Below the pieces are notes generated by a model. That model was not told where the DNA came from, did no database searches, and saw only the letters and a program-made list of their open reading frames with translations. From Archangium lipolyticum (GTDB lineage Bacteria; Myxococcota; Myxococcia; Myxococcales; Myxococcaceae): 64,000 bases of DNA. The position numbers and the translations under genes are program-made. Location: positions 248,001 through 312,000 of the forward strand of contig NZ_JANKBZ010000002.1 in NCBI RefSeq assembly GCF_024623785.1. Reading direction: 5' to 3'. Shown piece after piece: positions 1 through 64,000 of the stretch (within the stretch, counting starts at the first letter, position 1; the number at the start of each line of letters is the position of its first letter).

Positions 1-403
1 CTGGATCCAGACCGACGACGGCGCCTATACCGATGTGACCAACTGCATGATGCTCGCGGCCCTGCCGGGTCAGGTCGGTGATGGAGGCAAGACCACGCTG
101 ACCTACACGAAGGCCGACGGCTCCACGCTCAACGTCGACACCTTCGTCGGCAAGAAGCCCACGGCCGAGACGCTGAAGCGCTTCCTGGTCGGGCCGGTCG
201 GCTGCGAGCTCACCGGTTGCGCGGAGACGCCGGACGGCAAGACGCTCTTCGTCAACATTCAGCACCCGGGTGAGAGCACCACCCTGGCCAACGTGACCAA
301 CCCGGACAAGTTCACCAGCCACTGGCCGGACGGCGGCTCGGCGCGTCCGCGTTCGTCCACCCTGGTCATCACCAAGGACGACGGCGGCCGGATCGGCTCC
401 TGA
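1..403 (+). CDS. PhoX-family (DUF839) phosphatase, C-terminal part
   Basis: The frame is open from the left edge (first full codon at base 2) and stops at 401-403, so only the last 133 residues are visible. They match the C-terminus of secreted PhoX/DUF839 phosphatases: the stretch FLVGPVGCELTG, then ETPDGKTLFVNIQHPGE, then SHWPDGG, and a closing segment ending TKDDGGRIGS. In this family the enzyme is a Tat-exported Ca/Fe alkaline phosphatase or related beta-propeller protein; the signal and most metal ligands lie outside the window. The family call is recognition of conserved motifs; the substrate is not shown by this fragment. Confidence 0.8.
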   Translation, partial: WIQTDDGAYTDVTNCMMLAALPGQVGDGGKTTLTYTKADGSTLNVDTFVGKKPTAETLKRFLVGPVGCELTGCAETPDGKTLFVNIQHPGESTTLANVTNPDKFTSHWPDGGSARPRSSTLVITKDDGGRIGS

Positions 404-445
404 GCTCCTGGCGCGAGCGTCCCGGTGGGTCCGGGACGCTCGTCC

Positions 446-1126
446 TCACCAGGCGATGCGCTCGCCCCGGAAGCCGAAGAAGCTCCCGCTGTCCTCCGGG
501 GTGAGCCGGTCGATGAGGCTGAGCAGACCCGCGACCGACTCGGCCACGGGGGTCGGCGCGTCCGTGCCCCCCATGTCGGTCTGGACCCAGCCCGGGCTGA
601 GCACCACGGTGACGATGCCCTCGCCCCGCAGGTCCTGGGCCAGCGAGCGCGACGCCATGTTCAGCGCGGCCTTGGACATGCGGTAGCCATAGGCGCCACC
701 CGTGGTGTTGTCGTGGATGGAGCCCAGCCCCGAGCTGATGTTGGCGATCTTCGCGCCCCGGGCGCGGCGAAGCATCGGCAGCAGCGCGCGGGTGACCCGC
801 AGCGGGCCGAGCGCGTTCACCTCGAATGTCCGGGCCGCGTCTTCCAACTGATCGAGATCGTCCGGCCTGTTCCTCATGCCGGCGTTGTTGATGAGCAGGT
901 CCACGGGCCCGTTCACCGAGTCCGCGAACGCGCGCACGCTCGTCTCGAGCGCCACGTCGCAGGCGCTGATCCGGAGCCGTCCGCCGGAAGGCTCCACCAG
1001 GGCGGCGAGCTCGCCCGCGCTCTCTGGCGTCCGGACTCCCGCATGAACGGAGTCGCCCCGGGCGAGATACTGGCGCACGAGCTCGAGACCAATGCCGCGG
1101 TTGGCTCCCGTGATGACGATCTTCAT
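446..1126 (-). CDS. Short-chain dehydrogenase/reductase
   Basis: A 226-residue classical SDR. It begins MKIVITGANRGIG, which carries the TGxxxGxG cofactor loop at residues 6-13; NNAG follows, then the catalytic pair in YGYRMSK, and a C-terminal PGWVQTDMGG. It resembles the C-factor/CsgA-like SDR subgroup of short cytosolic oxidoreductases. The open frame extends upstream, but the Rossmann strand starts at this ATG, so 1126 is taken as the start. It lies 50 bp downstream of the LysR gene on the same strand and may be co-transcribed with it. The substrate cannot be told from sequence. Confidence 0.85.
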   Translation of the reverse strand: MKIVITGANRGIGLELVRQYLARGDSVHAGVRTPESAGELAALVEPSGGRLRISACDVALETSVRAFADSVNGPVDLLINNAGMRNRPDDLDQLEDAARTFEVNALGPLRVTRALLPMLRRARGAKIANISSGLGSIHDNTTGGAYGYRMSKAALNMASRSLAQDLRGEGIVTVVLSPGWVQTDMGGTDAPTPVAESVAGLLSLIDRLTPEDSGSFFGFRGERIAW

Positions 1127-1176
1127 GGCGGCGAGCCTACTGCAAGGGCGTGAGGGATGGACGGGGTTACGCCCGC

Positions 1177-2070
1177 TCATTTCCCCACGCGGGTGCTCGG
1201 CTGCCAGCGCTCGCGCAGGAAGTCGACGAACGCGCTCACCTTGGGCGACAGGTGCCGGCCGCCCGGGTAGACCGCGTGCACGGGCGTGCCGGGAGAGTTC
1301 CAGCCGGGCAGGACGCGCTGGAGCCGCCCGGAAGCGAGGTCCTCCGCGCAGGAGGGGGCGCTCAGCATCGTCACCCCGGAGCCCGCGAGCGCGGCCTGGT
1401 GCAGCATGTCGAAGTCGTTCACCGCCATCCGCGCGCGTACCGGCACCGTGATGGACCGGGCTCCCGACCGCAGCTCCCAGGTGCTGCCCTCCCGCCCTCC
1501 ACTGAAGACGAGGCAATCGTGCTGCTCGAGGTCCGCGGGCTTCCGGGGCAGGCCGCGCTCCTTCACGTAGGTGGGTGAGGCCACCACCACCCGTTCGATG
1601 TCGCCGAGCCGGCGGGCCATGAGCGTCGAGTCGGCGAGCACCCCGGCGCGCACCGCCACGTCGAACCCCTCGGCCACCAGGTCCACCCGGCGGTCGGTGC
1701 AGAGCATCTCGAGCCTCACCTCGGGGTAGCGGGTGAGGAACTCCGCCGCCAGGGGTCCGAGCACCGGGAAGTTGAGCGGGGCCGTCACGCGCAGCAGCCC
1801 GTGGGGCGCGGACTGCATGCGGGTGACGACCTGCTCGGCCTGCTCGGCCTCGGCGACCACGCGCGCGGCGTGCTCGAAGTAGGCGCGTCCCACCTCGGTG
1901 AGGCGCAGCTTGCGCGTGGTGCGCTGCAGCAGCTGCGCGCCCACCCGCGCCTCCAGCTCGGACACCTTCCGGCTCACGGTGGACTTGGGCATCCGCAGCG
2001 CCTCTCCGGCCGCCGTGAAGCTGCCGGACTGCACCACCTTCGCGAAGACGAGCAGCTCGTTGAGATCCAT
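1177..2070 (-). CDS. LysR-family transcriptional regulator
   Basis: A 297-residue LysR regulator. The N-terminal winged helix-turn-helix begins MDLNELLVFAKVVQSGSFTAA and includes MPKSTVSRKVSELEARVG; a periplasmic-binding-like effector domain follows (residues about 90-290). The start at 2070 is the usual LysR start; an in-frame upstream ATG would add 19 unsupported residues. It is divergent from the yceI gene and upstream of the SDR, both plausible targets. An inverted repeat (2086-2111) just upstream may be its own operator. The inducer is unknown. Confidence 0.88.
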   Translation of the reverse strand: MDLNELLVFAKVVQSGSFTAAGEALRMPKSTVSRKVSELEARVGAQLLQRTTRKLRLTEVGRAYFEHAARVVAEAEQAEQVVTRMQSAPHGLLRVTAPLNFPVLGPLAAEFLTRYPEVRLEMLCTDRRVDLVAEGFDVAVRAGVLADSTLMARRLGDIERVVVASPTYVKERGLPRKPADLEQHDCLVFSGGREGSTWELRSGARSITVPVRARMAVNDFDMLHQAALAGSGVTMLSAPSCAEDLASGRLQRVLPGWNSPGTPVHAVYPGGRHLSPKVSAFVDFLRERWQPSTRVGK

Positions 2071-2085
2071 GCGTCCTTCCAGCTG

Positions 2086-2111
2086 GGACTGTCCCATGGG
2101 TGGAACAGTCC
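2086..2111. promoter_or_regulatory. Dyad in LysR/yceI divergent region
   Basis: GGACTGT (2086-2092) and ACAGTCC (2105-2111) form perfect 7-bp inverted arms separated by 12 bp, with a further palindrome CCCATGGG inside. It lies 16 bp upstream of the lysR-type start codon, in the 139-bp region shared with yceI. LysR proteins usually bind imperfect dyads in such divergent promoters, so this is a reasonable autoregulatory site. Binding is inferred only from position and symmetry. Confidence 0.4.
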
Positions 2112-2209
2112 TTCTCGTTTGGCCCATCTAATCAAGAAAGGGGGTCCCCGCTACCTTGTGTCTCGTTCGGTCACACGAAACCAACCCGAAGGAAGAAGGA
2201 ACGACGCAC

Positions 2210-2758
2210 ATGGCCACCACGACCTGGAACATCGACACCACCCACTCCGGCATCCACTTCTCCGTCCGCCACATGGTCGTCGCGAAGGTGCGCGGCGCCT
2301 TCAAGGCGTTCAGCGGCACCGTGCAGCTCGACGAGCAGGCGCCCGCCAGCTCGTCCGTCTCCGTCCGCATCGAGACGGCGAGCATCGACACCGGCGTGGA
2401 GCAGCGCGACAACCACCTCAGGAGCCCGGACTTCTTCGACGTGGCGAAGTTCCCCGCCATCACCTTCCAGAGCACGAAGGTGGAGAAGGCCTCCGGTGGC
2501 AACCTCCGCGTGACGGGCAACCTCACCATCCGCGACGTCACCCGCGAGGTGGTGCTCGACGTGGAGCAGCTCGGCACCGGCAAGGACCCCTGGGGCCAGA
2601 CCCGCGTGGCGTTCGAGGCGAAGACCTCCGTCGACCGCCGCGACTTCGGTCTGACCTGGAACCAGGCGCTCGAGGCCGGCGGCGTGCTGGTGGGCGAGAA
2701 GGTCGAGATCGCCCTCGAGGTCCAGGCGGTGCAGGCTCAGGCCGCCAAGGTCGCTTGA
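2210..2758 (+). CDS. YceI-family protein
   Basis: A 182-residue YceI-like lipocalin-fold protein. It opens MATTTWNIDTTHSGIHFSVRH and carries typical YceI features: VRGAFKAFSGTV, SIDTGVEQRDNHLRS(P)DFFD and a middle FPAITFQSTKV. These proteins bind polyisoprenoids or other amphiphiles and often sit in the periplasm, but this copy shows no signal peptide and is probably cytosolic. A purine-rich ribosome site (AAGGAAGAAGGA) precedes the ATG at 2210, which decides the start over an upstream in-frame codon. It is divergent from the LysR gene and followed by a pirin gene. Confidence 0.9.
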   Translation: MATTTWNIDTTHSGIHFSVRHMVVAKVRGAFKAFSGTVQLDEQAPASSSVSVRIETASIDTGVEQRDNHLRSPDFFDVAKFPAITFQSTKVEKASGGNLRVTGNLTIRDVTREVVLDVEQLGTGKDPWGQTRVAFEAKTSVDRRDFGLTWNQALEAGGVLVGEKVEIALEVQAVQAQAAKVA

Positions 2759-2768
2759 GGTCCCCTGG

Positions 2769-2795
2769 ACGCCCCCCGCAACGCGACGGGGGCGT
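2769..2795 (+). terminator. GC-rich hairpin after yceI
   Basis: ACGCCCCC (2769-2776) pairs perfectly with GGGGGCGT (2788-2795) across an 11-nt loop, 11 bp after the yceI stop. No T-run follows, so it may be a weak or Rho-assisted terminator, or a 3'-end stabiliser between yceI and the pirin gene. Confidence 0.4.
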
Positions 2796-2832
2796 GCCGC
2801 ATCACACGAACTCCGTTAGAACAGGAATCGCC

Positions 2833-3858
2833 ATGAAGAGCCCCATCCTCCAGACCCTGCCACTCGGCTCACCTCCCTGGGTGACCGCGGACCCGTTCCT
2901 GTTCTGCGTGCATCATGACGACCAGTACCCGGCCGGAAACGACCACATGGGCCCGGCGGCCTCGCTGGACGGCCGGAACATCGGTCAGGACTTCGCGGGG
3001 AAGGACGGCTGGAGCATGTACCACGGTGATCAGGTGCCGGGCTTCCCCGGGCACCCGCACCGGGGCTTCGAGACGGTGACGCTGGTGCGCAACGGGCTCA
3101 TCGACCACTCGGACTCGCTCGGGGCCACCGCGCGCTTCGGCCACGGGGACGTGCAGTGGCTGACGGCGGGGGCGGGCATCGTGCACTCGGAGATGTTCCC
3201 CCTCGTGAAGAAGGGGGAGCCCAACCCGACCGAGCTGTTCCAGATCTGGCTGAACCTCCCGGCCGAGGACAAGCACGCGCCGCCGCACTTCTCCATGCTC
3301 TGGAGCCAGGACATCCCGCGCCTCTCGTTCACCGACGAGGCGGGCCGGCGTACCGAGGTGACGGTCGCCGCGGGAGAGCTCGACGGCCGGCGCGCGCCGC
3401 CGCCTCCGCCCCGCTCGTGGGCCTCGCGTCCGGACACCGACGTGGCCATCTGGACCCTTCGCCTGGAGCCCGGTGCGACGTGGACGCTCCCGCCTGCGAA
3501 GAACCCGCGCGCCAACCGCACGCTCTACTTCTTCGAGGGCGATGCGTTGAAGGTCGCGGACCAGACATTCCGTGAGCACCAGATCCTGGCGGTGCGGAGC
3601 GATGCCGCGCTGCGGCTCGAGGCCGTGGGGAGCGCGGTCGAGGTGCTGATGCTCCAGGGGCGCCCCATCGGGCAGCCCGTCGTGCAGTACGGCCCCTTCG
3701 TGATGAACACCCCCGCGGAGATCCAGCAGGCCTTCAATGACTACCAGCGCACCCGCTTCGGGGGCTGGCCGTTCCAGAAGGACGACCCGGTGCATGGGCG
3801 CGAGGAGGGCCGGTTCGCGCGGCACGCGGATGGCCGCATCGAGCGGCCGTCCCGCTGA
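2833..3858 (+). CDS. Pirin family protein
   Basis: A 341-residue bicupin of the pirin type. The N-terminal cupin has the metal-binding set HPHRGFETV (about residues 76-84) followed by the region VQWLTAGAGIVHSE; the C-terminal cupin ends in the family's SPFG-like region (YGPFVMNTPAEIQQAF). Pirins bind Fe(II); different members act as quercetin dioxygenases or as redox-sensitive regulators, and sequence does not decide between these. It is somewhat longer than the usual 230-300 residues, with a proline-rich stretch (PPPPPPR) in the middle. It lies in the same direction as yceI, 74 bp downstream. Confidence 0.88.
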   Translation: MKSPILQTLPLGSPPWVTADPFLFCVHHDDQYPAGNDHMGPAASLDGRNIGQDFAGKDGWSMYHGDQVPGFPGHPHRGFETVTLVRNGLIDHSDSLGATARFGHGDVQWLTAGAGIVHSEMFPLVKKGEPNPTELFQIWLNLPAEDKHAPPHFSMLWSQDIPRLSFTDEAGRRTEVTVAAGELDGRRAPPPPPRSWASRPDTDVAIWTLRLEPGATWTLPPAKNPRANRTLYFFEGDALKVADQTFREHQILAVRSDAALRLEAVGSAVEVLMLQGRPIGQPVVQYGPFVMNTPAEIQQAFNDYQRTRFGGWPFQKDDPVHGREEGRFARHADGRIERPSR

Positions 3859-3872
3859 CAGCGCGGGCCGTA

Positions 3873-3889
3873 CTTCCCATTGCGGGAAG
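3873..3889 (+). terminator. Short hairpin after the pirin gene
   Basis: CTTCCC (3873-3878) and GGGAAG (3884-3889) pair around a 5-nt loop, 15 bp after the pirin stop and before lptD. There is no T-tract, so it is a weak terminator candidate only. Confidence 0.3.
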
Positions 3890-3918
3890 GCCGGTGTTGG
3901 ACTTGAGTCACCGGTCCC

Positions 3919-6348
3919 ATGAGTGGTCTGGTCCTCGTCACCCTCGTCTTCCTCTCCGCCGGGCAACTCGGGTTGCCCGCGTCGCGGGACGCCCTTCCTG
4001 CCCAGGTGGTGCTCTCCGGCGATACCATCACCAAGGAGGGCACCGTCGGCCGGGCCACCGGGCATGCGGTGTTGCGCGCGGGCACGTCCGTCATTCGTGC
4101 CGACGAGCTCACCTACGACTACGATCCCGAGGTGCAGGTGGCGGTGGCGCGTGGAAACGTGCTGCTGGTGAACGAGGGGCTGGTCGGCTTCGCCAAGGGC
4201 CTCACCCTGAACCTGCGGACCCGCGAGCTGAGCACCGAGGACGCCACCTTCTTCCAGAAACAGGGCGTGGCCCCCGAGGTGCTCGCCGGGTTCGCCGCCC
4301 GGAACGAGTCCCTGGAGCTGAGCCGGGCGGGGCAGAACGAGTTCTCCTTCACCACGAGCCGCTTCCGCCTCCTGGAAGACGGCGCCTACCGGGGTGAGGA
4401 CCTGTCCTTCACGGCCTCCTGTGGTTGCAGCCTGCTCGAGTCGGTCTTCAGCGTCTCCGCGAGCAGCGCGGAGCTGAAGCCCGCGGAGAGGGCCTCGTTC
4501 ACCTTCGCCACGGTGCGCGTGTTCGAAGTGCCCGTCTTCTGGCTGCCGTGGCTCTCCCTTCCGCTGACGGATCGCGCGAGCGGGCTGCTCATGCCCGAGT
4601 GGACCGGCACGGGCCTGAGCGGATTGCAGGTGGATCTGCCGTACTTCCTCACGCTCGGCCGGAGCTACGATCTCACGCTCTCCCCGGGGTATGCGTTCGG
4701 TGTGGAGCCAACGGTACCGGGCAGTGGCTCGCTCGGCGTGAAGGGCCCGCGCCTCTCCACCGAATTCCGCTATGCCCCCGCCTCCGGGGTCTCTGGGAGG
4801 CTCTGGCTGCGGCTCCTCGAGGACCTGATGCTCGAGCGGGATCCGCTCAACCCGAACGTGCTCGTGCCCGATGCGAAGCGGCGGGGACTCCGGGGCTGGG
4901 GCATCTTCGAACACCAGCAGGCGCTCGGCCGCGGCCTCCATGCGCGGGCGGACGTGACGCTCTTCTCGGATGGCTTCCTCTTCGCCGACACCACGCCCGC
5001 CGGACACCTCGGGCGCTCGTACTACTACATCCCCTCCACGGCCATGCTGTACCACCGGGGAGAGGACCATTACGCGGGGCTCGCCCTGGCCTATCGCCAG
5101 GACATCCGTTGGGGCTACCCCCTGTTGGGCGAGGCCACACGTCCCCCCGTCTTCCAGGAGCTGCCCACGCTCCGCTACTCCCTTCCCACGAGGCCCCTGT
5201 TCGGACCGCTCAGCGGCGGTGTCCAGGTGGAGCTGTCCCGGCTCTCACCGCTCGGCGGGCTGCTGGGGGACGAGGGCACGGACGGGGTGTTCTGGCCGCT
5301 CCTGGCCGATACGGACGGAACCCAGGGCAACGGCCGCTTCGATCCCGGCGAGCGCCAGGCCCGCACCCGCCTGGACATACTCCCGCGGCTGAACGCCACC
5401 TTCGACCTGGGGGGCGTGCTGCGGGCCACCCCCTACCTGGCACTGCGCGAGAGCTTCTACTTCCATGAGGTGACGCGGGAGGCCCGGAACCGCGCGTACG
5501 GGATGGTGGGCCTGATGCTGGACACGGAGCTGTCGCGCGTGTTCGGCACGGGCGCCTCGGCGGTGCGCCACAGCCTCATGCCCTCGGTGGAGCTGCGAGC
5601 CGTGCCTCGCGTCTTCGGCGAGAGCGCGCCCTCCATCTATGACGAGGTGGACGCGGCCGTGACTCCTGACGGGTTCTTCCAGGGCCGGGTGGCGCTGAAC
5701 CAGAAGGTGCTCATACGCAGCGGGAGCGCGACGCGCGAGCTGGGTCGGTTGGAGCTGGCCCAGGGGGTGGACTTCCTCGAGCGGCGGATGGGAGAGACCT
5801 CCGGGCGTCTGCAGGCGGGGGTGGGACCGGTGACGGCGGCGGCCACGGCCCGGCTCGACCTGTTCACCCCTCAGGTGGAGGAGCGGCTGACGCAGCTCTC
5901 GGCCTCGGTGGTGTGGAACATCCTCGCCAACGGGAGGTTGAACGTGGGTGCTGGCTACGAGCGGGCCCTGGCGAGCTCGGAGCAGGTGCGCCGCTCCATC
6001 GACATGCTGCTGCCTCCGCCCCTTCCGCCGCCCACGCCGAGCGTGAGTGACGGAGCGTCGTGCTCCGATGACACGGTGCTCAATACGAAATCGTCTGACC
6101 GCGTGTTGTTGAATGCGGGGACCGAGCTGCCTTTCGGTCTGGGATTGCGCTACGCGGCAGAGGTGTACCGGAGGGATCCCTCGCGATGCGACGTGCTCCG
6201 GATGAACAGCCAGGCGTTGTTCCTCTCCTACACACCCACCTGCAACTGCTTCCGGCTCGAAGCCCAGGCCTGGTTGTTGCCCCCACCGGCGAATTTCAGT
6301 TTCAAGCTGCTGGTGACGATCGCGAGACTCGGCACCTTCGGCATCTGA
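3919..6348 (+). CDS. lptD: LPS-assembly protein LptD-like outer-membrane beta-barrel
   Basis: An 809-residue exported protein. A hydrophobic N-terminal signal is followed by an OstA/LptA-like beta-jellyroll (about residues 30-190, with repeated 'G.A.l..G..vi.AdeltYd' strands), then a long beta-barrel region beginning after the LptD-like segment VPVFWLPWLSLPLTDRASG. LptD in the outer membrane receives lipopolysaccharide from the LptA bridge and inserts it in the outer leaflet with LptE. The cysteines CGC near residue 168 and two C-terminal cysteine sites could form the family's disulfides. Assignment rests on domain order and the barrel-entry motif. Confidence 0.8.
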   Translation: MSGLVLVTLVFLSAGQLGLPASRDALPAQVVLSGDTITKEGTVGRATGHAVLRAGTSVIRADELTYDYDPEVQVAVARGNVLLVNEGLVGFAKGLTLNLRTRELSTEDATFFQKQGVAPEVLAGFAARNESLELSRAGQNEFSFTTSRFRLLEDGAYRGEDLSFTASCGCSLLESVFSVSASSAELKPAERASFTFATVRVFEVPVFWLPWLSLPLTDRASGLLMPEWTGTGLSGLQVDLPYFLTLGRSYDLTLSPGYAFGVEPTVPGSGSLGVKGPRLSTEFRYAPASGVSGRLWLRLLEDLMLERDPLNPNVLVPDAKRRGLRGWGIFEHQQALGRGLHARADVTLFSDGFLFADTTPAGHLGRSYYYIPSTAMLYHRGEDHYAGLALAYRQDIRWGYPLLGEATRPPVFQELPTLRYSLPTRPLFGPLSGGVQVELSRLSPLGGLLGDEGTDGVFWPLLADTDGTQGNGRFDPGERQARTRLDILPRLNATFDLGGVLRATPYLALRESFYFHEVTREARNRAYGMVGLMLDTELSRVFGTGASAVRHSLMPSVELRAVPRVFGESAPSIYDEVDAAVTPDGFFQGRVALNQKVLIRSGSATRELGRLELAQGVDFLERRMGETSGRLQAGVGPVTAAATARLDLFTPQVEERLTQLSASVVWNILANGRLNVGAGYERALASSEQVRRSIDMLLPPPLPPPTPSVSDGASCSDDTVLNTKSSDRVLLNAGTELPFGLGLRYAAEVYRRDPSRCDVLRMNSQALFLSYTPTCNCFRLEAQAWLLPPPANFSFKLLVTIARLGTFGI

Positions 6349-6369
6349 GCGATCCCGAAGGGATATGTC

Positions 6370-7188
6370 ATGAGACTTCTTCCGAACAGCCCCCTGGCCC
6401 TCGTGCTCGCGCTCGTGCTCGGAGGCCGCGCCGGAGCCGAGAGCCCCTCGGCCGCTCCTCCTGCTCCGGAGGCGCCGCCGCGCGCGCTGGCGTGCCTGAC
6501 GAAGTGGTACCCGGTGGAGCCGGTGTGGGTGGACGGCACGTGGAAGGCGAAGCTCCCAGGTGGCGAGACGTACCCGTGGGATGACGGGAAGTTGAAGTCC
6601 TTTGAAGAGAGACTCAACGCGCCAGATCTGGAGGACACCTTCTCGCTGACCTACCCGACGGGGCCCATCGCACCGGTGACGCGCGAGAACGAGGACCCCG
6701 GGCGCATCCGCTTCGAGCCGCTCTTCCATGCCACCTACGGGGCCTCCGAGGACAAGGTGGACGTGGTGGGCATCTCCTTCCTGGGGCAGCGGATGAAGGT
6801 GCACCGCAAGGTGGCGCCGGCCTTCGCGCGCGTGGCGAAGCGGCTCGAGGCGGCGCTGGCGAAGGAGCCGGAGCTGCGGCCGTACCTCACGAAGATGGGC
6901 GGCACCTTCAACTGGCGGAAGATCGCCAACACCCAGCGACAGAGCGCGCACTCCTATGGCGTGTCCATCGACCTGAACACGGCGCGCTCCCACTACTGGG
7001 AGTGGGCGAAGCCGAAGGAGCCGGTGCGCTGGGCGAACCGGATTCCCCAGGTCATCGTCGATGCTTTCGAGGCGGAGGGCTTCATCTGGGGCGGGCGCTG
7101 GTACCACTACGACACGATGCACTTCGAATACAGGCCCGAGCTGTTGGACCCTGCCTGCCATCAGGCGCGGCCCGCGCACGCCAGATGA
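6370..7188 (+). CDS. Exported M15-family D-Ala-D-Ala carboxypeptidase-like peptidase
   Basis: A 272-residue protein with a signal peptide (hydrophobic run to about residue 22). The M15 zinc site is complete: SAHSYGVSIDLN gives H194 and D201, and DTMHFEY gives H251 with catalytic E253. M15 enzymes (VanY-like, M15C) cleave peptidoglycan stem peptides in the periplasm. It starts 21 bp after lptD and may be co-transcribed, which would fit envelope work. Exact bond specificity (carboxypeptidase or endopeptidase) cannot be told. Confidence 0.82.
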   Translation: MRLLPNSPLALVLALVLGGRAGAESPSAAPPAPEAPPRALACLTKWYPVEPVWVDGTWKAKLPGGETYPWDDGKLKSFEERLNAPDLEDTFSLTYPTGPIAPVTRENEDPGRIRFEPLFHATYGASEDKVDVVGISFLGQRMKVHRKVAPAFARVAKRLEAALAKEPELRPYLTKMGGTFNWRKIANTQRQSAHSYGVSIDLNTARSHYWEWAKPKEPVRWANRIPQVIVDAFEAEGFIWGGRWYHYDTMHFEYRPELLDPACHQARPAHAR

Positions 7189-7269
7189 GGCACGAGGCGT
7201 GTATTTTGCGTCATCGCGAAGTCCGAAGCACAGTGCCGCTCCACCCCAACCACGGGAGACATGCACATC

Positions 7270-7509
7270 ATGAAGTTGCTTCTTTCGCTGTCCGCCGTTC
7301 TTGCGCTCGCGCTGTCCACCACCGGCTGCGGAAAGACCTGCTCCGCCGAGGAGTCGACGACCTGCTCGAACAAGCACACCTCGTGCATCACGGCATGTGG
7401 TGACGGCTCGAACGCGAACTTCGCGACCTGCGTCAATGCCTGCAACACCCAGCTCTGTGACTGCCAGACGGCCTGCGGCAATACCTGCGACCAGGACTCG
7501 ATCAACTAG
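7270..7509 (+). CDS. Small Cys-rich lipoprotein
   Basis: A 79-residue exported protein. The signal peptide MKLLLSLSAVLALALSTTGC ends in a lipoprotein-like cleavage site with Cys20; the mature part has ten more cysteines, mostly in CxxxC and CxC pairs, consistent with a disulfide-stapled knot. An in-frame ATG at 7261 would add three residues, but GGGAG at 7254-7258 is better spaced for 7270. Proteins of this style are common in myxobacteria; function unknown. A hairpin terminator follows immediately. Confidence 0.7.
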   Translation: MKLLLSLSAVLALALSTTGCGKTCSAEESTTCSNKHTSCITACGDGSNANFATCVNACNTQLCDCQTACGNTCDQDSIN

Positions 7510-7520
7510 CGAGGTCTGAT

Positions 7521-7551
7521 AGAGCGGGTCGGCGTACAGCCGATCCGCTCT
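7521..7551 (+). terminator. Intrinsic-type hairpin after Cys-rich lipoprotein gene
   Basis: A 13-bp stem with one G-U pair (AGAGCGGGTCGGC / GCCGATCCGCTCT) and a 5-nt loop GTACA, 11 bp after the stop codon. Only a weak pyrimidine stretch (TGTCCTTCCT) follows. The stem is long and nearly perfect, so transcript termination is likely. Confidence 0.65.
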
Positions 7552-7567
7552 TGTCCTTCCTGGGTAG

Positions 7568-7969
7568 GGACTGCTTCGCGAGCTTCCAGACCTGATAGAG
7601 CTGGGTCCAGTAGATGCGCTCGTCATCGAACGGCGGGAGAGGCACGTCAGTTTGATCGACATGCGCCTGCTCCGGTCGCTGACCTCCGAACAGCGAGAGC
7701 TGCAGGGGGCCTTCATGCGGCAGCAGGGAGACCTGATGCGCCAGTGGTCGATGGGGATCGTGACAGTCATCAACTCTCCCGCCCTGGCGCTGGTGGGCCG
7801 GATCCTCATCCACCGCATCAAGCCCTCGATCGTGCCGTACTCCATCCAGACCTCGTGGCAGGAGGCGGTGTCGTGGGCGGCGGACCGGCTGGATGCAAAT
7901 GGTCTGGGCGAACACGCGTGGCGGGTACGGCAATGCCTCGGGTCGTCTTCCGGTGGAGAGGTGGGCTGA
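7568..7969 (+). pseudogene. 5'-truncated remnant of a myxobacterial sensor-like hypothetical protein
   Basis: The frame is open from 7568 (after a TAG at 7565-7567) to the stop at 7967-7969, but the only possible starts are TTG 7652 or ATG 7661. Upstream of these, the reading frame still looks like protein (RRERHVSLIDMR), so conserved sequence precedes any usable start. The rest, with LQGAFMRQQGDLMRQ and IVTVINSPALALVGRILIHR, resembles the short STAS-like/SpoIIAA-like proteins frequent in myxobacteria, which normally have 30-50 more N-terminal residues. I read it as a gene that lost its 5' end; a short functional protein from 7652 is not excluded. Confidence 0.5.
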
Positions 7970-7984
7970 GCCGCGCGGAGCTCC

Positions 7985-8404
7985 TCAATCCTCGGTGAGG
8001 CGGGTGAGGAGCCGGATCAACTCGGCGCGCTCGTCCGCCGAAAGCCGCGAGGTGCGTGCCTTGTGCCCCTCTTTCAGGAGGACGTGGGCCTCGGTCACCC
8101 GGCTCAGGCCCGATGCGGTGAGCCGCAGCCGCGTGGCGCGCCGGTCATCCGGGTCCGCCTCTCGCTTCACCAGCCCCTCCGCCTCCAAGCCATCCACGGT
8201 GTCGGTGAGGGTGCGCGGCACCACGCCCAGGGCGTCGCTCACCTCCCGCATCCGCAGGGCGTCCTTCTCCAGCAATTGCAGCACCTTGAAGCGGGCGAGC
8301 GTGAGCCCGCAAGCGCTCAGGCGCTCGTTCGCTTCCTGCCGCATCCGGTGCGAGGCCGCGATCAGCGCGTCCACCACTTCGTTTCCGATCCGAGGGCGGG
8401 TCAT
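7985..8404 (-). CDS. MarR-family transcriptional regulator
   Basis: A 139-residue MarR-type winged-helix protein: an N-terminal dimerisation helix, the recognition region LRMREVSDALGVVPRTLTDT (about residues 50-70), and the wing motif GLVKREADPDDRRATRLRLT. It is divergent from a DHA2 efflux pump, the standard arrangement for a drug-responsive repressor and its target. Its ribosome site and start codon have been tandemly duplicated (see 8401-8441), giving a 7-codon leader that overlaps the ATG. A palindrome at 8449-8462 is the likely operator. Confidence 0.9.
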   Translation of the reverse strand: MTRPRIGNEVVDALIAASHRMRQEANERLSACGLTLARFKVLQLLEKDALRMREVSDALGVVPRTLTDTVDGLEAEGLVKREADPDDRRATRLRLTASGLSRVTEAHVLLKEGHKARTSRLSADERAELIRLLTRLTED

Positions 8405-8424
8405 CGACGGCGGCTCCTGGACAT
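8401..8424 (-). CDS. Seven-codon leader ORF overlapping marR start
   Basis: On the minus strand AAGGAG is followed 9 nt later by ATG (8424-8422) and codons for MSRSRRR, then TGA (8403-8401), which overlaps the marR ATG (8404-8402) as ATGA. Three or more Arg codons and the stop-start overlap suggest translational coupling or attenuation of marR. Whether it is translated is inferred from the duplicated ribosome site only. Confidence 0.4.
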   Translation of the reverse strand: MSRSRRR

Positions 8425-8441
8425 TGACGGCGGCTCCTTCT
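8402..8441. repeat. 20-bp tandem duplication of the marR RBS/start region
   Basis: Bases 8402-8421 and 8422-8441 match at 16 of 20 positions, sharing a core GACGGCGGCTCCT. Each copy, read on the minus strand, contains a Shine-Dalgarno sequence 9 nt from an ATG. The duplication therefore created the short leader reading frame listed here. Confidence 0.7.
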
Positions 8442-8448
8442 GTCGTTA

Positions 8449-8462
8449 GTGAGGATCCTCAC
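8449..8462. promoter_or_regulatory. Palindromic operator candidate for the MarR regulator
   Basis: GTGAGGATCCTCAC is a perfect 14-bp palindrome centred in the 116-bp region between the divergent marR and efflux-pump genes, with a further matching T/A pair one base outside it. MarR dimers bind palindromes of this size and commonly repress both themselves and the neighbouring pump. Position and symmetry are seen; binding is inferred. Confidence 0.5.
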
Positions 8463-8520
8463 AATGTGCTTCCACAGCATAACGCGGGTGGGGCGCCATG
8501 CCACGGAAGAAGGTTCGCGC

Positions 8521-9969
8521 ATGTCCTGGGTCCAAAGGCGTCCCGAGTACGCCGTCGCCATCGTCTTCGTCTCCTCCATGTTCATGAACATCCTGGACAC
8601 CACCGTGGTGAACGTGGCGTTGCCAGCCATGGCGCACCAGTTCGGCGTGCGGGCCACGGACGCCGAGTGGGTGGTGACGGGCTACCTGATGAGCCTGGCG
8701 GTCTGGATTCCGGCGTCCGGCTGGCTGGGGGACCGTTTTGGCACCAAGCGCACGCTCCTCGCCTCGATCGCCCTGTTCACGCTGGCCTCGGTGCTCTGTG
8801 GGCTGGCCTCCAATCTGACCTTCCTGGTGCTGGCCCGCATCCTCCAGGGGGTGGGGGGAGGGCTGATGTCGCCGGTGGGCACGGCCATGCTCTTCCGGGC
8901 GTTTCCTCCCGAGCGCCGCGCGAACGCCGCGCGGGTGCTCATCATCCCCACCGTGGTGGCGCCCGCGCTCGGGCCGGTACTGGGTGGCTTCCTCGTGGAC
9001 ACGCTGTCCTGGCATTGGGTGTTCCTGGTGAACGTGCCCATCGGCCTCGCCGCCCTGGCTTTCGGAGCCTGGAGCCTGAAGGAGCACCGCGAGCCCTCGG
9101 CGGGCCGCTTCGACCTGGCGGGCTTCCTGCTCGCGGGCGTGGGGCTGTCGCTGCTGCTGTACGCGCTGAGCACCGGGCCGGTGCTCGGCTGGGGGACTCC
9201 GACCGTGGTGGGCTCGGCCGGGGTGGGCGCGCTGGCGGCGGTGGCGTTCGTGTGGAACGAGCTGCGGGTGCGCACGCCCATGCTCAAGCTGCGGTTGCTG
9301 GCGGACCGGCACTTCCGCAACACCAACATCGCCGCGGCGTTCGGCAGCGCGAGCTTCATGGGCCTGCTCTTCCTCATGCCCATCTTCCTGCAGTCCGCCC
9401 GGGGCGAGTCCGCCTTCTCCTCGGGGCTCACCACCTTCCCCGAGGCGCTGGGCGTGCTCGTCTCCTCGCAGCTCGTGGGCAAGCTCTACCCGCGCGTGGG
9501 CCCCCGGCGGCTCATCGCGTTCGGCCTCGCGAGCGTGAGCGTGGTGACCGTGGTCATCGCGCTCGTGGGCCTGACGGCGGACCTCTGGGTGTTGCGCGGG
9601 TTGATGTTCGCCGCGGGCGCGAGCATTGCCTTCCTCTTCATCTCCCAACAGGCGGCGACGTTCGCCCGCGTGTCCAGCGCGGACACGGGCCAGGCCTCGG
9701 CCATCTTCAACACCCAGCGGCAGGTGGCCTCCATGCTCGGCGTGGCGCTCCTGGCCACCCTGCTGTCGGTACGCCTGGGCGCGGGGGGCGTGCAGCCGGG
9801 TCCCCAGGCCATCGAGGCCTTCCGGCTCGCCTTCCTCGTCTCGGCGCTCCTGGCCCTGGGTGGCGTGGGGGCCGGGCTCGCCATCCGGGACGAGGACGCC
9901 GCCTCGACGATGCGCGGCGGGCGGGGCAGGGCGATCTCCAGCGAGGCCGCGCAGGCCGCCATGCACTGA
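8521..9969 (+). CDS. DHA2-family MFS drug efflux transporter
   Basis: A 482-residue integral membrane protein with about 14 predicted transmembrane helices. The first helix holds the DHA2 signature NILDTTVVNVALP; the loop after helix 2 has motif A (GWLGDRFGTKR); a motif-C-like glycine/proline run (VVAPALGPVLGGFLVD) lies in helix 5. EmrB/QacA-type members export drugs by proton antiport in the inner membrane. The start at 8521 follows GGAAGAAGG; a longer frame would include the operator region. Divergent to a MarR repressor, so expression is probably substrate-induced. Confidence 0.9.
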   Translation: MSWVQRRPEYAVAIVFVSSMFMNILDTTVVNVALPAMAHQFGVRATDAEWVVTGYLMSLAVWIPASGWLGDRFGTKRTLLASIALFTLASVLCGLASNLTFLVLARILQGVGGGLMSPVGTAMLFRAFPPERRANAARVLIIPTVVAPALGPVLGGFLVDTLSWHWVFLVNVPIGLAALAFGAWSLKEHREPSAGRFDLAGFLLAGVGLSLLLYALSTGPVLGWGTPTVVGSAGVGALAAVAFVWNELRVRTPMLKLRLLADRHFRNTNIAAAFGSASFMGLLFLMPIFLQSARGESAFSSGLTTFPEALGVLVSSQLVGKLYPRVGPRRLIAFGLASVSVVTVVIALVGLTADLWVLRGLMFAAGASIAFLFISQQAATFARVSSADTGQASAIFNTQRQVASMLGVALLATLLSVRLGAGGVQPGPQAIEAFRLAFLVSALLALGGVGAGLAIRDEDAASTMRGGRGRAISSEAAQAAMH

Positions 9970-10053
9970 GCGGGGGCTTGATGGGCGAGGGGAGGGGCGT
10001 GCGACACTGCTCCTCCCGGCCAGACGCCGGACACTCGAGGAGTCATTCGCGGC

Positions 10054-10338
10054 ATGGCCAGGAGCGTGGGAAGCAGGATCCTCAGGACGATCGCCCTCAT
10101 CGGTGGCGTGCTCATCCTCGCCATCGTGGTGCTGACGGCGGGCTCGACCCTGATGCCCGGGACGAAGGTCCGAATGCTGTTCGGGGCGTCGCCCGATGCG
10201 TTGGCGGGCAACGGCGATGCCTCGTCCCCGAAGCCCATCACTCGCAAGTCCCTGCGAGAGTTCGCGGACAACGCGGGGATCGGCACCGGGGCTGACGCAG
10301 GGACAGACGCGGGAACCCTGGCGAGCGACGGGCGATGA
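10054..10338 (+). CDS. Small single-pass membrane protein, unknown
   Basis: A 94-residue protein with one hydrophobic segment (about residues 12-33: IALIGGVLILAIVVLTAGSTL) followed by a polar tail rich in Ala, Gly and Asp. I recognise no family. It is preceded by GAGGAG and its stop overlaps the start of the next gene as ATGA, so the two are probably translationally coupled and may function together at the membrane. Confidence 0.6.
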   Translation: MARSVGSRILRTIALIGGVLILAIVVLTAGSTLMPGTKVRMLFGASPDALAGNGDASSPKPITRKSLREFADNAGIGTGADAGTDAGTLASDGR

Positions 10339-11150
10339 CGTTCCAGGAGCTCCTGGCGGACACGGCGCTGTCGTTCGTCGTGCTGGGCGCCGCGTTCTGG
10401 CCCCTGGAGCGGGCGTTCTCCGCGCGCGCCGGCCAGCGCCTCCTGCGCCCGGCCTGGGGGGTGGATTTCGCCTTCTTCCTTGGTCAGTACTTCGTGTGGG
10501 GGCCGCTTTCGGTGCTGGCGATCATGGCCGCCCGGCCGCTCCTGCATCCCGAGGCGTTGGCGGGCCTGAGAGCGGCGGTGGCCCTCCAGCCCACCTGGCT
10601 CCAGGTCGTCGAGGCAACGGTGCTCTGCGATCTCTGCGTGTATGGCTGGCACCGCCTGTGCCATCAGGTGGACTGGCTCTGGCGCTTCCACGCCGTGCAC
10701 CACTCGGCGGAGCACCTGGACTGGATGGCGGCGCACCGCGAGCACCCGCTGGATGGGTTCACCACGCAGCTGGTGTGCAACCTGCCCGCCTTCGTGCTGG
10801 GCATCCCCCTGGGAACGTTGGCCATGGTGGCGGCCTTCCGGGGGATGTGGGCCATCTTCATCCACTCCAATGTGCGGCTCCCGCTGGGCCCGCTGGGCTT
10901 CCTCTTCGGCGCGCCGGAGCTGCACCACTGGCATCACGCGCGCGTCGAGCGGACCCGGCACAACTTCGCCAACCTCGCTCCGTACATGGACTGGCTCTTC
11001 GGCACCTACCACCGGCCGGTGGGCGAGGAGCGGTGGGCGCTCGGGCTCGCCGAGCCCTTCCCCCGTGGCTACCTGGCGCAGCTCTTCGTTCCCCTGCGCG
11101 ACGTCGTGCTCCCCGGACGGAAGGCCCAGGGGAGCACGCAGCCGTCCTGA
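10335..11150 (+). CDS. Sterol desaturase / fatty acid hydroxylase family protein
   Basis: A 271-residue membrane di-iron enzyme. All three histidine boxes are present: HRLCH (106-110), HAVHH (119-123) and HHWHH (197-201), between hydrophobic segments. Family members hydroxylate or desaturate lipids (sterols, carotenoids, fatty acids) using O2; myxobacteria make sterols and unusual lipids, but the substrate here is not indicated. Translation is probably coupled to the upstream small membrane protein through a 4-bp overlap. Confidence 0.88.
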   Translation: MTFQELLADTALSFVVLGAAFWPLERAFSARAGQRLLRPAWGVDFAFFLGQYFVWGPLSVLAIMAARPLLHPEALAGLRAAVALQPTWLQVVEATVLCDLCVYGWHRLCHQVDWLWRFHAVHHSAEHLDWMAAHREHPLDGFTTQLVCNLPAFVLGIPLGTLAMVAAFRGMWAIFIHSNVRLPLGPLGFLFGAPELHHWHHARVERTRHNFANLAPYMDWLFGTYHRPVGEERWALGLAEPFPRGYLAQLFVPLRDVVLPGRKAQGSTQPS

Positions 11151-11165
11151 GGGCCGGGCTCCGGG

Positions 11166-12356
11166 TCAGAGCATGGTGGTGTTGGCGTCCACTCCGAGCA
11201 GCACGCTGCCGATGGTCTCCAGGGTGGGCTGGGCCACCATGGCGTGCTGGGTGGCCACGTGGACGTCGCGCAGGCAGCGCTGCAAGGGGCTGGCGCGGTA
11301 GACGGACGCGCCCCCCGCCACTTCGTACATCCGGTCCACCACGCGCGCGGAGCTCCGCGCGGCGTGGGTGTAGGCCAGCCGCAGCTCCGCCTTGTGGCGC
11401 AGGGACACCTCGCGGCGCGTGGCGGCCTCGAAGGTGGTGTGCACGGTCTCCATCAGGAAGGCGCGCGCGGAGCGCAGGGTGGCCTCGGCCTCGGCCACCG
11501 CTTCCTGCACCGCGGGCCGGCTGGCCACCGAATGACGGCCCAGGGGCATGATCTTCTTCTGGGGCGCCAGCGCCGTCAGCTCGTCGATGGCGCGGCGGGC
11601 GATGCCGAGCGCGACGGCCGGGATGCCCACCCCCAGCAGCCCGAAGGCGGGGAAGGCGTAGAGCGGCCGGTCGACACGCGGACGCTCGGTGACGAGCGAC
11701 GTGCTCATCTCCGTGGGCACGAAGAGATCCTTCACCTCGATGTCGCCACTGCCCGTGCCGCACAGGCCCGCGGCGTGCCAGGTGTCGTGGAGCGTCGCGC
11801 CCTCGCGCGGGAAGAAGAGCTGGCGTACCTCGGGCATCCCCCCCTCGCGCAGCACGGGGCTTCCGCCCTTCGTCACCAGCGCTCCTCCGGTCAGCCAGTG
11901 GCAGTTCTGGCTGCCACTCGCCCAGGGCCAGCGCCCGGTGAGGCGATAGCCGCCCTCGACGAGCTCGGCGCGCCCGATGGGCGCGGCCACCCCTCCGGTG
12001 ATGACTTCCGGGTTGCCGAAGATGGTGCGCGCCGACGGCTCGGGCAGCCAGGCCGAGCACATGGAGGTGAGGGCGCCGATCATCACGCACCAGCCCGTCG
12101 AACCATCCGCCCGGGCGAGTGTCTCGACGGCCTCGATGACCAGGGCGGGGTGGAGCTCGAAGCCACCGTAGGCCTCGGGCACCACCATGCGGAAGAGCCC
12201 GGCCCCGGCCAGCTCGCGGGCGAGATCGGCCGGCAGCTGGCGGGCGGATTCGATCTCCTCGGAGCGGGTCGCGATCCGGGGAGCGAATTGACGGGCGGCC
12301 GTGAGCACCGGGTGCTCGTCACGGGTCTTCAGCGCGGAGGTCGAGGAGAGGGTCAT
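11166..12356 (-). CDS. Acyl-CoA dehydrogenase-fold flavoprotein
   Basis: A 396-residue protein of the acyl-CoA dehydrogenase superfamily: an N-terminal helical domain with [21 protein letters not shown], a central beta domain with [15 protein letters not shown], and a C-terminal helical bundle. The pattern (WCVMIGALT in place of the usual E-rich ACAD segments) is closer to the HpaH/naphthocyclinone-type flavin-dependent monooxygenases than to true acyl-CoA dehydrogenases, as the canonical catalytic Glu region is not obvious. Probably FMN/FAD-dependent and cytosolic. Convergent with the hydroxylase gene; pheA is upstream on the same strand. Confidence 0.8.
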
Positions 12357-12419
12357 GGCGGGAGCGTACGGGGACTGATGCCCGACCCGCCAGTACGTCC
12401 GGGTTGCTTGACCGGGGTG

Positions 12420-13268
12420 CTACTTCGACGCCGCCGGGGCGGGCGGACGGTAGCGGGGGTAGGAGCCGAAGACCTTGAAGAAGGTGGTCTGCTGCCGCAG
12501 CCGCTGGAGGGCGGCGGCCACGTGGGGCTCCAGGCGATGCCCCTCGATGTCCGCCAGGAAGATGTACTCGCCGAGCAGCTCCTTGGCCGGGCGCGACTCG
12601 AGCCGGGTCATGTTGATGCGGGCCTCGGCGAGCACCAGCAGGGCATCGAGCAGGGAGCCCGCCCGGTTCTCGGGCATGGCGAAGCACAGCGAGGTGCGAT
12701 CGCTCCCGGTGGGGGCCGCGTCCTCGGCGCCGAGCAGGATGAAGCGGGTCTGGTTGTTGGGGTGGTCCTGGATGTCGTGGGCGAGGGTCGCCGCGGACTG
12801 GAGCTCGATGGCGCGGCGGGTCGAGATGGCGGCGGCCGGCCGCGCGTCGGCCAGCGCATCCGTGAGGGCCGCGGCGTTGCTGAGGGCGGCGACGATGGAG
12901 ACGCCGGGCAGGCAGCGCTCGACGAAGCGGCGGCTCTGGCCGAGTGCCTGCGGGTGGGCGTGGAGCACCCGCACCTCGTCGAGTTGCAGCCCCGGGCGCA
13001 CCGCGAGCATGTGGCGCACGGGCAGGACGAGCTCGCTGCGGATTTGAAGGGCCGTCTCCCGGATGAGCAGATCCAACGTGGTGGTGACGGCGCCCTCCAG
13101 CGAGTTCTCCAGGGGGAGCACGCAGGAGGACGCGGCGCCGGTCTCCACCGCGGTGACGACGGCCGGGAGACTGGCGAGCGGGAGGAGATGGGCCTCGGAG
13201 CGCCCCCAGGCGAGCGCGGCCTCCTCACTGAAGGTTCCGGGCGGACCGAGGTAGGCGATCGTCTCCAT
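12420..13268 (-). CDS. pheA: Prephenate dehydratase
   Basis: A 282-residue stand-alone prephenate dehydratase, converting prephenate to phenylpyruvate in phenylalanine synthesis. The catalytic domain spans about 3-185 and contains YLGPPGTFSEEAA, LPLENSLEGAV and the TRF motif (174-176). An ACT domain follows with the phenylalanine-binding ESRP motif (224-227), so feedback inhibition by Phe is expected. Length and domain order are normal. No chorismate mutase domain is fused to it. Confidence 0.95.
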   Translation of the reverse strand: METIAYLGPPGTFSEEAALAWGRSEAHLLPLASLPAVVTAVETGAASSCVLPLENSLEGAVTTTLDLLIRETALQIRSELVLPVRHMLAVRPGLQLDEVRVLHAHPQALGQSRRFVERCLPGVSIVAALSNAAALTDALADARPAAAISTRRAIELQSAATLAHDIQDHPNNQTRFILLGAEDAAPTGSDRTSLCFAMPENRAGSLLDALLVLAEARINMTRLESRPAKELLGEYIFLADIEGHRLEPHVAAALQRLRQQTTFFKVFGSYPRYRPPAPAASK

Positions 13269-13310
13269 GGGCGCGTTCTACAACACCTCGAGCCCTCGTG
13301 GCCTTCGCAG

Positions 13311-14699
13311 TCAAGCCGCCTTCTTGTTCCCCCGGACCAGGGGGTGGCGCGGCTCCTGTCCGCGCAGCTGCCGCAGCTCCTCGCGGGCGATGCCCAGGCC
13401 GCCTCCGGCCAGGGCCCTCAGCCACGACTGGCCCGTCTCCTTCGCGATGAACTGACGCATCTGGCGCTGGTCCTGGAGCAGGGGTGTCAGCAGCGTCGGG
13501 TCGTTGAAGTTCTCCGCGAAGGCGTTGGCCAGCCGCTGCGCCCCGCTGTGGTTGTCGAAACGGCCATCACTGCCGTACTGGGCGATGAGCAGCTCCCGCC
13601 CGGCGGCGGTGATGGGCTCCAGCAGCAGGTTGTTGAAGGTGTAGGTGGCGTGGCCGTGGCGCCAGTAGAAGCGCTCGAAGGTGTCCGTCATCCAGTCCGC
13701 GTCGAAGGGCCGTTCCCGGTGGGCGATGATGCACTCGACGAGGTTGCGCGCCATCTTGTTGCCGTTGTTGGCACCCTGGCCGCCGATGGGATCCAACGAC
13801 ATGGCGGTGTCCCCCAGCGGCATCACCAGCCGGCCCGAGGGCAGCCGCCCCACCGGCTTGCGCACGGCGGGCGCGAACTTCCCCACCAGCCAGCCGTTGG
13901 GATCCGAGACGCGCGCGTCCTTCAGCCACTCGTAGTCCCACGGCATCAGGTCGCGGACGACCTTCTTGCCGATGTCCAGCACCTGCTCGGCGCTCCGGGC
14001 CTCCTGGAAGCGGTCCATCGGCCCACCGGGCCGGGCCTCGAAGAGGAGGCACCAGCTGGCACCGGCATCCTTGTGGAAGTAGGGCACCCAGAAGGTCTCG
14101 CCCGCGGGGGCCAGCAGGTTGAGCTTCACCGGCAGCATGGGAATGCCGTCGAAACCCAGCTTCGGCCCCTGCACGCACACCATGGACAGGTGGCGCTGGG
14201 GCTTGTCGTAGACGCTGCGCTCGGCATCGCGCTCGAAGAGACGGCACAACTCGGCGCGCCCGGCGGCCACCACGGTGAGGTCGTGCGCGGCGGCGATCTC
14301 GTCCAGGCGCCGCACCGTGACGGATTCGATCTCCACCTTGCCGCCGCGCGCCACCAGCTCGTTCATCCACTGGTGGCTCTGCAGGCGCAGGTCGATGGCC
14401 AGGAAGGGTCTGCGCAAGCGGCCGGCGAGGGTCAGCATCCGGTTGCCCAGCATCGGACAGAAGGTGATGTGGAAGCCGTCACCCCACGGTGCGTCATCGA
14501 CCCAGGAGTTGAGGTCGAGCTCGTACTCGAGCCGCAGTGAGAGATCGAAGCGCGTCGCGGTTCCCGTGGGCCGGCTCTCGTTCAGCCACTGCTCGGGCGT
14601 CTTGTCCGAGTAGAGCGTCACCTGGTAGCCCGCCTTCAGCAGCGAGTGCGCCGCCAGGAGACCCGCCTGCCCGGCACCAATGATGGCAATGCTTCGCAT
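13311..14699 (-). CDS. StyA-like FAD-dependent monooxygenase
   Basis: A 462-residue flavoprotein. A dinucleotide fold opens at the start (IAIIGAGQAGLLAAHSLL), and the protein carries PTGTATRFDLSLRLEYE, VVAAGRAELCRLFERD and the second FAD motif GDTAMSLDPIGGQGANNG, as in styrene/indole monooxygenase oxygenase subunits. StyA enzymes epoxidise styrene or oxidise indole using FADH2 from a partner reductase (StyB); no reductase gene is in the window. AGGAGGGGAGTC precedes ATG 14699, which decides the start over an upstream in-frame ATG. A palindromic AT-rich site (14811-14835) lies upstream and may control it. Confidence 0.82.
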   Translation of the reverse strand: MRSIAIIGAGQAGLLAAHSLLKAGYQVTLYSDKTPEQWLNESRPTGTATRFDLSLRLEYELDLNSWVDDAPWGDGFHITFCPMLGNRMLTLAGRLRRPFLAIDLRLQSHQWMNELVARGGKVEIESVTVRRLDEIAAAHDLTVVAAGRAELCRLFERDAERSVYDKPQRHLSMVCVQGPKLGFDGIPMLPVKLNLLAPAGETFWVPYFHKDAGASWCLLFEARPGGPMDRFQEARSAEQVLDIGKKVVRDLMPWDYEWLKDARVSDPNGWLVGKFAPAVRKPVGRLPSGRLVMPLGDTAMSLDPIGGQGANNGNKMARNLVECIIAHRERPFDADWMTDTFERFYWRHGHATYTFNNLLLEPITAAGRELLIAQYGSDGRFDNHSGAQRLANAFAENFNDPTLLTPLLQDQRQMRQFIAKETGQSWLRALAGGGLGIAREELRQLRGQEPRHPLVRGNKKAA

Positions 14700-15042
14700 G
14701 ACTCCCCTCCTGCCTCGTGGGTGTTTCACCTGGAATGTGCAACGGCTGTGCCCGTCCTCCTCGGGGAGCCAATTCCTGGCACGAATGGCTCCAATATACC
14801 TTCTGGAACGGTAAAAGCGGATTTTACAGTAAAATTCGCACTATCCGGAGAGTCGGTGTTGGGCGGAAGACGTGACGTACGGCCTCCTGTTCACCAGGAG
14901 TACGACTCCGGCGCGTTTCATCTTTGACCCATGGGGTGGTGGTGACTCGGCGAGCGCTTGCCCGCTTGCTCGTCGGTCGCGGGTGCTCCCGGGGCCCGGG
15001 CCCGGTCCATCTGGGGGTGGAATGACCCAGGGCGGCGGGTGC
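14700..15042. other. Intergenic region upstream of the StyA-like gene
   Basis: A 343-bp stretch between two minus-strand genes with no convincing coding frame. Its left half is unusually AT-rich for this genome and holds the palindromic site at 14811-14835 and, on the minus strand, a TATATT hexamer (about 14793-14798) that could serve as a -10 box. The right half is GC-rich with a CCCGGGGCCCGGGCCCGG-like tract but no clear terminator. Confidence 0.5.
14811..14835. promoter_or_regulatory. AT-rich palindrome array, operator candidate
   Basis: ATTTTACAGTAAAAT (14821-14835) is a perfect palindrome with 7-bp arms around one base. The half-site GTAAAA occurs again at 14811-14816, so three alternating half-sites (GTAAAA, TTTTAC, GTAAAA) lie within 25 bp, about 112 bp upstream of the StyA-like start and next to a possible -10 box. 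This resembles a TetR-type or similar repressor operator. No adjacent regulator gene is evident. Confidence 0.5.
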
Positions 15043-15882
15043 CTACTCCCGAGCGGCGCCGGGCGTGGGGCCCGGTAGGATCTCCCGGAGGCACCCGGAG
15101 ATGTCCCCGCGCCAGCTCCACTGCTGGGGATAGCCGAGTGACACCTCCTCGAAGCGCACCCCGTCACGCCACAGCGTGGCGGGCATGTGGAGGTGGCCGC
15201 TGACGACGACCTCGGCCCGGAAGCGCTGGTGCCAGTCCTCCGTCTTCTTCGTCCCGCACCAGATGGAGAAGCGCGGGATGCGCGGCAGCCGCACGTGCTC
15301 GTAGCGCAGCGGGAAGTGGTTGATGAGGATGGTGGAGCAGTCCGCTGGCAGGTTCTCCAGCCGGGCGAGCGCCTGCTCCACCCGCGCCGCGCACCAGGCG
15401 GACCGTGAGGGGTACGGATCCGGGTGCAGCACCGCCTCGTCGGTGCACAGCACGTGCGACTCCAGGGCCCACTCGATGGCGCTCTGCTCGGAGACGTGGT
15501 CCGGGCGGAAGGAGTAGTCGTAGAGCAGGAAGAGTGGCACCAGCACCCGGTGCGGGCCCTCGCCCGGCCAGCGAGGGTAGGGGTCTTCCGGGGTGAGCAC
15601 GCCGTAGGAGCGGCAGTGCTCCACGAGCTGCTGGTAGCGGGCCTCGCCGCGCAACGCGGGCTGCTCGCGCGTCAGCGTCCACAGCTCGTGGTTGCCGGGC
15701 ACCCAGATGACCTTGCCGAAGCGCGCCGTCAGCGTGCGCCAGGCGAAGTCCATGTGCTCCATCAGCTCCCCCACGTCCCCGGCCACGATGAGCCAGTCCT
15801 CGGGGTGGGGGGCGATTGATTCGAGCGCTTGCCGGTTCTGCTCGTAGCGCAGATGGAGGTCACTGAGGGCGTAGAGCTTCAT
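15043..15882 (-). CDS. Calcineurin-like metallophosphoesterase
   Basis: A 279-residue metallophosphoesterase with the full set of metal-binding motifs: SDLHLRYE (D8, H10), AGDVGE, GNHEL, INHFPL and SGHLHMP. Such enzymes use a di-metal centre to hydrolyse phosphomono- or diesters in the cytosol. It resembles the subgroup often found beside phosphopantetheinyl transferases, though none is present here. Substrate unknown. Upstream it faces the tandem-helicase gene across a 125-bp divergent gap. Confidence 0.88.
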   Translation of the reverse strand: MKLYALSDLHLRYEQNRQALESIAPHPEDWLIVAGDVGELMEHMDFAWRTLTARFGKVIWVPGNHELWTLTREQPALRGEARYQQLVEHCRSYGVLTPEDPYPRWPGEGPHRVLVPLFLLYDYSFRPDHVSEQSAIEWALESHVLCTDEAVLHPDPYPSRSAWCAARVEQALARLENLPADCSTILINHFPLRYEHVRLPRIPRFSIWCGTKKTEDWHQRFRAEVVVSGHLHMPATLWRDGVRFEEVSLGYPQQWSWRGDISGCLREILPGPTPGAARE

Positions 15883-16007
15883 GGTGGGGGGCGTGGACCG
15901 TCTACCTTACTGGACTCCCGACCCGTCCTGGTGTTTCGCCGAAGCCCGCCTGCTTTTCCTCCGCGCCGCCTCAGGGCACCATGTGTGCCTCCGGTACGGC
16001 CCTTCGA

Positions 16008-19000
16008 ATGGGGAACGAGTCAGCACAGGCACGTCATGCCCGGAAGCCTGCTCCCCAGGCTCCTTCCACCGCGGCCCCGTCCGCCGAGCCCGCCGACCTC
16101 GTCGTGCGCTCGGTGCTGCCGGAGGACCTGCTGGCGGCGTTGGAGAGCGAGCGCTCGCTGTACCGGTGGGTGATGCTCAAGGGCGCCGAGGACGTGCGGC
16201 TCGAGGACGAGTCGCTGCTCGGCCTCACCCCCCAGCCCCCCGCGGACCCGAGCTGGGGTGGGGGACAGCTCATCGGCTTCCTCCCGGACGAGCGCCGCTT
16301 CGTGGGGGAGATCGTCCACGTGGACCCCACCCAGGGGCGCGTCTTCATCTCCACGCGCTCGCTGGGCCACATCCCGCCGGAGGTGGCCTCCGCGGAGCGC
16401 TGGGCCTTCCAGCCCTTCGACTTCTCCGAGGCGCTCCTCGCCGCCTCGCGCGCCTATGACTCGCGCGGGCCCCGCGTCCGCGAGGCGTTGGACCGGGTGC
16501 GCGGCGACATCCCCGATGATGGCGCTGGCCCCTCGCCCGGCCCCGAGGACCTCTGGGAGAAGCCCTGGGGCCTCCTCTGGGGGCCTCCGGGCACGGGCAA
16601 GACGGAGACGATGGCGCGGCTGCTCGCGCAGGCGATTCAACGCAACCCGAAGGAGCGCATCCTCGCGGTGGCGCCCACCAACCGCGCCGCCGACACGCTC
16701 GCGCTGCGCGTGGCCCGCATGCTGTCCAAGGCCGGGGCCCTCCACGCGCCGGACACCACGTGCCGCATCTTCCGGGGCGGCGTGGGCGTGGGCCTGGAGC
16801 TGACGAACGCCTTCCCCGCCGTCCTCCACGACTCGGGCTACCAGAAGCACGCGGCGAGCATCGAGCACATGGAGGAGCGCGTGCGCCGCGAGTTCCTCAA
16901 CGGCGCTCCTCCCTCGCGCATGGCCACCGTGAAGGCCGAGCTGCGCAAGGTGCGCGAGGGCCTCACGGACGAGACGCTCTTCGTCGCCCGGGAGGGCTAT
17001 GCCACCCTCATGGTGCTCACCGTGCACCGCGCGCTGCGGCTCGTGTCCGAGCTGGAGGGCGCCGAGCGCTTCGACCGGCTGGTGGTGGACGAGGCCGGCA
17101 TGGTGTCTCGCGCCGCCGTGGGGCTGATGGCGCCGCTGGCGCGCAAGGTGTTGTTGGGGGGAGATCCGAAGCAGATTGGACCCGTCAGCCGCGCGCTGGA
17201 GGGCGCGGAGCGGCCGGTACAGACGTGGATGCGCAGCTCGCCGCTGTCGCACCTGGAGGATGCCCGGGCCGCGTCCGAGTCCTCGCACGTGCTGCTGCTG
17301 CGGACGCAGCACCGCATGCACCCGCAGATTGGCTCCGTGGTGAGCCACTTCTGCTACTCGGGAATGTTGGAGGACGGCGAGGGCCCGCGCACCCGGCAGC
17401 CGAGGACGGTGGACGTGTACCCGGCCGCGCGCGCCTGCTGGGTGGTACTGGACGAGGCCACCCGGGACGCGCGCCGCGTCTGCCACGAGCGCGGGGAGTC
17501 GGGCCACGGCTACCGGCGGCCCTTCTCGGCGGAGCTGGTGGTGTCGCTCGCCGCGCCGGCGCTGAAGGCGGGCCTCAAGGTGCTGGCGGTGACGCCGTAC
17601 CGCGCGCAGGCGGCGCTGCTGCGCGCCCTGGCCCTGGAGAAGGGGTGGAGCGAGTCGCGCTTCCAGGCCTCCACCATCCACCGCCAGCAGGGCACCGAGT
17701 ACGACGTCGTCGTGGTGGACACCGTGGCCGCCGGGCGTCCCTTCGCCCCGAGCGAGCTCACCCCCATGCTCAACGTGGCCGCCAGCCGCGCCCGCGAGTA
17801 CCTCTTCGTCCTCTCCTCGCGCGCCGAGTCCGAGGCCGCCATCCCCTCGCAGCTCCTGGAGCTGCTCACGCCCGTGGCGCCCTCCCTGGAGCCCCGCTTC
17901 TCGCTCCAGCCCCTGCTGGTGATGCCGGGCGTGCGCGCGCAGGTGGCGCGGCGGCCCGAGGCCCTCGGGCAGGAGATTGAATCACTCCGGGACATGGGGC
18001 CGCTCTTCACCCAGGAGCAGGTGGCCCTCTTCGAGCGCCGCTTCGACGAGGGGCACCACCTGGTGCGCGGCGTGGCCGGCAGCGGGAAGACGTACGTGCT
18101 GGCGCACTGGGTGGCGCGCTACCTCGCCGAGCACCCCGACGCGCGCGTGCTGGTGTCCTTCTTCAACAAGGCGCTGACGCCCCTGCTGTCGCGCCTGCTG
18201 GTGGCGGCCATGCGTCAGCGGCTCGGCAAGCGGGCGCCGCTGATGACACAGCGGGTGACGCTCATGCACATGACGGGCACGGGCTCCTTCGCCCCGGACA
18301 GCTTCGACGCCGTCTTCGTGGACGAGGCGCAGGACCTGAGCGCCACGGAGCTCGCGCACCTGTATTCGCTGGCCCGCCCGCTCACGCGCGGGGAGGGGCC
18401 GCCGCTCAAGGCCTTCCTGCTCTTCGCGGATGACTCGCAGAACGTGTACGGGCACAGCGCCGTGGAGGCCCTGCGCAAGGAGCTGCCGGACGGGCTGGAC
18501 TTCACCGGCCGCGTGCGCGTGCTGCGCGAGGCCTTCCGCTCCACGCGCCAGGTGTCCGAGCTGGCCTTCAACGTGGTGTTGGATCCACTCGGCCTGCACA
18601 AGCTGCCCAACCCCGGCATGCGCGAGTTCATGCGCTCCCACGAGCTGCGCGAGCAGGGGCTGCTGGAGGAGCCGGTGCCGGGGGTGGACGGGCTGTACCG
18701 GCTGCAGTGCACCGAGCGCGAGGGCGTGGTGCCGGTGGTGCGCGGCTTCGACTCGGCGCAGGCGGAGGAGGCGTGGCTGGTGCGCGAGGTGAAGCGGCTG
18801 TGCCAGCGGGAGGGGGTGCTGCCCTCGGACGTGCTGGTGGTGGCCCCCGTGCGCCCGGCGCGGCTGGCCGAGGCGCTGGAGCGCGCGGGCCTGCCGGCGG
18901 TGGCCTTCGGAGGCCGCAGCGGGCAGGACGTGTCGGGCTTCAGCGTGGGGAAGGTGGACTACATCCGGGTGACGACGGCCTTCTCGTGCAAGGGGCACGA

Positions 19001-19226
19001 GAGCCCGGTGGTGTTCTTCTGCGGCGTGGACGCGCTGGACGGCATGTCCTGGATGGAGAGCAAGCCGGGCCGCACGGAGCGTGAGCTGGAGCGCACGCGC
19101 CGCGCGCTCTTCTACGTGGGCGCCACGCGGGCCATGGTGCGCCAGTACGTGAGCGGGCTCTCCTCGGCCCGGTTCACCCGGGTGGCCTGGGAATACGCGC
19201 GGGCCCTCGCCCGGGGCGTCCGGTAG
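16008..19226 (+). CDS. Tandem SF1 helicase (Upf1-like module fused to UvrD-like module)
   Basis: A 1072-residue protein with two complete P-loop modules. Module 1: Walker A GPPGTGKTE near residue 191, DEAG Walker B (VVDEAGMVSRAAVG), arginine-bearing RTQHRMHPQIG, and the late motif STIHRQQGTEYD with LNVAASRARE, as in Upf1/Dna2-type SF1B helicases. Module 2: Walker A GVAGSGKTY near 688, FVDEAQDL, REAFRSTRQ, KGHESPVVFF and VGATRAM, as in UvrD/Rep SF1A helicases. An N-terminal region of about 180 residues may be a nucleic-acid-binding barrel. ATG 15981 is an alternative start. Role in RNA or DNA processing or defence is unknown. Confidence 0.85.
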   Translation: MGNESAQARHARKPAPQAPSTAAPSAEPADLVVRSVLPEDLLAALESERSLYRWVMLKGAEDVRLEDESLLGLTPQPPADPSWGGGQLIGFLPDERRFVGEIVHVDPTQGRVFISTRSLGHIPPEVASAERWAFQPFDFSEALLAASRAYDSRGPRVREALDRVRGDIPDDGAGPSPGPEDLWEKPWGLLWGPPGTGKTETMARLLAQAIQRNPKERILAVAPTNRAADTLALRVARMLSKAGALHAPDTTCRIFRGGVGVGLELTNAFPAVLHDSGYQKHAASIEHMEERVRREFLNGAPPSRMATVKAELRKVREGLTDETLFVAREGYATLMVLTVHRALRLVSELEGAERFDRLVVDEAGMVSRAAVGLMAPLARKVLLGGDPKQIGPVSRALEGAERPVQTWMRSSPLSHLEDARAASESSHVLLLRTQHRMHPQIGSVVSHFCYSGMLEDGEGPRTRQPRTVDVYPAARACWVVLDEATRDARRVCHERGESGHGYRRPFSAELVVSLAAPALKAGLKVLAVTPYRAQAALLRALALEKGWSESRFQASTIHRQQGTEYDVVVVDTVAAGRPFAPSELTPMLNVAASRAREYLFVLSSRAESEAAIPSQLLELLTPVAPSLEPRFSLQPLLVMPGVRAQVARRPEALGQEIESLRDMGPLFTQEQVALFERRFDEGHHLVRGVAGSGKTYVLAHWVARYLAEHPDARVLVSFFNKALTPLLSRLLVAAMRQRLGKRAPLMTQRVTLMHMTGTGSFAPDSFDAVFVDEAQDLSATELAHLYSLARPLTRGEGPPLKAFLLFADDSQNVYGHSAVEALRKELPDGLDFTGRVRVLREAFRSTRQVSELAFNVVLDPLGLHKLPNPGMREFMRSHELREQGLLEEPVPGVDGLYRLQCTEREGVVPVVRGFDSAQAEEAWLVREVKRLCQREGVLPSDVLVVAPVRPARLAEALERAGLPAVAFGGRSGQDVSGFSVGKVDYIRVTTAFSCKGHESPVVFFCGVDALDGMSWMESKPGRTERELERTRRALFYVGATRAMVRQYVSGLSSARFTRVAWEYARALARGVR

Positions 19227-19433
19227 GGGGTGGGCGAGCCTCCCTGACAGGTCCTCGGAGGTGGTCTCCCGGACACATCCGGCCCAAACCCGACAGGTCC
19301 TCCCCTCCGGCCACCCCTGGTGGCTTCGGGCCAACCCCGGAGGTCAGGTGGGTGCTTCGGGGGGAGGGGCTCCGCGCGGCCCGCCCGCATCCGCTCATTG
19401 ACCCCCCACGAGCCGGCGGGTTCAAATAGGGAC

Positions 19434-19646
19434 ATGAGCACCGAGGACACCCAGCGCTACAAGGTCGTGGTCAACCATGAGGAGCAGTACTCCATCTGGC
19501 CGGCGGATCGTGAGAACGCGCTCGGCTGGAAGGATGCGGGCAAGGAAGGCACCAAGGACGAGTGCCTCGCCTACATCAAGGAGGTGTGGACGGACATGCG
19601 CCCGCTGAGCCTGCGCAAGAAGATGGAGCAGGCGAACAAGTCGTGA
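19434..19646 (+). CDS. MbtH-like protein, orphan
   Basis: A 70-residue MbtH-family protein. The conserved pattern is clear: [20 protein letters not shown], then [17 protein letters not shown]. MbtH-like proteins bind and activate the adenylation domains of nonribosomal peptide synthetases. No NRPS gene is in the window, so it would act in trans on a synthetase elsewhere. The usual proline before LGW is missing. The start at 19434 is set by the family's length; an upstream in-frame start would add an arginine-rich stretch unlike MbtH proteins. Confidence 0.88.
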
Positions 19647-19661
19647 GGCGGTGAGCCGTGC

Positions 19662-20030
19662 TCACTTCTCCTCGGTGGCCGCCGACATCAGGAAGGCCCT
19701 CATCCGCTCGGGCGGGCAGGGCTTGAGCAGCACGGTGATGTCGGGTGGCAGCATGTCTCGCGCGGGCCACTGGGTGGTGTGGAGGGCGCAGTGAAGGCCG
19801 GGAGTGCGGGCGCGCAGGGCCGCCAGCAGCGTCAGTCCATCCATGCCCGGCAGGATGTACGCCGCGACGACCACGGAAGGAGGCTCCTCCTCCGCCATCT
19901 GCAGGGCCTCCTCTCCACTGGTCGCCATGCGCTTGGTCCCCGGCACATCCCGCAGCATCCTCCGCAAGGCGGAGAGTTGGAGGGGGTCCTCGTCGACGAA
20001 CAGGTAGGAGGGCTTGCCGTCAGCGGTCAT
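19662..20030 (-). CDS. Pseudo-receiver (response-regulator-like) protein
   Basis: A 122-residue stand-alone receiver fold. The acidic pair D13/E14 (LFVDEDP), the switch threonines near 85-86 and K103 (LLKPCP) are kept, but the phosphoacceptor aspartate is replaced: the segment VVVAAYILPGMDG has Ala57 where Asp is expected (codons GCG GCG are plain in the sequence). It therefore cannot be phosphorylated in the usual way and may act by protein binding. ATG 20030 is chosen because the fold begins there. It is divergent from an XRE regulator. Confidence 0.8.
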   Translation of the reverse strand: MTADGKPSYLFVDEDPLQLSALRRMLRDVPGTKRMATSGEEALQMAEEEPPSVVVAAYILPGMDGLTLLAALRARTPGLHCALHTTQWPARDMLPPDITVLLKPCPPERMRAFLMSAATEEK

Positions 20031-20111
20031 CCCGAGCCTCCAGGACCTGGCATGTAACGTGACGGGTCCTCGAACGGAGATACTACCCCAGTCGTCCTGG
20101 GAAACCAACCT

Positions 20112-20145
20112 CCCGAGTCATATTGCCACCGGTGAACCACTCGGG
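20112..20145. promoter_or_regulatory. Inverted repeat upstream of XRE gene
   Basis: CCCGAGT (20112-20118) and ACTCGGG (20139-20145) are perfect 7-bp inverted arms 20 bp apart, ending 10 bp before the XRE start codon. A regulator bound here would cover the ribosome site or promoter, fitting autoregulation by the XRE protein. Inferred from symmetry and position. Confidence 0.4.
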
Positions 20146-20155
20146 TCCCGGGACA

Positions 20156-20527
20156 ATGGCAAAAAAGCTGGCAACCAGGCTGGGAGAGAGCGCACGCGCA
20201 GCCCGGCAGCGCCTCAACCTCACACAGGAAGACGTGGCGGAGCGGATCGGCATCGCCACCGAGGTGTACGGGCGCCTGGAGCGGGGAAACATGCTTCCGA
20301 GCGTCCCCACCTTTCGCAAGCTGTGTGCGGTGCTCGCCCTGTCCGCGGACGAGGCCCTGGGCCTGTCCAGTGAGAACCCCGTCGCCTGGACGCCGCAGCC
20401 TCCTCCTCCCGAGGCCAATGAGCCCGCCGAGCTTCGCCGCCTGCTGCGCCGGGCCCGGCAGTTGGACCGTAACTCGTTGCGGGTGCTGAGCCTCGTGGCC
20501 GCGCACCTGGGACAGAAGAACGGGTAG
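20156..20527 (+). CDS. XRE-family helix-turn-helix regulator
   Basis: A 123-residue protein with an N-terminal Cro/CI-type HTH: LGESARAARQRLNLTQEDVAERIG then YGRLERGNMLPSVPTFRKL (about residues 7-60). The C-terminal 60 residues include a proline-rich linker and an amphipathic helix (AELRRLLRRARQLD) that may mediate dimerisation. ATG 20156 is preferred over a TTG 33 bp upstream because the HTH starts close to it. It is divergent from the pseudo-receiver gene and upstream of convergent Bax1. Confidence 0.85.
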   Translation: MAKKLATRLGESARAARQRLNLTQEDVAERIGIATEVYGRLERGNMLPSVPTFRKLCAVLALSADEALGLSSENPVAWTPQPPPPEANEPAELRRLLRRARQLDRNSLRVLSLVAAHLGQKNG

Positions 20528-20541
20528 GGAGGGTGTCCGTC

Positions 20542-21726
20542 TCACGGTGAGAGCCTCGCGCGCAGCCTCTTCGCCGATGGGAATCCATGGAAGAGCACCA
20601 CCTGCGGGTGTGCCTCCAGCGCAGCGCGCTCCTGGGTGTCCTTCGCCAACGCCCGATCCACCCCCAACAGCAGCCCCGCATCCGGCCGTGAGCGCAACTC
20701 CTCGAGCCGCCGCGCCAGGGGGCCCGCATGCCACGCATGGAACAGCTCCAGCGCCACCTCGCGCCGCGTCTCCTTGTGGCGGAAGGTCAGGTCCGGCACG
20801 CACAACCCGGTGGCGCCCGTGTTGCGGGGCAGGGGCAGCAGGTCCAGCTCCCAGTCCGCGTCGTCGAAGCCCTGCGCCAGCGTGGCCACCTCCGGCGGGA
20901 TGTGGCCCAGCGCCGGGCCGTGCGGTGACACCAGCGGATCCTCGTGGCTCAGCACCAGCGTCACCCGGCGCCGGGGGCTCTCGATGGCCGCCGTGAGGTG
21001 CCAGCGCTCGAGCACCGGCACCACCGACAGGAAGCTAGCCAGCTGCAGCCCGTACTTCTTCTGCAGCGACAGCATGGCGCCCGGGCCCTCCACCTCCAGC
21101 ACCCAGTCGTCGCCGTCGCGCCGCACCTCCGCCACCAGCCGGCAGAACTTCAGCCAGCGCAGCACCTTGCGCACCCGCAGCAGCTCCGGCGCCCGGGCCC
21201 GCAGCGTCAGCCGGCGCGCGTCGAAGAGCGGCCCCTGCGCCAGCGCCAGGTTGTAGCGGTCCAGCAGATCCGCGGGCCCCACCGCCTCCCAGTCCCGCAG
21301 CCGCCGGTTGCCCGGGAGGTCCGCGTACAGCGCCTCGCGCAGCTCGGGCAGTGGGCGGGGGAAGGCCTCGGCCAGCCGCGACTCGTAGGCCTCCACCGTC
21401 GCGTCCCCGGGCAGCGAGCGCAGCACCCGGGCCGCCTCGCGGAAGGCCGCCGTGCGCGCCTCGGAGATGCCCTCCGAGGGTTCGTCGAAGAGCATGCGAT
21501 CCACCAGCAGCTTCACCAGCCCCCGCGCCACCTTGGGCCGCGCGTGCGCTCCGGCCCGCAGCCCCAGCGTCTCCTCCACCTCGTCCCGCGTGTGCCCGCG
21601 CCTCGCCTCCACCTCGGCGATGAGCTCGCCCGCCAGCGCCAGCAGCCCCGCGTCCTCCCGCTTCACGAAGGAGGGGCGCAGCTTCCCGTCGCGCACGCGG
21701 AAGAGGAGCAGCTCGCGCGTCAGCAA
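20542..21726 (-). CDS. Bax1-like (DUF790) nuclease partner of XPB
   Basis: A 394-residue protein of the DUF790 family, opening LLTRELLLFRVRDGKLRPSF and ending with a nuclease-like C-terminal domain (GLCVPDLTFRHKETRREVALELFHAW..., a PD-(D/E)xK-like D...E pattern). In archaea the homologous Bax1 protein is the nuclease partner of the XPB helicase in nucleotide excision repair. Here it follows the XPB-like gene and overlaps it by 7 bp, with TTG start at 21726 after AGGAGGAGGG, so the two are translationally coupled. Start at TTG is inferred from the family N-terminus. Confidence 0.82.
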   Translation of the reverse strand: MLTRELLLFRVRDGKLRPSFVKREDAGLLALAGELIAEVEARRGHTRDEVEETLGLRAGAHARPKVARGLVKLLVDRMLFDEPSEGISEARTAAFREAARVLRSLPGDATVEAYESRLAEAFPRPLPELREALYADLPGNRRLRDWEAVGPADLLDRYNLALAQGPLFDARRLTLRARAPELLRVRKVLRWLKFCRLVAEVRRDGDDWVLEVEGPGAMLSLQKKYGLQLASFLSVVPVLERWHLTAAIESPRRRVTLVLSHEDPLVSPHGPALGHIPPEVATLAQGFDDADWELDLLPLPRNTGATGLCVPDLTFRHKETRREVALELFHAWHAGPLARRLEELRSRPDAGLLLGVDRALAKDTQERAALEAHPQVVLFHGFPSAKRLRARLSP

Positions 21727-23102
21727 GGCTCGCCCTCCTCCTGGTAGGCCCGGTGCTGGCGCCGCCGCTCGCTGATGGAGGCCTCGGCCGTCTGCGCCGA
21801 GCACACCTCGTACAGGAGCGCGCGCTTCCCCGGGCGCTGGCGCAGGATACGCCCCAGCCGCTGCACGTGCTCGCGCACGCTGCCACTGCCACTGAGCACC
21901 ACGCCCACCCGCGCCTCCGGCACGTCCACGCCCTCGTTGAGCACCCGCGAGGTGAGCAGCACCGGCAGCTCCCCACTCGCGAAGGCCGCTAGCAGCGCCT
22001 TTCGCTCGGGCACCGGCGTGTGGTGCGTCAGCGCAGGCAGCAGCAGCCTCCGCGCCAGCGTGTACACCGTCTCGTTGTCGTCGGTGAAGACGATGATGCG
22101 ATCCTCGCGGTGCTCCAGCAGCAGGCGCCACAGCACGTCCACCTTCGCGCTCGAGGTGAGGGCGATGCGCCGCTGCTCCCGGTAGCCCCGGTATGCCGCG
22201 CGCCCCTCGTCCGTGCGCTGGCTCTCCGCGAGGAAGCGTGCCCAGCCCTCGGGGACGTCGAAGCGGATGCCCCGCTGGCGGATGAAGGCCAGATAGCGCG
22301 CCCGCGCCTCGTCGTGCCTCGCCTGCTCGTCGGGCGTCAGCGGCACCTCGATGTGGCGCACCTCGTACGGGGCCAGGTAGCGCCCCTGTAGCTCGCGGAT
22401 GTCCGTGCGGTGCACCAGCGGTCCCAGCAGCTCCTCACACACACGCTCGCCACCATCCGTGCGCTCCAGCGTGGCGGTAAGGCCCAGCCGGTACGGCGCC
22501 AGCGAGCCCTCCGCGATGAAGCGGTAGCTGGGCGCCGGCAGGTGGTGGCACTCGTCGCAGATGAGGAAGCCGAAGCGGTTTCCATGGAACTCCGTCTGCA
22601 TCGCCGCCGAGTCGTACGTCGTCACCGTCAGCGGCTGCCGGTCACTCACTCCGCCTCCCAGCATTCCCACCGCGACGCCCAGATGCCTCGACAGCACTCC
22701 CTGCCACTGGGTCATCAGATCCAACGTGGGCACGACCACCAGCGTGGGCCGCTTCACCCGGGTGATGGCCAGCACCGCCAGCAGCGTCTTGCCCGCTCCC
22801 GTGGGCAGCTCCACCAGTCCTCGCCCGCCCGCCTGGCTCCACGCCTCCAGCGCGGCCCGCTGATGGGGGAAGGGCTCGATGGGCTGGGCGAGCCCTACTT
22901 CCAAGGGCTCGAAGCGCTTCGCCCTGTCCTCGTAGGGCAGGCCCAACTCGCGCAGCCGCAGCACCACCTCGCGGTAGTGCCGGGCCGCGGCCCTGTAGAC
23001 GCCGGTACGAGTGTCCCGTTGGAAGAGGGCACGCAAGGCTCCATCGTCCGGAAGCGAGGGCGCCACCAGGGTGCCGCAGTCGAAGTGGAGCTCGGTCGCC
23101 AT
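21720..23102 (-). CDS. XPB-like SF2 DNA helicase
   Basis: A 460-residue SF2 helicase. An N-terminal XPB-type damage-recognition-like region precedes PFPHQRAALEAW; Walker A is LPTGAGKTLLAV, Walker B is the DECH box (LICDECHHLPA), then LGLTATLERTDG, and in the second RecA domain TSRVLNEGVDVPEA and the arginine-finger motif QRLGRILRQRPGK. XPB unwinds DNA during repair. Coupled to the downstream Bax1-like gene. No other nucleotide-excision gene is nearby. Confidence 0.88.
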   Translation of the reverse strand: MATELHFDCGTLVAPSLPDDGALRALFQRDTRTGVYRAAARHYREVVLRLRELGLPYEDRAKRFEPLEVGLAQPIEPFPHQRAALEAWSQAGGRGLVELPTGAGKTLLAVLAITRVKRPTLVVVPTLDLMTQWQGVLSRHLGVAVGMLGGGVSDRQPLTVTTYDSAAMQTEFHGNRFGFLICDECHHLPAPSYRFIAEGSLAPYRLGLTATLERTDGGERVCEELLGPLVHRTDIRELQGRYLAPYEVRHIEVPLTPDEQARHDEARARYLAFIRQRGIRFDVPEGWARFLAESQRTDEGRAAYRGYREQRRIALTSSAKVDVLWRLLLEHREDRIIVFTDDNETVYTLARRLLLPALTHHTPVPERKALLAAFASGELPVLLTSRVLNEGVDVPEARVGVVLSGSGSVREHVQRLGRILRQRPGKRALLYEVCSAQTAEASISERRRQHRAYQEEGEPC

Positions 23103-23399
23103 CGTTGCGAGACGGGAGTAACCCGAACTCCGCGCCAGCGCCAGAGCATGACTTTCGAGGTTGGTTTTTCGCGTCCAGCAGGCCGTCCAGAGAGGAAACT
23201 TGCAGGTGCTTCACCAGCGGGATGTCCCTCATTCGTCCAGGAGTCTACATTCCGCCGGGAGTCGGCTCCGCGCCAGATTTCTGACCTACTTCTCGTGTGG
23301 TCCAGCGAGGGGGCACAGGGGCGGCTCGAACGCCTCCTCGCCGTGAGCGGCACCCTGGTGGTGTCGAAGGAGGCGAGGGTCTACCCTTCCCGCAACCTC

Positions 23400-23810
23400 A
23401 TGATGCGCCGCATCGTCATCCTCAGCCCGCACCGTCCTTCCCGGGAGCTGCTCTCGCGCATCCTCGCGGAGCCGGACCTCTCCGTCGTCGCCATGGCGGA
23501 CGCGGACGAGGCCCTGGACTCCATCGCCGAGGACGAGCCCGCCCTGGTGGTGGTGGATGCGCGCCGGCCGGACGAGGACCACCCGTTGATGCTGGGCCTG
23601 CTCAAGCGGCGCTACCCGCGTCAGCCCCTCATCACCCTGGTGCCCGGACGCCTGCGTGTCTTCGACGGCAACGAGGAGCGCGTGCGCGACGTGCGCGACG
23701 GCTCGGCCGAGGGCCTGCACCAGCTGTTGAGCGAGCTGCAACGGGCCACGAGGGACCTGCTGGCCCAGCACCTGCTGCGCATGCTGCGCCCACCCATCGG
23801 CGAGGCCTGA
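23400..23810 (+). CDS. Atypical receiver-domain protein
   Basis: A 136-residue single-domain protein with a receiver-like layout. The putative phosphoacceptor D53 is present (ALVVVDARRP), but the acidic pair after strand 1 is lost (VILSPHRPS instead of a DD pair) and no clear conserved lysine follows. The C-terminus is a helix (LHQLLSELQRATRDLLAQHLL). Phosphorylation is thus doubtful. ATG 23400 or the next codon may be the start. It lies divergent from the XPB gene across a 297-bp gap in which I see no other gene. Confidence 0.6.
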   Translation: MMRRIVILSPHRPSRELLSRILAEPDLSVVAMADADEALDSIAEDEPALVVVDARRPDEDHPLMLGLLKRRYPRQPLITLVPGRLRVFDGNEERVRDVRDGSAEGLHQLLSELQRATRDLLAQHLLRMLRPPIGEA

Positions 23811-24201
23811 GGAAGGCGGGCCATGGGCGGGGTTGTCGCGCGGGTAGGGAAGGTTTTTCCCACCCTCTCGCATCACCTTTCCGCCTCTCCGGTGCCAGCC
23901 CGGGAGTTTTTTCCGGCCCTGGGCTCGCGCGGCCCTGCCCCAGGGTACGGGTTGGCTCCCAACCTCACGGAATCACGAGCCCTCCGCCTTGGCGCGGGCT
24001 TCGGCACGACTCGTGCTGATGCATCGGTGCGCAGGACGGGGCGGTATCGCGGGATGGGGTTGGACGGGGTGGGTGTGGGCGGTGCCGTGGGGTGCCTCGC
24101 GGCGGGGCGGCGGTGAAGGGGTGGGGGATGGATGGGCCGCCCGCCGCGAGGTGACGGGGTGGGGTCGGGCGATGGGGCGCCCGGTGCGGAGCCCGGCCGG
24201 G
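23811..24201. other. Convergent intergenic region with hairpins and G-runs
   Basis: A 391-bp gap between the 3' ends of convergent genes; no convincing coding frame. It has a bulged GGGT/ACCC hairpin at 23842-23865 that could end the receiver transcript, a dense series of GGGG runs on the plus strand (24040-24175) able in principle to form G-quadruplexes, and a large stem at 24095-24151 (CCTCGCGGCGGG(G)CGG / CCGCCCGCCGCGAGG, one bulged G). Together these probably block read-through from both sides. Confidence 0.55.
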
Positions 24202-24216
24202 TCATCCCGGCCGGGC
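24191..24216 (-). terminator. Perfect 11-bp hairpin over the hydrolase stop codon
   Basis: GCCCGGCCGGG (24191-24201) and CCCGGCCGGGC (24206-24216) pair perfectly around the 4-nt loop TCAT. The stop codon of the minus-strand hydrolase (24202-24204) lies in that loop. No T-run follows, so this may be a stabiliser or a Rho-dependent end rather than a classic terminator. Confidence 0.45.
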
Positions 24217-25188
24217 GCCCGCATTGCGGGAGGAGAGGAAGGCCAGCATCTGCGCCTCGCCCCAGAAGGACGGGGAGAAGGCGTTGCTGGCGACGAAGCC
24301 CACGTGGCCGCCGTGCTCGGTGACGACGAGGTGCAGGTGGGGGTTGGCGGACACGTCCCGGGGGTGGGTGGCGGCGGGAATCATCGGGTCGTCCTTGGCG
24401 CTCAGCAGCAGGGTGGGGCGGCGGATGGCGTGGAGGCGGGGACCCGAGGAGGCCTCGGCGTAGTAGTGGGTGGCGTCGCGGAAGCCGTGGAGCGGGGCGG
24501 TGACGGCGTCGTCGAAGCCGCGGATGGTGCGAGCGCGCTCCATGGCCTGGCCGTCGAAGGCGCCCGGGAAGCGGCGGAGCTTCTCGCGCGCCTTGGCCTT
24601 GAGGGTGCGCAGGAAGCGCTCGCGGTAGAGGCGCAGGAAGGGGCCGGGTCCATCGAGCGTGTCCGCGCAGACGCCCAGGTCATAGGGCGCGCTCATGGCG
24701 GCGGCGGCGTCCACGGGTGAATGGTCCCCCGTCTCCTCCAGCAGCCGCAGCAACACGTTGGCGCCGAGCGAGAAGCCCACCGCGTAGAGGGGGCCGGTGA
24801 GGCGCTGGCGCAGGTGCTTCATCACCGAGAGCGCGTCGCCGATGTCCCCCGAGTGGTAGGAGCGGGCGAGCCGGTTGGGCTCTCCGCTGCAGGAGCGGAA
24901 GTTGATGGCGGTGGCGCCCCAGCCGCGCTCGGCGGCGCCGCGGAGGATGGCGGTGATGTAGCCGGCGCGCGAGGAACCCTCGAGGCCATGAAGGGTGACC
25001 ACGTGCGGGGCGCCCGTGACGCCGTCGAAGGAGTCGAGGTCGACGAAGTCTCCGTCGGGCAGCTCCCAGCGCTCGCGCTTCAGGGCGGGCGCGTGCGTGG
25101 GGCGCACGAGCGAGGCGTAGATGGTCTGCGCGTGCGGCGAGGCGAGGCCGCGCGCGGGGGCGAAGGGCTCGGAGGGCTGGAAGGGCAC
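24202..25188 (-). CDS. YheT-like alpha/beta hydrolase
   Basis: A 328-residue serine hydrolase of the YheT/EMB8 group. It has LASPHAQTIYASLVRP near the start, the oxyanion region VTLHGLEGSSRAGY, the nucleophile elbow GFSLGANVLL, and the late His in VTEHGGHVGFV; a probable Asp lies in LLLSAKDDPMIP. Family members act on lipids or esters, but the substrate is unknown. GTG 25188 is chosen because conserved sequence (PFQPSEPFAPARG) begins there and upstream residues overlap the next gene. Confidence 0.82.
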   Translation of the reverse strand: MPFQPSEPFAPARGLASPHAQTIYASLVRPTHAPALKRERWELPDGDFVDLDSFDGVTGAPHVVTLHGLEGSSRAGYITAILRGAAERGWGATAINFRSCSGEPNRLARSYHSGDIGDALSVMKHLRQRLTGPLYAVGFSLGANVLLRLLEETGDHSPVDAAAAMSAPYDLGVCADTLDGPGPFLRLYRERFLRTLKAKAREKLRRFPGAFDGQAMERARTIRGFDDAVTAPLHGFRDATHYYAEASSGPRLHAIRRPTLLLSAKDDPMIPAATHPRDVSANPHLHLVVTEHGGHVGFVASNAFSPSFWGEAQMLAFLSSRNAGARPG

Positions 25189-25201
25189 GGTCCGGGGGAT
25201 A

Positions 25202-25492
25202 TCACCCGGGGCGGGCCTTCCGCATGGAGGAACAGCCGCGTTGGCGGACGGACTCGGCCTCGTCCGTGAGCCCGAAGAGGGCGAGGTACTTCTGGACGCG
25301 CTCCTCGAGCGTGGGGGCCTCGATGAGGCGGCAGACCTCGTCGGCCGCGTAGTCGCGGCACACCTGGGGCCGCCGCTCGTACACCGAGCACAGGTTGTCG
25401 GCGGTGAGGTGGGGGCATCGCATGCCCAGGGGCTTGTCGAGGGCGGCGATGTCCGGCGCCACGCAGCAGGCGCCACAGAGGGTGCAGTCCAT
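25202..25492 (-). CDS. YkgJ-type CxxCxxxCC cluster protein
   Basis: A 96-residue protein with the YkgJ/UPF0153 cysteine pattern: CTLCGACC at the start, then MRCPHL, NLCSVYERRPQVCRDY and a final CSSM. Such proteins are thought to bind zinc or an Fe-S cluster; their role is unclear. It lies 13 bp upstream of the hydrolase gene on the same strand, so the two are probably one transcript. Confidence 0.8.
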   Translation of the reverse strand: MDCTLCGACCVAPDIAALDKPLGMRCPHLTADNLCSVYERRPQVCRDYAADEVCRLIEAPTLEERVQKYLALFGLTDEAESVRQRGCSSMRKARPG

Positions 25493-25511
25493 GGCCCATC
25501 CTAACGGGTCG

Positions 25512-26465
25512 TCAGACCCAGAGCCCTCGCGGCACCGGAAGGAGGGCCGGTGGGTGCACGTCCGGGCGGAGGGGCCGCACCATGGGCAGCGAGCCGTCGC
25601 GGGCCACGCGGCTGGCGCCCGCCACGAGCGGCAGGAGCGAGGCATTCCCGGGCTCCTCCCAGAGGACGACACGGGAGAGCCCGGAGCGCCGGGCCTCGCG
25701 CCGGGCGGCTTCGAGGAGCGCGGAGGCCTCGGCGGGCGAGCGGGCATCGAACATCAACACCGTCAGCTCGGCGCTCCGTCCCACGAGTCCCCAGAGGGCG
25801 GTGGAGGCGCCCACGGTGGCGCCAGCGGATTCGGGGAGCGAGCAGCCGAGGCGATCGACGTAGATGCGCCCGCGCTCGAGGTGCCAGTCGAGCTGGGAGG
25901 GAGTGGGCCAGAAGAAGAAGGGCAGCTCGGGGCGGCGCATGCGGTCGAGGGCCGGGCCGAGGTCCGACGCACACAGGAGCGAGTCCACCCCCTCACCGGG
26001 AGCACCCGGGGAAGGGGGGAGGTGCCAGTCCCAGGCGGGCAGCTCCCGGTAGCCCGAGCGCGCGTAGATGCGGGGGCCGACGTCGGAGAACAGGAGGGCG
26101 GCGTGGGCGCGGGGCTGCCGCTCCAGCTCGGAGGCGAGCAGGTCCATGAGGCGGGTGGCATGACCATGGCCGCGCAGGCGCTCCTCGGTGAAGACGCTGG
26201 CGATGGCGAAGGAGTCGCCCGGGAGGAGGGCGCCATCGGGAGCGCGCCGGAAGCTGTCGGTGCGGAACGTCTCGCAGGAGGCGAGCACGGTCCCCTCGTC
26301 TGAGCACAGCAACCAGGTGCGCATGTCGGCGAGGGCCCAGGGGTGGGAGCGCAGACGAAGCTCCCGGACGATGTACTCCTCGGGGGTGAGGAGCTTGCCC
26401 CACTCGGAGAACGTGAGCGCGTCGCGCTGGACCTTCTGTGCGTCGGTGGCGGGGACGAGGTGCAT
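25512..26465 (-). CDS. Lyc1-like GNAT acetyltransferase
   Basis: A 317-residue protein with an N-terminal GNAT domain: EWGKLLTPEEYIVRELRL, the acetyl-CoA region IASVFTEERLRGHGHATRLMDLL (R/Q-x-x-G-x-G/A-like), and YARSGYREL. The longer C-terminal half resembles the second domain of yeast Lyc1 lysine N-acetyltransferase. Substrate not shown. It is 19 bp upstream of the YkgJ-type gene, and a dispersed hairpin repeat lies just before its start (26476-26510). Confidence 0.72.
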   Translation of the reverse strand: MHLVPATDAQKVQRDALTFSEWGKLLTPEEYIVRELRLRSHPWALADMRTWLLCSDEGTVLASCETFRTDSFRRAPDGALLPGDSFAIASVFTEERLRGHGHATRLMDLLASELERQPRAHAALLFSDVGPRIYARSGYRELPAWDWHLPPSPGAPGEGVDSLLCASDLGPALDRMRRPELPFFFWPTPSQLDWHLERGRIYVDRLGCSLPESAGATVGASTALWGLVGRSAELTVLMFDARSPAEASALLEAARREARRSGLSRVVLWEEPGNASLLPLVAGASRVARDGSLPMVRPLRPDVHPPALLPVPRGLWV

Positions 26466-26475
26466 GGGGGGGGCG

Positions 26476-26510
26476 CTCCCTCTCCCTCTGGGAGAGGGCC
26501 GGGGTGAGGG
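26476..26510. repeat. Dispersed hairpin repeat, copy 1
   Basis: A palindrome with 9-bp arms CCCTCTCCC / GGGAGAGGG around TCT (26478-26498), followed by CCGGGGTGAGGG. It is the same element, in the opposite orientation, as those at 45314 and 58341, and lies between a start codon and the end of the respiratory operon. Confidence 0.75.
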
Positions 26511-26540
26511 TCGTCGGAAGGGAGCGGGATTCTCGCCCGC

Positions 26541-26580
26541 AAATGAAACGCGGCGCCGGGGAGTGAGCCACGGCGCCGCG
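26541..26580 (-). terminator. Terminator of the act-cta respiratory operon
   Basis: On the minus strand, CGCGGCGCCG (26580-26571 in transcript order) pairs perfectly over 10 bp with CGGCGCCGCG (26558-26549) around a 12-nt loop, and is followed by TTTCATTT. It lies 24 bp after the last cytochrome oxidase gene. This is the best intrinsic terminator in the window. Confidence 0.8.
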
Positions 26581-26603
26581 AGGGGAACGTCAGGAAGGGT
26601 CAG

Positions 26604-27032
26604 CTACTTCGGGTTGGTGCCGGGCGACTTCAGCATTCCGCCGTAGCGGCCGGCTTGGCCGGTCTCCGCGGGGAAGGTGGTGATCGTGGCGCCGGCGGGC
26701 CGGGCGGGCAGGAAGCGGGTCCCCAGGTCGAAAAGGGTGAAGATCAGCATCAGCACGACGAACAGCATGGACGTGGCGAACACGAGCCGGTTGGCGCCCT
26801 TGTGCTCCGCCAGGTGCATGAAATACAGCGCCACCAGGGCGCCCTTGACGGAGGCGATCACGAGGGCGAGCGCCAGGGCGCCGTGCTCCATGTGCATGCG
26901 GCCGGTGACCACCGTGACGACGGTGAGCACCATGAGCGCCGCCCAGACCATGACGTACCGGCCCGGTCCGGAGTGATGCTCCCCACGCATCTCGTGGTTT
27001 TCCTTGAATGACTCGTTGGCCATCGCGGACAT
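26604..27032 (-). CDS. ctaF: Cytochrome c oxidase subunit IV
   Basis: A 142-residue membrane protein with three hydrophobic segments and the bacterial COX IV pattern (YVMVWAALMVLTVVTVV, then VKGALVALYFMHL and a third segment FVVLMLIFTLFD). Subunit IV stabilises the core of caa3-type oxidases. It is the last gene of the respiratory operon, 15 bp after subunit III, and is followed by a strong terminator. Confidence 0.85.
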   Translation of the reverse strand: MSAMANESFKENHEMRGEHHSGPGRYVMVWAALMVLTVVTVVTGRMHMEHGALALALVIASVKGALVALYFMHLAEHKGANRLVFATSMLFVVLMLIFTLFDLGTRFLPARPAGATITTFPAETGQAGRYGGMLKSPGTNPK

Positions 27033-27047
27033 GTGCGAGGAGCTCCC

Positions 27048-27702
27048 TTAGATGAGGTACAGCATGGGGAAGAGGAAGATCCACACCAGGTCGACGAGGT
27101 GCCAGTACATGCTGCCCAGCTCGACCGCGGTGTAGTTGCTGTAGTTGAACTCGTTCCTCATCGCCTTGAGGGTGACCCAGCCCAGCACGATCATGCCGAC
27201 GATGACGTGGAAGGCGTGCAGGCCCGTCGAGAGGAAGTAGATGGTGAAGTACATCGACACGCCGGGCAGCTGGATGCCCGGGTACGCGTAGTAGGGACCC
27301 GGCAGCTGGTGCTCGTGGAACTTGTGGGCGTACTCGAAGTACTTGATGACGAGGAAGCCCAGCGCCATCAGGATGGTGAGGACGAACATCCACACCACCT
27401 TCTTGTTCTCCCCCTCCTTGGCGTAGTGCACCGCCATGGCGGCGGTGAACGAGGAGGTGATGAGCACCAGGGTGTTGATGGTGCCCATCGTCAGGTCCAG
27501 ATGGCGGCTGGCCTCGGCGAACGCATCCGGGAAGAGGAAGCGGTAGTTCGCGTAGCAGACGAACAGGCCGGCGAAGAGCAGGATTTCAGTGGCCAGGAAC
27601 AGCCACATGCCCAGCCGGGCCGCGTGGTCCTGCACCTCGCGCGAGGCGAAGTGCGCGGCCACGTGCGGCACGTGAGGAGCGCCGGCGGTACCGGCGGCGG
27701 AG

Positions 27703-27713
<11 letters not shown>
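27048..27713 (-). CDS. ctaE: Cytochrome c oxidase subunit III
   Basis: A 221-residue membrane protein with five predicted transmembrane segments and typical subunit III motifs: [19 protein letters not shown], a helix containing [26 protein letters not shown], and the closing [17 protein letters not shown]. It overlaps the 3' end of subunit I by 11 bp. Part of the inner-membrane aa3-type oxidase core. Confidence 0.92.
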
Positions 27714-29359
<1,646 letters not shown>

Positions 29360-29376
<17 letters not shown>

Positions 29377-30409
29377 AGACAGGTCCTTGAGAGGAAGCGC
29401 CGGTGCGGATGTCCGGGGTGCGCAGGGTCTTGATGTACTCGACGATGGCCGCCGTCTGGGGCCCCGTCAGCTTGCCCTGGAAGGTGGGCATGACGTTGGG
29501 GAAGCCGGCCGCGAGGTGGGCTCCCGGGTCCATCATGGACTGGGTGATGTAGGCCTCGTCCACGCGCAGGCTCAGGCCGTCCTGCAGCGTCTCCTGCTTG
29601 CCGTACATGCCGAGGAACGTCGGACCGATGTGCGGCTCGCCATTGACGGTGTGGCACTTGAAGCAGCCCACCTCGGCCGCCACCTTCTGGCCCTGCTCCG
29701 CCATGCGGGCCGGCTGCGGCACCAAGCTCAGGTCGGCCAGGGCGTCCTGGCGGTTCTGCAGGCTGCCCTTGCGCTGCTCCTTCACCCACGCGTCCCACTC
29801 CTCGGGGGAGAGCACCACCACCTCACCCAGCATCTTCGAGTGGGAGAGGCCGCAGTACTCGGTGCAGAGGATCTGGTACGTGCCGGGCTTGGTGGCCTCG
29901 AACCAGGTCTGCGTGTAGCGGCCCGGCACCGCGTCCATCTTGATGCGGAAGGAGGGCACGAAGAAGGAGTGGATGACGTCGCGCGAGGTGAGCAGCAGGC
30001 GCACCGGGCGGTTGGCCGGCACGTGCAGCACGTTCACGCCGTTGGGGCCCTCCGGGTAGGAGAACTTCCACATCCACTGCTTGCCCATGACGTAGACGTC
30101 CATCGAGTCCTTGGGCGGAGTGGAGACGAACACGAAGTCCCGGAAGCCGATGACGAACCAGGTGAGGAAGAAGAGCAGCGGCAGCGAGACGAAGAGGAAC
30201 TCCGTCTTCACCGACGGCACCACGTACTCGGTCGTCTGGGTGTCCGAGCGCCGGCGGTAGCGGAAGAAGAAGAAGATCGCCGTCGTACCCACGGCGAACG
30301 ACATCAGCATCGTCACGCCGACGACGAAGTAGTGCAGGTGGTCTACCCGCTCCGCGAAGGTCGACGCCCGCTCCGGAAGGAACAGGATGTTGTTCAGCAA
30401 CTCGTTCAT
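29360..30409 (-). CDS. ctaC: Cytochrome c oxidase subunit II with fused cytochrome c
   Basis: A 349-residue subunit II. Two transmembrane helices lie at about 27-48 and 70-90. The CuA site includes H147, C182, C186, H190 and M193 ([12 protein letters not shown]). A C-terminal cytochrome c domain has the heme site CFKCH (249-253) and a later Met in the region TFQGKL. This makes the oxidase a caa3 type: electrons enter through the fused heme c. It overlaps the SCO gene by 4 bp. Confidence 0.95.
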
Positions 30410-31281
30410 GCTGCTGCGCCTTTCTTCAGCTCACGCCTCCAGTAGTAGGCGAGCATGGTCGCGAGCGCGGCGAAGACCATGAGCGCGCCTATCCGGAGGA
30501 ATCCAAAGATGTAGAAGCCGTACCGCCGGGTGGCGGTGTCATACTTGAAGCAAGTCAGGACGATGCGGTCGAAACTGGTACCCACCCGGCCACCCGCCGC
30601 CTCCACCAGGGCCAGCTTCATGTCCTGGACCCGGAAGGACGTGCCGTAGAGGTAGCGCGAGATGGCGCCCTCCGGCGTCAACACCATCACCACCGCGGGG
30701 TGCACGTACTGCTGGGTGCTGGCGTCGTAGGAGTACTTGAAGCCCACCGCGTCCGCCACAAGGCGGATGTTCTCCTCGGTGCCGGTGAGGAAGTGCCAGG
30801 GCGCCGTCTCTGGCAGTCCCATGGACTGCAGGTGCCGCCGCCGCCGCTCGAGGCTCTGCGCCGGCGTGTCCTTCGGGTCGATGCTGACCGTCACTGCCTC
30901 GTAGTCCTTGCCCAGCTCCAGCCCCAGCTCGCGCATGTTGCGGATCTGCTCGTTGATGACGAGGTTACAGAGCAGTGGGCAATTGTAATACACGAGCGTC
31001 AGCAGGACCGGCCGGGTCCGGGGCAGCACGTCGCGCAGCTGTACGGGCTTGCCCTGGGCGTCGGTGAAGCGGGCCTCCAGCGAGACGAGCTCGCCCAGGT
31101 GCTCCTCCACGTCCACGCCACGCACCTGCGGCGGGGTGTCGGACTGGGCGTCGATGATGCTCTGTGGCGTCTTGCCACCGCCCGGGAGGGCGTACGCCGG
31201 CATCCCGGTACCCAACGCCAGGAGCAGCGCGGCCATCCCGGCGCGCAGAGACAGAGAAGAGGAGGGAGGGGTGGACATCAT
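30406..31281 (-). CDS. SCO1/SenC copper chaperone
   Basis: A 291-residue exported, thioredoxin-fold protein. The N-terminus is a signal sequence and the copper-binding motif CPLLC lies at 101-105, with a later His in QQYVHPAVV; a C-terminal hydrophobic helix (residues about 260-280) may anchor it. SCO proteins deliver copper to, or keep reduced, the CuA site of subunit II, which is encoded next. The fit with its neighbour is direct. Confidence 0.9.
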   Translation of the reverse strand: MMSTPPSSSLSLRAGMAALLLALGTGMPAYALPGGGKTPQSIIDAQSDTPPQVRGVDVEEHLGELVSLEARFTDAQGKPVQLRDVLPRTRPVLLTLVYYNCPLLCNLVINEQIRNMRELGLELGKDYEAVTVSIDPKDTPAQSLERRRRHLQSMGLPETAPWHFLTGTEENIRLVADAVGFKYSYDASTQQYVHPAVVMVLTPEGAISRYLYGTSFRVQDMKLALVEAAGGRVGTSFDRIVLTCFKYDTATRRYGFYIFGFLRIGALMVFAALATMLAYYWRRELKKGAAA

Positions 31282-31304
31282 GGTGCTTCTTCTCTACCGC
31301 GAAA

Positions 31305-31781
31305 CTACGGCTGCTGGGGCGCCGGCTGCGGCGCGGGGGTGGGCTCCGGCGGCGGCGTCTGACGGCTGGCCGTCTGCTCGGCGATGACCTGGTCCATGGC
31401 CTGGGAGATGGTGGGACGCGCCACCACACCGGGCTCCTCCGCCCAGCCGTTGTCCAGCGCCTGGCTCTGGGCGTGGATCTTCTCCTCGGCGTGCGTGTCC
31501 TGCTCGAACAGACGCTGGTTCACGATGCCGATCTCGTAGGCCGTCTTGTGGTCCTTGTCCGGCGTGATGAGGGCCGGAATCTCGGCGGGACCCTCGGGGG
31601 CGAACTCGTTCGTGGTGGCGATCTGCAGGCGCCAGGCCCAGATGCCGCCGACGATGAAGATGACGAGGGCGCCCACGCCCACCTGGACGACCTTGCCGGT
31701 GAGGATGTGGTCCTCCTCGGCGGCCACGCCATGCGCGCCACGGATGACGCGCGACTCGAGCTCCGACTCGGTCTTCTTCAT
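31305..31781 (-). CDS. Unknown single-pass membrane protein of the ACIII-oxidase operon
   Basis: A 158-residue protein with one transmembrane helix (about residues 30-49, VGVGALVIFIVGGIWAWRLQ) and an outside tail rich in Glu and Gln, ending in PPPEPTPAPQPAPQQP. I recognise no family. It overlaps actF by 4 bp and sits between the ACIII and oxidase genes, so it may help assemble or link the two complexes. That role is inferred from position only. Confidence 0.7.
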   Translation of the reverse strand: MKKTESELESRVIRGAHGVAAEEDHILTGKVVQVGVGALVIFIVGGIWAWRLQIATTNEFAPEGPAEIPALITPDKDHKTAYEIGIVNQRLFEQDTHAEEKIHAQSQALDNGWAEEPGVVARPTISQAMDQVIAEQTASRQTPPPEPTPAPQPAPQQP

Positions 31782-32989
31782 GGCTGCACGTACCTCAGGG
31801 ACTCCGAGATGTAGGGATCCTTCACCGGCAGCGAGTAGCGGCCCCGGGCCAGGAAGATGGCTCCGGCCACCGCCAGCCCACCCACGCCCACGAAGGCGGT
31901 GAGGATCGTCCAGTGGAACGACGGGCCCTGCGGCGAGTAGGCCGGCCAGATGAGCCAGTACATGTCCACCGCGTGCATGACCAGGAGGTAGACGGCGACG
32001 ATGGCCAGCAGCCGCGGCTTGAGCTTCAGGTTGCGCGACAGCAGGGTGAAGAAGGGCAGCACGAAGCCCATCAGGAACAGGGCGATGGACAGGGGCCGCC
32101 AGGCGCCCTCGATGCGCAGCTTGAACCAGCCCGCCTCTTCCGGAAGGTTGGCGATCCAGATGAGGAGGAACTGGGAGAAGGCGATGTAGGCCCAGAAGGC
32201 CGTGAAGGCCAGCATCAGCTTTCCGAGGTTGTGGTAGTGCGCCGTCGTCACCAGGGTCCCGTACTCGTCCTTGCCCTGGGCGTTCACGGTGGCGATGGTC
32301 AGCACGCAGAAGGCGGCCAGGAAGCTACCGGCGAAGTAATAGACGCCGAAGATGGTGGACTGCCAGAGCGGCGTGAGCGTCATCAGCCAGTCGAAACCAG
32401 CAAAAGTAATGGTCAGCGCAAGGAAGGGCAGGGCGCCCGGCGAGAACCGCCGCAGCTTGACCGTCAGATCCAGCGCGCCGCTGGTGTCCTGCTCGGTGCT
32501 CCAGCCGCGCAGCCGCCACGCCACGAAGATCCACGTCCCGAAGTAGATGGCCTGACGGATGTAGAAGAAGGTCAGGTTGAGGTACGGGTGCTTGTGGTGC
32601 AGGTGGTGCAGCTCCACCTCGGTGTACTTCAGGCCCTCGGTGCCGGGGAACACCCAGGCCGCGGGGTCCACCCAGGGGAAGATGTGCTTGGCCCCGAAGA
32701 CGATGGGCAGCACGAGCGGGACGAAGAGCACCACGCTAGAGCCCATGGTCTCCATGGAGCGGCGCAGGATGGTGGTCCACTTCACCTTGGCGGTGTGGAA
32801 GATGGCCACCATGATGATGGAGGCCACCGAAATGCCCAGCCAGTAGGTGAAGGCGAGCAGGTAGCTGAACAGCGCCGGCTGGGGGGCGGTGAAGAAGCCC
32901 ACGACGGTCAGCACCAGGCCGAGGACACCCACGGCCCCGGCCAGCGTCATCACCTTGGACCCGCCGTTGAAACGATCCACGGCAATCAT
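31778..32989 (-). CDS. actF: Alternative Complex III subunit ActF
   Basis: A 403-residue polytopic protein (about ten helices) of the ActF type, including FGAKHIFPWVDP, TEVELHHLHHKHPYLN and LTITFAGFDWLMTLTPLWQST. In ACIII it is one of the membrane subunits related to NrfD/PsrC and forms part of the proton path. ATG 32989 follows CAGGAGAACCG. It overlaps actE by 4 bp upstream and the unknown membrane protein by 4 bp downstream. Confidence 0.88.
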   Translation of the reverse strand: MIAVDRFNGGSKVMTLAGAVGVLGLVLTVVGFFTAPQPALFSYLLAFTYWLGISVASIIMVAIFHTAKVKWTTILRRSMETMGSSVVLFVPLVLPIVFGAKHIFPWVDPAAWVFPGTEGLKYTEVELHHLHHKHPYLNLTFFYIRQAIYFGTWIFVAWRLRGWSTEQDTSGALDLTVKLRRFSPGALPFLALTITFAGFDWLMTLTPLWQSTIFGVYYFAGSFLAAFCVLTIATVNAQGKDEYGTLVTTAHYHNLGKLMLAFTAFWAYIAFSQFLLIWIANLPEEAGWFKLRIEGAWRPLSIALFLMGFVLPFFTLLSRNLKLKPRLLAIVAVYLLVMHAVDMYWLIWPAYSPQGPSFHWTILTAFVGVGGLAVAGAIFLARGRYSLPVKDPYISESLRYVQP

Positions 32990-33558
32990 CGGTTCTCCTG
33001 AGGAACAGGCTGCTGGCCGCCCACCTGGGTGGTGCGGGCCCGCTGCAGCGCACGGACGTAGGCCACCACGGCCCACCGCTCCTGGATGTTCAGCTCGCCG
33101 GCGAAGGACGGCATGATGCCGTAGCCCTCGGTGATGGCGGCGAAGAAGTGCCCGTCCGGCTTGTTGGCGATCTCCTGGAGGGAGGGCGGCAGACGCAGGG
33201 CCATGTTCTCGGCCACCACGCTGTTGCCGTCGCCGAGCCGGCCATGGCACTGCGCGCAAACGATGTTGTACTGCTTCTGTCCCAGCTCGAGCACCTGACG
33301 GTTGAGCTCGATCTCCTTGGGGATGGACGTCACGAGCGTGCCGTTGACGCGGCCCGTGGTGAGACCGGGGCTGCCCACCGGACGCTCACGCGGGATGGTG
33401 CCCTCGGGCGGGGTGCGCATGGCCTTGCCATCCGCCCAGAACTCGCTCGTCTCGTAGTACTCGTACTTCGCCTGAGACTCCATGCGCTGGAGGAACTCGG
33501 ACGGGACGTTGCAGCCGGCCAGGGCGAGCCCTGCCGCGGCGGGGATGAGCCACCTCAT
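32986..33558 (-). CDS. actE: Alternative Complex III monoheme cytochrome c ActE
   Basis: A 190-residue lipoprotein: the signal ends at LALAGC (Cys16), and a class I cytochrome c domain follows with CAQCH (101-105) and the distal Met in GYGIMPSF. ActE carries electrons out of ACIII, here probably toward the fused cytochrome c of the caa3 oxidase. Overlaps actD by 4 bp and actF by 4 bp. Confidence 0.88.
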   Translation of the reverse strand: MRWLIPAAAGLALAGCNVPSEFLQRMESQAKYEYYETSEFWADGKAMRTPPEGTIPRERPVGSPGLTTGRVNGTLVTSIPKEIELNRQVLELGQKQYNIVCAQCHGRLGDGNSVVAENMALRLPPSLQEIANKPDGHFFAAITEGYGIMPSFAGELNIQERWAVVAYVRALQRARTTQVGGQQPVPQENR

Positions 33559-34109
33559 TCCTTCTCTCCCGTGACCACGGTCACATGGGTCGCGCCCAGT
33601 GCCTTGAGCTGGTCCATGATGTCTTCCGCCTTGGCGGTGGTGAGGGCCTTCGGGATGCTCAGCCAGTAGCCGTGCGTGGAGGCGCTGCGGAACTCCTCGC
33701 TCTCGAAGACCGGGTGATAGGGCTGCGGCAGCCGGCTGAGCCCCAGCAGCCCGAAGAAGATTCCGAAGGCCGCCAGCAGCACCGCCAGCTCGAAGGTGAT
33801 GGGCACGTAGGCCGGGATGCTGAGCACGGGACGGCCACCCACGTTGAGCGGGTAGTCCAGGCCGTTCATGTAGGCCTGGAACGAGATGGCCGTGATGATG
33901 CCCGTGAGGGCCCCGCCCAGGGCGATGAAGGGCACGCGCGAGGGCGGCAGGCCCAGCGCCTCGGACCCACCGTGCAGCGGGTAGGGCGAGTAGGTGTCCA
34001 TGCCCTCGTAGCCCTTCTCCCGCATCTGCTGGGTGGCGGCCACGAGGACGTCAGGGGAGGGGAACTCGGCGAGCACCCAGCTCTCCAGCACTTTGGTCTC
34101 GGCGGACAT
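33555..34109 (-). CDS. actD: Alternative Complex III subunit ActD (DUF3341)
   Basis: A 184-residue protein with two central transmembrane helices (about 73-97 and 112-138) and the DUF3341 start WVLAEFPSPDVLVAATQQMREKGY... SPYPLHG. ActD is a peripheral/membrane subunit conserved in ACIII; its precise job is not known. It sits 3 bp after actC and overlaps actE by 4 bp. Confidence 0.88.
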   Translation of the reverse strand: MSAETKVLESWVLAEFPSPDVLVAATQQMREKGYEGMDTYSPYPLHGGSEALGLPPSRVPFIALGGALTGIITAISFQAYMNGLDYPLNVGGRPVLSIPAYVPITFELAVLLAAFGIFFGLLGLSRLPQPYHPVFESEEFRSASTHGYWLSIPKALTTAKAEDIMDQLKALGATHVTVVTGEKE

Positions 34110-34112
34110 GGC

Positions 34113-35555
<1,443 letters not shown>

Positions 35556-35558
35556 GAC

Positions 35559-38732
<3,174 letters not shown>

Positions 38733-38755
38733 GGGGGCTCCGTCGAGCTTGGGCT

Positions 38756-39412
38756 TCAGCGGTGGCATGTGGAGCAGCTCGTGCGCGCGTGAACGTCGTA
38801 ATCCTTGAACAGCTTCTCCCCGAGCGCCTGGGCCTCCTCGGGCTTGGGCTCCCAGGTCATGCTGGTGATGAACTCCTGCGGGCGCAGGTTGGGCGTGGGA
38901 TTGCGGTGGCAATCCAGGCACCACTGCATGGTCAGCGGCGCGTACTGCTCGATGGCGGCCATCTGATCCACGCGCCCGTGGCAGGTCACGCAGCCCACGC
39001 CCTTGGCGACGTGGATGGCGTGGTTGAAGTAGACGAAGTCCGGCAGGTTGTGGACGCGGACCCACGGAATCGGCTGATCCGTGAAGTACGCCTGCCGTAC
39101 CAGGGTCAGGTACGGGCTCTTGTTCCACACCTGCGCGTGGCAGGACATGCAGACGGTGGTGGAGGGGATACCCGCCGACGGCGACTTCTCCACGGAGAAG
39201 TGGCAGTAGCGACAGTCGATCTGCTCGTCACCGGCGTGGTGCCGGTGATCGAATTCGATCGGCTGCTCGATCGGGCGGTTCTGATTGGTGACGAACGGAG
39301 AACGCACGTACGCCATCAGACCGCCAAGGGCGATCGCGGGGATTGCAAGAAGCGCCGCGGCGGAAGCCCGCGACACCGTGTTCGTCCAGCGTGGGAAGAG
39401 AGGACCGCTCAT
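38756..39412 (-). CDS. actA: Alternative Complex III pentaheme cytochrome ActA
   Basis: A 218-residue exported cytochrome with one N-terminal helix (about 14-36) and five CxxCH motifs: CRYCH, CMSCH, CVTCH, CLDCH and CSTCH, the last next to the stop. ActA is the multiheme subunit of ACIII and takes electrons from ActB. It is the first gene of the 12-gene operon. Confidence 0.93.
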   Translation of the reverse strand: MSGPLFPRWTNTVSRASAAALLAIPAIALGGLMAYVRSPFVTNQNRPIEQPIEFDHRHHAGDEQIDCRYCHFSVEKSPSAGIPSTTVCMSCHAQVWNKSPYLTLVRQAYFTDQPIPWVRVHNLPDFVYFNHAIHVAKGVGCVTCHGRVDQMAAIEQYAPLTMQWCLDCHRNPTPNLRPQEFITSMTWEPKPEEAQALGEKLFKDYDVHARTSCSTCHR

Positions 39413-39790
39413 ACCAGGACCGGGGGCTAGTCAGTGGGCTCCGACAGACGCGACCGGGAGGACGGTGCGGCTGGCGCGGAGACGGCACAGGGAGACTGGA
39501 ACAAGAAGATCATGCACGGCGTTGCTGTGGCTGCGACGGCCCCTGCCCTGGCAGGAGGCATGCGGACACGCCCGACCCCATCCAACTGAAGAGTTGCCGT
39601 GGGCGGGGTCCCTCCTCTTCGTCCCGTCCCAACGCGGCGCGTGACCATCGAGCATCATTATCTGGCTGTCAACCTTTCTCTGTCCGCGAACGGGGGGATA
39701 CCACGACCCACGGCGTTGTGGCGCGGCTGCAAACTTGTCCGGATGATGTTGGCTTCTACGAGATGGAAGGGGGGTTGAACCCCTGGAGCC
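39413..39790. other. Upstream region of the act operon
   Basis: A 378-bp gap between actA and the HNH-like gene, both on the minus strand. No convincing gene. The minus strand holds a consensus TTGACA (39672-39667) overlapping a GATAAT box (39662-39657); the two cannot serve the same promoter, and CGGACA 18 bp upstream of GATAAT, or a poor -10 after TTGACA, would be needed. A palindrome GGGGTTGAACCCC lies at 39771-39783, near the end of the HNH-like gene. Confidence 0.4.
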
Positions 39791-40060
39791 TCAAGCGTCG
39801 TCCGGATCGCGCCACCGGTCGCGACGTCTCTGTAGCAGGCGCTCCACCAGCTCCCGGACCCGGGCATCCCGGTGGTAGTGGCGATCATGCCGGCTGCCCT
39901 TGCCCTGGTTGCAGCGTGCACACGCCAGGCCGATCAGGAGATGGGCGTTGCAGTGCAAGCACTTCCCGAGCCAGATCTCGCGGCCGCGGTACTCGGTGCG
40001 CTCGAAGGTGGCGTCGGTGGCCACGATGTCGAGGATGCGGCGGCGCTTGGAGGAGCTCAC
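39791..40060 (-). CDS. Shortened HNH-like zinc-binding protein
   Basis: An 89-residue basic protein starting with GTG at 40060 (VSSSKRRRILDIVATDATFERTE). Two zinc-type knuckles are present, CLHC and CARCN, as in myxobacterial HNH nucleases, followed by KGSRHDRH and a basic C-terminal helix. The stretch that normally separates the two knuckles and carries the HNH catalytic histidines is reduced to about six residues (NAHLLIGLA). It is therefore probably a nuclease-dead derivative or a DNA-binding remnant. Coding is supported by the coherent reading frame and family look. Confidence 0.55.
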   Translation of the reverse strand: MSSSKRRRILDIVATDATFERTEYRGREIWLGKCLHCNAHLLIGLACARCNQGKGSRHDRHYHRDARVRELVERLLQRRRDRWRDPDDA

Positions 40061-40108
40061 ACCTCTTCTAATAGGTAGGAGGCAGCCCGCGTGCCAGCAT
40101 GGGGCCCC

Positions 40109-40915
40109 ATGATGAGAGGAAAGACGGCGGTCATCACCGGGGCGTCCTCGGGAATTGGAGAAGAGCTGGCGCTGGCGCTCGCGGGGCGCGGGGTCCACGT
40201 GGTGCTCGCGGCGCGCAACGAGGAGCTGCTGGCCGGGGTGAAGCAGCGGTGCGAGCGGGCCGGAGGAAGGGCGCTCGTGGTTGCCACGGACGTGAGCGAC
40301 CCGGAGTCCTGCCGGCGCCTGGTGGAGCGCTCCGTGGAGGCGTTCGGCGGCATCGACTTCCTGGTGAACAACGCGGGGGTGACGATGAGCGCCCGGTTCG
40401 AGGAGGTGACGGACCTGTCCCTCTTCGAGCGCCTCATGCGGGTGAACTACCTCGGGTCGGTCTACTGCACGCACTTCGCGCTCCCGCATCTGAAGGCGCG
40501 GCGGGGCCTGGTGGTCGCCGTCTCCTCGCTCACGGGGAAGAGCGGCGTGCCCGGCCGCAGCGGCTATGCCGCGAGCAAGCACGCGATGCAGGGGTTCTTC
40601 GACTCGCTGCGCATCGAGCTGGATGGCACTGGGGTGGACGTGCTCGTCGTGTCACCCGGATTCGTCGTCACCCCCATCCGCTCGCGGGCGCTCGGCGCCG
40701 ACGGAATCGCCGGCCACGGGGACACCGTGGAGGAGAAGAGCAACAAGATGATGGACGCGCCCACCTGCGCGAACCTCATCCTTCGCGCCATGGAGCGCCG
40801 CGAGCGCGAGGTGGTGATGATGCCGGCCGCCAGGCTGATGATGGCCATCAAGGCGCTCGTGCCGGGCGTGGTCGACCGCCTCGCCGTGCGGATGATGAAG
40901 CAGGTGCGGCCCTGA
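40109..40915 (+). CDS. Short-chain dehydrogenase/reductase
   Basis: A 268-residue classical SDR: cofactor motif TGASSGIG near residue 9, NNAG at mid-protein, catalytic Ser in VAVSSLTGKSG and Tyr/Lys in YAASK. The C-terminal region includes two helices (MMPAARLMMAIKALVPGVVDRLA) that suggest membrane association, as in DHRS7-like enzymes. A GTG at 40091 is an alternative start, but homologous sequence begins at MMRGKTAVITG. Substrate unknown; convergent with the Gre-like gene. Confidence 0.87.
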   Translation: MMRGKTAVITGASSGIGEELALALAGRGVHVVLAARNEELLAGVKQRCERAGGRALVVATDVSDPESCRRLVERSVEAFGGIDFLVNNAGVTMSARFEEVTDLSLFERLMRVNYLGSVYCTHFALPHLKARRGLVVAVSSLTGKSGVPGRSGYAASKHAMQGFFDSLRIELDGTGVDVLVVSPGFVVTPIRSRALGADGIAGHGDTVEEKSNKMMDAPTCANLILRAMERREREVVMMPAARLMMAIKALVPGVVDRLAVRMMKQVRP

Positions 40916-40930
40916 CGCTGCCCGCGACGC

Positions 40931-41389
40931 TCAGGACACGGGCGGACGGTAGGACACCTGGACGATGGTGTACTCGATGGCTCCGCGCGGGCGCTCGAAC
41001 TGGATGGACTCGCCCACTTCCTTTCCAATGAGTGCCCTGGCCAGCGGGGACTCGACGCTGAGGCGGCCCTCCTTCACGTCCGCTTCGTCCGGACCGACGA
41101 TGCGGTACGTCGTCTCCTCGCCTTCCTCGTCCTCGAGCGTCACCCACGCGCCGAAGTAGACGTGCTCCTCGTCCGGAATCTCGGTGGTGACCACCTGGAC
41201 CTCCTCCAGGATGGCGGCGAGCTGCAGCGCCCGGCGCGAGGCGGGGTCCGTGAGCGCCGCGAGCTCTTCCTGGAGGGCCCGGTAGCCCTCGGGCGTGATG
41301 TGCCGCTTCTCTCCGGAGGCCGAGCGGGGGCGGGGGGGCAGGAGAACCTCGTCCCCACCGGAGTCCTCTTTCGTGAAGGCCTTCGACAT
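40931..41389 (-). CDS. Gre-like elongation factor lacking the coiled-coil tip
   Basis: A 152-residue Gre/GreB-family protein. The C-terminal FKBP-like domain is normal (VYFGAWVTLEDEEGEE, YRIVGPDEADVKEGRLS, ESPLARALIGKEVGE). The N-terminal coiled coil starts as in GreB (HITPEGYRALQEELA, residue 30 onward) but reaches the YFGAW strand after about 49 residues, against about 79 in E. coli GreB. The missing part is the acidic tip (D..EN) that GreB inserts in the RNA polymerase channel. It may act like Rnk or a Gre antagonist. An extra 29-residue tail precedes the coil. Confidence 0.75.
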   Translation of the reverse strand: MSKAFTKEDSGGDEVLLPPRPRSASGEKRHITPEGYRALQEELAALTDPASRRALQLAAILEEVQVVTTEIPDEEHVYFGAWVTLEDEEGEETTYRIVGPDEADVKEGRLSVESPLARALIGKEVGESIQFERPRGAIEYTIVQVSYRPPVS

Positions 41390-41496
41390 CGTGCTCCCTC
41401 CCGGATGGTCGCCATCCTGCCTGGGGGTATGTCCGTTGTCCCGGAGGACAGGGGGGTCTTGTGGGTTCCACCGGGCACACAGACATTCAAACAACC

Positions 41497-41943
41497 ATGG
41501 GACTCGCCCAACTCATTGAAAACCACAAACAAGAGGTTCTCGTCCGTTGGAAGGAGATGGTGCGCACGCTCAGTGATGCACGGAAACTCTCCGAGGAGAG
41601 TCTGGAGAATCACGTCCCGCACCTGCTCGACTGGCTGGCGGAGCGGCTCCGTGAGCGCGCCTCGACCAATGATTATGGCACCCGGATGCTCTCCCGGGAG
41701 CACGCCTTCCAGCGGGTCGGGGACCAGTTCGACCTCGTGGAGGTGTTGGCCGAGCTCGCGGTGCTGCGCGAGGTGCTGATCGGCCTCTGGGTCGAGGAGC
41801 CAGCCGGGGTAGCGCCCGTCGAGGTGCTCCACCTCAATCAGGACCTCGACGACGTGGTGACGGTCTGCACGACGGAGTTCGCCCGGCAGGTGCTGGTCCG
41901 TTACGGCGCCTCGCGGGAGGCAACCGAGTCGATGGGCCATTGA
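41497..41943 (+). CDS. RsbRD-N-like sensor-domain protein
   Basis: A 148-residue helical protein resembling the RsbR-type N-terminal sensory domain that often precedes histidine kinase or STAS domains in myxobacteria (start LAQLIENHKQEVLVRWKEMVRTL, then FDLVEVLAELAVLREVLIGLW, then VCTTEFARQVLVRY). Here it stands alone. It may be a stress-signal module. ATG 41497 is set by the family start. It is divergent from the Gre-like gene. Confidence 0.6.
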   Translation: MGLAQLIENHKQEVLVRWKEMVRTLSDARKLSEESLENHVPHLLDWLAERLRERASTNDYGTRMLSREHAFQRVGDQFDLVEVLAELAVLREVLIGLWVEEPAGVAPVEVLHLNQDLDDVVTVCTTEFARQVLVRYGASREATESMGH

Positions 41944-42051
41944 TCCAGGGGCAATGCTCCCCTGGCCGCCCTACCGCCTGGGGAGCCCCGCGTGCCGGGC
42001 GCGAGGGGGATGCGGACGATCTCTCGGGTCCGAAGACCGGGAGGCACAGGT

Positions 42052-42705
42052 ATGGCGAAAAAGATTCTGAAGGGTGTCCGGGTGGGGGTGCTGGCCGCGG
42101 ATGGTTTCGAGCAGGTCGAGCTCACCATTCCCGTCAAGGCGCTCCGCAAGCGGGGCGCGCAGGTGGACATCATCTCCCTGCACAAGGGCCGCATCCGCGG
42201 GATGAACCTGATGTACCCGGGCAAGAAGGTCCGCGTCGACGAGACGGTGCAAGCGGTACGTCCCGACGACTTCGACGCGCTCCTCATCCCCGGAGGTTTC
42301 GTCAACCCGGATGCCCTCCGCCAGAGCGAGGAGGTGCTCCAGTTCGTCCGCGAGTTCGACCAGCAGGGCCGGCCCATCGCCACACTGTGCCATGGTCCCT
42401 GGGTGCTCGTGTCCGCGGGCCTGGTGCGCGGGCGCAGGTTGGCCTCGTGGCCCGGTATCAAGGATGACATCCGCAACGCGGGCGGAGAGTGGTTGGATGA
42501 ATCGGGCGTGCGCGATGCGCGGTGGTTCTCCAGCCGCGGGCCGCATGACCTGCCCCACTTCATCGAGGGCATGGTGCAGCTCTTCGACGAGCACGCCCCT
42601 CGCAACCACCCGGTGAAGGCTCGCATGCGTTGGGGCCGATGGCTGCTCACCGCCCTGCTGGGATGGGTGTCCATCCGCCCCCTGCGCACCGCCTTCGCGC
42701 GCTGA
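42052..42705 (+). CDS. DJ-1/PfpI-family type 1 glutamine amidotransferase-like protein
   Basis: A 217-residue protein with the DJ-1/PfpI fold: GVRVGVLAADGFEQVELTIP, LIPGGFVNPDALR, the nucleophile elbow TLCHGPW with its Cys, and SSRGPHDLPHF. Members are general-stress proteins, deglycase-like or protease-like; the exact activity is disputed. A C-terminal tail of about 30 residues (WGRWLLTALLGWVSIRPLR) is hydrophobic and unusual for the family. A family-type start at ATG 42052 follows GGGAGGCACAGGT. Confidence 0.85.
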   Translation: MAKKILKGVRVGVLAADGFEQVELTIPVKALRKRGAQVDIISLHKGRIRGMNLMYPGKKVRVDETVQAVRPDDFDALLIPGGFVNPDALRQSEEVLQFVREFDQQGRPIATLCHGPWVLVSAGLVRGRRLASWPGIKDDIRNAGGEWLDESGVRDARWFSSRGPHDLPHFIEGMVQLFDEHAPRNHPVKARMRWGRWLLTALLGWVSIRPLRTAFAR

Positions 42706-42798
42706 CCCCTCCGCGCCCTCGGTGGATCCCAGCCTCTCCATCATGGCATTCAGCTTCGTGGCCGCCGATGCCATCCCGTCGGCCTTGGGGTGAATCAT

Positions 42799-43848
42799 AT
42801 GGACGCCATTACGCTGGAGAAGCGGGCCCGCGCCGAGGGCTCGCCGGTCATCGATGGAGAGGAGGCCACCTTCGTCTGGCGCGGGCGCAAGCCCGTGTCC
42901 GTCGCGGGCGACTTCCAGGACTGGTCGGGTGAGCCCATCCCCCTGAAGGAGGTGGCGCCGAGGCTGTGGACGCACACGCTGACGCTGCCTCGTGACACCT
43001 ATGTGGAGTACGCCTTCCTGGATGCGAAGGGGCAGCGGGTGCGCGATGCGTTCAACTCGCGCCTCACTCCCAACGGGTTCGGGGACTTCAACCACTACTT
43101 CCACATGCCCGAGTCCGGGCCCACGCCCCTCTCGCGGCGGCAGCGGGACGTGCCACGGGGGCTCGTCTCGCGCCACCTGGTGGAGACACAGGAGTTCTGT
43201 GTGGGGCGGAAGCGCGCGGTGTTCCTCTACGCGCCTCCCACCTCCGAGCCCTGCCCCCTGGTGGTGGTGTTCGACGGACCGGACTACCTGCGGCGCGCGA
43301 AGCTGCACACCCTCGTGGACAACCTCATCGCCCAGGGCCGCATCCGCCCCATCGCCCTGGCCATGGTGGCCAACGGCGGCCACGCTCGCACCGTCGAGTA
43401 CACGTGCAGCGAGGCCACCCTGGCCTTCCTGCTGCGCATCGTCCTGCCGCTCGCTCGCAAGGAGTTGAACCTCCTCGACGAGAAGCGCGAGCCCGGCGTC
43501 CATGGCGTGCTCGGCGCGTCCCTGGGCGGGCTGATCTCCCTGTACACGGGGCTGCGCGCCCCGGAGGTCTTCGGCCACGTGCTCTCCCAGTCGGGCGCCT
43601 TCAGCGTGTGGGACCGCGACTTCGTGGTGTTCGACCTCGCTCGCAGGGCCCCGTCCCGGCCACTCGACGTGTGGATGGACTGCGGCCACTTCGAGGCGCT
43701 CGTCGAGGGCAACGAGCGCATGCTCCCGGTCCTCCAGTCCTCCGGTCACCGGGCGGAGTACCGCGAGTATCACGGCGGTCACAACTACTCGGCCTGGCGC
43801 GATGACGTGTGGCGCGGCCTCGAGTGGCTCTACGGCCCAGGGCGCTGA
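42799..43848 (+). CDS. Esterase (enterochelin-esterase-like) with N-terminal E-set domain
   Basis: A 349-residue protein. Residues about 20-110 look like the E-set/CBM48 domain found before Fes/IroE-type esterases (FVWRGRKPVSVAGDFQDW). An esterase D domain follows: VVFDGPDYL, the nucleophile elbow GASLGGLISL and the catalytic His in HGGHNYSAWRD. Relatives cleave siderophores or glucan-linked esters. GTG at 42790 is an alternative start. It lies just upstream of a secreted helical-repeat protein. Confidence 0.75.
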   Translation: MDAITLEKRARAEGSPVIDGEEATFVWRGRKPVSVAGDFQDWSGEPIPLKEVAPRLWTHTLTLPRDTYVEYAFLDAKGQRVRDAFNSRLTPNGFGDFNHYFHMPESGPTPLSRRQRDVPRGLVSRHLVETQEFCVGRKRAVFLYAPPTSEPCPLVVVFDGPDYLRRAKLHTLVDNLIAQGRIRPIALAMVANGGHARTVEYTCSEATLAFLLRIVLPLARKELNLLDEKREPGVHGVLGASLGGLISLYTGLRAPEVFGHVLSQSGAFSVWDRDFVVFDLARRAPSRPLDVWMDCGHFEALVEGNERMLPVLQSSGHRAEYREYHGGHNYSAWRDDVWRGLEWLYGPGR

Positions 43849-43899
43849 GTCCGTCGTTCGGGTTGAGGTGCTCGCGCCACTGGCGCTACCGTTGCCCGG

Positions 43900-45162
43900 A
43901 TGAAAGCCTGGAAGAGGGTGGGGGGACTCTTGCTCGCGGCCCTGGTGCTGCTGGGGCCCGGGGTGGTGCTGGCGTGCTCGCGCGCTGTGCCCAACCCCTG
44001 GACGCTGCGCACTCCCGATGAGCGCTTCGAGCTGTCCATGAAGCCGCAGGGTGATTCCCCCAGGGCTTCGCTCACCCTGTTCGACCACCGGGCGGGCAAG
44101 GTCGTCTGGCAACGTGAGCTCGAGTATGGCCTCTCCCGGGGTGAGGCCCTCGTTTCGGCGGATGGCCGCTATGTGGTCCTGATCCGAAGCTTCTCGGAGA
44201 CGGTGGTCGCCTACGGACCCGAGGGAAAGGAGAGCGGTCAGTGGTCCCTGGGGTCCCCGCTCCTGCCCTCCGAGCGGCGGCGGCTCGTCGAGACCCCTTG
44301 TGGCGTCAGTTGGGTGGAGTCGCCCCAACTCGATGGCGATGTGCTCACCCTGCGCGTCCCCCGCATCGTGTCCATGCCTCAACGTCCCCCTCCCGCTGAC
44401 TCCCTGTTCCAGGGCACTCCCTTCCGCATCGAGCTGTCCACGAACCGGATCACCCGGGGCGCGCTGCCTCCTCCTCCGAGCACCGCCTCTCTCATTCAGG
44501 CCTTCCGGCGGGAGACCCGCACGTCCGTGCGCTTCGGCATCGCCAGGGAGCTGTTGATACGCGCGCACGAGGCCGATCGCCGCGGCGGCGCTCCCGAGTT
44601 GAGCCGCTTCTGGCTGGAGGTGCTGCGCGACCCCAGCGAGGCGAAGGACCTGTACCACCTCGCCACCGAGGCCCTCGATTTCATCGGCACGGACGAGGAC
44701 ATCCGCCGCCTGGCCGAGGCCTCCCTGCCCGCCGATGTGGAGGACTCCAGCGCGGCCCTCCTCTCCTTGTTCGAGCGGCGGCTCCCCGAGGATGCCGTGC
44801 GCTTCTCCTTATATGTCATCCAGGAGCGGCGCCCTCCCGAGCACCTTCGTGAGCGCGCCCTCGCGCACCTGGGCGGGCGGGCAGGAGAGGACTTCAGCAA
44901 GGTCTTGATGTTCGCGCTGCGGGATCCGTCCTCCCGCGTCCGCAAGGCCGCGCTTCACCAGATGGAGAAGCGCGGTGCCTCGCGTCATGACTTCGAGCTG
45001 GCGATCCCCTCCCTCAATGACCCCGATGCCTCCGTCCGGCGCGCCGCCGAGGCGTCCCTGTGCCGCGTGCTGTGGACGCTGTCGGGCGATGAGTTCCAGA
45101 CGGCCTTCGCCCAGGCACGCCGCGCCAGGGCCGATGTGAAGCTGGCCGAATGTCCCCGGTGA
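43900..45162 (+). CDS. Exported lipoprotein-like protein with HEAT-like repeats
   Basis: A 420-residue protein with an N-terminal signal (LLLAALVLLGPGVVLAC, Cys26). The first half (to about 200) is beta-rich, with an LFDHRAGKVVWQRELEYGLSRGEALVSADGRYVVL segment like a beta-propeller blade; the second half is helical with HEAT-like pairs (ALRDPSSRVRKAALHQM, SLNDPDASVRRAAEASL). Such proteins are scaffolds. No catalytic site is seen. Confidence 0.65.
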   Translation: MKAWKRVGGLLLAALVLLGPGVVLACSRAVPNPWTLRTPDERFELSMKPQGDSPRASLTLFDHRAGKVVWQRELEYGLSRGEALVSADGRYVVLIRSFSETVVAYGPEGKESGQWSLGSPLLPSERRRLVETPCGVSWVESPQLDGDVLTLRVPRIVSMPQRPPPADSLFQGTPFRIELSTNRITRGALPPPPSTASLIQAFRRETRTSVRFGIARELLIRAHEADRRGGAPELSRFWLEVLRDPSEAKDLYHLATEALDFIGTDEDIRRLAEASLPADVEDSSAALLSLFERRLPEDAVRFSLYVIQERRPPEHLRERALAHLGGRAGEDFSKVLMFALRDPSSRVRKAALHQMEKRGASRHDFELAIPSLNDPDASVRRAAEASLCRVLWTLSGDEFQTAFAQARRARADVKLAECPR

Positions 45163-45313
45163 GCCTTCCCCGGGCAGGCGGGTGGCCAGGGGGTCGTTCC
45201 TCGTTGTCAAGCCAGAGGGCAGCCGGCGCGCTGGCGGAGAGGCCCTTTTCCGGCCGCGCCGGACGGGGGATAACGGAGGCTACCCCCCAGTGACGGAGTG
45301 TTGGTCACGAAGA

Positions 45314-45346
45314 CCCTCACCCCAACCCTCTCCCAGAGGGAGAGGG
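45314..45346. repeat. Dispersed hairpin repeat, copy 2
   Basis: CCCTCACCCCAA followed by a palindrome with 9-bp arms CCCTCTCCC / GGGAGAGGG around AGA, 20 bp upstream of trpE. Same element as at 26476 (inverted) and 58341. It could act as a hairpin ahead of the trpE ribosome site. Confidence 0.75.
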
Positions 45347-45365
45347 GGCCTACACAGAGGAACTG

Positions 45366-46856
45366 ATGAACGCTCAGGAGCGCAAGGCGGCCTACCGCCA
45401 ACGCGCGGAGAAGGGCGAGGCGGTCCCCGTCTCGGTCGTGCTCCCCGCCGACCTCGACACCCCGCTGTCCGCCTACCTCAAGCTCGGTGGCGCGCGCGGC
45501 TTCATCCTCGAGTCCTGCCACGGTGGCGAGCGCTTCGGCCGCTACAGCCACGTCGGCTCGGCTCCCTCCGGCCGGCTCCGGCTCGACCGCAACGGCGGCA
45601 CCCTCTGGCGCGGCGACCAGTCTCAGCGTCTGGATGGCAAGCCGCTCGATGTCCTCCGCTCCGTCTGGCGCGAGCATGCCGTCGCCACCCTCCCCGGTGA
45701 GCCCCCCTTCGTCGGCGGCCTGGTCGGCTACCTCGGCTACAACTGCATGTCCTGGTTCGAGCGCCATGTGCCCGACCGGCACTCGCCTGACATCTCCTTC
45801 CCCGACTCCGAGTGGTTGCTGTGCGATGAGTTCGTCACCCACGACTCGCGCACCCAGACGCTGCACGCCACCGTCATCGCCCGGCCATCCCGTCATGGCA
45901 GCGCCGCCCAGGCCCTCAGGGATGCCGAGGCCCGCGCCGAGGCTCTCGCCGAGCGCCTGCTCCGGCCGCTCCCCGTGGATGCCTACGTCCCCAACCCGCC
46001 CATGCGCGGCGAAGCGGAGGTCTCCGTCCACTGGGACCGCGCTGGCTACGAGGCCGCCGTGGAGCGGGTGAAGGAGTACATCCGCGCCGGTGACTGCATG
46101 CAGGTGGTGCTCGCCCGCCGCTTCGAGGCCCGTGGCGCTCCGCCGCCGCTCTCTCTCTACCGGGCGCTGCGTCGCATCAACCCCTCGCCGTACCTCTTCC
46201 ACATCGAGCTGGGAGAGGCGCGCGCGCTGGTGGGCGCCTCCCCGGAGCTGCTGGTGCAGGTGCGCGAGGGCGATGTCGTGGTGCGTCCCATCGCCGGCAC
46301 CCGCCGCCGCGGTACCACCGAGGCCGAGGACCTGGCCCTGGAGAAGGAGCTGCTCGCCGACGAGAAGGAGCGCGCCGAGCACATGATGCTGGTGGACCTG
46401 GGCCGCAACGACGTGGGCCGTGTGGCCGCGCCGGGCTCGGTGCGTGTCGAGGACCTCATGGTCATCGAGCGCTACAGCCACGTCATGCACATCGTCTCGC
46501 AGGTGCGCGGGAAGCTCGACGCGAAGTACGACGCGCTCGACGCCCTGGCCTACACCTTCCCCGCGGGTACGGTGTCGGGGGCTCCGAAGATTCGCGCGAT
46601 GCAGATCATCGACGAGCTGGAGCCCACGCGCCGTGGCCCCTACGCGGGCGCGGTGGGCTACCTGTCCTTCTGCGGCGCACTCGACCTGGCCATCGCCCTG
46701 CGCACCTTCTTCATCGATGGGGACCGCACGATGTGGGAGGCGGGCGCGGGTCTCGTGGCGGACTCGGTGCCGTCGAAGGAAGCGGATGAGACGGAGGCCA
46801 AGGCGCGGGTGCTCGCCACGGCCCTGAAGCAGGCGCGTGAGGGAGGTGTGCGGTGA
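45366..46856 (+). CDS. trpE: Anthranilate synthase component I
   Basis: A 496-residue chorismate-binding enzyme that makes anthranilate with TrpG. The tryptophan feedback region is FILESCHGGERFGRYSHVG (about 40-60); the active-site sequences include RPIAGTRRRG, which has the Ala typical of TrpE rather than the Lys of PabB, LVDLGRNDVGRV, YSHVMHIVSQVRG and FPAGTVSGAPKIRAM. RBS AGAGGAACTG precedes ATG 45366. Its stop overlaps trpG (GTGA), so the two are translated together. No leader peptide with Trp codons was found. Confidence 0.93.
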   Translation: MNAQERKAAYRQRAEKGEAVPVSVVLPADLDTPLSAYLKLGGARGFILESCHGGERFGRYSHVGSAPSGRLRLDRNGGTLWRGDQSQRLDGKPLDVLRSVWREHAVATLPGEPPFVGGLVGYLGYNCMSWFERHVPDRHSPDISFPDSEWLLCDEFVTHDSRTQTLHATVIARPSRHGSAAQALRDAEARAEALAERLLRPLPVDAYVPNPPMRGEAEVSVHWDRAGYEAAVERVKEYIRAGDCMQVVLARRFEARGAPPPLSLYRALRRINPSPYLFHIELGEARALVGASPELLVQVREGDVVVRPIAGTRRRGTTEAEDLALEKELLADEKERAEHMMLVDLGRNDVGRVAAPGSVRVEDLMVIERYSHVMHIVSQVRGKLDAKYDALDALAYTFPAGTVSGAPKIRAMQIIDELEPTRRGPYAGAVGYLSFCGALDLAIALRTFFIDGDRTMWEAGAGLVADSVPSKEADETEAKARVLATALKQAREGGVR

Positions 46857-47416
46857 TCCTCGTCATCGACAACTACGACTCGTTCACCTTCAACCTCGTG
46901 CAGCTCCTCTACACGCTGGGTGCCGAGGTGAAGGTGGCTCGCAACGATGAGATCGACGCCGCGGGCGTGGCGGCCTCGGGCGCGTCGCACCTGGTGGTGT
47001 CGCCGGGGCCGTGCACGCCGACGGAGGCCGGGGTCAGCATGGAGGCCATCCGCGGCGCGAAGGTGCCGGTGCTGGGCGTGTGTCTGGGCCACCAGTCCAT
47101 CGGAGCCGTCTTCGGCGGCAAGGTGGTGCGGGCGCCAGAGCCGGTGCACGGCAAGACGGCGGCCATCCGCCACGAGAACCGCAGCATCTTCGAGGGCATG
47201 CCCCAGGGCTTCCAGGCGGCGCGCTATCACTCGCTGGTGGTGGAGGCGGCGAGCCTGCCCGCGGAGCTGGAGGCCACGGCATGGACGCCGGAAGGGCTCA
47301 TCATGGGGCTGCGCCACCGCGAGCGGCCCGTGGTGGGCCTGCAGTTCCACCCCGAGAGCGTCCTCACCCCCGAGGGCCCGAAGCTGGTGCGCAACTTCCT
47401 CGACGGGCGCCTGTAG
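46853..47416 (+). CDS. trpG: Anthranilate synthase component II (glutamine amidotransferase)
   Basis: A 187-residue class I glutamine amidotransferase. It has ILVIDNYDSFTFNLVQ, the nucleophile loop GVCLGHQSIGA, and the catalytic His-Glu pair in QFHPESVLTPEG. It supplies ammonia to TrpE and may also serve PabB. GTG 46853 overlaps the trpE stop by 4 bp. trpD and trpC do not follow; a terminator does, so the rest of the pathway is elsewhere. Confidence 0.93.
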   Translation: MILVIDNYDSFTFNLVQLLYTLGAEVKVARNDEIDAAGVAASGASHLVVSPGPCTPTEAGVSMEAIRGAKVPVLGVCLGHQSIGAVFGGKVVRAPEPVHGKTAAIRHENRSIFEGMPQGFQAARYHSLVVEAASLPAELEATAWTPEGLIMGLRHRERPVVGLQFHPESVLTPEGPKLVRNFLDGRL

Positions 47417-47431
47417 TCAGGCGCCTCGGAG

Positions 47432-47464
47432 CGGGGCCCGTGCACTCCGCCGGGCCCCGTGTTT
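47432..47464 (+). terminator. Terminator after trpEG
   Basis: CGGGGCCCG (47432-47440) and CGGGCCCCG (47451-47459) form a perfect 9-bp stem around a 10-nt loop, followed by TGTTT, 15 bp after the trpG stop. The adjacent gene is convergent. Confidence 0.65.
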
Positions 47465-47487
47465 CGCACGGACCGTAGCCGCCGCGC

Positions 47488-47961
47488 TCAGTCTTGTGGA
47501 ACGGTGTCGACCCCGAGCGCCTCGCGCGCGAAGCGGACCATGCGTTCCATCAGCGGCTGCATGAGTTCCAGCGGGTGCCGGCCGGACCGGTCCGCCACCG
47601 ACTCCAGCTTCTCCTTGCAGCGCAGGTCCATGCACAGGTTGATGCCCACCCGGCGCTTCGAATTCACGTCCGTGGTGAGCAGCCCGATCTCGTCCGCCGC
47701 GCCGTAGGAGTGGCACCAGTCGCACATGCACGAGCCCGGCCCACCGCCTTGCGAGTCCCGGCGGAACGCGATGCCCATGGGCCGCCTGCTGTCGCCCGGC
47801 GAGGGGAGCATCAGGAACACCCGCGTCCCGGCGGGCTCCGTCCACGCCAGGTAGTCGCGGACGAAGAGCGGGAACTTGATGCCCTCGGGGAGCTCGAGCG
47901 TCTTCCGGTCTCTCGGGCGGAATGCTTGCAGCAGGTCTTTCTCTGTTTCGATCCGGAACAT
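47488..47961 (-). CDS. FBP (FusB-like) treble-clef zinc-finger protein
   Basis: A 157-residue protein with the FBP C-terminal zinc-finger pattern: CMCDWCHSYGAADEIG and later NLCMDLRCKEKLE, giving a four-Cys site. FusB/FBP proteins bind elongation factor G and release it from the ribosome, giving fusidic acid protection or helping recycling. The N-terminal part (LPEGIKFPLFVRDYLAWTEPAG) fits the family. ATG 47961 follows GGGAGACGAC; upstream in-frame codons look non-coding. Confidence 0.78.
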   Translation of the reverse strand: MFRIETEKDLLQAFRPRDRKTLELPEGIKFPLFVRDYLAWTEPAGTRVFLMLPSPGDSRRPMGIAFRRDSQGGGPGSCMCDWCHSYGAADEIGLLTTDVNSKRRVGINLCMDLRCKEKLESVADRSGRHPLELMQPLMERMVRFAREALGVDTVPQD

Positions 47962-48070
47962 GTCGTCTCCCTGGGCGGCCTGTGCGCCCGTGCACCCCCC
48001 TTCATAAGGTCTTGGGCGCGGTAGGTGCACGCTCCTGTGCGGCACGAGCCCCTGGTGGGCCGGCCGCTGC

Positions 48071-49126
48071 TCAACCGAGGAGCCGCGTGGTGTCCGCGAT
48101 CAGCTTCCGCACCAGCTCCGCCGCGGGAATGCCCAGGGAGAGCGGCGCGGCCTGACCCGACCAGAGTGTCATGAAGCGGGGGTCGTTCCGGCCCGCCGCG
48201 GCGCTCCGCAGCGGGCTCGTGGCCGCGTGCTGGAGCGGGAAGGGGAGGATGTCCTCCGAATTCCCCAGCTCCTCCGTGAGGGCGTTGGGGAGGCCGCGCG
48301 CCGGCCTGCCGGAGAGCGCCCGGGTGATGAGGGTCGACTCGTCCCGCGCCGCACGGAGCGCGGCCTTGTAGGCAGGAGAGGCGCCCGATTCCGGGCAGCT
48401 CAGGAATGCCGTCCCCAACTGCACGCCACTGGCCCCGAGCATGCGCGCGGCGGCGATTCCCCGCCCGTCCATGATGCCCCCGCTCGCCACCACCGGGAGG
48501 CGCACCGCGTCGGCGACCTGCGGGACCAGGGCCATGGTGCCCACCATCCCGGCGTCGAAGGGCTCCGCGAAGGTGCCCCGGTGTCCACCGGCCTCGCTGC
48601 CCTGCGCGATGATGATGTCGACCCCCGCGGCCTCGAGCAGCTTCGCCTCTCGCACGTTCGTGGCGGTGCCCATGAGCACCATCTTCCGCGCCTTCAGCCT
48701 CTCGAGCACCGCGGGCGGTGGAATCCCCATCGTGAAGCTGAAGAGCCGGATACCGGTCTCCACGACGGCGTCCACCTGCTCCTCGAAGGGAGGGAAGGGG
48801 GAGGTGGGGGGGCGCGGAGGCGCAAGCCCGAGCTCCTGGTGATGCCGGGCCAGCACCGCCAGCATCCGGCTCGGGTCGACCTCGCCGGGAGGCGGCTGGG
48901 GCGCGAAGAGGTTGATGGAGTAGGGCCGATCGGTGAGTTCTCGCACCCGCTGACCGAACCGCACGATGTCCTCGGGCTTCAGGTAGGCGGCGCCCACGGA
49001 GCCCAGCCCGCCCGCGTTCGAGACGGCGGCGACCAGCTCCGGCGTCGTGCTGCCGCCCGCCATCGGCGCCTGGATGATGGGGTGTTCGATTCCGAGCTGG
49101 TTCGCGAGCTGACGCCACGTGTCCAT
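48071..49126 (-). CDS. Nitronate monooxygenase-like flavoenzyme
   Basis: A 351-residue FMN-binding TIM barrel: PIIQAPMAGGSTTPELVAAVSNAGGLG, IIIAQGSEAGGHRGTF, VVASGGIMDGRGIAAAR and LGASGVQLGTAFL. These are the NMO class I (2-nitropropane dioxygenase) motifs; H196-like His in EAGGHRG is the catalytic base. It removes toxic alkyl nitronates, or is a related FMN oxidoreductase. ATG 49126 is selected by the family start. Confidence 0.88.
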   Translation of the reverse strand: MDTWRQLANQLGIEHPIIQAPMAGGSTTPELVAAVSNAGGLGSVGAAYLKPEDIVRFGQRVRELTDRPYSINLFAPQPPPGEVDPSRMLAVLARHHQELGLAPPRPPTSPFPPFEEQVDAVVETGIRLFSFTMGIPPPAVLERLKARKMVLMGTATNVREAKLLEAAGVDIIIAQGSEAGGHRGTFAEPFDAGMVGTMALVPQVADAVRLPVVASGGIMDGRGIAAARMLGASGVQLGTAFLSCPESGASPAYKAALRAARDESTLITRALSGRPARGLPNALTEELGNSEDILPFPLQHAATSPLRSAAAGRNDPRFMTLWSGQAAPLSLGIPAAELVRKLIADTTRLLG

Positions 49127-49268
49127 CGGCCTGCCTCCGCGTGAGTCTTCCGGCATCCAGGCTCATGCTGCGTCATGACGAAACCATGAGGAAGAGAGGA
49201 ATCCCTCATGATGCTCTGAGATGGACTCATACCGGATGATGGTCACGTCCCGTTGATGGAGGTGGCCC

Positions 49269-49715
49269 ATGATGAAGTGCATCCCTCGTCCTGTCTCCCA
49301 CTGGTGCCTCTCTCTCCTCCAGGTGCTGTCCGTCCTCGGCTGCGTGGGTTGTGCCACCACCTCCAGCACCACCACCTCCCGCGGGCCTGGAGGGAACGTC
49401 TCGTGGCCGGGCAGGAGGGACATCACGGAGGTCACGAACCTGGGCTCCATGGATGGTGGGGCGGCGCTCGCGGCCAGTGTCGTCATCCGTGAGGTCATCC
49501 AGTCGCTCGGGCCGCGGAGCGAGCTCTTCGCCCGGTGCCCGAGCCCGGCGGAGGCGCTGGATGTCCGGGTCTCCAAGTGGCGCGGCCTGTACTACGTCAC
49601 CGTGGACGAGCGGTTCGACAGGTGCGGCGGCTCGAGGAACCGGATCCCCGGCTGGTTCGAGTCCTATGCCGTGTCGCCCTCGGGCGTGGTGCTCTCTCGT
49701 CGCACCGTCCCTTGA
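49269..49715 (+). CDS. Small lipoprotein, unknown
   Basis: A 148-residue exported protein. The signal ends at VLGCVGC (lipobox-like, Cys28). The mature part has a Ser/Thr-rich linker and a compact domain with two cysteines (FARCPSP, FDRCGG). No family recognised. GGAGGTGG lies 7-10 bp before the start. It is 33 bp upstream of the VCBS-repeat protein gene and may be transcribed with it. Confidence 0.7.
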   Translation: MMKCIPRPVSHWCLSLLQVLSVLGCVGCATTSSTTTSRGPGGNVSWPGRRDITEVTNLGSMDGGAALAASVVIREVIQSLGPRSELFARCPSPAEALDVRVSKWRGLYYVTVDERFDRCGGSRNRIPGWFESYAVSPSGVVLSRRTVP

Positions 49716-49748
49716 CAGCGTGCTCGGCGGTGGATTGAGAACCCGTGT

Positions 49749-51278
49749 GTGAGCCTTTCTCTTCTCCGCCTCCGATGTGTCCTGTCCTGGGGGGGGCTGG
49801 CGCTGCTGGTGGGGGTCTCCCCAGCCTGCCGTTTCTTCCAGCCCGCCCCCGCGACGACCCCCATCAACCGCGTCTACACCGCGGGGCCGTCGAACTCCCT
49901 GAGCATGATGGGGAACTTCTCCACGGGCGCCGCCCTGGTGGACATCAACCAAGATGGTTGGACGGATCTGGTGATGGCCAACGGGAACGACGTGGCTCCC
50001 CAGGGGCTCGTGGCCTTCTACAACCGCAAGTCGGCGCAGCAGCCGTTCCCCGGCGGCGCCACCCCGGATTGGTTCTCCGAGGGCTATGACTACCATGGTG
50101 GGCTCGCCGTGGGAGACATCAACGGCGATGGTCTGCCCGACGTGGCGGCGGCGGTTCCCTTCGACAAGCTTCGCAACGGGGGCTCGGGCCGGGTGGATGT
50201 CTATTTCAACCGGGGCGGGACGCTGGAGGCCGTGCCCTCCTACCACACCGACTCCGGCTTCATGCCGACGGGCTGCACCTTCGCGGACGTGGACGGAGAT
50301 GGAGACCTCGACCTGGTCGTGGCGGTGTTGCAGGAGAACGAGCCCCCGGATGGGACGTCCCCGGGTGGCCACCAGCGCATCTACCTCAACGATGGCCAGG
50401 GGTTGAGCGGCACGCCGGCCTGGAAGAGCGAGGTGCGGCTGAAGTCCACCTCGGTGCTGGGCGCGGACATCGACCAGGACGGCCGGATGGATCTCGCCTT
50501 CGCCGCCACGGATGTCGCGGTCTTCTACGGACAGGCTCGGGCGGGCCGGCCGGTGCCCTTCCAGGGCTCGCCGGATTGGCGCTCCTCGCCGCGCACGTCC
50601 CCGGGGTCCTGCTTCTATGGCCTGGATGTCGGGCGGGTGGGGAGCGGGAACCGGTTGGCCCTCGCGGCCGGCCTCAACTGTGAGAACGCCTCGCCCTGCA
50701 CCACCGGCTTCTTCCTCTACCAGCCGTCCCAGGGGACCCAGCCCGTCTGGAGCAACACCACCGCCCAGAACAGCTCGAAGGTGCTGCTCGCGGACGTCAA
50801 CGGCGATGGCTGGTTGGATCTGCTGACGAGCCAGATGGGCATCCAGTTCTCCGGCGCGCCCGTCGTCTTCTTCCAGGGCACGAGCACCTCCTTCGAGCAC
50901 AAGAGCGGCTACCAGGGCTCCGTGAGCGCCATCGGTCAGCAACTGGCCGTCGGAGATCTGCGGAACAAGGCGGTACGCTCCTGCTCCCAGTCCTTCCAAT
51001 CGGAGACTCCGCTCTCGGTGGTGACGTTGAAGGAGCGCCAGGTGTTCTCGGTGAAGTCGGTGCGGCGCAACGGGTCCCCGGTGGAGCGCTTCGCCTGGGC
51101 ACCCGGTGGGAACTGGATCTCCCTGAAGCGGCCGCTCGGGCCGGGAGAGACGCTGGAGGTGGAGTACACCACCTCGCCCGTGCTCGACGTCTTCACCGCC
51201 GTCTCCACGCCCAACCTGGCCAGCTACTTCCTCTATAGCTGGTACGAGCCCACCTCCGGAGGTTGCGCCAATCCCTGA
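49749..51278 (+). CDS. Secreted FG-GAP/VCBS-repeat protein
   Basis: A 509-residue exported protein (signal to SPAC, Cys27, lipoprotein-like). It has at least five calcium-binding repeats of the FG-GAP/VCBS type: DINQDGWTD, DINGDGLPD, DVDGDGDLD, DIDQDGRMD and DVNGDGWLD, forming an integrin-like beta-propeller. Such proteins bind calcium and often carbohydrate or surfaces. Start GTG 49749 is chosen on frame continuity and signal. Function unknown. Confidence 0.8.
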   Translation: MSLSLLRLRCVLSWGGLALLVGVSPACRFFQPAPATTPINRVYTAGPSNSLSMMGNFSTGAALVDINQDGWTDLVMANGNDVAPQGLVAFYNRKSAQQPFPGGATPDWFSEGYDYHGGLAVGDINGDGLPDVAAAVPFDKLRNGGSGRVDVYFNRGGTLEAVPSYHTDSGFMPTGCTFADVDGDGDLDLVVAVLQENEPPDGTSPGGHQRIYLNDGQGLSGTPAWKSEVRLKSTSVLGADIDQDGRMDLAFAATDVAVFYGQARAGRPVPFQGSPDWRSSPRTSPGSCFYGLDVGRVGSGNRLALAAGLNCENASPCTTGFFLYQPSQGTQPVWSNTTAQNSSKVLLADVNGDGWLDLLTSQMGIQFSGAPVVFFQGTSTSFEHKSGYQGSVSAIGQQLAVGDLRNKAVRSCSQSFQSETPLSVVTLKERQVFSVKSVRRNGSPVERFAWAPGGNWISLKRPLGPGETLEVEYTTSPVLDVFTAVSTPNLASYFLYSWYEPTSGGCANP

Positions 51279-51350
51279 CGAGGAACTGCTCCCGTCTGGA
51301 TCGCGCGATTCCTCCCTGGCAAGCTGCGGCCACTCTTCCAGGAGCCCCGC

Positions 51351-51845
51351 GTGCTCATCCATCTGTTGTCGGACTACATCCGCAATCCCGACGTGCGTAG
51401 GCAGTTCTCGGACAACCCTGACGAGCTTTGCGCCAAGTACGGCATCCCGCCCGAGTCCCTGAAGCAGCTTCAGTCGGGCAACGTCGCAGGGATGCTCAAG
51501 CACCTCGCGGAGGAGCTGAGCAACCACGCCCTGCTCGGCCAGGGCCGGCGGGTGTTCTTCTGGGGTGGCGCCGACATCACCGTCACGGGCGTCTCGCCCG
51601 ACACCGGGAAGGTGAACACGCGGGTGCATGTGACGATCTCCGGGACCAACTTCCCGACGGATGCCGAGGTGACGCTCCAGAAGCCCGGTGTGACCCTCCA
51701 GGCGAAGTCGGTGAAGTCCGTGAGCACGACGGAGCTCGAGGCCATCGTGATGGCCTCCGAGGCGGGGTCCTACGACGTGGTGGTGAAGAATCCAACCACC
51801 GGCACCTCCGGGACCAAATCCCAGGGCTTCACCGCCACGGCCTGA
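51351..51845 (+). CDS. LigA-like N-terminal domain fused to IPT/TIG domain
   Basis: A 164-residue protein. Residues 1-55 resemble the LigA-subunit/Nif11-like helical leader domain (YIRNPDVRRQFSDNPDELCAKYGI, PPESLKQLQSGN); residues about 75-163 form a single IPT/TIG beta-sandwich (ITVTGVSPDTGKVNTRVHVTISGTNFPTDAEV). GTG 51351 follows CCAGGAGCCCCGC. The two-domain order is unusual. It is 25 bp upstream of the 350-residue unknown protein, in the same direction, so they probably work together. Confidence 0.7.
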   Translation: MLIHLLSDYIRNPDVRRQFSDNPDELCAKYGIPPESLKQLQSGNVAGMLKHLAEELSNHALLGQGRRVFFWGGADITVTGVSPDTGKVNTRVHVTISGTNFPTDAEVTLQKPGVTLQAKSVKSVSTTELEAIVMASEAGSYDVVVKNPTTGTSGTKSQGFTATA

Positions 51846-51870
51846 GTCCCCCTCTCCGCCGGGTCACCTC

Positions 51871-52923
51871 TTGGCCTTTCCCTTCCTGGAGCAGTTCCTC
51901 GCGCTGCGGCCCCACCTCCCGGCGGAGCTCGTCTCCGAGGGCGCGCGCCAACGGCTGCTCCAGCAGGCGGAGCAGCTCCCGTCCCACTGGTGCGCTGGCT
52001 CGTTCGAGTGCCGGCTGGAGCCCGGGTTGGAGCGGGTGGACGTACTGGTCTGTGCCACCCGTGGTTCCGGAGGCCAGGACGCGCTGAGGCAGTTGCTCGC
52101 CACGGGGAAGTGCCCGCCCGCGCTCCGCTCGTGCCGGAGGTACCTCGAGGAGTGGTGCCGTCCGGGCAGTGCGCTGGAGCGGGATGTTCCCCTCATCTGG
52201 CTGGAGTACGACCTGCACCCGGGCCGTCCTGAGCCGGTGCCACTCGTCTTCGTGGGCCTGGATCCGGCGCAGATCGAGCGCCTGTTCGGGGATTCGGCCC
52301 AGGGGAGGCGGTTGTCGGCCCCCGAGGTGTCCCGCCTGGCGCGAGAGGGCTTCTGCCTCCTCAACGGACGCGCGCCGGAGGAGGCCCAGCTGGCGGTGCT
52401 CGAGCGATGTGCCGCGCTCCTTCCTCCGGGGGGCCGGATGCACCACTCGGTGACCATGCCTCAGCGCGGGAGTGGCAACGTGCGGTTCGGTGCGCTGCTC
52501 CCGAGTGAGGGGGTGGACGCGTGGCTGCGCGAGGTGGGGTGGACGGGCTCGGACGCGCAGCTCGAGTCGCTCTGGACGGTGGTGGGCCGGACTCCGGGCA
52601 TACGGCACGTCCAACTGGAGGTGGAGCCCGGGGGACGTCCGCGGCCCACCCTGGCTTTCGACTACTACTTCGACGATGCCGCTCCGCGGCTCACTGGGGA
52701 GGAATCGCGCGTCCTCTCGGAGCTCGTCCGCCGGGGAGCGTGTACGCCGGAGCGGGCCGAGGCGGCCCTGCGCTGGCGCGGCGGGGAGACGGTGTCGCTG
52801 CCGTCCTCGGCGTGGCGGGTCCGCCTGGATCGCACCGTCTTCTTCAAGCTCACCGCCCACGAGGATGGGCGGTTGGAGTCCAAGGCCTACCTCTGCTTCG
52901 ACGCGCGCCGCGTCCTCTTCTAG
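51871..52923 (+). CDS. Unknown 350-residue protein paired with the LigA/TIG protein
   Basis: A 350-residue soluble protein with no signal and no motif I recognise. It has a Cys-containing N-terminal part (SHWCAGSFECRLE, CPPALRSCRRYLEEWC) and repeated hydrophobic-strand/loop segments (VPLIWLEYDLHP, VPLVFVGLDPAQIERLFG). The TTG at 51871 is the only close start. The stop codon overlaps the stop of the convergent kinase gene (CTAG at 52920-52923). Confidence 0.6.
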   Translation: MAFPFLEQFLALRPHLPAELVSEGARQRLLQQAEQLPSHWCAGSFECRLEPGLERVDVLVCATRGSGGQDALRQLLATGKCPPALRSCRRYLEEWCRPGSALERDVPLIWLEYDLHPGRPEPVPLVFVGLDPAQIERLFGDSAQGRRLSAPEVSRLAREGFCLLNGRAPEEAQLAVLERCAALLPPGGRMHHSVTMPQRGSGNVRFGALLPSEGVDAWLREVGWTGSDAQLESLWTVVGRTPGIRHVQLEVEPGGRPRPTLAFDYYFDDAAPRLTGEESRVLSELVRRGACTPERAEAALRWRGGETVSLPSSAWRVRLDRTVFFKLTAHEDGRLESKAYLCFDARRVLF

Positions 52924-55900
52924 GACGCGCGCGGCAGGGGCGGCACGTGGCAGTCCGTCCAGCGCCCCGGCTCCCGGATGCCCTGGCGCGCCAGCCACGC
53001 ATCCGCCTCGGCCACCAGGGCCGTGTCGCCCGTCAGCTCGCCCTTCCGGCGCCGCAGGTAGCTGACGTACTGGCCCATGCCGACCGTGGTGAAGCTCGCG
53101 ATGGCCTCGTCCAGCAGCGCCACCGCCCGTGCCTGCCCGCCCGCCACCATCGCGATCCCCGCGCGCAGCATCAACGCGTGCGGCTTGCCGTCCGCGCGCA
53201 CCTCCTGCTCCAGCTTCCGGGCGAGCTGCTCGCTCTCCTTCAGGTGATTGGCCCGCTCCGAGCCGTTCCTCGCCGCCAGCATCAACCGGAGCGCGCCTTC
53301 CAGGGTGAGCACTTCGATGCGCGAGATGGCCAGCCGCATCAGGTTGGCCCGTTCGATGTCGCGCTTCTGCCCCTGGTAGCGCCGCCACGCCTCGTCCAGC
53401 CGCCCCTCATAGAGATCGCACAGCACCTCCAGCTGCATCACGTAGAGGTGCTGGATGGCGTAGCTGGAGGTCCAGTTCCGCATGTGGAAGGCCATCAGCT
53501 CGCGCGCGCCGGTGGGGTCTCCCGCCGCGAGCTTCTCCAGCCCCAGGGGGTAGGCGAGCATCGCCTGCTCGTAGAGGTCTCCTCTCTCGATGGCGTCGCG
53601 CATCCAGGCGTTCACCCGGACGCCCATCTCGGCCAGCTCGCCCTTGCGCTCCAGCACCTTCGCCACGGTGGTCACCCCCAGGGCGCATTCCCAGCTCACC
53701 CCGGCGTAGCGCTCCTTGAGGCGGCGCACTCCCTCCTCGGCGTGGGCCCGGGAGACCTCCCATCGGCCACCCTGTCCCGTCTCGGCCATGCCTCGGAAGA
53801 CCTTCACCGCGCCTTGCAGGTACGGATCCTTCGTCTCCTCGGCCAGCCGCTCCGCGCGTGTGAGGAAGCGCTCGCCACGGGCGCCCATGCTTCCTCCCAT
53901 GTTGATGAGGCTGGCGCCCAGCATTCCCAGCACCCGCCCGGTGCGCGTGGCGTCCCCCAGCTTCAGGGCACTGGCCAGGCTGCGGACGAAGAAGACGATG
54001 CCCTCCATCGGGTGGACCGTCGCCAGCCCCTTGCCGCTGGACCAGCACAGGTCGACGGCGAAGAGCTCCTCCGGCGCCAGCTCCCGGGGGGAGCGCGGCT
54101 GGAGGTCCGTTCCCTTCAACGACATCCAGGCGACCCGCCCCAGCAGCTCCAGCATCGCCTGGGCCGGCGAGCCCGGGTAGCGCTGCCCCATCTCCGCCAG
54201 CAGCGGCTCGAGGATGGCGATGCCCTCTTTCGTGTGCCCGCCGATCAGATAGCCCTCGACGGCCAGCCGGCGCAGCTCGCGCTGGTGTTGCACGGGGGCG
54301 CCCTCGGTCGCGCGCAGGTACCACGAGGCCGCCTCGGGCCCGCGGCCGGCGTTGAAGAGCGCGCGGGCCAGCTTCTCGCGCAGCTCGCGGGCCTGTGCCG
54401 AGGTCTCTCCACCCCAGGCCAGGGCGTTGCGGTAGTGCGAGGCGGCGCTGTCGAAGGCGAGCGACTCGAAGGACTGCTCCGCGGCGCGCACGGCGTACGT
54501 CCGCGCCTTGTCCAGCTCTCCCGCGCCGTGGAAGTGGTGGCTGAGCACGCCGGGGTTGATGTCCTCGCGCGGCTCCAGGGTGTGCGCCAGGGCCGCGTGC
54601 ACCGAGCGCAGCACCTCCGGCTCGAGCCGGGCCACGACGCTCTCGCGGATCCGATCGTGGTAGGCCTCGACGAGGTCGTTCCCCCGGGGCCCGCTGGTGC
54701 GGATGAGGCAGTGGGAGCGCAGGTGGGCGAGCGCGCCGGGGCCGTTGTGGGACACCCGCGCGGCTTGGACGGCGAGGTCCTGCTCCGGGAGCCGGCCGGC
54801 CACGGCCACCACGCGGAGGATGTTCCGGGCCTCCTCGGACAGCAGCGCCACGCGCGCCTGGAGCGCCTGCTCCAGGGTCAGGGGCTGGTCCTCACGCGAG
54901 CCTCCGTCCCGTGCATACCGGACGAGCTGCTCCACGAAGAAGGGGTGGCCGTTGGCCTCGCGGGCGATCGTCTCGGCGCGGGAGGACGTCATGCCCTCGC
55001 CCCCGAGCGTCCGGGCGAACGCGGCCGCGTCCTCGAGGGAGAGCGGCCCCACTTCCAGCTCCCGCCGCTCGAAGGCGAGCTGCTGCGAGCGGGACAGCGC
55101 CTCCAGCTCCTGGAGGAAGGGGCTGCGCGCCTCCTCGTCCGAGCGGCAGCTCGTCATGAACAGGATGGGTGGGGGCTCGGGAGGCGCGAGCAGCTCCATC
55201 ATCAGCCGGGCGCCGTCGACGTCTCCCCACTGCACGTCGTCCAGGAAGAGGACCACCGGGCCGGTGCGGCTCAGCCGGGTGAGGAGGTTCTTCAACCCCT
55301 GGAAGGCGCGCCGCCGCTGCTCGGAGGGCTCGAGCGTCTCCGTGGTGGCACGCGCCTCCTGGAGCGATGGGAGGCTGCGCAGCACCGGGAAGAGGCGGGC
55401 CGTCTCCACGGTGGAGGCGTCCAGCAGCTCCTGCTGCACGTCCAGCGGGAGCAGGTGGATGTTGCGGCACAGCTCGTCCACCGCCGCGTCGAAGCCCTTG
55501 AAGGGGACCGACTCCCACTCGAAGCAGCGGCCGGTGATGACGCGCGCCTCGTCCCGCTTGCGGAGGCCGTGGAGGAAGGACTGCACCAGCGCGCTCTTCC
55601 CCACGCCGGAGGGGCCGCGCACGTGCAGGTACACCGGGCCCTTCCGCGAAAGCTGGTAGGCGTCCTCGAGCGCCCGCAGGTGCGAGTCCCGGCCCACGAG
55701 CGACAGGCGCACGGCCTCGGCCGGTGCCGCCGGGCGGGCATGCGCGGGGGCCAGCAGGCGCAGCACCTCCTCGGCGTCGGGACGGTCGGCGGGGTTGCGG
55801 CTGAGGAGCCGGGCGCAGAGGTCATCGAGCTCCGGCGGCACCGTGGGGTTGACGCTGGAGGCGCGCGGGGCGAGCTCCTGGCCGCGGTTGCGCAGGATTT

Positions 55901-56942
55901 CCTTGAGGGTGCCACCGTCGTAGGGAACCGTGCCGGTGAGCGCCTCGAAGAGCATCACGCCCACCGCGTACCAGTCCGAGGCCGCGGAGAGCGGCCGGCC
56001 CTGGGCCTGCTCCGGGGACAGGTAGCGTGGGGTTCCACGCAGGCCCACCGGGAGCCGCTCCTCGGGCACGTAGCGCAGCACCACGCCGAAATCGAGCAGC
56101 ACCAGCCGGCCGCCCGGCTCCACGATGATGTTGTTCGGCTTGATGTCGAGGTGGAGCAGGCCGTGGGTGTGCACGGCGGAGAGCCCCTCGGCCAGCTGAA
56201 CCAGCGCGGCTCGCAGCCGTTCCAGCACCCCCGGGTCGAGCGGCTCGCCCGGGCGCGGAGGTGCCCCGCCCCAGACGTGGTGCAGGAAGTCCTGGCCCTG
56301 GAGCCGCTCCATGGTGAAGAACCACGTGCCGCCGTCCACCCTCAGCTCGTAGAGCGTGATGACGTTGCGGTGGGCGACGTTGGCGATGCTGCGGAACTCC
56401 TTCTTGAACTCGTAGAGGGCCGCGGGCGTCAGCCGGGGCATCGTCTTGAGCGCGACCCGCTGGCGGCGCGCCTCGTCCTCGGCCTCGTAGACGACGCCCA
56501 TGCCTCCCATCCCGAGCCGCCGCAGCACCTTGTAGGGACCGAGCCGCTCCGGGAGGGGCTCGGCCTCCGCCGTGTTGCCGCCCGGGGTGGAGCCTCCAGG
56601 CGAGGTGTGTGTCTCCGAGTCGTTGGAGAGCAGGACGGCGCCGCCGGCGGAGCGCGCGAGGGCTTCGCCCGGCGTGGGGCGTGCGTCGCCCTCCGTCACC
56701 TCGATGATGCGCCCCTCTTCCGCCAGGCGCTTGAGGGCATCGCGGATCTGCTCGGCCGTGGCCTGCGGCTCGATGGCGCGGATGACCTCGCGCACGGTGC
56801 GCCGTCCGTCCAGCCGCTCGGCGATGAGCGGGATGAGCTGGGCCAGCGTGGAGACGGTGACGGTGGCCTGGTTCTCGTGCCCGGCCTCCAGGGCGGGCCC
56901 GAGAGAGCCCGAGAGCTTGAAGACGCGATCGAGGAAGTCCAT
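52920..56942 (-). CDS. Ser/Thr kinase-AAA ATPase-TPR protein with RRE-like N-terminus
   Basis: A 1340-residue protein. Residues 28-82 (STLAQLIPLIAERLDGRRTVREV... EEGRIIEV) look like the winged-helix leader-peptide-binding domains of PqqD/TOMM systems. A Hanks-type kinase follows: Gly loop LGMGGMG, K166 (VALK), catalytic HLDIKPNN at 264-271 (the HRD arginine is Leu), DFG at 284-286, and GTPRYLSPEQ. Then an AAA-type ATPase (Walker A GPSGVGKS 443-450, Walker B VVLFLDDVQW) and an alpha-helical TPR-like region to the end. It probably signals in the cytosol. The RRE-like call is tentative. Confidence 0.85.
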   Translation of the reverse strand: MDFLDRVFKLSGSLGPALEAGHENQATVTVSTLAQLIPLIAERLDGRRTVREVIRAIEPQATAEQIRDALKRLAEEGRIIEVTEGDARPTPGEALARSAGGAVLLSNDSETHTSPGGSTPGGNTAEAEPLPERLGPYKVLRRLGMGGMGVVYEAEDEARRQRVALKTMPRLTPAALYEFKKEFRSIANVAHRNVITLYELRVDGGTWFFTMERLQGQDFLHHVWGGAPPRPGEPLDPGVLERLRAALVQLAEGLSAVHTHGLLHLDIKPNNIIVEPGGRLVLLDFGVVLRYVPEERLPVGLRGTPRYLSPEQAQGRPLSAASDWYAVGVMLFEALTGTVPYDGGTLKEILRNRGQELAPRASSVNPTVPPELDDLCARLLSRNPADRPDAEEVLRLLAPAHARPAAPAEAVRLSLVGRDSHLRALEDAYQLSRKGPVYLHVRGPSGVGKSALVQSFLHGLRKRDEARVITGRCFEWESVPFKGFDAAVDELCRNIHLLPLDVQQELLDASTVETARLFPVLRSLPSLQEARATTETLEPSEQRRRAFQGLKNLLTRLSRTGPVVLFLDDVQWGDVDGARLMMELLAPPEPPPILFMTSCRSDEEARSPFLQELEALSRSQQLAFERRELEVGPLSLEDAAAFARTLGGEGMTSSRAETIAREANGHPFFVEQLVRYARDGGSREDQPLTLEQALQARVALLSEEARNILRVVAVAGRLPEQDLAVQAARVSHNGPGALAHLRSHCLIRTSGPRGNDLVEAYHDRIRESVVARLEPEVLRSVHAALAHTLEPREDINPGVLSHHFHGAGELDKARTYAVRAAEQSFESLAFDSAASHYRNALAWGGETSAQARELREKLARALFNAGRGPEAASWYLRATEGAPVQHQRELRRLAVEGYLIGGHTKEGIAILEPLLAEMGQRYPGSPAQAMLELLGRVAWMSLKGTDLQPRSPRELAPEELFAVDLCWSSGKGLATVHPMEGIVFFVRSLASALKLGDATRTGRVLGMLGASLINMGGSMGARGERFLTRAERLAEETKDPYLQGAVKVFRGMAETGQGGRWEVSRAHAEEGVRRLKERYAGVSWECALGVTTVAKVLERKGELAEMGVRVNAWMRDAIERGDLYEQAMLAYPLGLEKLAAGDPTGARELMAFHMRNWTSSYAIQHLYVMQLEVLCDLYEGRLDEAWRRYQGQKRDIERANLMRLAISRIEVLTLEGALRLMLAARNGSERANHLKESEQLARKLEQEVRADGKPHALMLRAGIAMVAGGQARAVALLDEAIASFTTVGMGQYVSYLRRRKGELTGDTALVAEADAWLARQGIREPGRWTDCHVPPLPRAS

Positions 56943-57026
56943 GGGGTACCCACCGCGGGTTCGGGTTCACGCCGGTGACGGCTTCCGGTGAAGGCGGCGA
57001 GTCTACCATGTACGACCGTTTTTCAC

Positions 57027-58394
57027 TCAGGGAGGATCCACCGCCCGGAAGGGCAGCACCCAGCCGTGCAGGTCGTCCCAGGGTCCCACCGCCGCCAGGT
57101 TCACGTTCGGGTCCACCAGCCTCTGCCGAGGCCGGCCATTGAGGCTCGCGAAGGCATCCACGCGCACCTCCACGTCCGGGTGTCCCCGCTCGGCGAAGTG
57201 GCGCGCCAGGTGGTGCGCGAACGTCAGCAGCATGTCCGGCTGCGTGGCCATCATCCTCACCTGGAAGGGCGTGAGGTGCTCCCTCGGCGACACCACCCAG
57301 CGCTTCCCCGTGCCCGGCTCCGTCACGCGGAACTCCGCCAGTCCGTCCTTCTCCATCAGCATCACGTTCCACGAGAAGCGGAAGCCCTCCTCCGTCCACA
57401 TCACGTCACCCGGGTAGAGCAGGTGCCGGAAGGGCATGGCGAGCTGCACACCGATGAAGGCCGCGGCCAGCGTCGGCCCCACCCAGGCTCGTTTCGAGAG
57501 AGGTGCTGGCGGGCTTCGCGGCTCGGGGGCTCGCACCGGCCGGCGGAGGATGCGGCTCGCCAGCCGCCTCGGCCAGTCGGGCGGGAAGAAGAGCAGGGCG
57601 CCCGCCATCATCAGCCACGGGAACATGCCGATGGGGAAGAGCAGCCGTGTGAGCACGTGGAAGCCCACCACCGCCACGTACGCCAGCCACCTCGTGCGCC
57701 TCCACAGCAGCGCGGGCACCACGCACAGGTCGAACACCGCTCCGGCGATGCTGAAGGCATGCGGCGCCCAGGGCTGCTCGAAGAGCCGGCCCAGCACCGG
57801 CAGATCCGTGCTCGCCGCGAGCCAGATCTTCATCGGCTGCGCGTGGACGAGCCAGTCGCTCTTCAGCTTGGCCACACCCCCGAAGACGTACACGAGCCCC
57901 ACTTGCGCCCGGAGCAGCCACAGCCACCACGCTCGCGCCGCACCTGGTCTGTGCAACGGCAGCAGCACGAGCAGCAGCCCCACCAGCGAGATGAAGTAGT
58001 AGTGGTTCAGGTAGTACGTCTTGTCGATCAGGTGCGCGTACGTGAAGGTGAGCAGGAACGTGAGCGCGCTCACCCGGTACGCCACCCCGAACGCGATCCC
58101 CAGCGCTCCCAGCCCCATCAGCCCGAAGTGGAGGTACATGCCCACCCCTGGCCACGGGCGGATCCACTCGAACCCCGCGAATGGGAAGCGCACCCCCGGC
58201 GCCAGGTAGTGGTCGTGGATCCACCCGTACGCGAAGAAGCGCCCCACCGCGATGACCATCAGCAGCCCGAAGGTCACCCGGTACGCCACCAGTGAGGCTG
58301 GATCCACTGGCGCGAGGAGGGCTCGGGTGAAGCGGCGTAGACCCTCACCCCCGCCCCTCTCCCAGAGGGAGAGGGGAGTACGCTCAGTCACCAT
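57027..58394 (-). CDS. HTTM/VKGC-like membrane protein
   Basis: A 455-residue protein of the HTTM (vitamin-K-dependent carboxylase-like) family: ten or so helices with TFTYAHLIDKTYYLNHYYFISLV, VYVFGGVAKLKSDWLVHAQPM and HLLYPGDVMWTEEGFRFSWNVML. The family's gamma-carboxylation activity is not established in bacteria. The start region is unusual: codons 5-19 (PLSLWERGGGEGL) are translated from the dispersed repeat at 58341. ATG 58394 overlaps the imelysin stop by 11 bp; a GTG further in is an alternative start. Confidence 0.82.
   Translation of the reverse strand: MVTERTPLSLWERGGGEGLRRFTRALLAPVDPASLVAYRVTFGLLMVIAVGRFFAYGWIHDHYLAPGVRFPFAGFEWIRPWPGVGMYLHFGLMGLGALGIAFGVAYRVSALTFLLTFTYAHLIDKTYYLNHYYFISLVGLLLVLLPLHRPGAARAWWLWLLRAQVGLVYVFGGVAKLKSDWLVHAQPMKIWLAASTDLPVLGRLFEQPWAPHAFSIAGAVFDLCVVPALLWRRTRWLAYVAVVGFHVLTRLLFPIGMFPWLMMAGALLFFPPDWPRRLASRILRRPVRAPEPRSPPAPLSKRAWVGPTLAAAFIGVQLAMPFRHLLYPGDVMWTEEGFRFSWNVMLMEKDGLAEFRVTEPGTGKRWVVSPREHLTPFQVRMMATQPDMLLTFAHHLARHFAERGHPDVEVRVDAFASLNGRPRQRLVDPNVNLAAVGPWDDLHGWVLPFRAVDPP
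58341..58376. repeat. Dispersed hairpin repeat, copy 3
   Basis: ACCCTCACCCCCGC followed by the palindrome with arms CCCTCTCCC / GGGAGAGGG around AGA. On the minus strand it is in frame with the HTTM gene start. Same element as 26476 and 45314. Confidence 0.75.
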
Positions 58395-59483
58395 CGTTGT
58401 CGTTGAACTTGAGCGTCACGCCCAGGTTGGCAACCACTTCCGTGGTGAGGGTCGCTCGCAGGTTGGCGATGGCCGCTCGAGCGCTCTCCACTGACTCCCG
58501 GTGGTTGTAGAGGGCCGTGCGCAGCGGAGGAGGAATGGCCTCCAGCGCTGTGCGCACCGCCGCCAGGTCTCCGCGCACCGTCTCGTCCAGCGCCTTGTTG
58601 TTGGCCGCCACCACCCGCGACAGGCCTCCGTCCCCGTTCGGCCCCAGCCACACGCGCTCCATTCCCTGCAGTGTGTCCAGCAGGTCCTTCAGCGTGTTGT
58701 CGCTGCGCCGCGTCTCCTCCTGGTCGGGGCGGATCGTGCCTCCCGTGTCGAACCCGAGCGGCTTCGACAGCTTGAGCTCCGCCGTCTCCACGCTCGCGAT
58801 GAGCCGGTTGACCACCTCGTCCACCGCGTCCTTCTGCGTGGCGTACTTGCTGCCACTGTTCCCCGCGCTGGAGAGCTGCGCGATGAAGTTTCCCTGGTCG
58901 GGCTCCCACGCGCCGCGCACCGCCTTGGCGTCCTTGTTCATCACCGCCCCGAGCGCCTTCAGGTACGCCCGGCGTCTCGTGCCCGCGTTCCCCTGTGCCG
59001 TGAGCCGCGAGAGCACCGCCGCGTTGCCTCCCTCCGCGTCGAACAGCACGTACTCCATCGCCAGCATGCCCTTGCGGTTCGCTCCCAGCTCCGCCACGGT
59101 GTTCTCGTCCAGCGGCGTGCTCCCCGCCAGCAGGCTGTCGATGCCCGTCGTGCTGGGCACCTGGTCCACCGCCGCTCCCGTGTGCAGCTCCTCCGAGGGG
59201 CCCACGTGGAAGGACTCCTGCGTCGACCACGGGATGCGAACGGCCCGCCATGCCGACTGGGCCGCGGTGAGCGTCGCCTCGGTGGGCGTGGCCTCCAGCG
59301 TCGCGAGCGCCCCGGCCAGCGCCTCGGCGCGCGTGTCGAAGTCCCGGTACGTGGGGAGGATGACGTCGTTGCCCAGCTCCTTCAGGAACGCGGAGCGCAG
59401 GGCGGTGTTCTGTGAATCACCGCAGCTCGCCACGGCGAGCGACAGCAGGACGGCGGCGGGGATGAGACGGCGGATGAGGGGGC

Positions 59484-59487
<4 letters not shown>
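58384..59487 (-). CDS. Imelysin-family lipoprotein B
   Basis: A 367-residue exported protein (signal to AVASC, Cys22). It has the imelysin layout: two helical repeats with RIPWSTQESFHVGP and KGMLAMEYVLFD, but the GxHxxE motif is not well kept (LGANRKGMLAMEYVLFD). Imelysins are periplasmic iron-related proteins. GTG 59487 overlaps the di-heme oxidoreductase stop by 4 bp, so the gene is coupled to it. Third gene of the operon. Confidence 0.8.
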
Positions 59488-60854
<1,367 letters not shown>

Positions 60855-60860
60855 GGTTCA

Positions 60861-62012
60861 TCACTCCAGGTTGAGCTCGATGCCGAGCGCGGTGGCCACG
60901 TCGACGAGCGTCTCCGTCTGCGCCTTCAGCGCCTCGACGGCTGCCTTCACCTTCTGACGGCCCGGGCTATTGTCCGCGCCGAGGATGGCCTGGTCGAACG
61001 GGCCGGGAATCGCCTGGATGGCGTCCAGGCTGGCCTGCAGCTGCTCCTTCATCTTCCTGTCCAGCGCCGGATCCACCTGGGCCACCAGCTCGTCCAGGCC
61101 CGCGCCATCCTGGCCGCCGTAGCGCCCCAGGTACACGTTCTGGATGCCGACCGCGTTGGCGTACAGGTCCGCCAGCGTGCTGTCGCTGAAGCAGGAGTGC
61201 TCGTCCTCCTGGTCCTTGTTGTCGTAGGCCACCGTCATCCGCTCGCCGGACAGCTCGGCGCCGCTCAGGCTGCCCATGCCGGTGAGGATGCGCTGCACGG
61301 CCTCCTCCACGTCCAGCGCCACGAACCGCTTCGCGTAGTTGTCCCCGCCCGGAGCCCACTGGGCCTGCACGGACTCGAGGTCCTTCACCAGCAGGTCCGT
61401 CGCGAGCTTCAGATACGTGCGGCGGCGCGCGGCGTTGGGCGCCGTGCCCCCGTCCACGAAGTCCGAGGCCGGACGGTTGCCCGGGCCCGTCTCGCTCTGG
61501 TCCTGGCCCCAGAGGAGGAACTCGATGGCGTGGTAGCCGGTGGCGATGTTCGTCTCACCGTCCCGCTCGTTGAGCGACTTGAGCAGCTCCTCGTCGAGCT
61601 GCGCGTAGCTGTCCGTGGCGTTGATGATGCCCGCCGCCGGCGCGCCCTCCACCGCGTCGATATAGGCCTCGTCCAGCGGCCAAGCGTTGATGCGCCCCTC
61701 GGGGCCGGTGTCCTCGTCGTCGATGGGGCCGCCGTAGAAGCGGAAGGGCTCGCTCTGGCCGTAGGCGGGCCGTGACGCCAGCCACGCGCTGCGCGCCGCC
61801 GTCAGCTTCGCCTCCGTGGGGTCCGCCACGAACACGTTCACCGCCGTCTGCAGCGCCCGCGCCTTCGCCACCGCATCCGTGTAGTTCTCGTTCACCAGCG
61901 CCGCGTAGCGCTCCACCACCGGCCGCGCCCGCGCCTCCTCCAGCGGCTCCTCACCACAGCCCATGGAGACCAGCGCTCCCGCCACCAGTGCCATCCAACC
62001 CTGCTTCTTCAT
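60861..62012 (-). CDS. Imelysin-family lipoprotein A (IrpA-like)
   Basis: A 383-residue exported lipoprotein (signal to SMGC, Cys19). It carries the conserved imelysin motif GYHAIEFLLWG (GxHxxE, about residues 162-172), followed by NNAARRRTYLKLATDLLV-like helices. IrpA-type proteins take part in iron uptake; the GxHxxE site is a candidate metal site. RBS AGAGGGGAACAC precedes ATG 62012. It is the first gene of the operon downstream of a promoter with a Fur box (62081-62109). Confidence 0.88.
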   Translation of the reverse strand: MKKQGWMALVAGALVSMGCGEEPLEEARARPVVERYAALVNENYTDAVAKARALQTAVNVFVADPTEAKLTAARSAWLASRPAYGQSEPFRFYGGPIDDEDTGPEGRINAWPLDEAYIDAVEGAPAAGIINATDSYAQLDEELLKSLNERDGETNIATGYHAIEFLLWGQDQSETGPGNRPASDFVDGGTAPNAARRRTYLKLATDLLVKDLESVQAQWAPGGDNYAKRFVALDVEEAVQRILTGMGSLSGAELSGERMTVAYDNKDQEDEHSCFSDSTLADLYANAVGIQNVYLGRYGGQDGAGLDELVAQVDPALDRKMKEQLQASLDAIQAIPGPFDQAILGADNSPGRQKVKAAVEALKAQTETLVDVATALGIELNLE

Positions 62013-62080
62013 GTGTTCCCCTCTTGCACTCGGGCCGCGCGCTCTGGGCGGCCGTGTGTCCGTCCGACGGATGGGGAGGT

Positions 62081-62109
62081 CTGATAGCGAGATTGAAAAT
62101 CAATGTCAA
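62081..62109 (-). promoter_or_regulatory. Promoter of the imelysin operon
   Basis: On the minus strand, TTGACA (62109-62104) is followed by exactly 17 bp and TATCAG (62086-62081). The -35 is a perfect match and the -10 matches 4 of 6. Transcription would begin near 62074, giving a leader of about 60 nt before the imelysin ATG. The Fur box overlaps its -35 and spacer. Confidence 0.7.
62089..62107. promoter_or_regulatory. Fur box
   Basis: GAGATTGAAAATCAATGTC (minus strand GACATTGATTTTCAATCTC) matches the 19-bp Fur consensus GATAATGATAATCATTATC at 13 of 19 positions and contains the palindrome ATTGA-AAA-TCAAT. It sits inside the promoter spacer, where bound Fur would block RNA polymerase. This supports iron repression of the imelysin operon; binding is inferred. 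Confidence 0.65.
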
Positions 62110-62150
62110 AATGGGGGGGGAGACACGGAGCTCGTGGAGAGCCCTCGGCC

Positions 62151-62747
62151 TCAGCCGCGCAGGTGCGTGGTGTCGTTCCAGAGCTGGAGGACCTGCTGGT
62201 CCCCCTCGCTGTCGAAGCCGAGCACGCTGATGGAGGCGGTGCTCAGGGTGAAGAGACGTCCCTCGGAGGGAGGCAGGCCGAGCCATCGCGCGGTGAGCAC
62301 CCGCAGCAGGTGGCCGTGGGCGAAGAGGAGCACGTTGCCCTCCACCGCGCGGGCCTCGGAGATGACGCGGTCCGCGCGGGCGCCCACGTCGCGCGCCGAC
62401 TCACCGCAGGGCACGCCATCCGTCCAGATGGTCCAGTTGGGGCTGGCGGCGCGGATCTCGCTCTTCGTCTTGCCCTCGAAGGAGCCGTAGTCCCACTCCA
62501 TCAGGTCCGCGCGCATCTCGGCCACGTCGCCGTAGCCGGCCAGGGCGCATGTCTCGCTGGCGCGGCTCAGGGGGCTGGTCCACACCGCGGAGAAGCTCCA
62601 GGCGCGCAGCGGGGCGCGGAGTTCGGTGGCCATGTGGCGGCCTTCTTCCAATAGGGGGATGTCCGTGCGGCCGGTGTGCTGGCCGGTGCGGCTCCACGCG
62701 GTTTCTCCATGGCGGACGAGGACGAGCACGGGTGATCGGGGCTTCAT
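62151..62747 (-). CDS. Histidine phosphatase (phosphoglycerate-mutase-like)
   Basis: A 198-residue histidine phosphatase with the catalytic LVRHGETAW near the start, TSPLSRASETCALAG, a MEWDYGSFEGK segment and the second catalytic His in FAHGHLLRVLTARWL. The cytosolic substrate is unknown (phosphoglycerate mutase-, cobalamin- or sugar-phosphatase-like). ATG 62747 is set by the family start; the upstream residues look non-coding. Divergent from the kinase gene. Confidence 0.87.
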   Translation of the reverse strand: MKPRSPVLVLVRHGETAWSRTGQHTGRTDIPLLEEGRHMATELRAPLRAWSFSAVWTSPLSRASETCALAGYGDVAEMRADLMEWDYGSFEGKTKSEIRAASPNWTIWTDGVPCGESARDVGARADRVISEARAVEGNVLLFAHGHLLRVLTARWLGLPPSEGRLFTLSTASISVLGFDSEGDQQVLQLWNDTTHLRG

Positions 62748-62888
62748 GAGGTTCCTCTGGGGGACGGAGCACTCTGCCATCCCCCGAGGGCCCGGCGGAA
62801 CACCCTCCGGGTACGAGCTTTCAGTGCGTCACGAAAGGGTCTTCCCGTCGTCCTACGGAGGTGAAGGGTGCCCCCAGGAGGCGTGGGA

Positions 62889-64000
62889 ATGACGGACGAG
62901 AAGCCGATGGGTCCCTCGTGGGGTGAGGGGTTGGAGGACCTGGGGGAATTGGGCCAGGGAGGCATGGCCCGGGTGAGGCGCGCGCGGGATACGCGGCTGC
63001 GGCGCGAGCTGGCCGTGAAGGTGCTCGCCCCGGAGCTGGCGGAGAACCCGGAAGCGGTGCGGCGCTTCCAGGAGGAGGCGCAGGTGACGGCGCAGCTCGA
63101 GCACCCCCATGTCCCGCCGGTGCACGAGATGGGCCTGGCGTCCAACGGCGAGCATTACTTCTCCATGCGGCTGGTGGAGGGGCGCACGCTGGATGCCATC
63201 CTGCGCGACCCGGACTTCGACGTGGAGGACGAGGCGCGGTTGTTCCGCGTGCTGCAGGTGTTCCTCAAAGTGTGTGACGCGGTGGCCTTCGCGCACAGCC
63301 GGGGCGTGGTGCACTGCGATCTCAAGCCCTCCAACATCATGGTGGGCAGCCATGGCCAGGTGTACGTGATGGACTGGGGCATCGCGCTGCTCAACGAGCT
63401 GGGAGAGCGCCCCGTCAGCGTCGGCCCCGAGGAGCGGCGTTCCTCGCGCACGGGCAACGTGATGGGGACACCGGGGTACATGGCGCCCGAGCAGGCGCGC
63501 GGTCACCACCACGCGGTGGATGCGCGCACGGACATCTTCGCGCTCGGGGCCATCCTCTACCGCATCCTCACGGGCCGGCGGCCCTACTCGGACTCCACGG
63601 GGAAGGAGGCCTACAGACGTTCCCTCTACGCGGAGGTAACGCCTCCAGAGGAGATGGCCCCGGACAAGCGGCTGCCGAGGTGGTTGTGCGCCATCGCCAT
63701 GCGGGCCCTGTCGTTCGGACAGGAGGAGCGCCACCCCCGGGTGGAGTCGTTGCAGGAGGACGTGGAGTCCTACATGCGGGGCGTGGGGCGCTACCCGCTG
63801 AGGTCCTTCGGGACGGGACAGGTCATCGTCCGCGAGGGCGAGAAGGGAGAGCGGGCCTACGTCATCCACCGGGGGCGGTGCGTGGCGTACAAGCTGGTGG
63901 GAGGGCGGCGGCAGGTGCTGCGCGAGATGGGGCCGGGGGACATCTTCGGGGAGACGGCCATCTTCGCCTCGCAGGTGCGCACCGCGACGGTGGAGGCGCT
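62889..64000 (+). CDS. Ser/Thr kinase with cNMP-binding domain, 5' part
   Basis: The first 370 codons of a gene that runs past the right edge. A Hanks-type kinase covers about residues 15-290: Gly loop LGELGQGGMARV, AVKVL lysine, catalytic HCDLKPSN (HRD changed to HCD), DWG in place of DFG (VMDWGIA) and GTPGYMAPEQ. A cyclic-nucleotide-binding domain begins near 305 (FGTGQVIVREGEKGERAYVIHRGR, then GPGDIFGETAIF). AGGAGG precedes the ATG. A cAMP- or cGMP-responsive kinase is likely. Confidence 0.88.
   Translation, partial: MTDEKPMGPSWGEGLEDLGELGQGGMARVRRARDTRLRRELAVKVLAPELAENPEAVRRFQEEAQVTAQLEHPHVPPVHEMGLASNGEHYFSMRLVEGRTLDAILRDPDFDVEDEARLFRVLQVFLKVCDAVAFAHSRGVVHCDLKPSNIMVGSHGQVYVMDWGIALLNELGERPVSVGPEERRSSRTGNVMGTPGYMAPEQARGHHHAVDARTDIFALGAILYRILTGRRPYSDSTGKEAYRRSLYAEVTPPEEMAPDKRLPRWLCAIAMRALSFGQEERHPRVESLQEDVESYMRGVGRYPLRSFGTGQVIVREGEKGERAYVIHRGRCVAYKLVGGRRQVLREMGPGDIFGETAIFASQVRTATVEA

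Follow-up and report, generated by a model that had tools for sequence, protein, structure and literature searches.

Leader-dependent prenylation of tryptophan in RiPPs is already known, as are leaders of the LigA type in borosins. MppC from the Moorena mpp cluster, published in 2025, is a leader-dependent lanthipeptide tryptophan prenyltransferase with the ABBA fold, which requires a Nif11-like leader and geranylates one of two tryptophans at indole C5, and a phenylalanine of the enzyme was modelled as gripping the structured part of the leader (PMC12715784). Cyanobactin prenyltransferases, on the other hand, act after leader removal (PMC12715784). NctPC is described in a review as a tryptophan geranylgeranyltransferase fused to a terpene cyclase, combining geranylgeranylation with subsequent cyclisation (PMC13290415), and PalQ is reported as a prenyltransferase of a C-terminal tryptophan with another fold (PMC10853753). 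Among the borosins, SonA is described as having a five-helix leader (residues 1-53), a linker and a core at about residues 62-71 (PMC8429565).

The locus studied here lies in a 12.6-Mb myxobacterial genome, within a window that denotes the whole stretch of 64,000 nucleotides of DNA analysed. A gene for a LigA-TIG protein, preceded six bases 5’ of its GTG start by AGGAG (51340-51344), is followed by a gene for a 350-residue partner, and a kinase gene converges on the latter with stop bases in common (Table 1), which bears out the gene layout given in the original prediction. That prediction also suggested that the genes could form an undescribed modification or signalling system. Modification is still the best reading, but “undescribed” is partly wrong because leader-dependent tryptophan prenylation of a lanthipeptide is in print (PMC12715784). 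Compared by description, MppC and the pair in the window share the ABBA fold (predicted for the window enzyme), a structured leader and one specific tryptophan, whereas the core on which MppC acts is short, contains lanthionine and follows a Nif11-like leader and the window combines a LigA/borosin-type leader with a folded TIG domain that follows the tryptophan.

Table 1 Features of the locus, with positions in the window and the basis of each assignment.
Feature	Positions	Strand	Properties or basis
FG-GAP repeat protein	49749..51278	+	Pfam FG-GAP_3 5e-29
LigA-TIG ORF	51351-51845	+	164 aa, GTG start
LigA/borosin-binding-domain type leader, residues 1-58	51351..51524	+	AlphaFold2 model; weak SonA/gallate dioxygenase profile matches; sub-cut-off Pfam LigA; borosin-type relatives
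Linker of low model confidence, holding the invariant Trp71 (codon 51561-51563)	51525..51575	+	pLDDT; homologue comparison
TIG/IPT immunoglobulin-like domain, residues 77-164	51579..51842	+	Pfam TIG; modelled beta sandwich; weak Foldseek matches
Putative ABBA prenyltransferase ORF (partner)	51871-52923	+	350 aa, TTG start
Kinase ORF	52920-56942	-	1340 aa
Kinase domains: Ser/Thr kinase, AAA_16 and a TPR-like region	52920..56942	-	Pfam; conserved neighbourhood; bit-score gap
Kinase N-terminus, RRE-like (about residues 1-88)	56679..56942	-	TOMM cyclodehydratase fusion matches

The partner had been called unknown, and by sequence it still has no family: Pfam and NCBIfam gave no match at E<=1, phmmer and profile searches against the PDB returned only chance-level entries (S11, HIV RT, GGDEF), and the only match in PHROGs was likewise at chance level. 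Its fold, however, could be predicted. The best AlphaFold2 model (pLDDT 77.6, pTM 0.78; the other four reached 56-70), computed from a four-row alignment (window, A. violaceum, A. lansinium and a Polyangiaceae MAG), shows five strand pairs separated by helices, corresponding to the five repeats and the ten-stranded barrel of the ABBA (PT-barrel) fold. All 26 PDB chains matched by Foldseek at E<=0.001 are ABBA-type prenyltransferases, headed by NphB (1.5e-5, prob 1.00) and including LimF, AmbP1, AmbP3, CloQ and DMATS1. VIA-align, a second look at candidates that Foldseek itself supplied, placed indole/tryptophan prenyltransferases on top, with Z 15.1 for MpnD (299 residues aligned, rmsd 4.3), 14.5 for 6-DMATS, 14.2 for CymD, 13.8 for FgaPT2 and 11.3 for NphB, and its best 50 rows all carry titles of prenyltransferases of the ABBA kind. 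Furthermore, eleven residues (E46, R48, D57, W95, E112, D114, R199, R205, K326, K338 and Y340) are 88-98% conserved across 42 relatives and are all retained in the window copy, where the charged residues and the tyrosine may line the barrel. In enzymes of the ABBA fold, prenyl diphosphate is bound by basic residues and tyrosines inside the barrel, and acidic residues serve for Mg2+. We consider the partner a putative ABBA prenyltransferase whose model is predicted to be closest to the indole/tryptophan prenyltransferases. The cyanobactin enzymes PirF, KgpF and LimF resemble it in predicted fold and RiPP context and appear in the Foldseek list of the model, but no sequence match to the cyanobactin F-family was found, either in NCBIfam and Pfam at E<=1 or by profile in the PDB; a cyanobactin prenyltransferase model is presumably present in the Pfam and NCBIfam libraries.

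Searching 195 Myxococcota genomes with an 11-member profile of the enzyme family yielded 48 matches, spread over 30 genomes; the two matches that contain an in-frame stop are both in G171. The family is also present on four cyanobacterial or Azospirillum plasmids. The 48 matches were fetched in part, a narrower family-profile scan of named genomes gave 3 loci, and 47 loci were examined, the window included. The genes at unannotated loci were called by a home-made GC-position scorer and their starts are uncertain, and the labels C39 transporter, 2OG oxygenase, NHLP and signal peptide, where given without a family search, were assigned by eye. Apart from a few loci that lie outside every type (L099, L100), the family occurs in five kinds of cluster. 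The first comprises the LigA-TIG cassettes; the second, class II lanthipeptide clusters, in which LanM (TIGR03897, 816 bits for L045) is accompanied by mersacidin-type leaders (TIGR03898) and by ABC transporters that, by eye, belong to the C39 type. The third pairs an aKG-HExxH peptide hydroxylase (TIGR04267; L092) with a radical SAM protein resembling HxsB (TIGR03978, below cut-off), and here the enzyme has an N-terminal extension; extended prenyltransferases were found at L092, L094, L095, L102, L103, L241 and L242, with one of the seven extensions (L241) weakly matching the squalene-cyclase-like group (E 3e-5, 12 bits, in a search of seven sequences). The fourth kind contains squalene-hopene-cyclase-like proteins (L047, L081-L084, L086, L096-L098), some together with JmjC-like and 2OG-type (by eye) oxygenases, and is regarded as RiPP-like because of its precursor-like ORFs. 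NctPC, as reviewed, is alike in prenylating tryptophan and in its terpene cyclase link, squalene-hopene-cyclase-like genes also adjoining the present family, but gene calling at the LigA-TIG loci returned no member of that cyclase-like group. The fifth kind is found on plasmids: Pseudanabaena carries LanM and Nif11 with the enzyme fused to a 2OG oxygenase, a homologue of the window enzyme thereby standing in a cyanobacterial LanM/Nif11 cluster, a point of resemblance to MppC, while Acaryochloris has a radical-SAM methyltransferase and Nif11 with the enzyme in pieces, and Azospirillum has NHLP-like ORFs (by eye).

Investigating the neighbours of the enzyme, we found a candidate substrate at 42 of the 47 loci, the window included, which places the enzyme near a candidate structured-leader precursor, as in MppC; the five others are L037 (contig edge), L099, L100, L206 and L101, where the family match has an in-frame stop and the gene caller called nothing. 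All 48 candidate ORFs contain a tryptophan, located in the linker of the LigA-TIG proteins and within 22 residues of the end in the others, again as in the MppC substrate core, although the 22-residue span was set after the sequences had been seen. In 23 of the 48, tryptophan is the last or next-to-last residue. It lies in CDWCSC, CGWDSCN, CMCWSGCG, CVCWSGCG, CCWSSCN and CCWESC, in TQAWE, TQAWQ, SCTWGANCGK, SDGWF, DGWI and RYWH, in the C-terminal motifs IKW, RKW, KPW, TFW and FCW, and in the linker of the 12 LigA-TIG proteins; the residue is thus conserved across unrelated substrates. Most candidates were chosen by leader motif, cluster or position, while L036, L106 and the plasmid candidates were chosen with tryptophan in view. 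At L036, a LigA-like ORF without TIG that ends in tryptophan precedes the third enzyme copy of the window genome (a weak match, 6.8 bits).

As a control, 86 distinct mersacidin-type leader ORFs from 70 loci were taken from a family search, of which one (L150) belongs to an enzyme-bearing cluster and was left out; for each of the remaining 85, the 10 kb to either side on the same contig hold no family match, some of these contigs being short. Tryptophan occurs in all nine distinct mersacidin-like cores with the enzyme and in 11 of the 85 without it nearby (Fisher p 1.6e-7, uncorrected for relatedness and with core borders set by script). Among these 11 is L186, with the core NASCGWSSCNRTN, from the LanM cluster L204; this cluster, with its CGWSSCN core, resembles the enzyme-bearing ones but lacks a family member over about 9 kb around it, so that either the enzyme was lost or the tryptophan is used otherwise. 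In a looser control, 17 of 59 other short called ORFs also had tryptophan in the last 22 residues; single cases therefore prove little, and the argument rests on the independent substrate families.

Within the LigA-TIG protein, Pfam places the TIG domain above cut-off (1.9e-7; 31.4 bits against 20.9), confirming its fusion behind the leader, while LigA stays below it, with E 0.017 (15.7 bits, 25.3 being required) for the window protein and 1.1e-4, 9.5e-5 and 0.0067 for the three homologues scanned. In the PDB, a whole-protein profile of nine homologues had its best matches in the borosin precursor SonA (0.014-0.024, seven rows), followed by gallate dioxygenase (0.08, two rows); these weak matches all fall across profile positions 4-50. 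An eight-row profile of the LigA domain found 14 places in 10 of 96 genomes of the family; 12 of these are the LigA-TIG genes, and the other two are LigA-like ORFs adjoining TP_methylase (borosin-type) genes (E 1.7e-7 and 1.3e-6). The AlphaFold2 model, from three rows (pLDDT 69, pTM 0.47), contains five N-terminal helices (2-11, 13-21, 23-29, 34-41 and 45-58), as in the LigA-like domain of a borosin precursor, a linker with pLDDT below 50 at residues 60-73 and a beta sandwich in the TIG part. With Foldseek, IPT/TIG and NF-kB domains matched this model weakly (6e-3 at best), and the 50 rows listed hold Ig/TIG-type and other beta-domain entries, none at E<=0.001, a comparison that bears on the TIG half. 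Together, the data support a RiPP-leader type of domain at the N-terminus. Of the LigA/Nif11-like assignment in the original prediction, the LigA-like part stands, with the profiles (SonA at E 0.014, weak, and the LigA-TIG and borosin-type genes) and the modelled helices in its favour, while Nif11 in the strict sense is not shown, TIGR03798 giving no match at E<=1 in the window protein.

Trp71 is the sole invariant residue among residues 57-80 in all 12 LigA-TIG homologues, in which it occupies position 65 to 71, the other 11 proteins being 24-33% identical to that of the window. A conserved GG cleavage site is absent, nor can a signal peptide be made out by eye. The split borosins SonA/SonM show the same order of LigA-like leader and linker, and the LigA-TIG tryptophan falls within the range given for the SonA core; SonM, however, is an N-methyltransferase of the TP-methylase kind, whereas the window has a predicted ABBA enzyme and a TIG domain after the tryptophan region. 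None of the 14 window proteins scanned with Pfam (43.9-62.0 kb) is a TP_methylase, and the LigA-TIG protein is therefore not classed as a borosin; at the 11 other LigA-TIG loci the neighbours were scanned in part.

The association of the genes holds in other genomes, as the original prediction had expected: the LigA-TIG and ABBA genes occur together at all 12 loci, and an orthologue of the kinase adjoins the pair at ten of them (not seen at L035 and L040). Neither of the two outcomes set beforehand as counting against the prediction, a leader that is not LigA-like and genes that are not neighbours, was found. Moreover, two kinds of companion gene divide the 12 loci between them over the stretches read, one kind per locus: four encode an FG-GAP protein (the window and L042-L044, in each case directly 5’ of the LigA-TIG gene), and eight a protein that ends with a CxxCH motif and has, by eye, an exported-looking N-terminus. 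These companions suggest a product that acts outside the cytoplasm. No LanM was seen at the window locus.

The kinase has Pfam matches to Pkinase (7e-40) and AAA_16 (2.5e-23), with TPR_16 (0.0086) below cut-off, and is by inference of the STAND type. Against six genomes of the genus it found 650 matches, more than 100 in each, among which seven non-self matches score 524-640 bits versus 177 for the next best. Six of these seven lie in LigA-TIG cassettes and one in a TOMM cluster (L240, G003). That cluster also encodes LanM, a fusion of TIGR03882 and TIGR03604, a further YcaO protein and a precursor of TOMM/NHLP-like type (below cut-offs). The orthologues are on the same strand and upstream at nine loci and convergent in the window; L037 (G010) has the same convergent overlap, with the enzyme gene truncated at the contig edge.

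At the N-terminus of the window kinase, a stretch within residues 35-87 matches proteins in 10 other genomes of the 195 searched (best E 1.4e-5 with 43% identity over 47 aa; 9.9e-4 to 1.4e-5 per genome). All ten are TOMM cyclodehydratase fusions with TIGR03882 above cut-off and TIGR03604, the match lying before TIGR03882 in every case, in the part of such fusions that is established as their RRE. An alignment with three of these N-termini gives LDGRR..VI...AL..L...G..., and weaker matches are ApyI (0.017), PqqD (0.042) and LynD (1.1). We take the kinase N-terminus, judged by its sequence, as a probable RRE-type domain of the PqqD/TOMM-type winged-helix kind, in line with the original prediction. 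The domain was found on the window kinase only: the 195-genome search returned no match for this region at the sister cassettes, and no orthologue aligns ahead of residue 110. Reading of the leader by the kinase is therefore not general. The AAA region and the part following it also resemble TIGR03903, far below its cut-off, which together with the RRE-like N-terminus recalls TOMM kinases and cyclodehydratases; unlike in TOMM systems, no cyclodehydratase is among the 14 scanned window proteins.

Taking the locus as a whole, we think it probable that the partner is a leader-guided tryptophan prenyltransferase acting on the LigA-Trp-TIG protein, with the kinase as a regulatory or modifying partner. 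The computation gives the predicted fold, the pairing of the genes, the type of leader and the conservation of tryptophan, whereas the activity, Trp71 as its site, the donor, the fate of the product and the roles of kinase and neighbours are what we infer here. The helical LigA-type leader (residues 1-58) would dock on the ABBA enzyme, and the linker would place Trp71, 13 residues past the leader, in the barrel, where an isoprenyl group could pass from a prenyl diphosphate to its indole. The TIG domain would be the folded cargo, giving a lipid-tagged protein, or a protease might cut the linker and release the TIG part as the lipid-tagged protein. The kinase with its AAA region may regulate or modify, and that of the window genome would have gained its own leader-reading RRE domain. 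More tentatively, we propose that a borosin-type leader directs a folded Ig-like protein to the tryptophan prenyltransferase, that the result is a lipid-anchored or exported TIG protein and not a peptide natural product, and that a STAND-type kinase with a recruited RRE reads the same leader; in this extended form the proposal is possible and no more than that.

The ABBA protein might instead act on another substrate, with LigA-TIG as a trans-acting escort or adaptor, an unlikely arrangement that draws on the folded TIG end and missing conserved cleavage site of LigA-TIG, which set it apart from the short precursors of the family, and on the FG-GAP or CxxCH protein alongside at 12 of 12 loci. 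Yet an invariant tryptophan in an otherwise variable linker is expected of a substrate and not of an adaptor, and the gene directly upstream of the enzyme, LigA-TIG here, occupies the slot held by precursors in several sister clusters. We consider it improbable that the kinase is the main modifier, its RRE reading the leader and the substrate being phosphorylated while the ABBA protein is accessory. The RRE-like N-terminus, the close relatives in the TOMM clusters L240 and L120 and the confinement, in six genomes, of the non-self matches above 500 bits to six cassettes and one TOMM cluster are compatible with such a role, but the kinase is missing from view at two loci where the ABBA gene persists, as it does at all 12, and the RRE was found on the window copy only. 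Since the partner is a predicted ABBA prenyltransferase, the likely modification is prenylation of tryptophan and not one made by the kinase.

ComX is a pheromone prenylated on tryptophan. The conserved kinase next to the pair, whose architecture may be that of a sensor, and neighbours whose N-termini resemble export signals by eye would suit a prenylated signal sensed through the AAA/TPR-like region. Such pheromone-like signalling is very improbable in our view: nothing ties the kinase to the product, and no member of the ABC-transporter group found at LanM loci was called at the 12 LigA-TIG loci. A chance neighbourhood, in which a TIG protein of the usual sort, an enzyme not yet characterised and any one of the hundred or so kinases of a myxobacterium stand together, would draw on the abundance of kinase matches in all six genomes of the genus, but the constancy of the pair, the kinase orthologue at ten of 12 loci and its wide score gap to the paralogues contradict it and leave it hardly credible. 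The leader-guided prenyltransferase is thus the reading that we prefer.

Searches covering titles and the start of abstracts returned neither a LigA-TIG protein with a prenyltransferase nor this myxobacterial family, weak evidence of absence as subscription papers mostly lie outside. In these searches we did not find described the combination of a LigA-type leader with a prenyltransferase, a folded domain as substrate, the wide spread of the family among RiPP-type clusters of myxobacteria or a kinase of this kind that carries an RRE. For a family that has no match in Pfam or NCBIfam and recurs in several kinds of RiPP-type cluster, our analysis provides a fold and a predicted activity, and it predicts the modified residue for each such cluster. 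If LigA-TIG is prenylated, RiPP leaders would extend beyond peptides and direct the lipidation of folded proteins.

A defence-system reading was considered and set aside. Among the best 25 of 31 PADLOC matches, all on the kinase, nearly all fall on the kinase domain, and at E<=0.01 PADLOC matched neither the LigA-TIG protein, the prenyltransferase nor the FG-GAP protein. As a separate observation, the N-terminus of the FG-GAP protein in the window resembles, by eye, a lipoprotein signal.

Eight of the 12 LigA-TIG cassettes have a further conserved neighbour: a protein with a C-terminal CxxCH motif, about 330-500 aa in length as called. The sole one scanned, that of locus L038, was without a Pfam match above the cut-off. 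Relatives of the putative prenyltransferase also occur in longer forms (see table), with an N-terminal extension that is shorter, as called, at loci L095, L102, L241 and L242, and near such extended relatives lie a HxsB-like radical SAM gene (among these, L092 was scanned) and precursors with a C-terminal DGWI or DGWF. The fused Pseudanabaena plasmid protein sits in a LanM/Nif11 cluster.

Coordinates of the features described in this part
Feature	Locus	Position
C-terminal CxxCH-motif proteins (and relatives)	L038; L035	2131-3624; 9861-11177
Prenyltransferase relatives, N-terminal extension ~320-345 aa	L092; L094; L103	6995-9088; 7244-9319; 8214-10247
Prenyltransferase family as N-terminal part of protein annotated 2OG-Fe(II) oxygenase	L208 (Pseudanabaena plasmid)	6983-8776
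DyP-peroxidase-like, 191-aa ORF, prenyltransferase relative, AAA/histidine kinase	L106 (Polyangiaceae MAG)	7940-15613
LigA-like precursor ORF; TP_methylase gene	L200	1264-1665; 469-1242
LigA-like precursor ORF; TP_methylase gene	L201	1330-1683; 523-1302
Cluster with window-kinase relative	L240 (genome G003)	4354-17580
HTTM / vitamin K-dependent gamma-carboxylase-like, two imelysin-type (Peptidase_M75), di-haem peroxidase-like proteins	window	57027-58394; 58384-62012

Given the L106 gene row, in which the 191-aa ORF ends in FCW and the AAA/histidine kinase has a degenerate protein-kinase region, the kinase association may reach outside Myxococcaceae. The window kinase also has a close relative in a G003 cluster, where it occurs together with a LanM, a TOMM/NHLP-like precursor, a TOMM fusion and a further YcaO protein.

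A LanM cluster at L204 (G111:C66:522500-541500) has a Trp-containing core, NASCGWSSCNRTN, with its precursor near 8.9-9.7 kb, and no prenyltransferase relative was called within this stretch; the cluster is either a counter-example or an instance of natural loss of the enzyme. TIGR03898, the leader family of mersacidin/lichenicidin type, matches at 14 places in the whole genome G000, a large lanthipeptide repertoire. LigA-like precursor ORFs with Pro/Lys-rich tails immediately adjoin TP_methylase genes in two relatives (G104, L200; G003, L201), and these are probably split borosin pairs. Within the window, the HTTM / gamma-carboxylase-like protein adjoins the Peptidase_M75 and di-haem peroxidase-like proteins.
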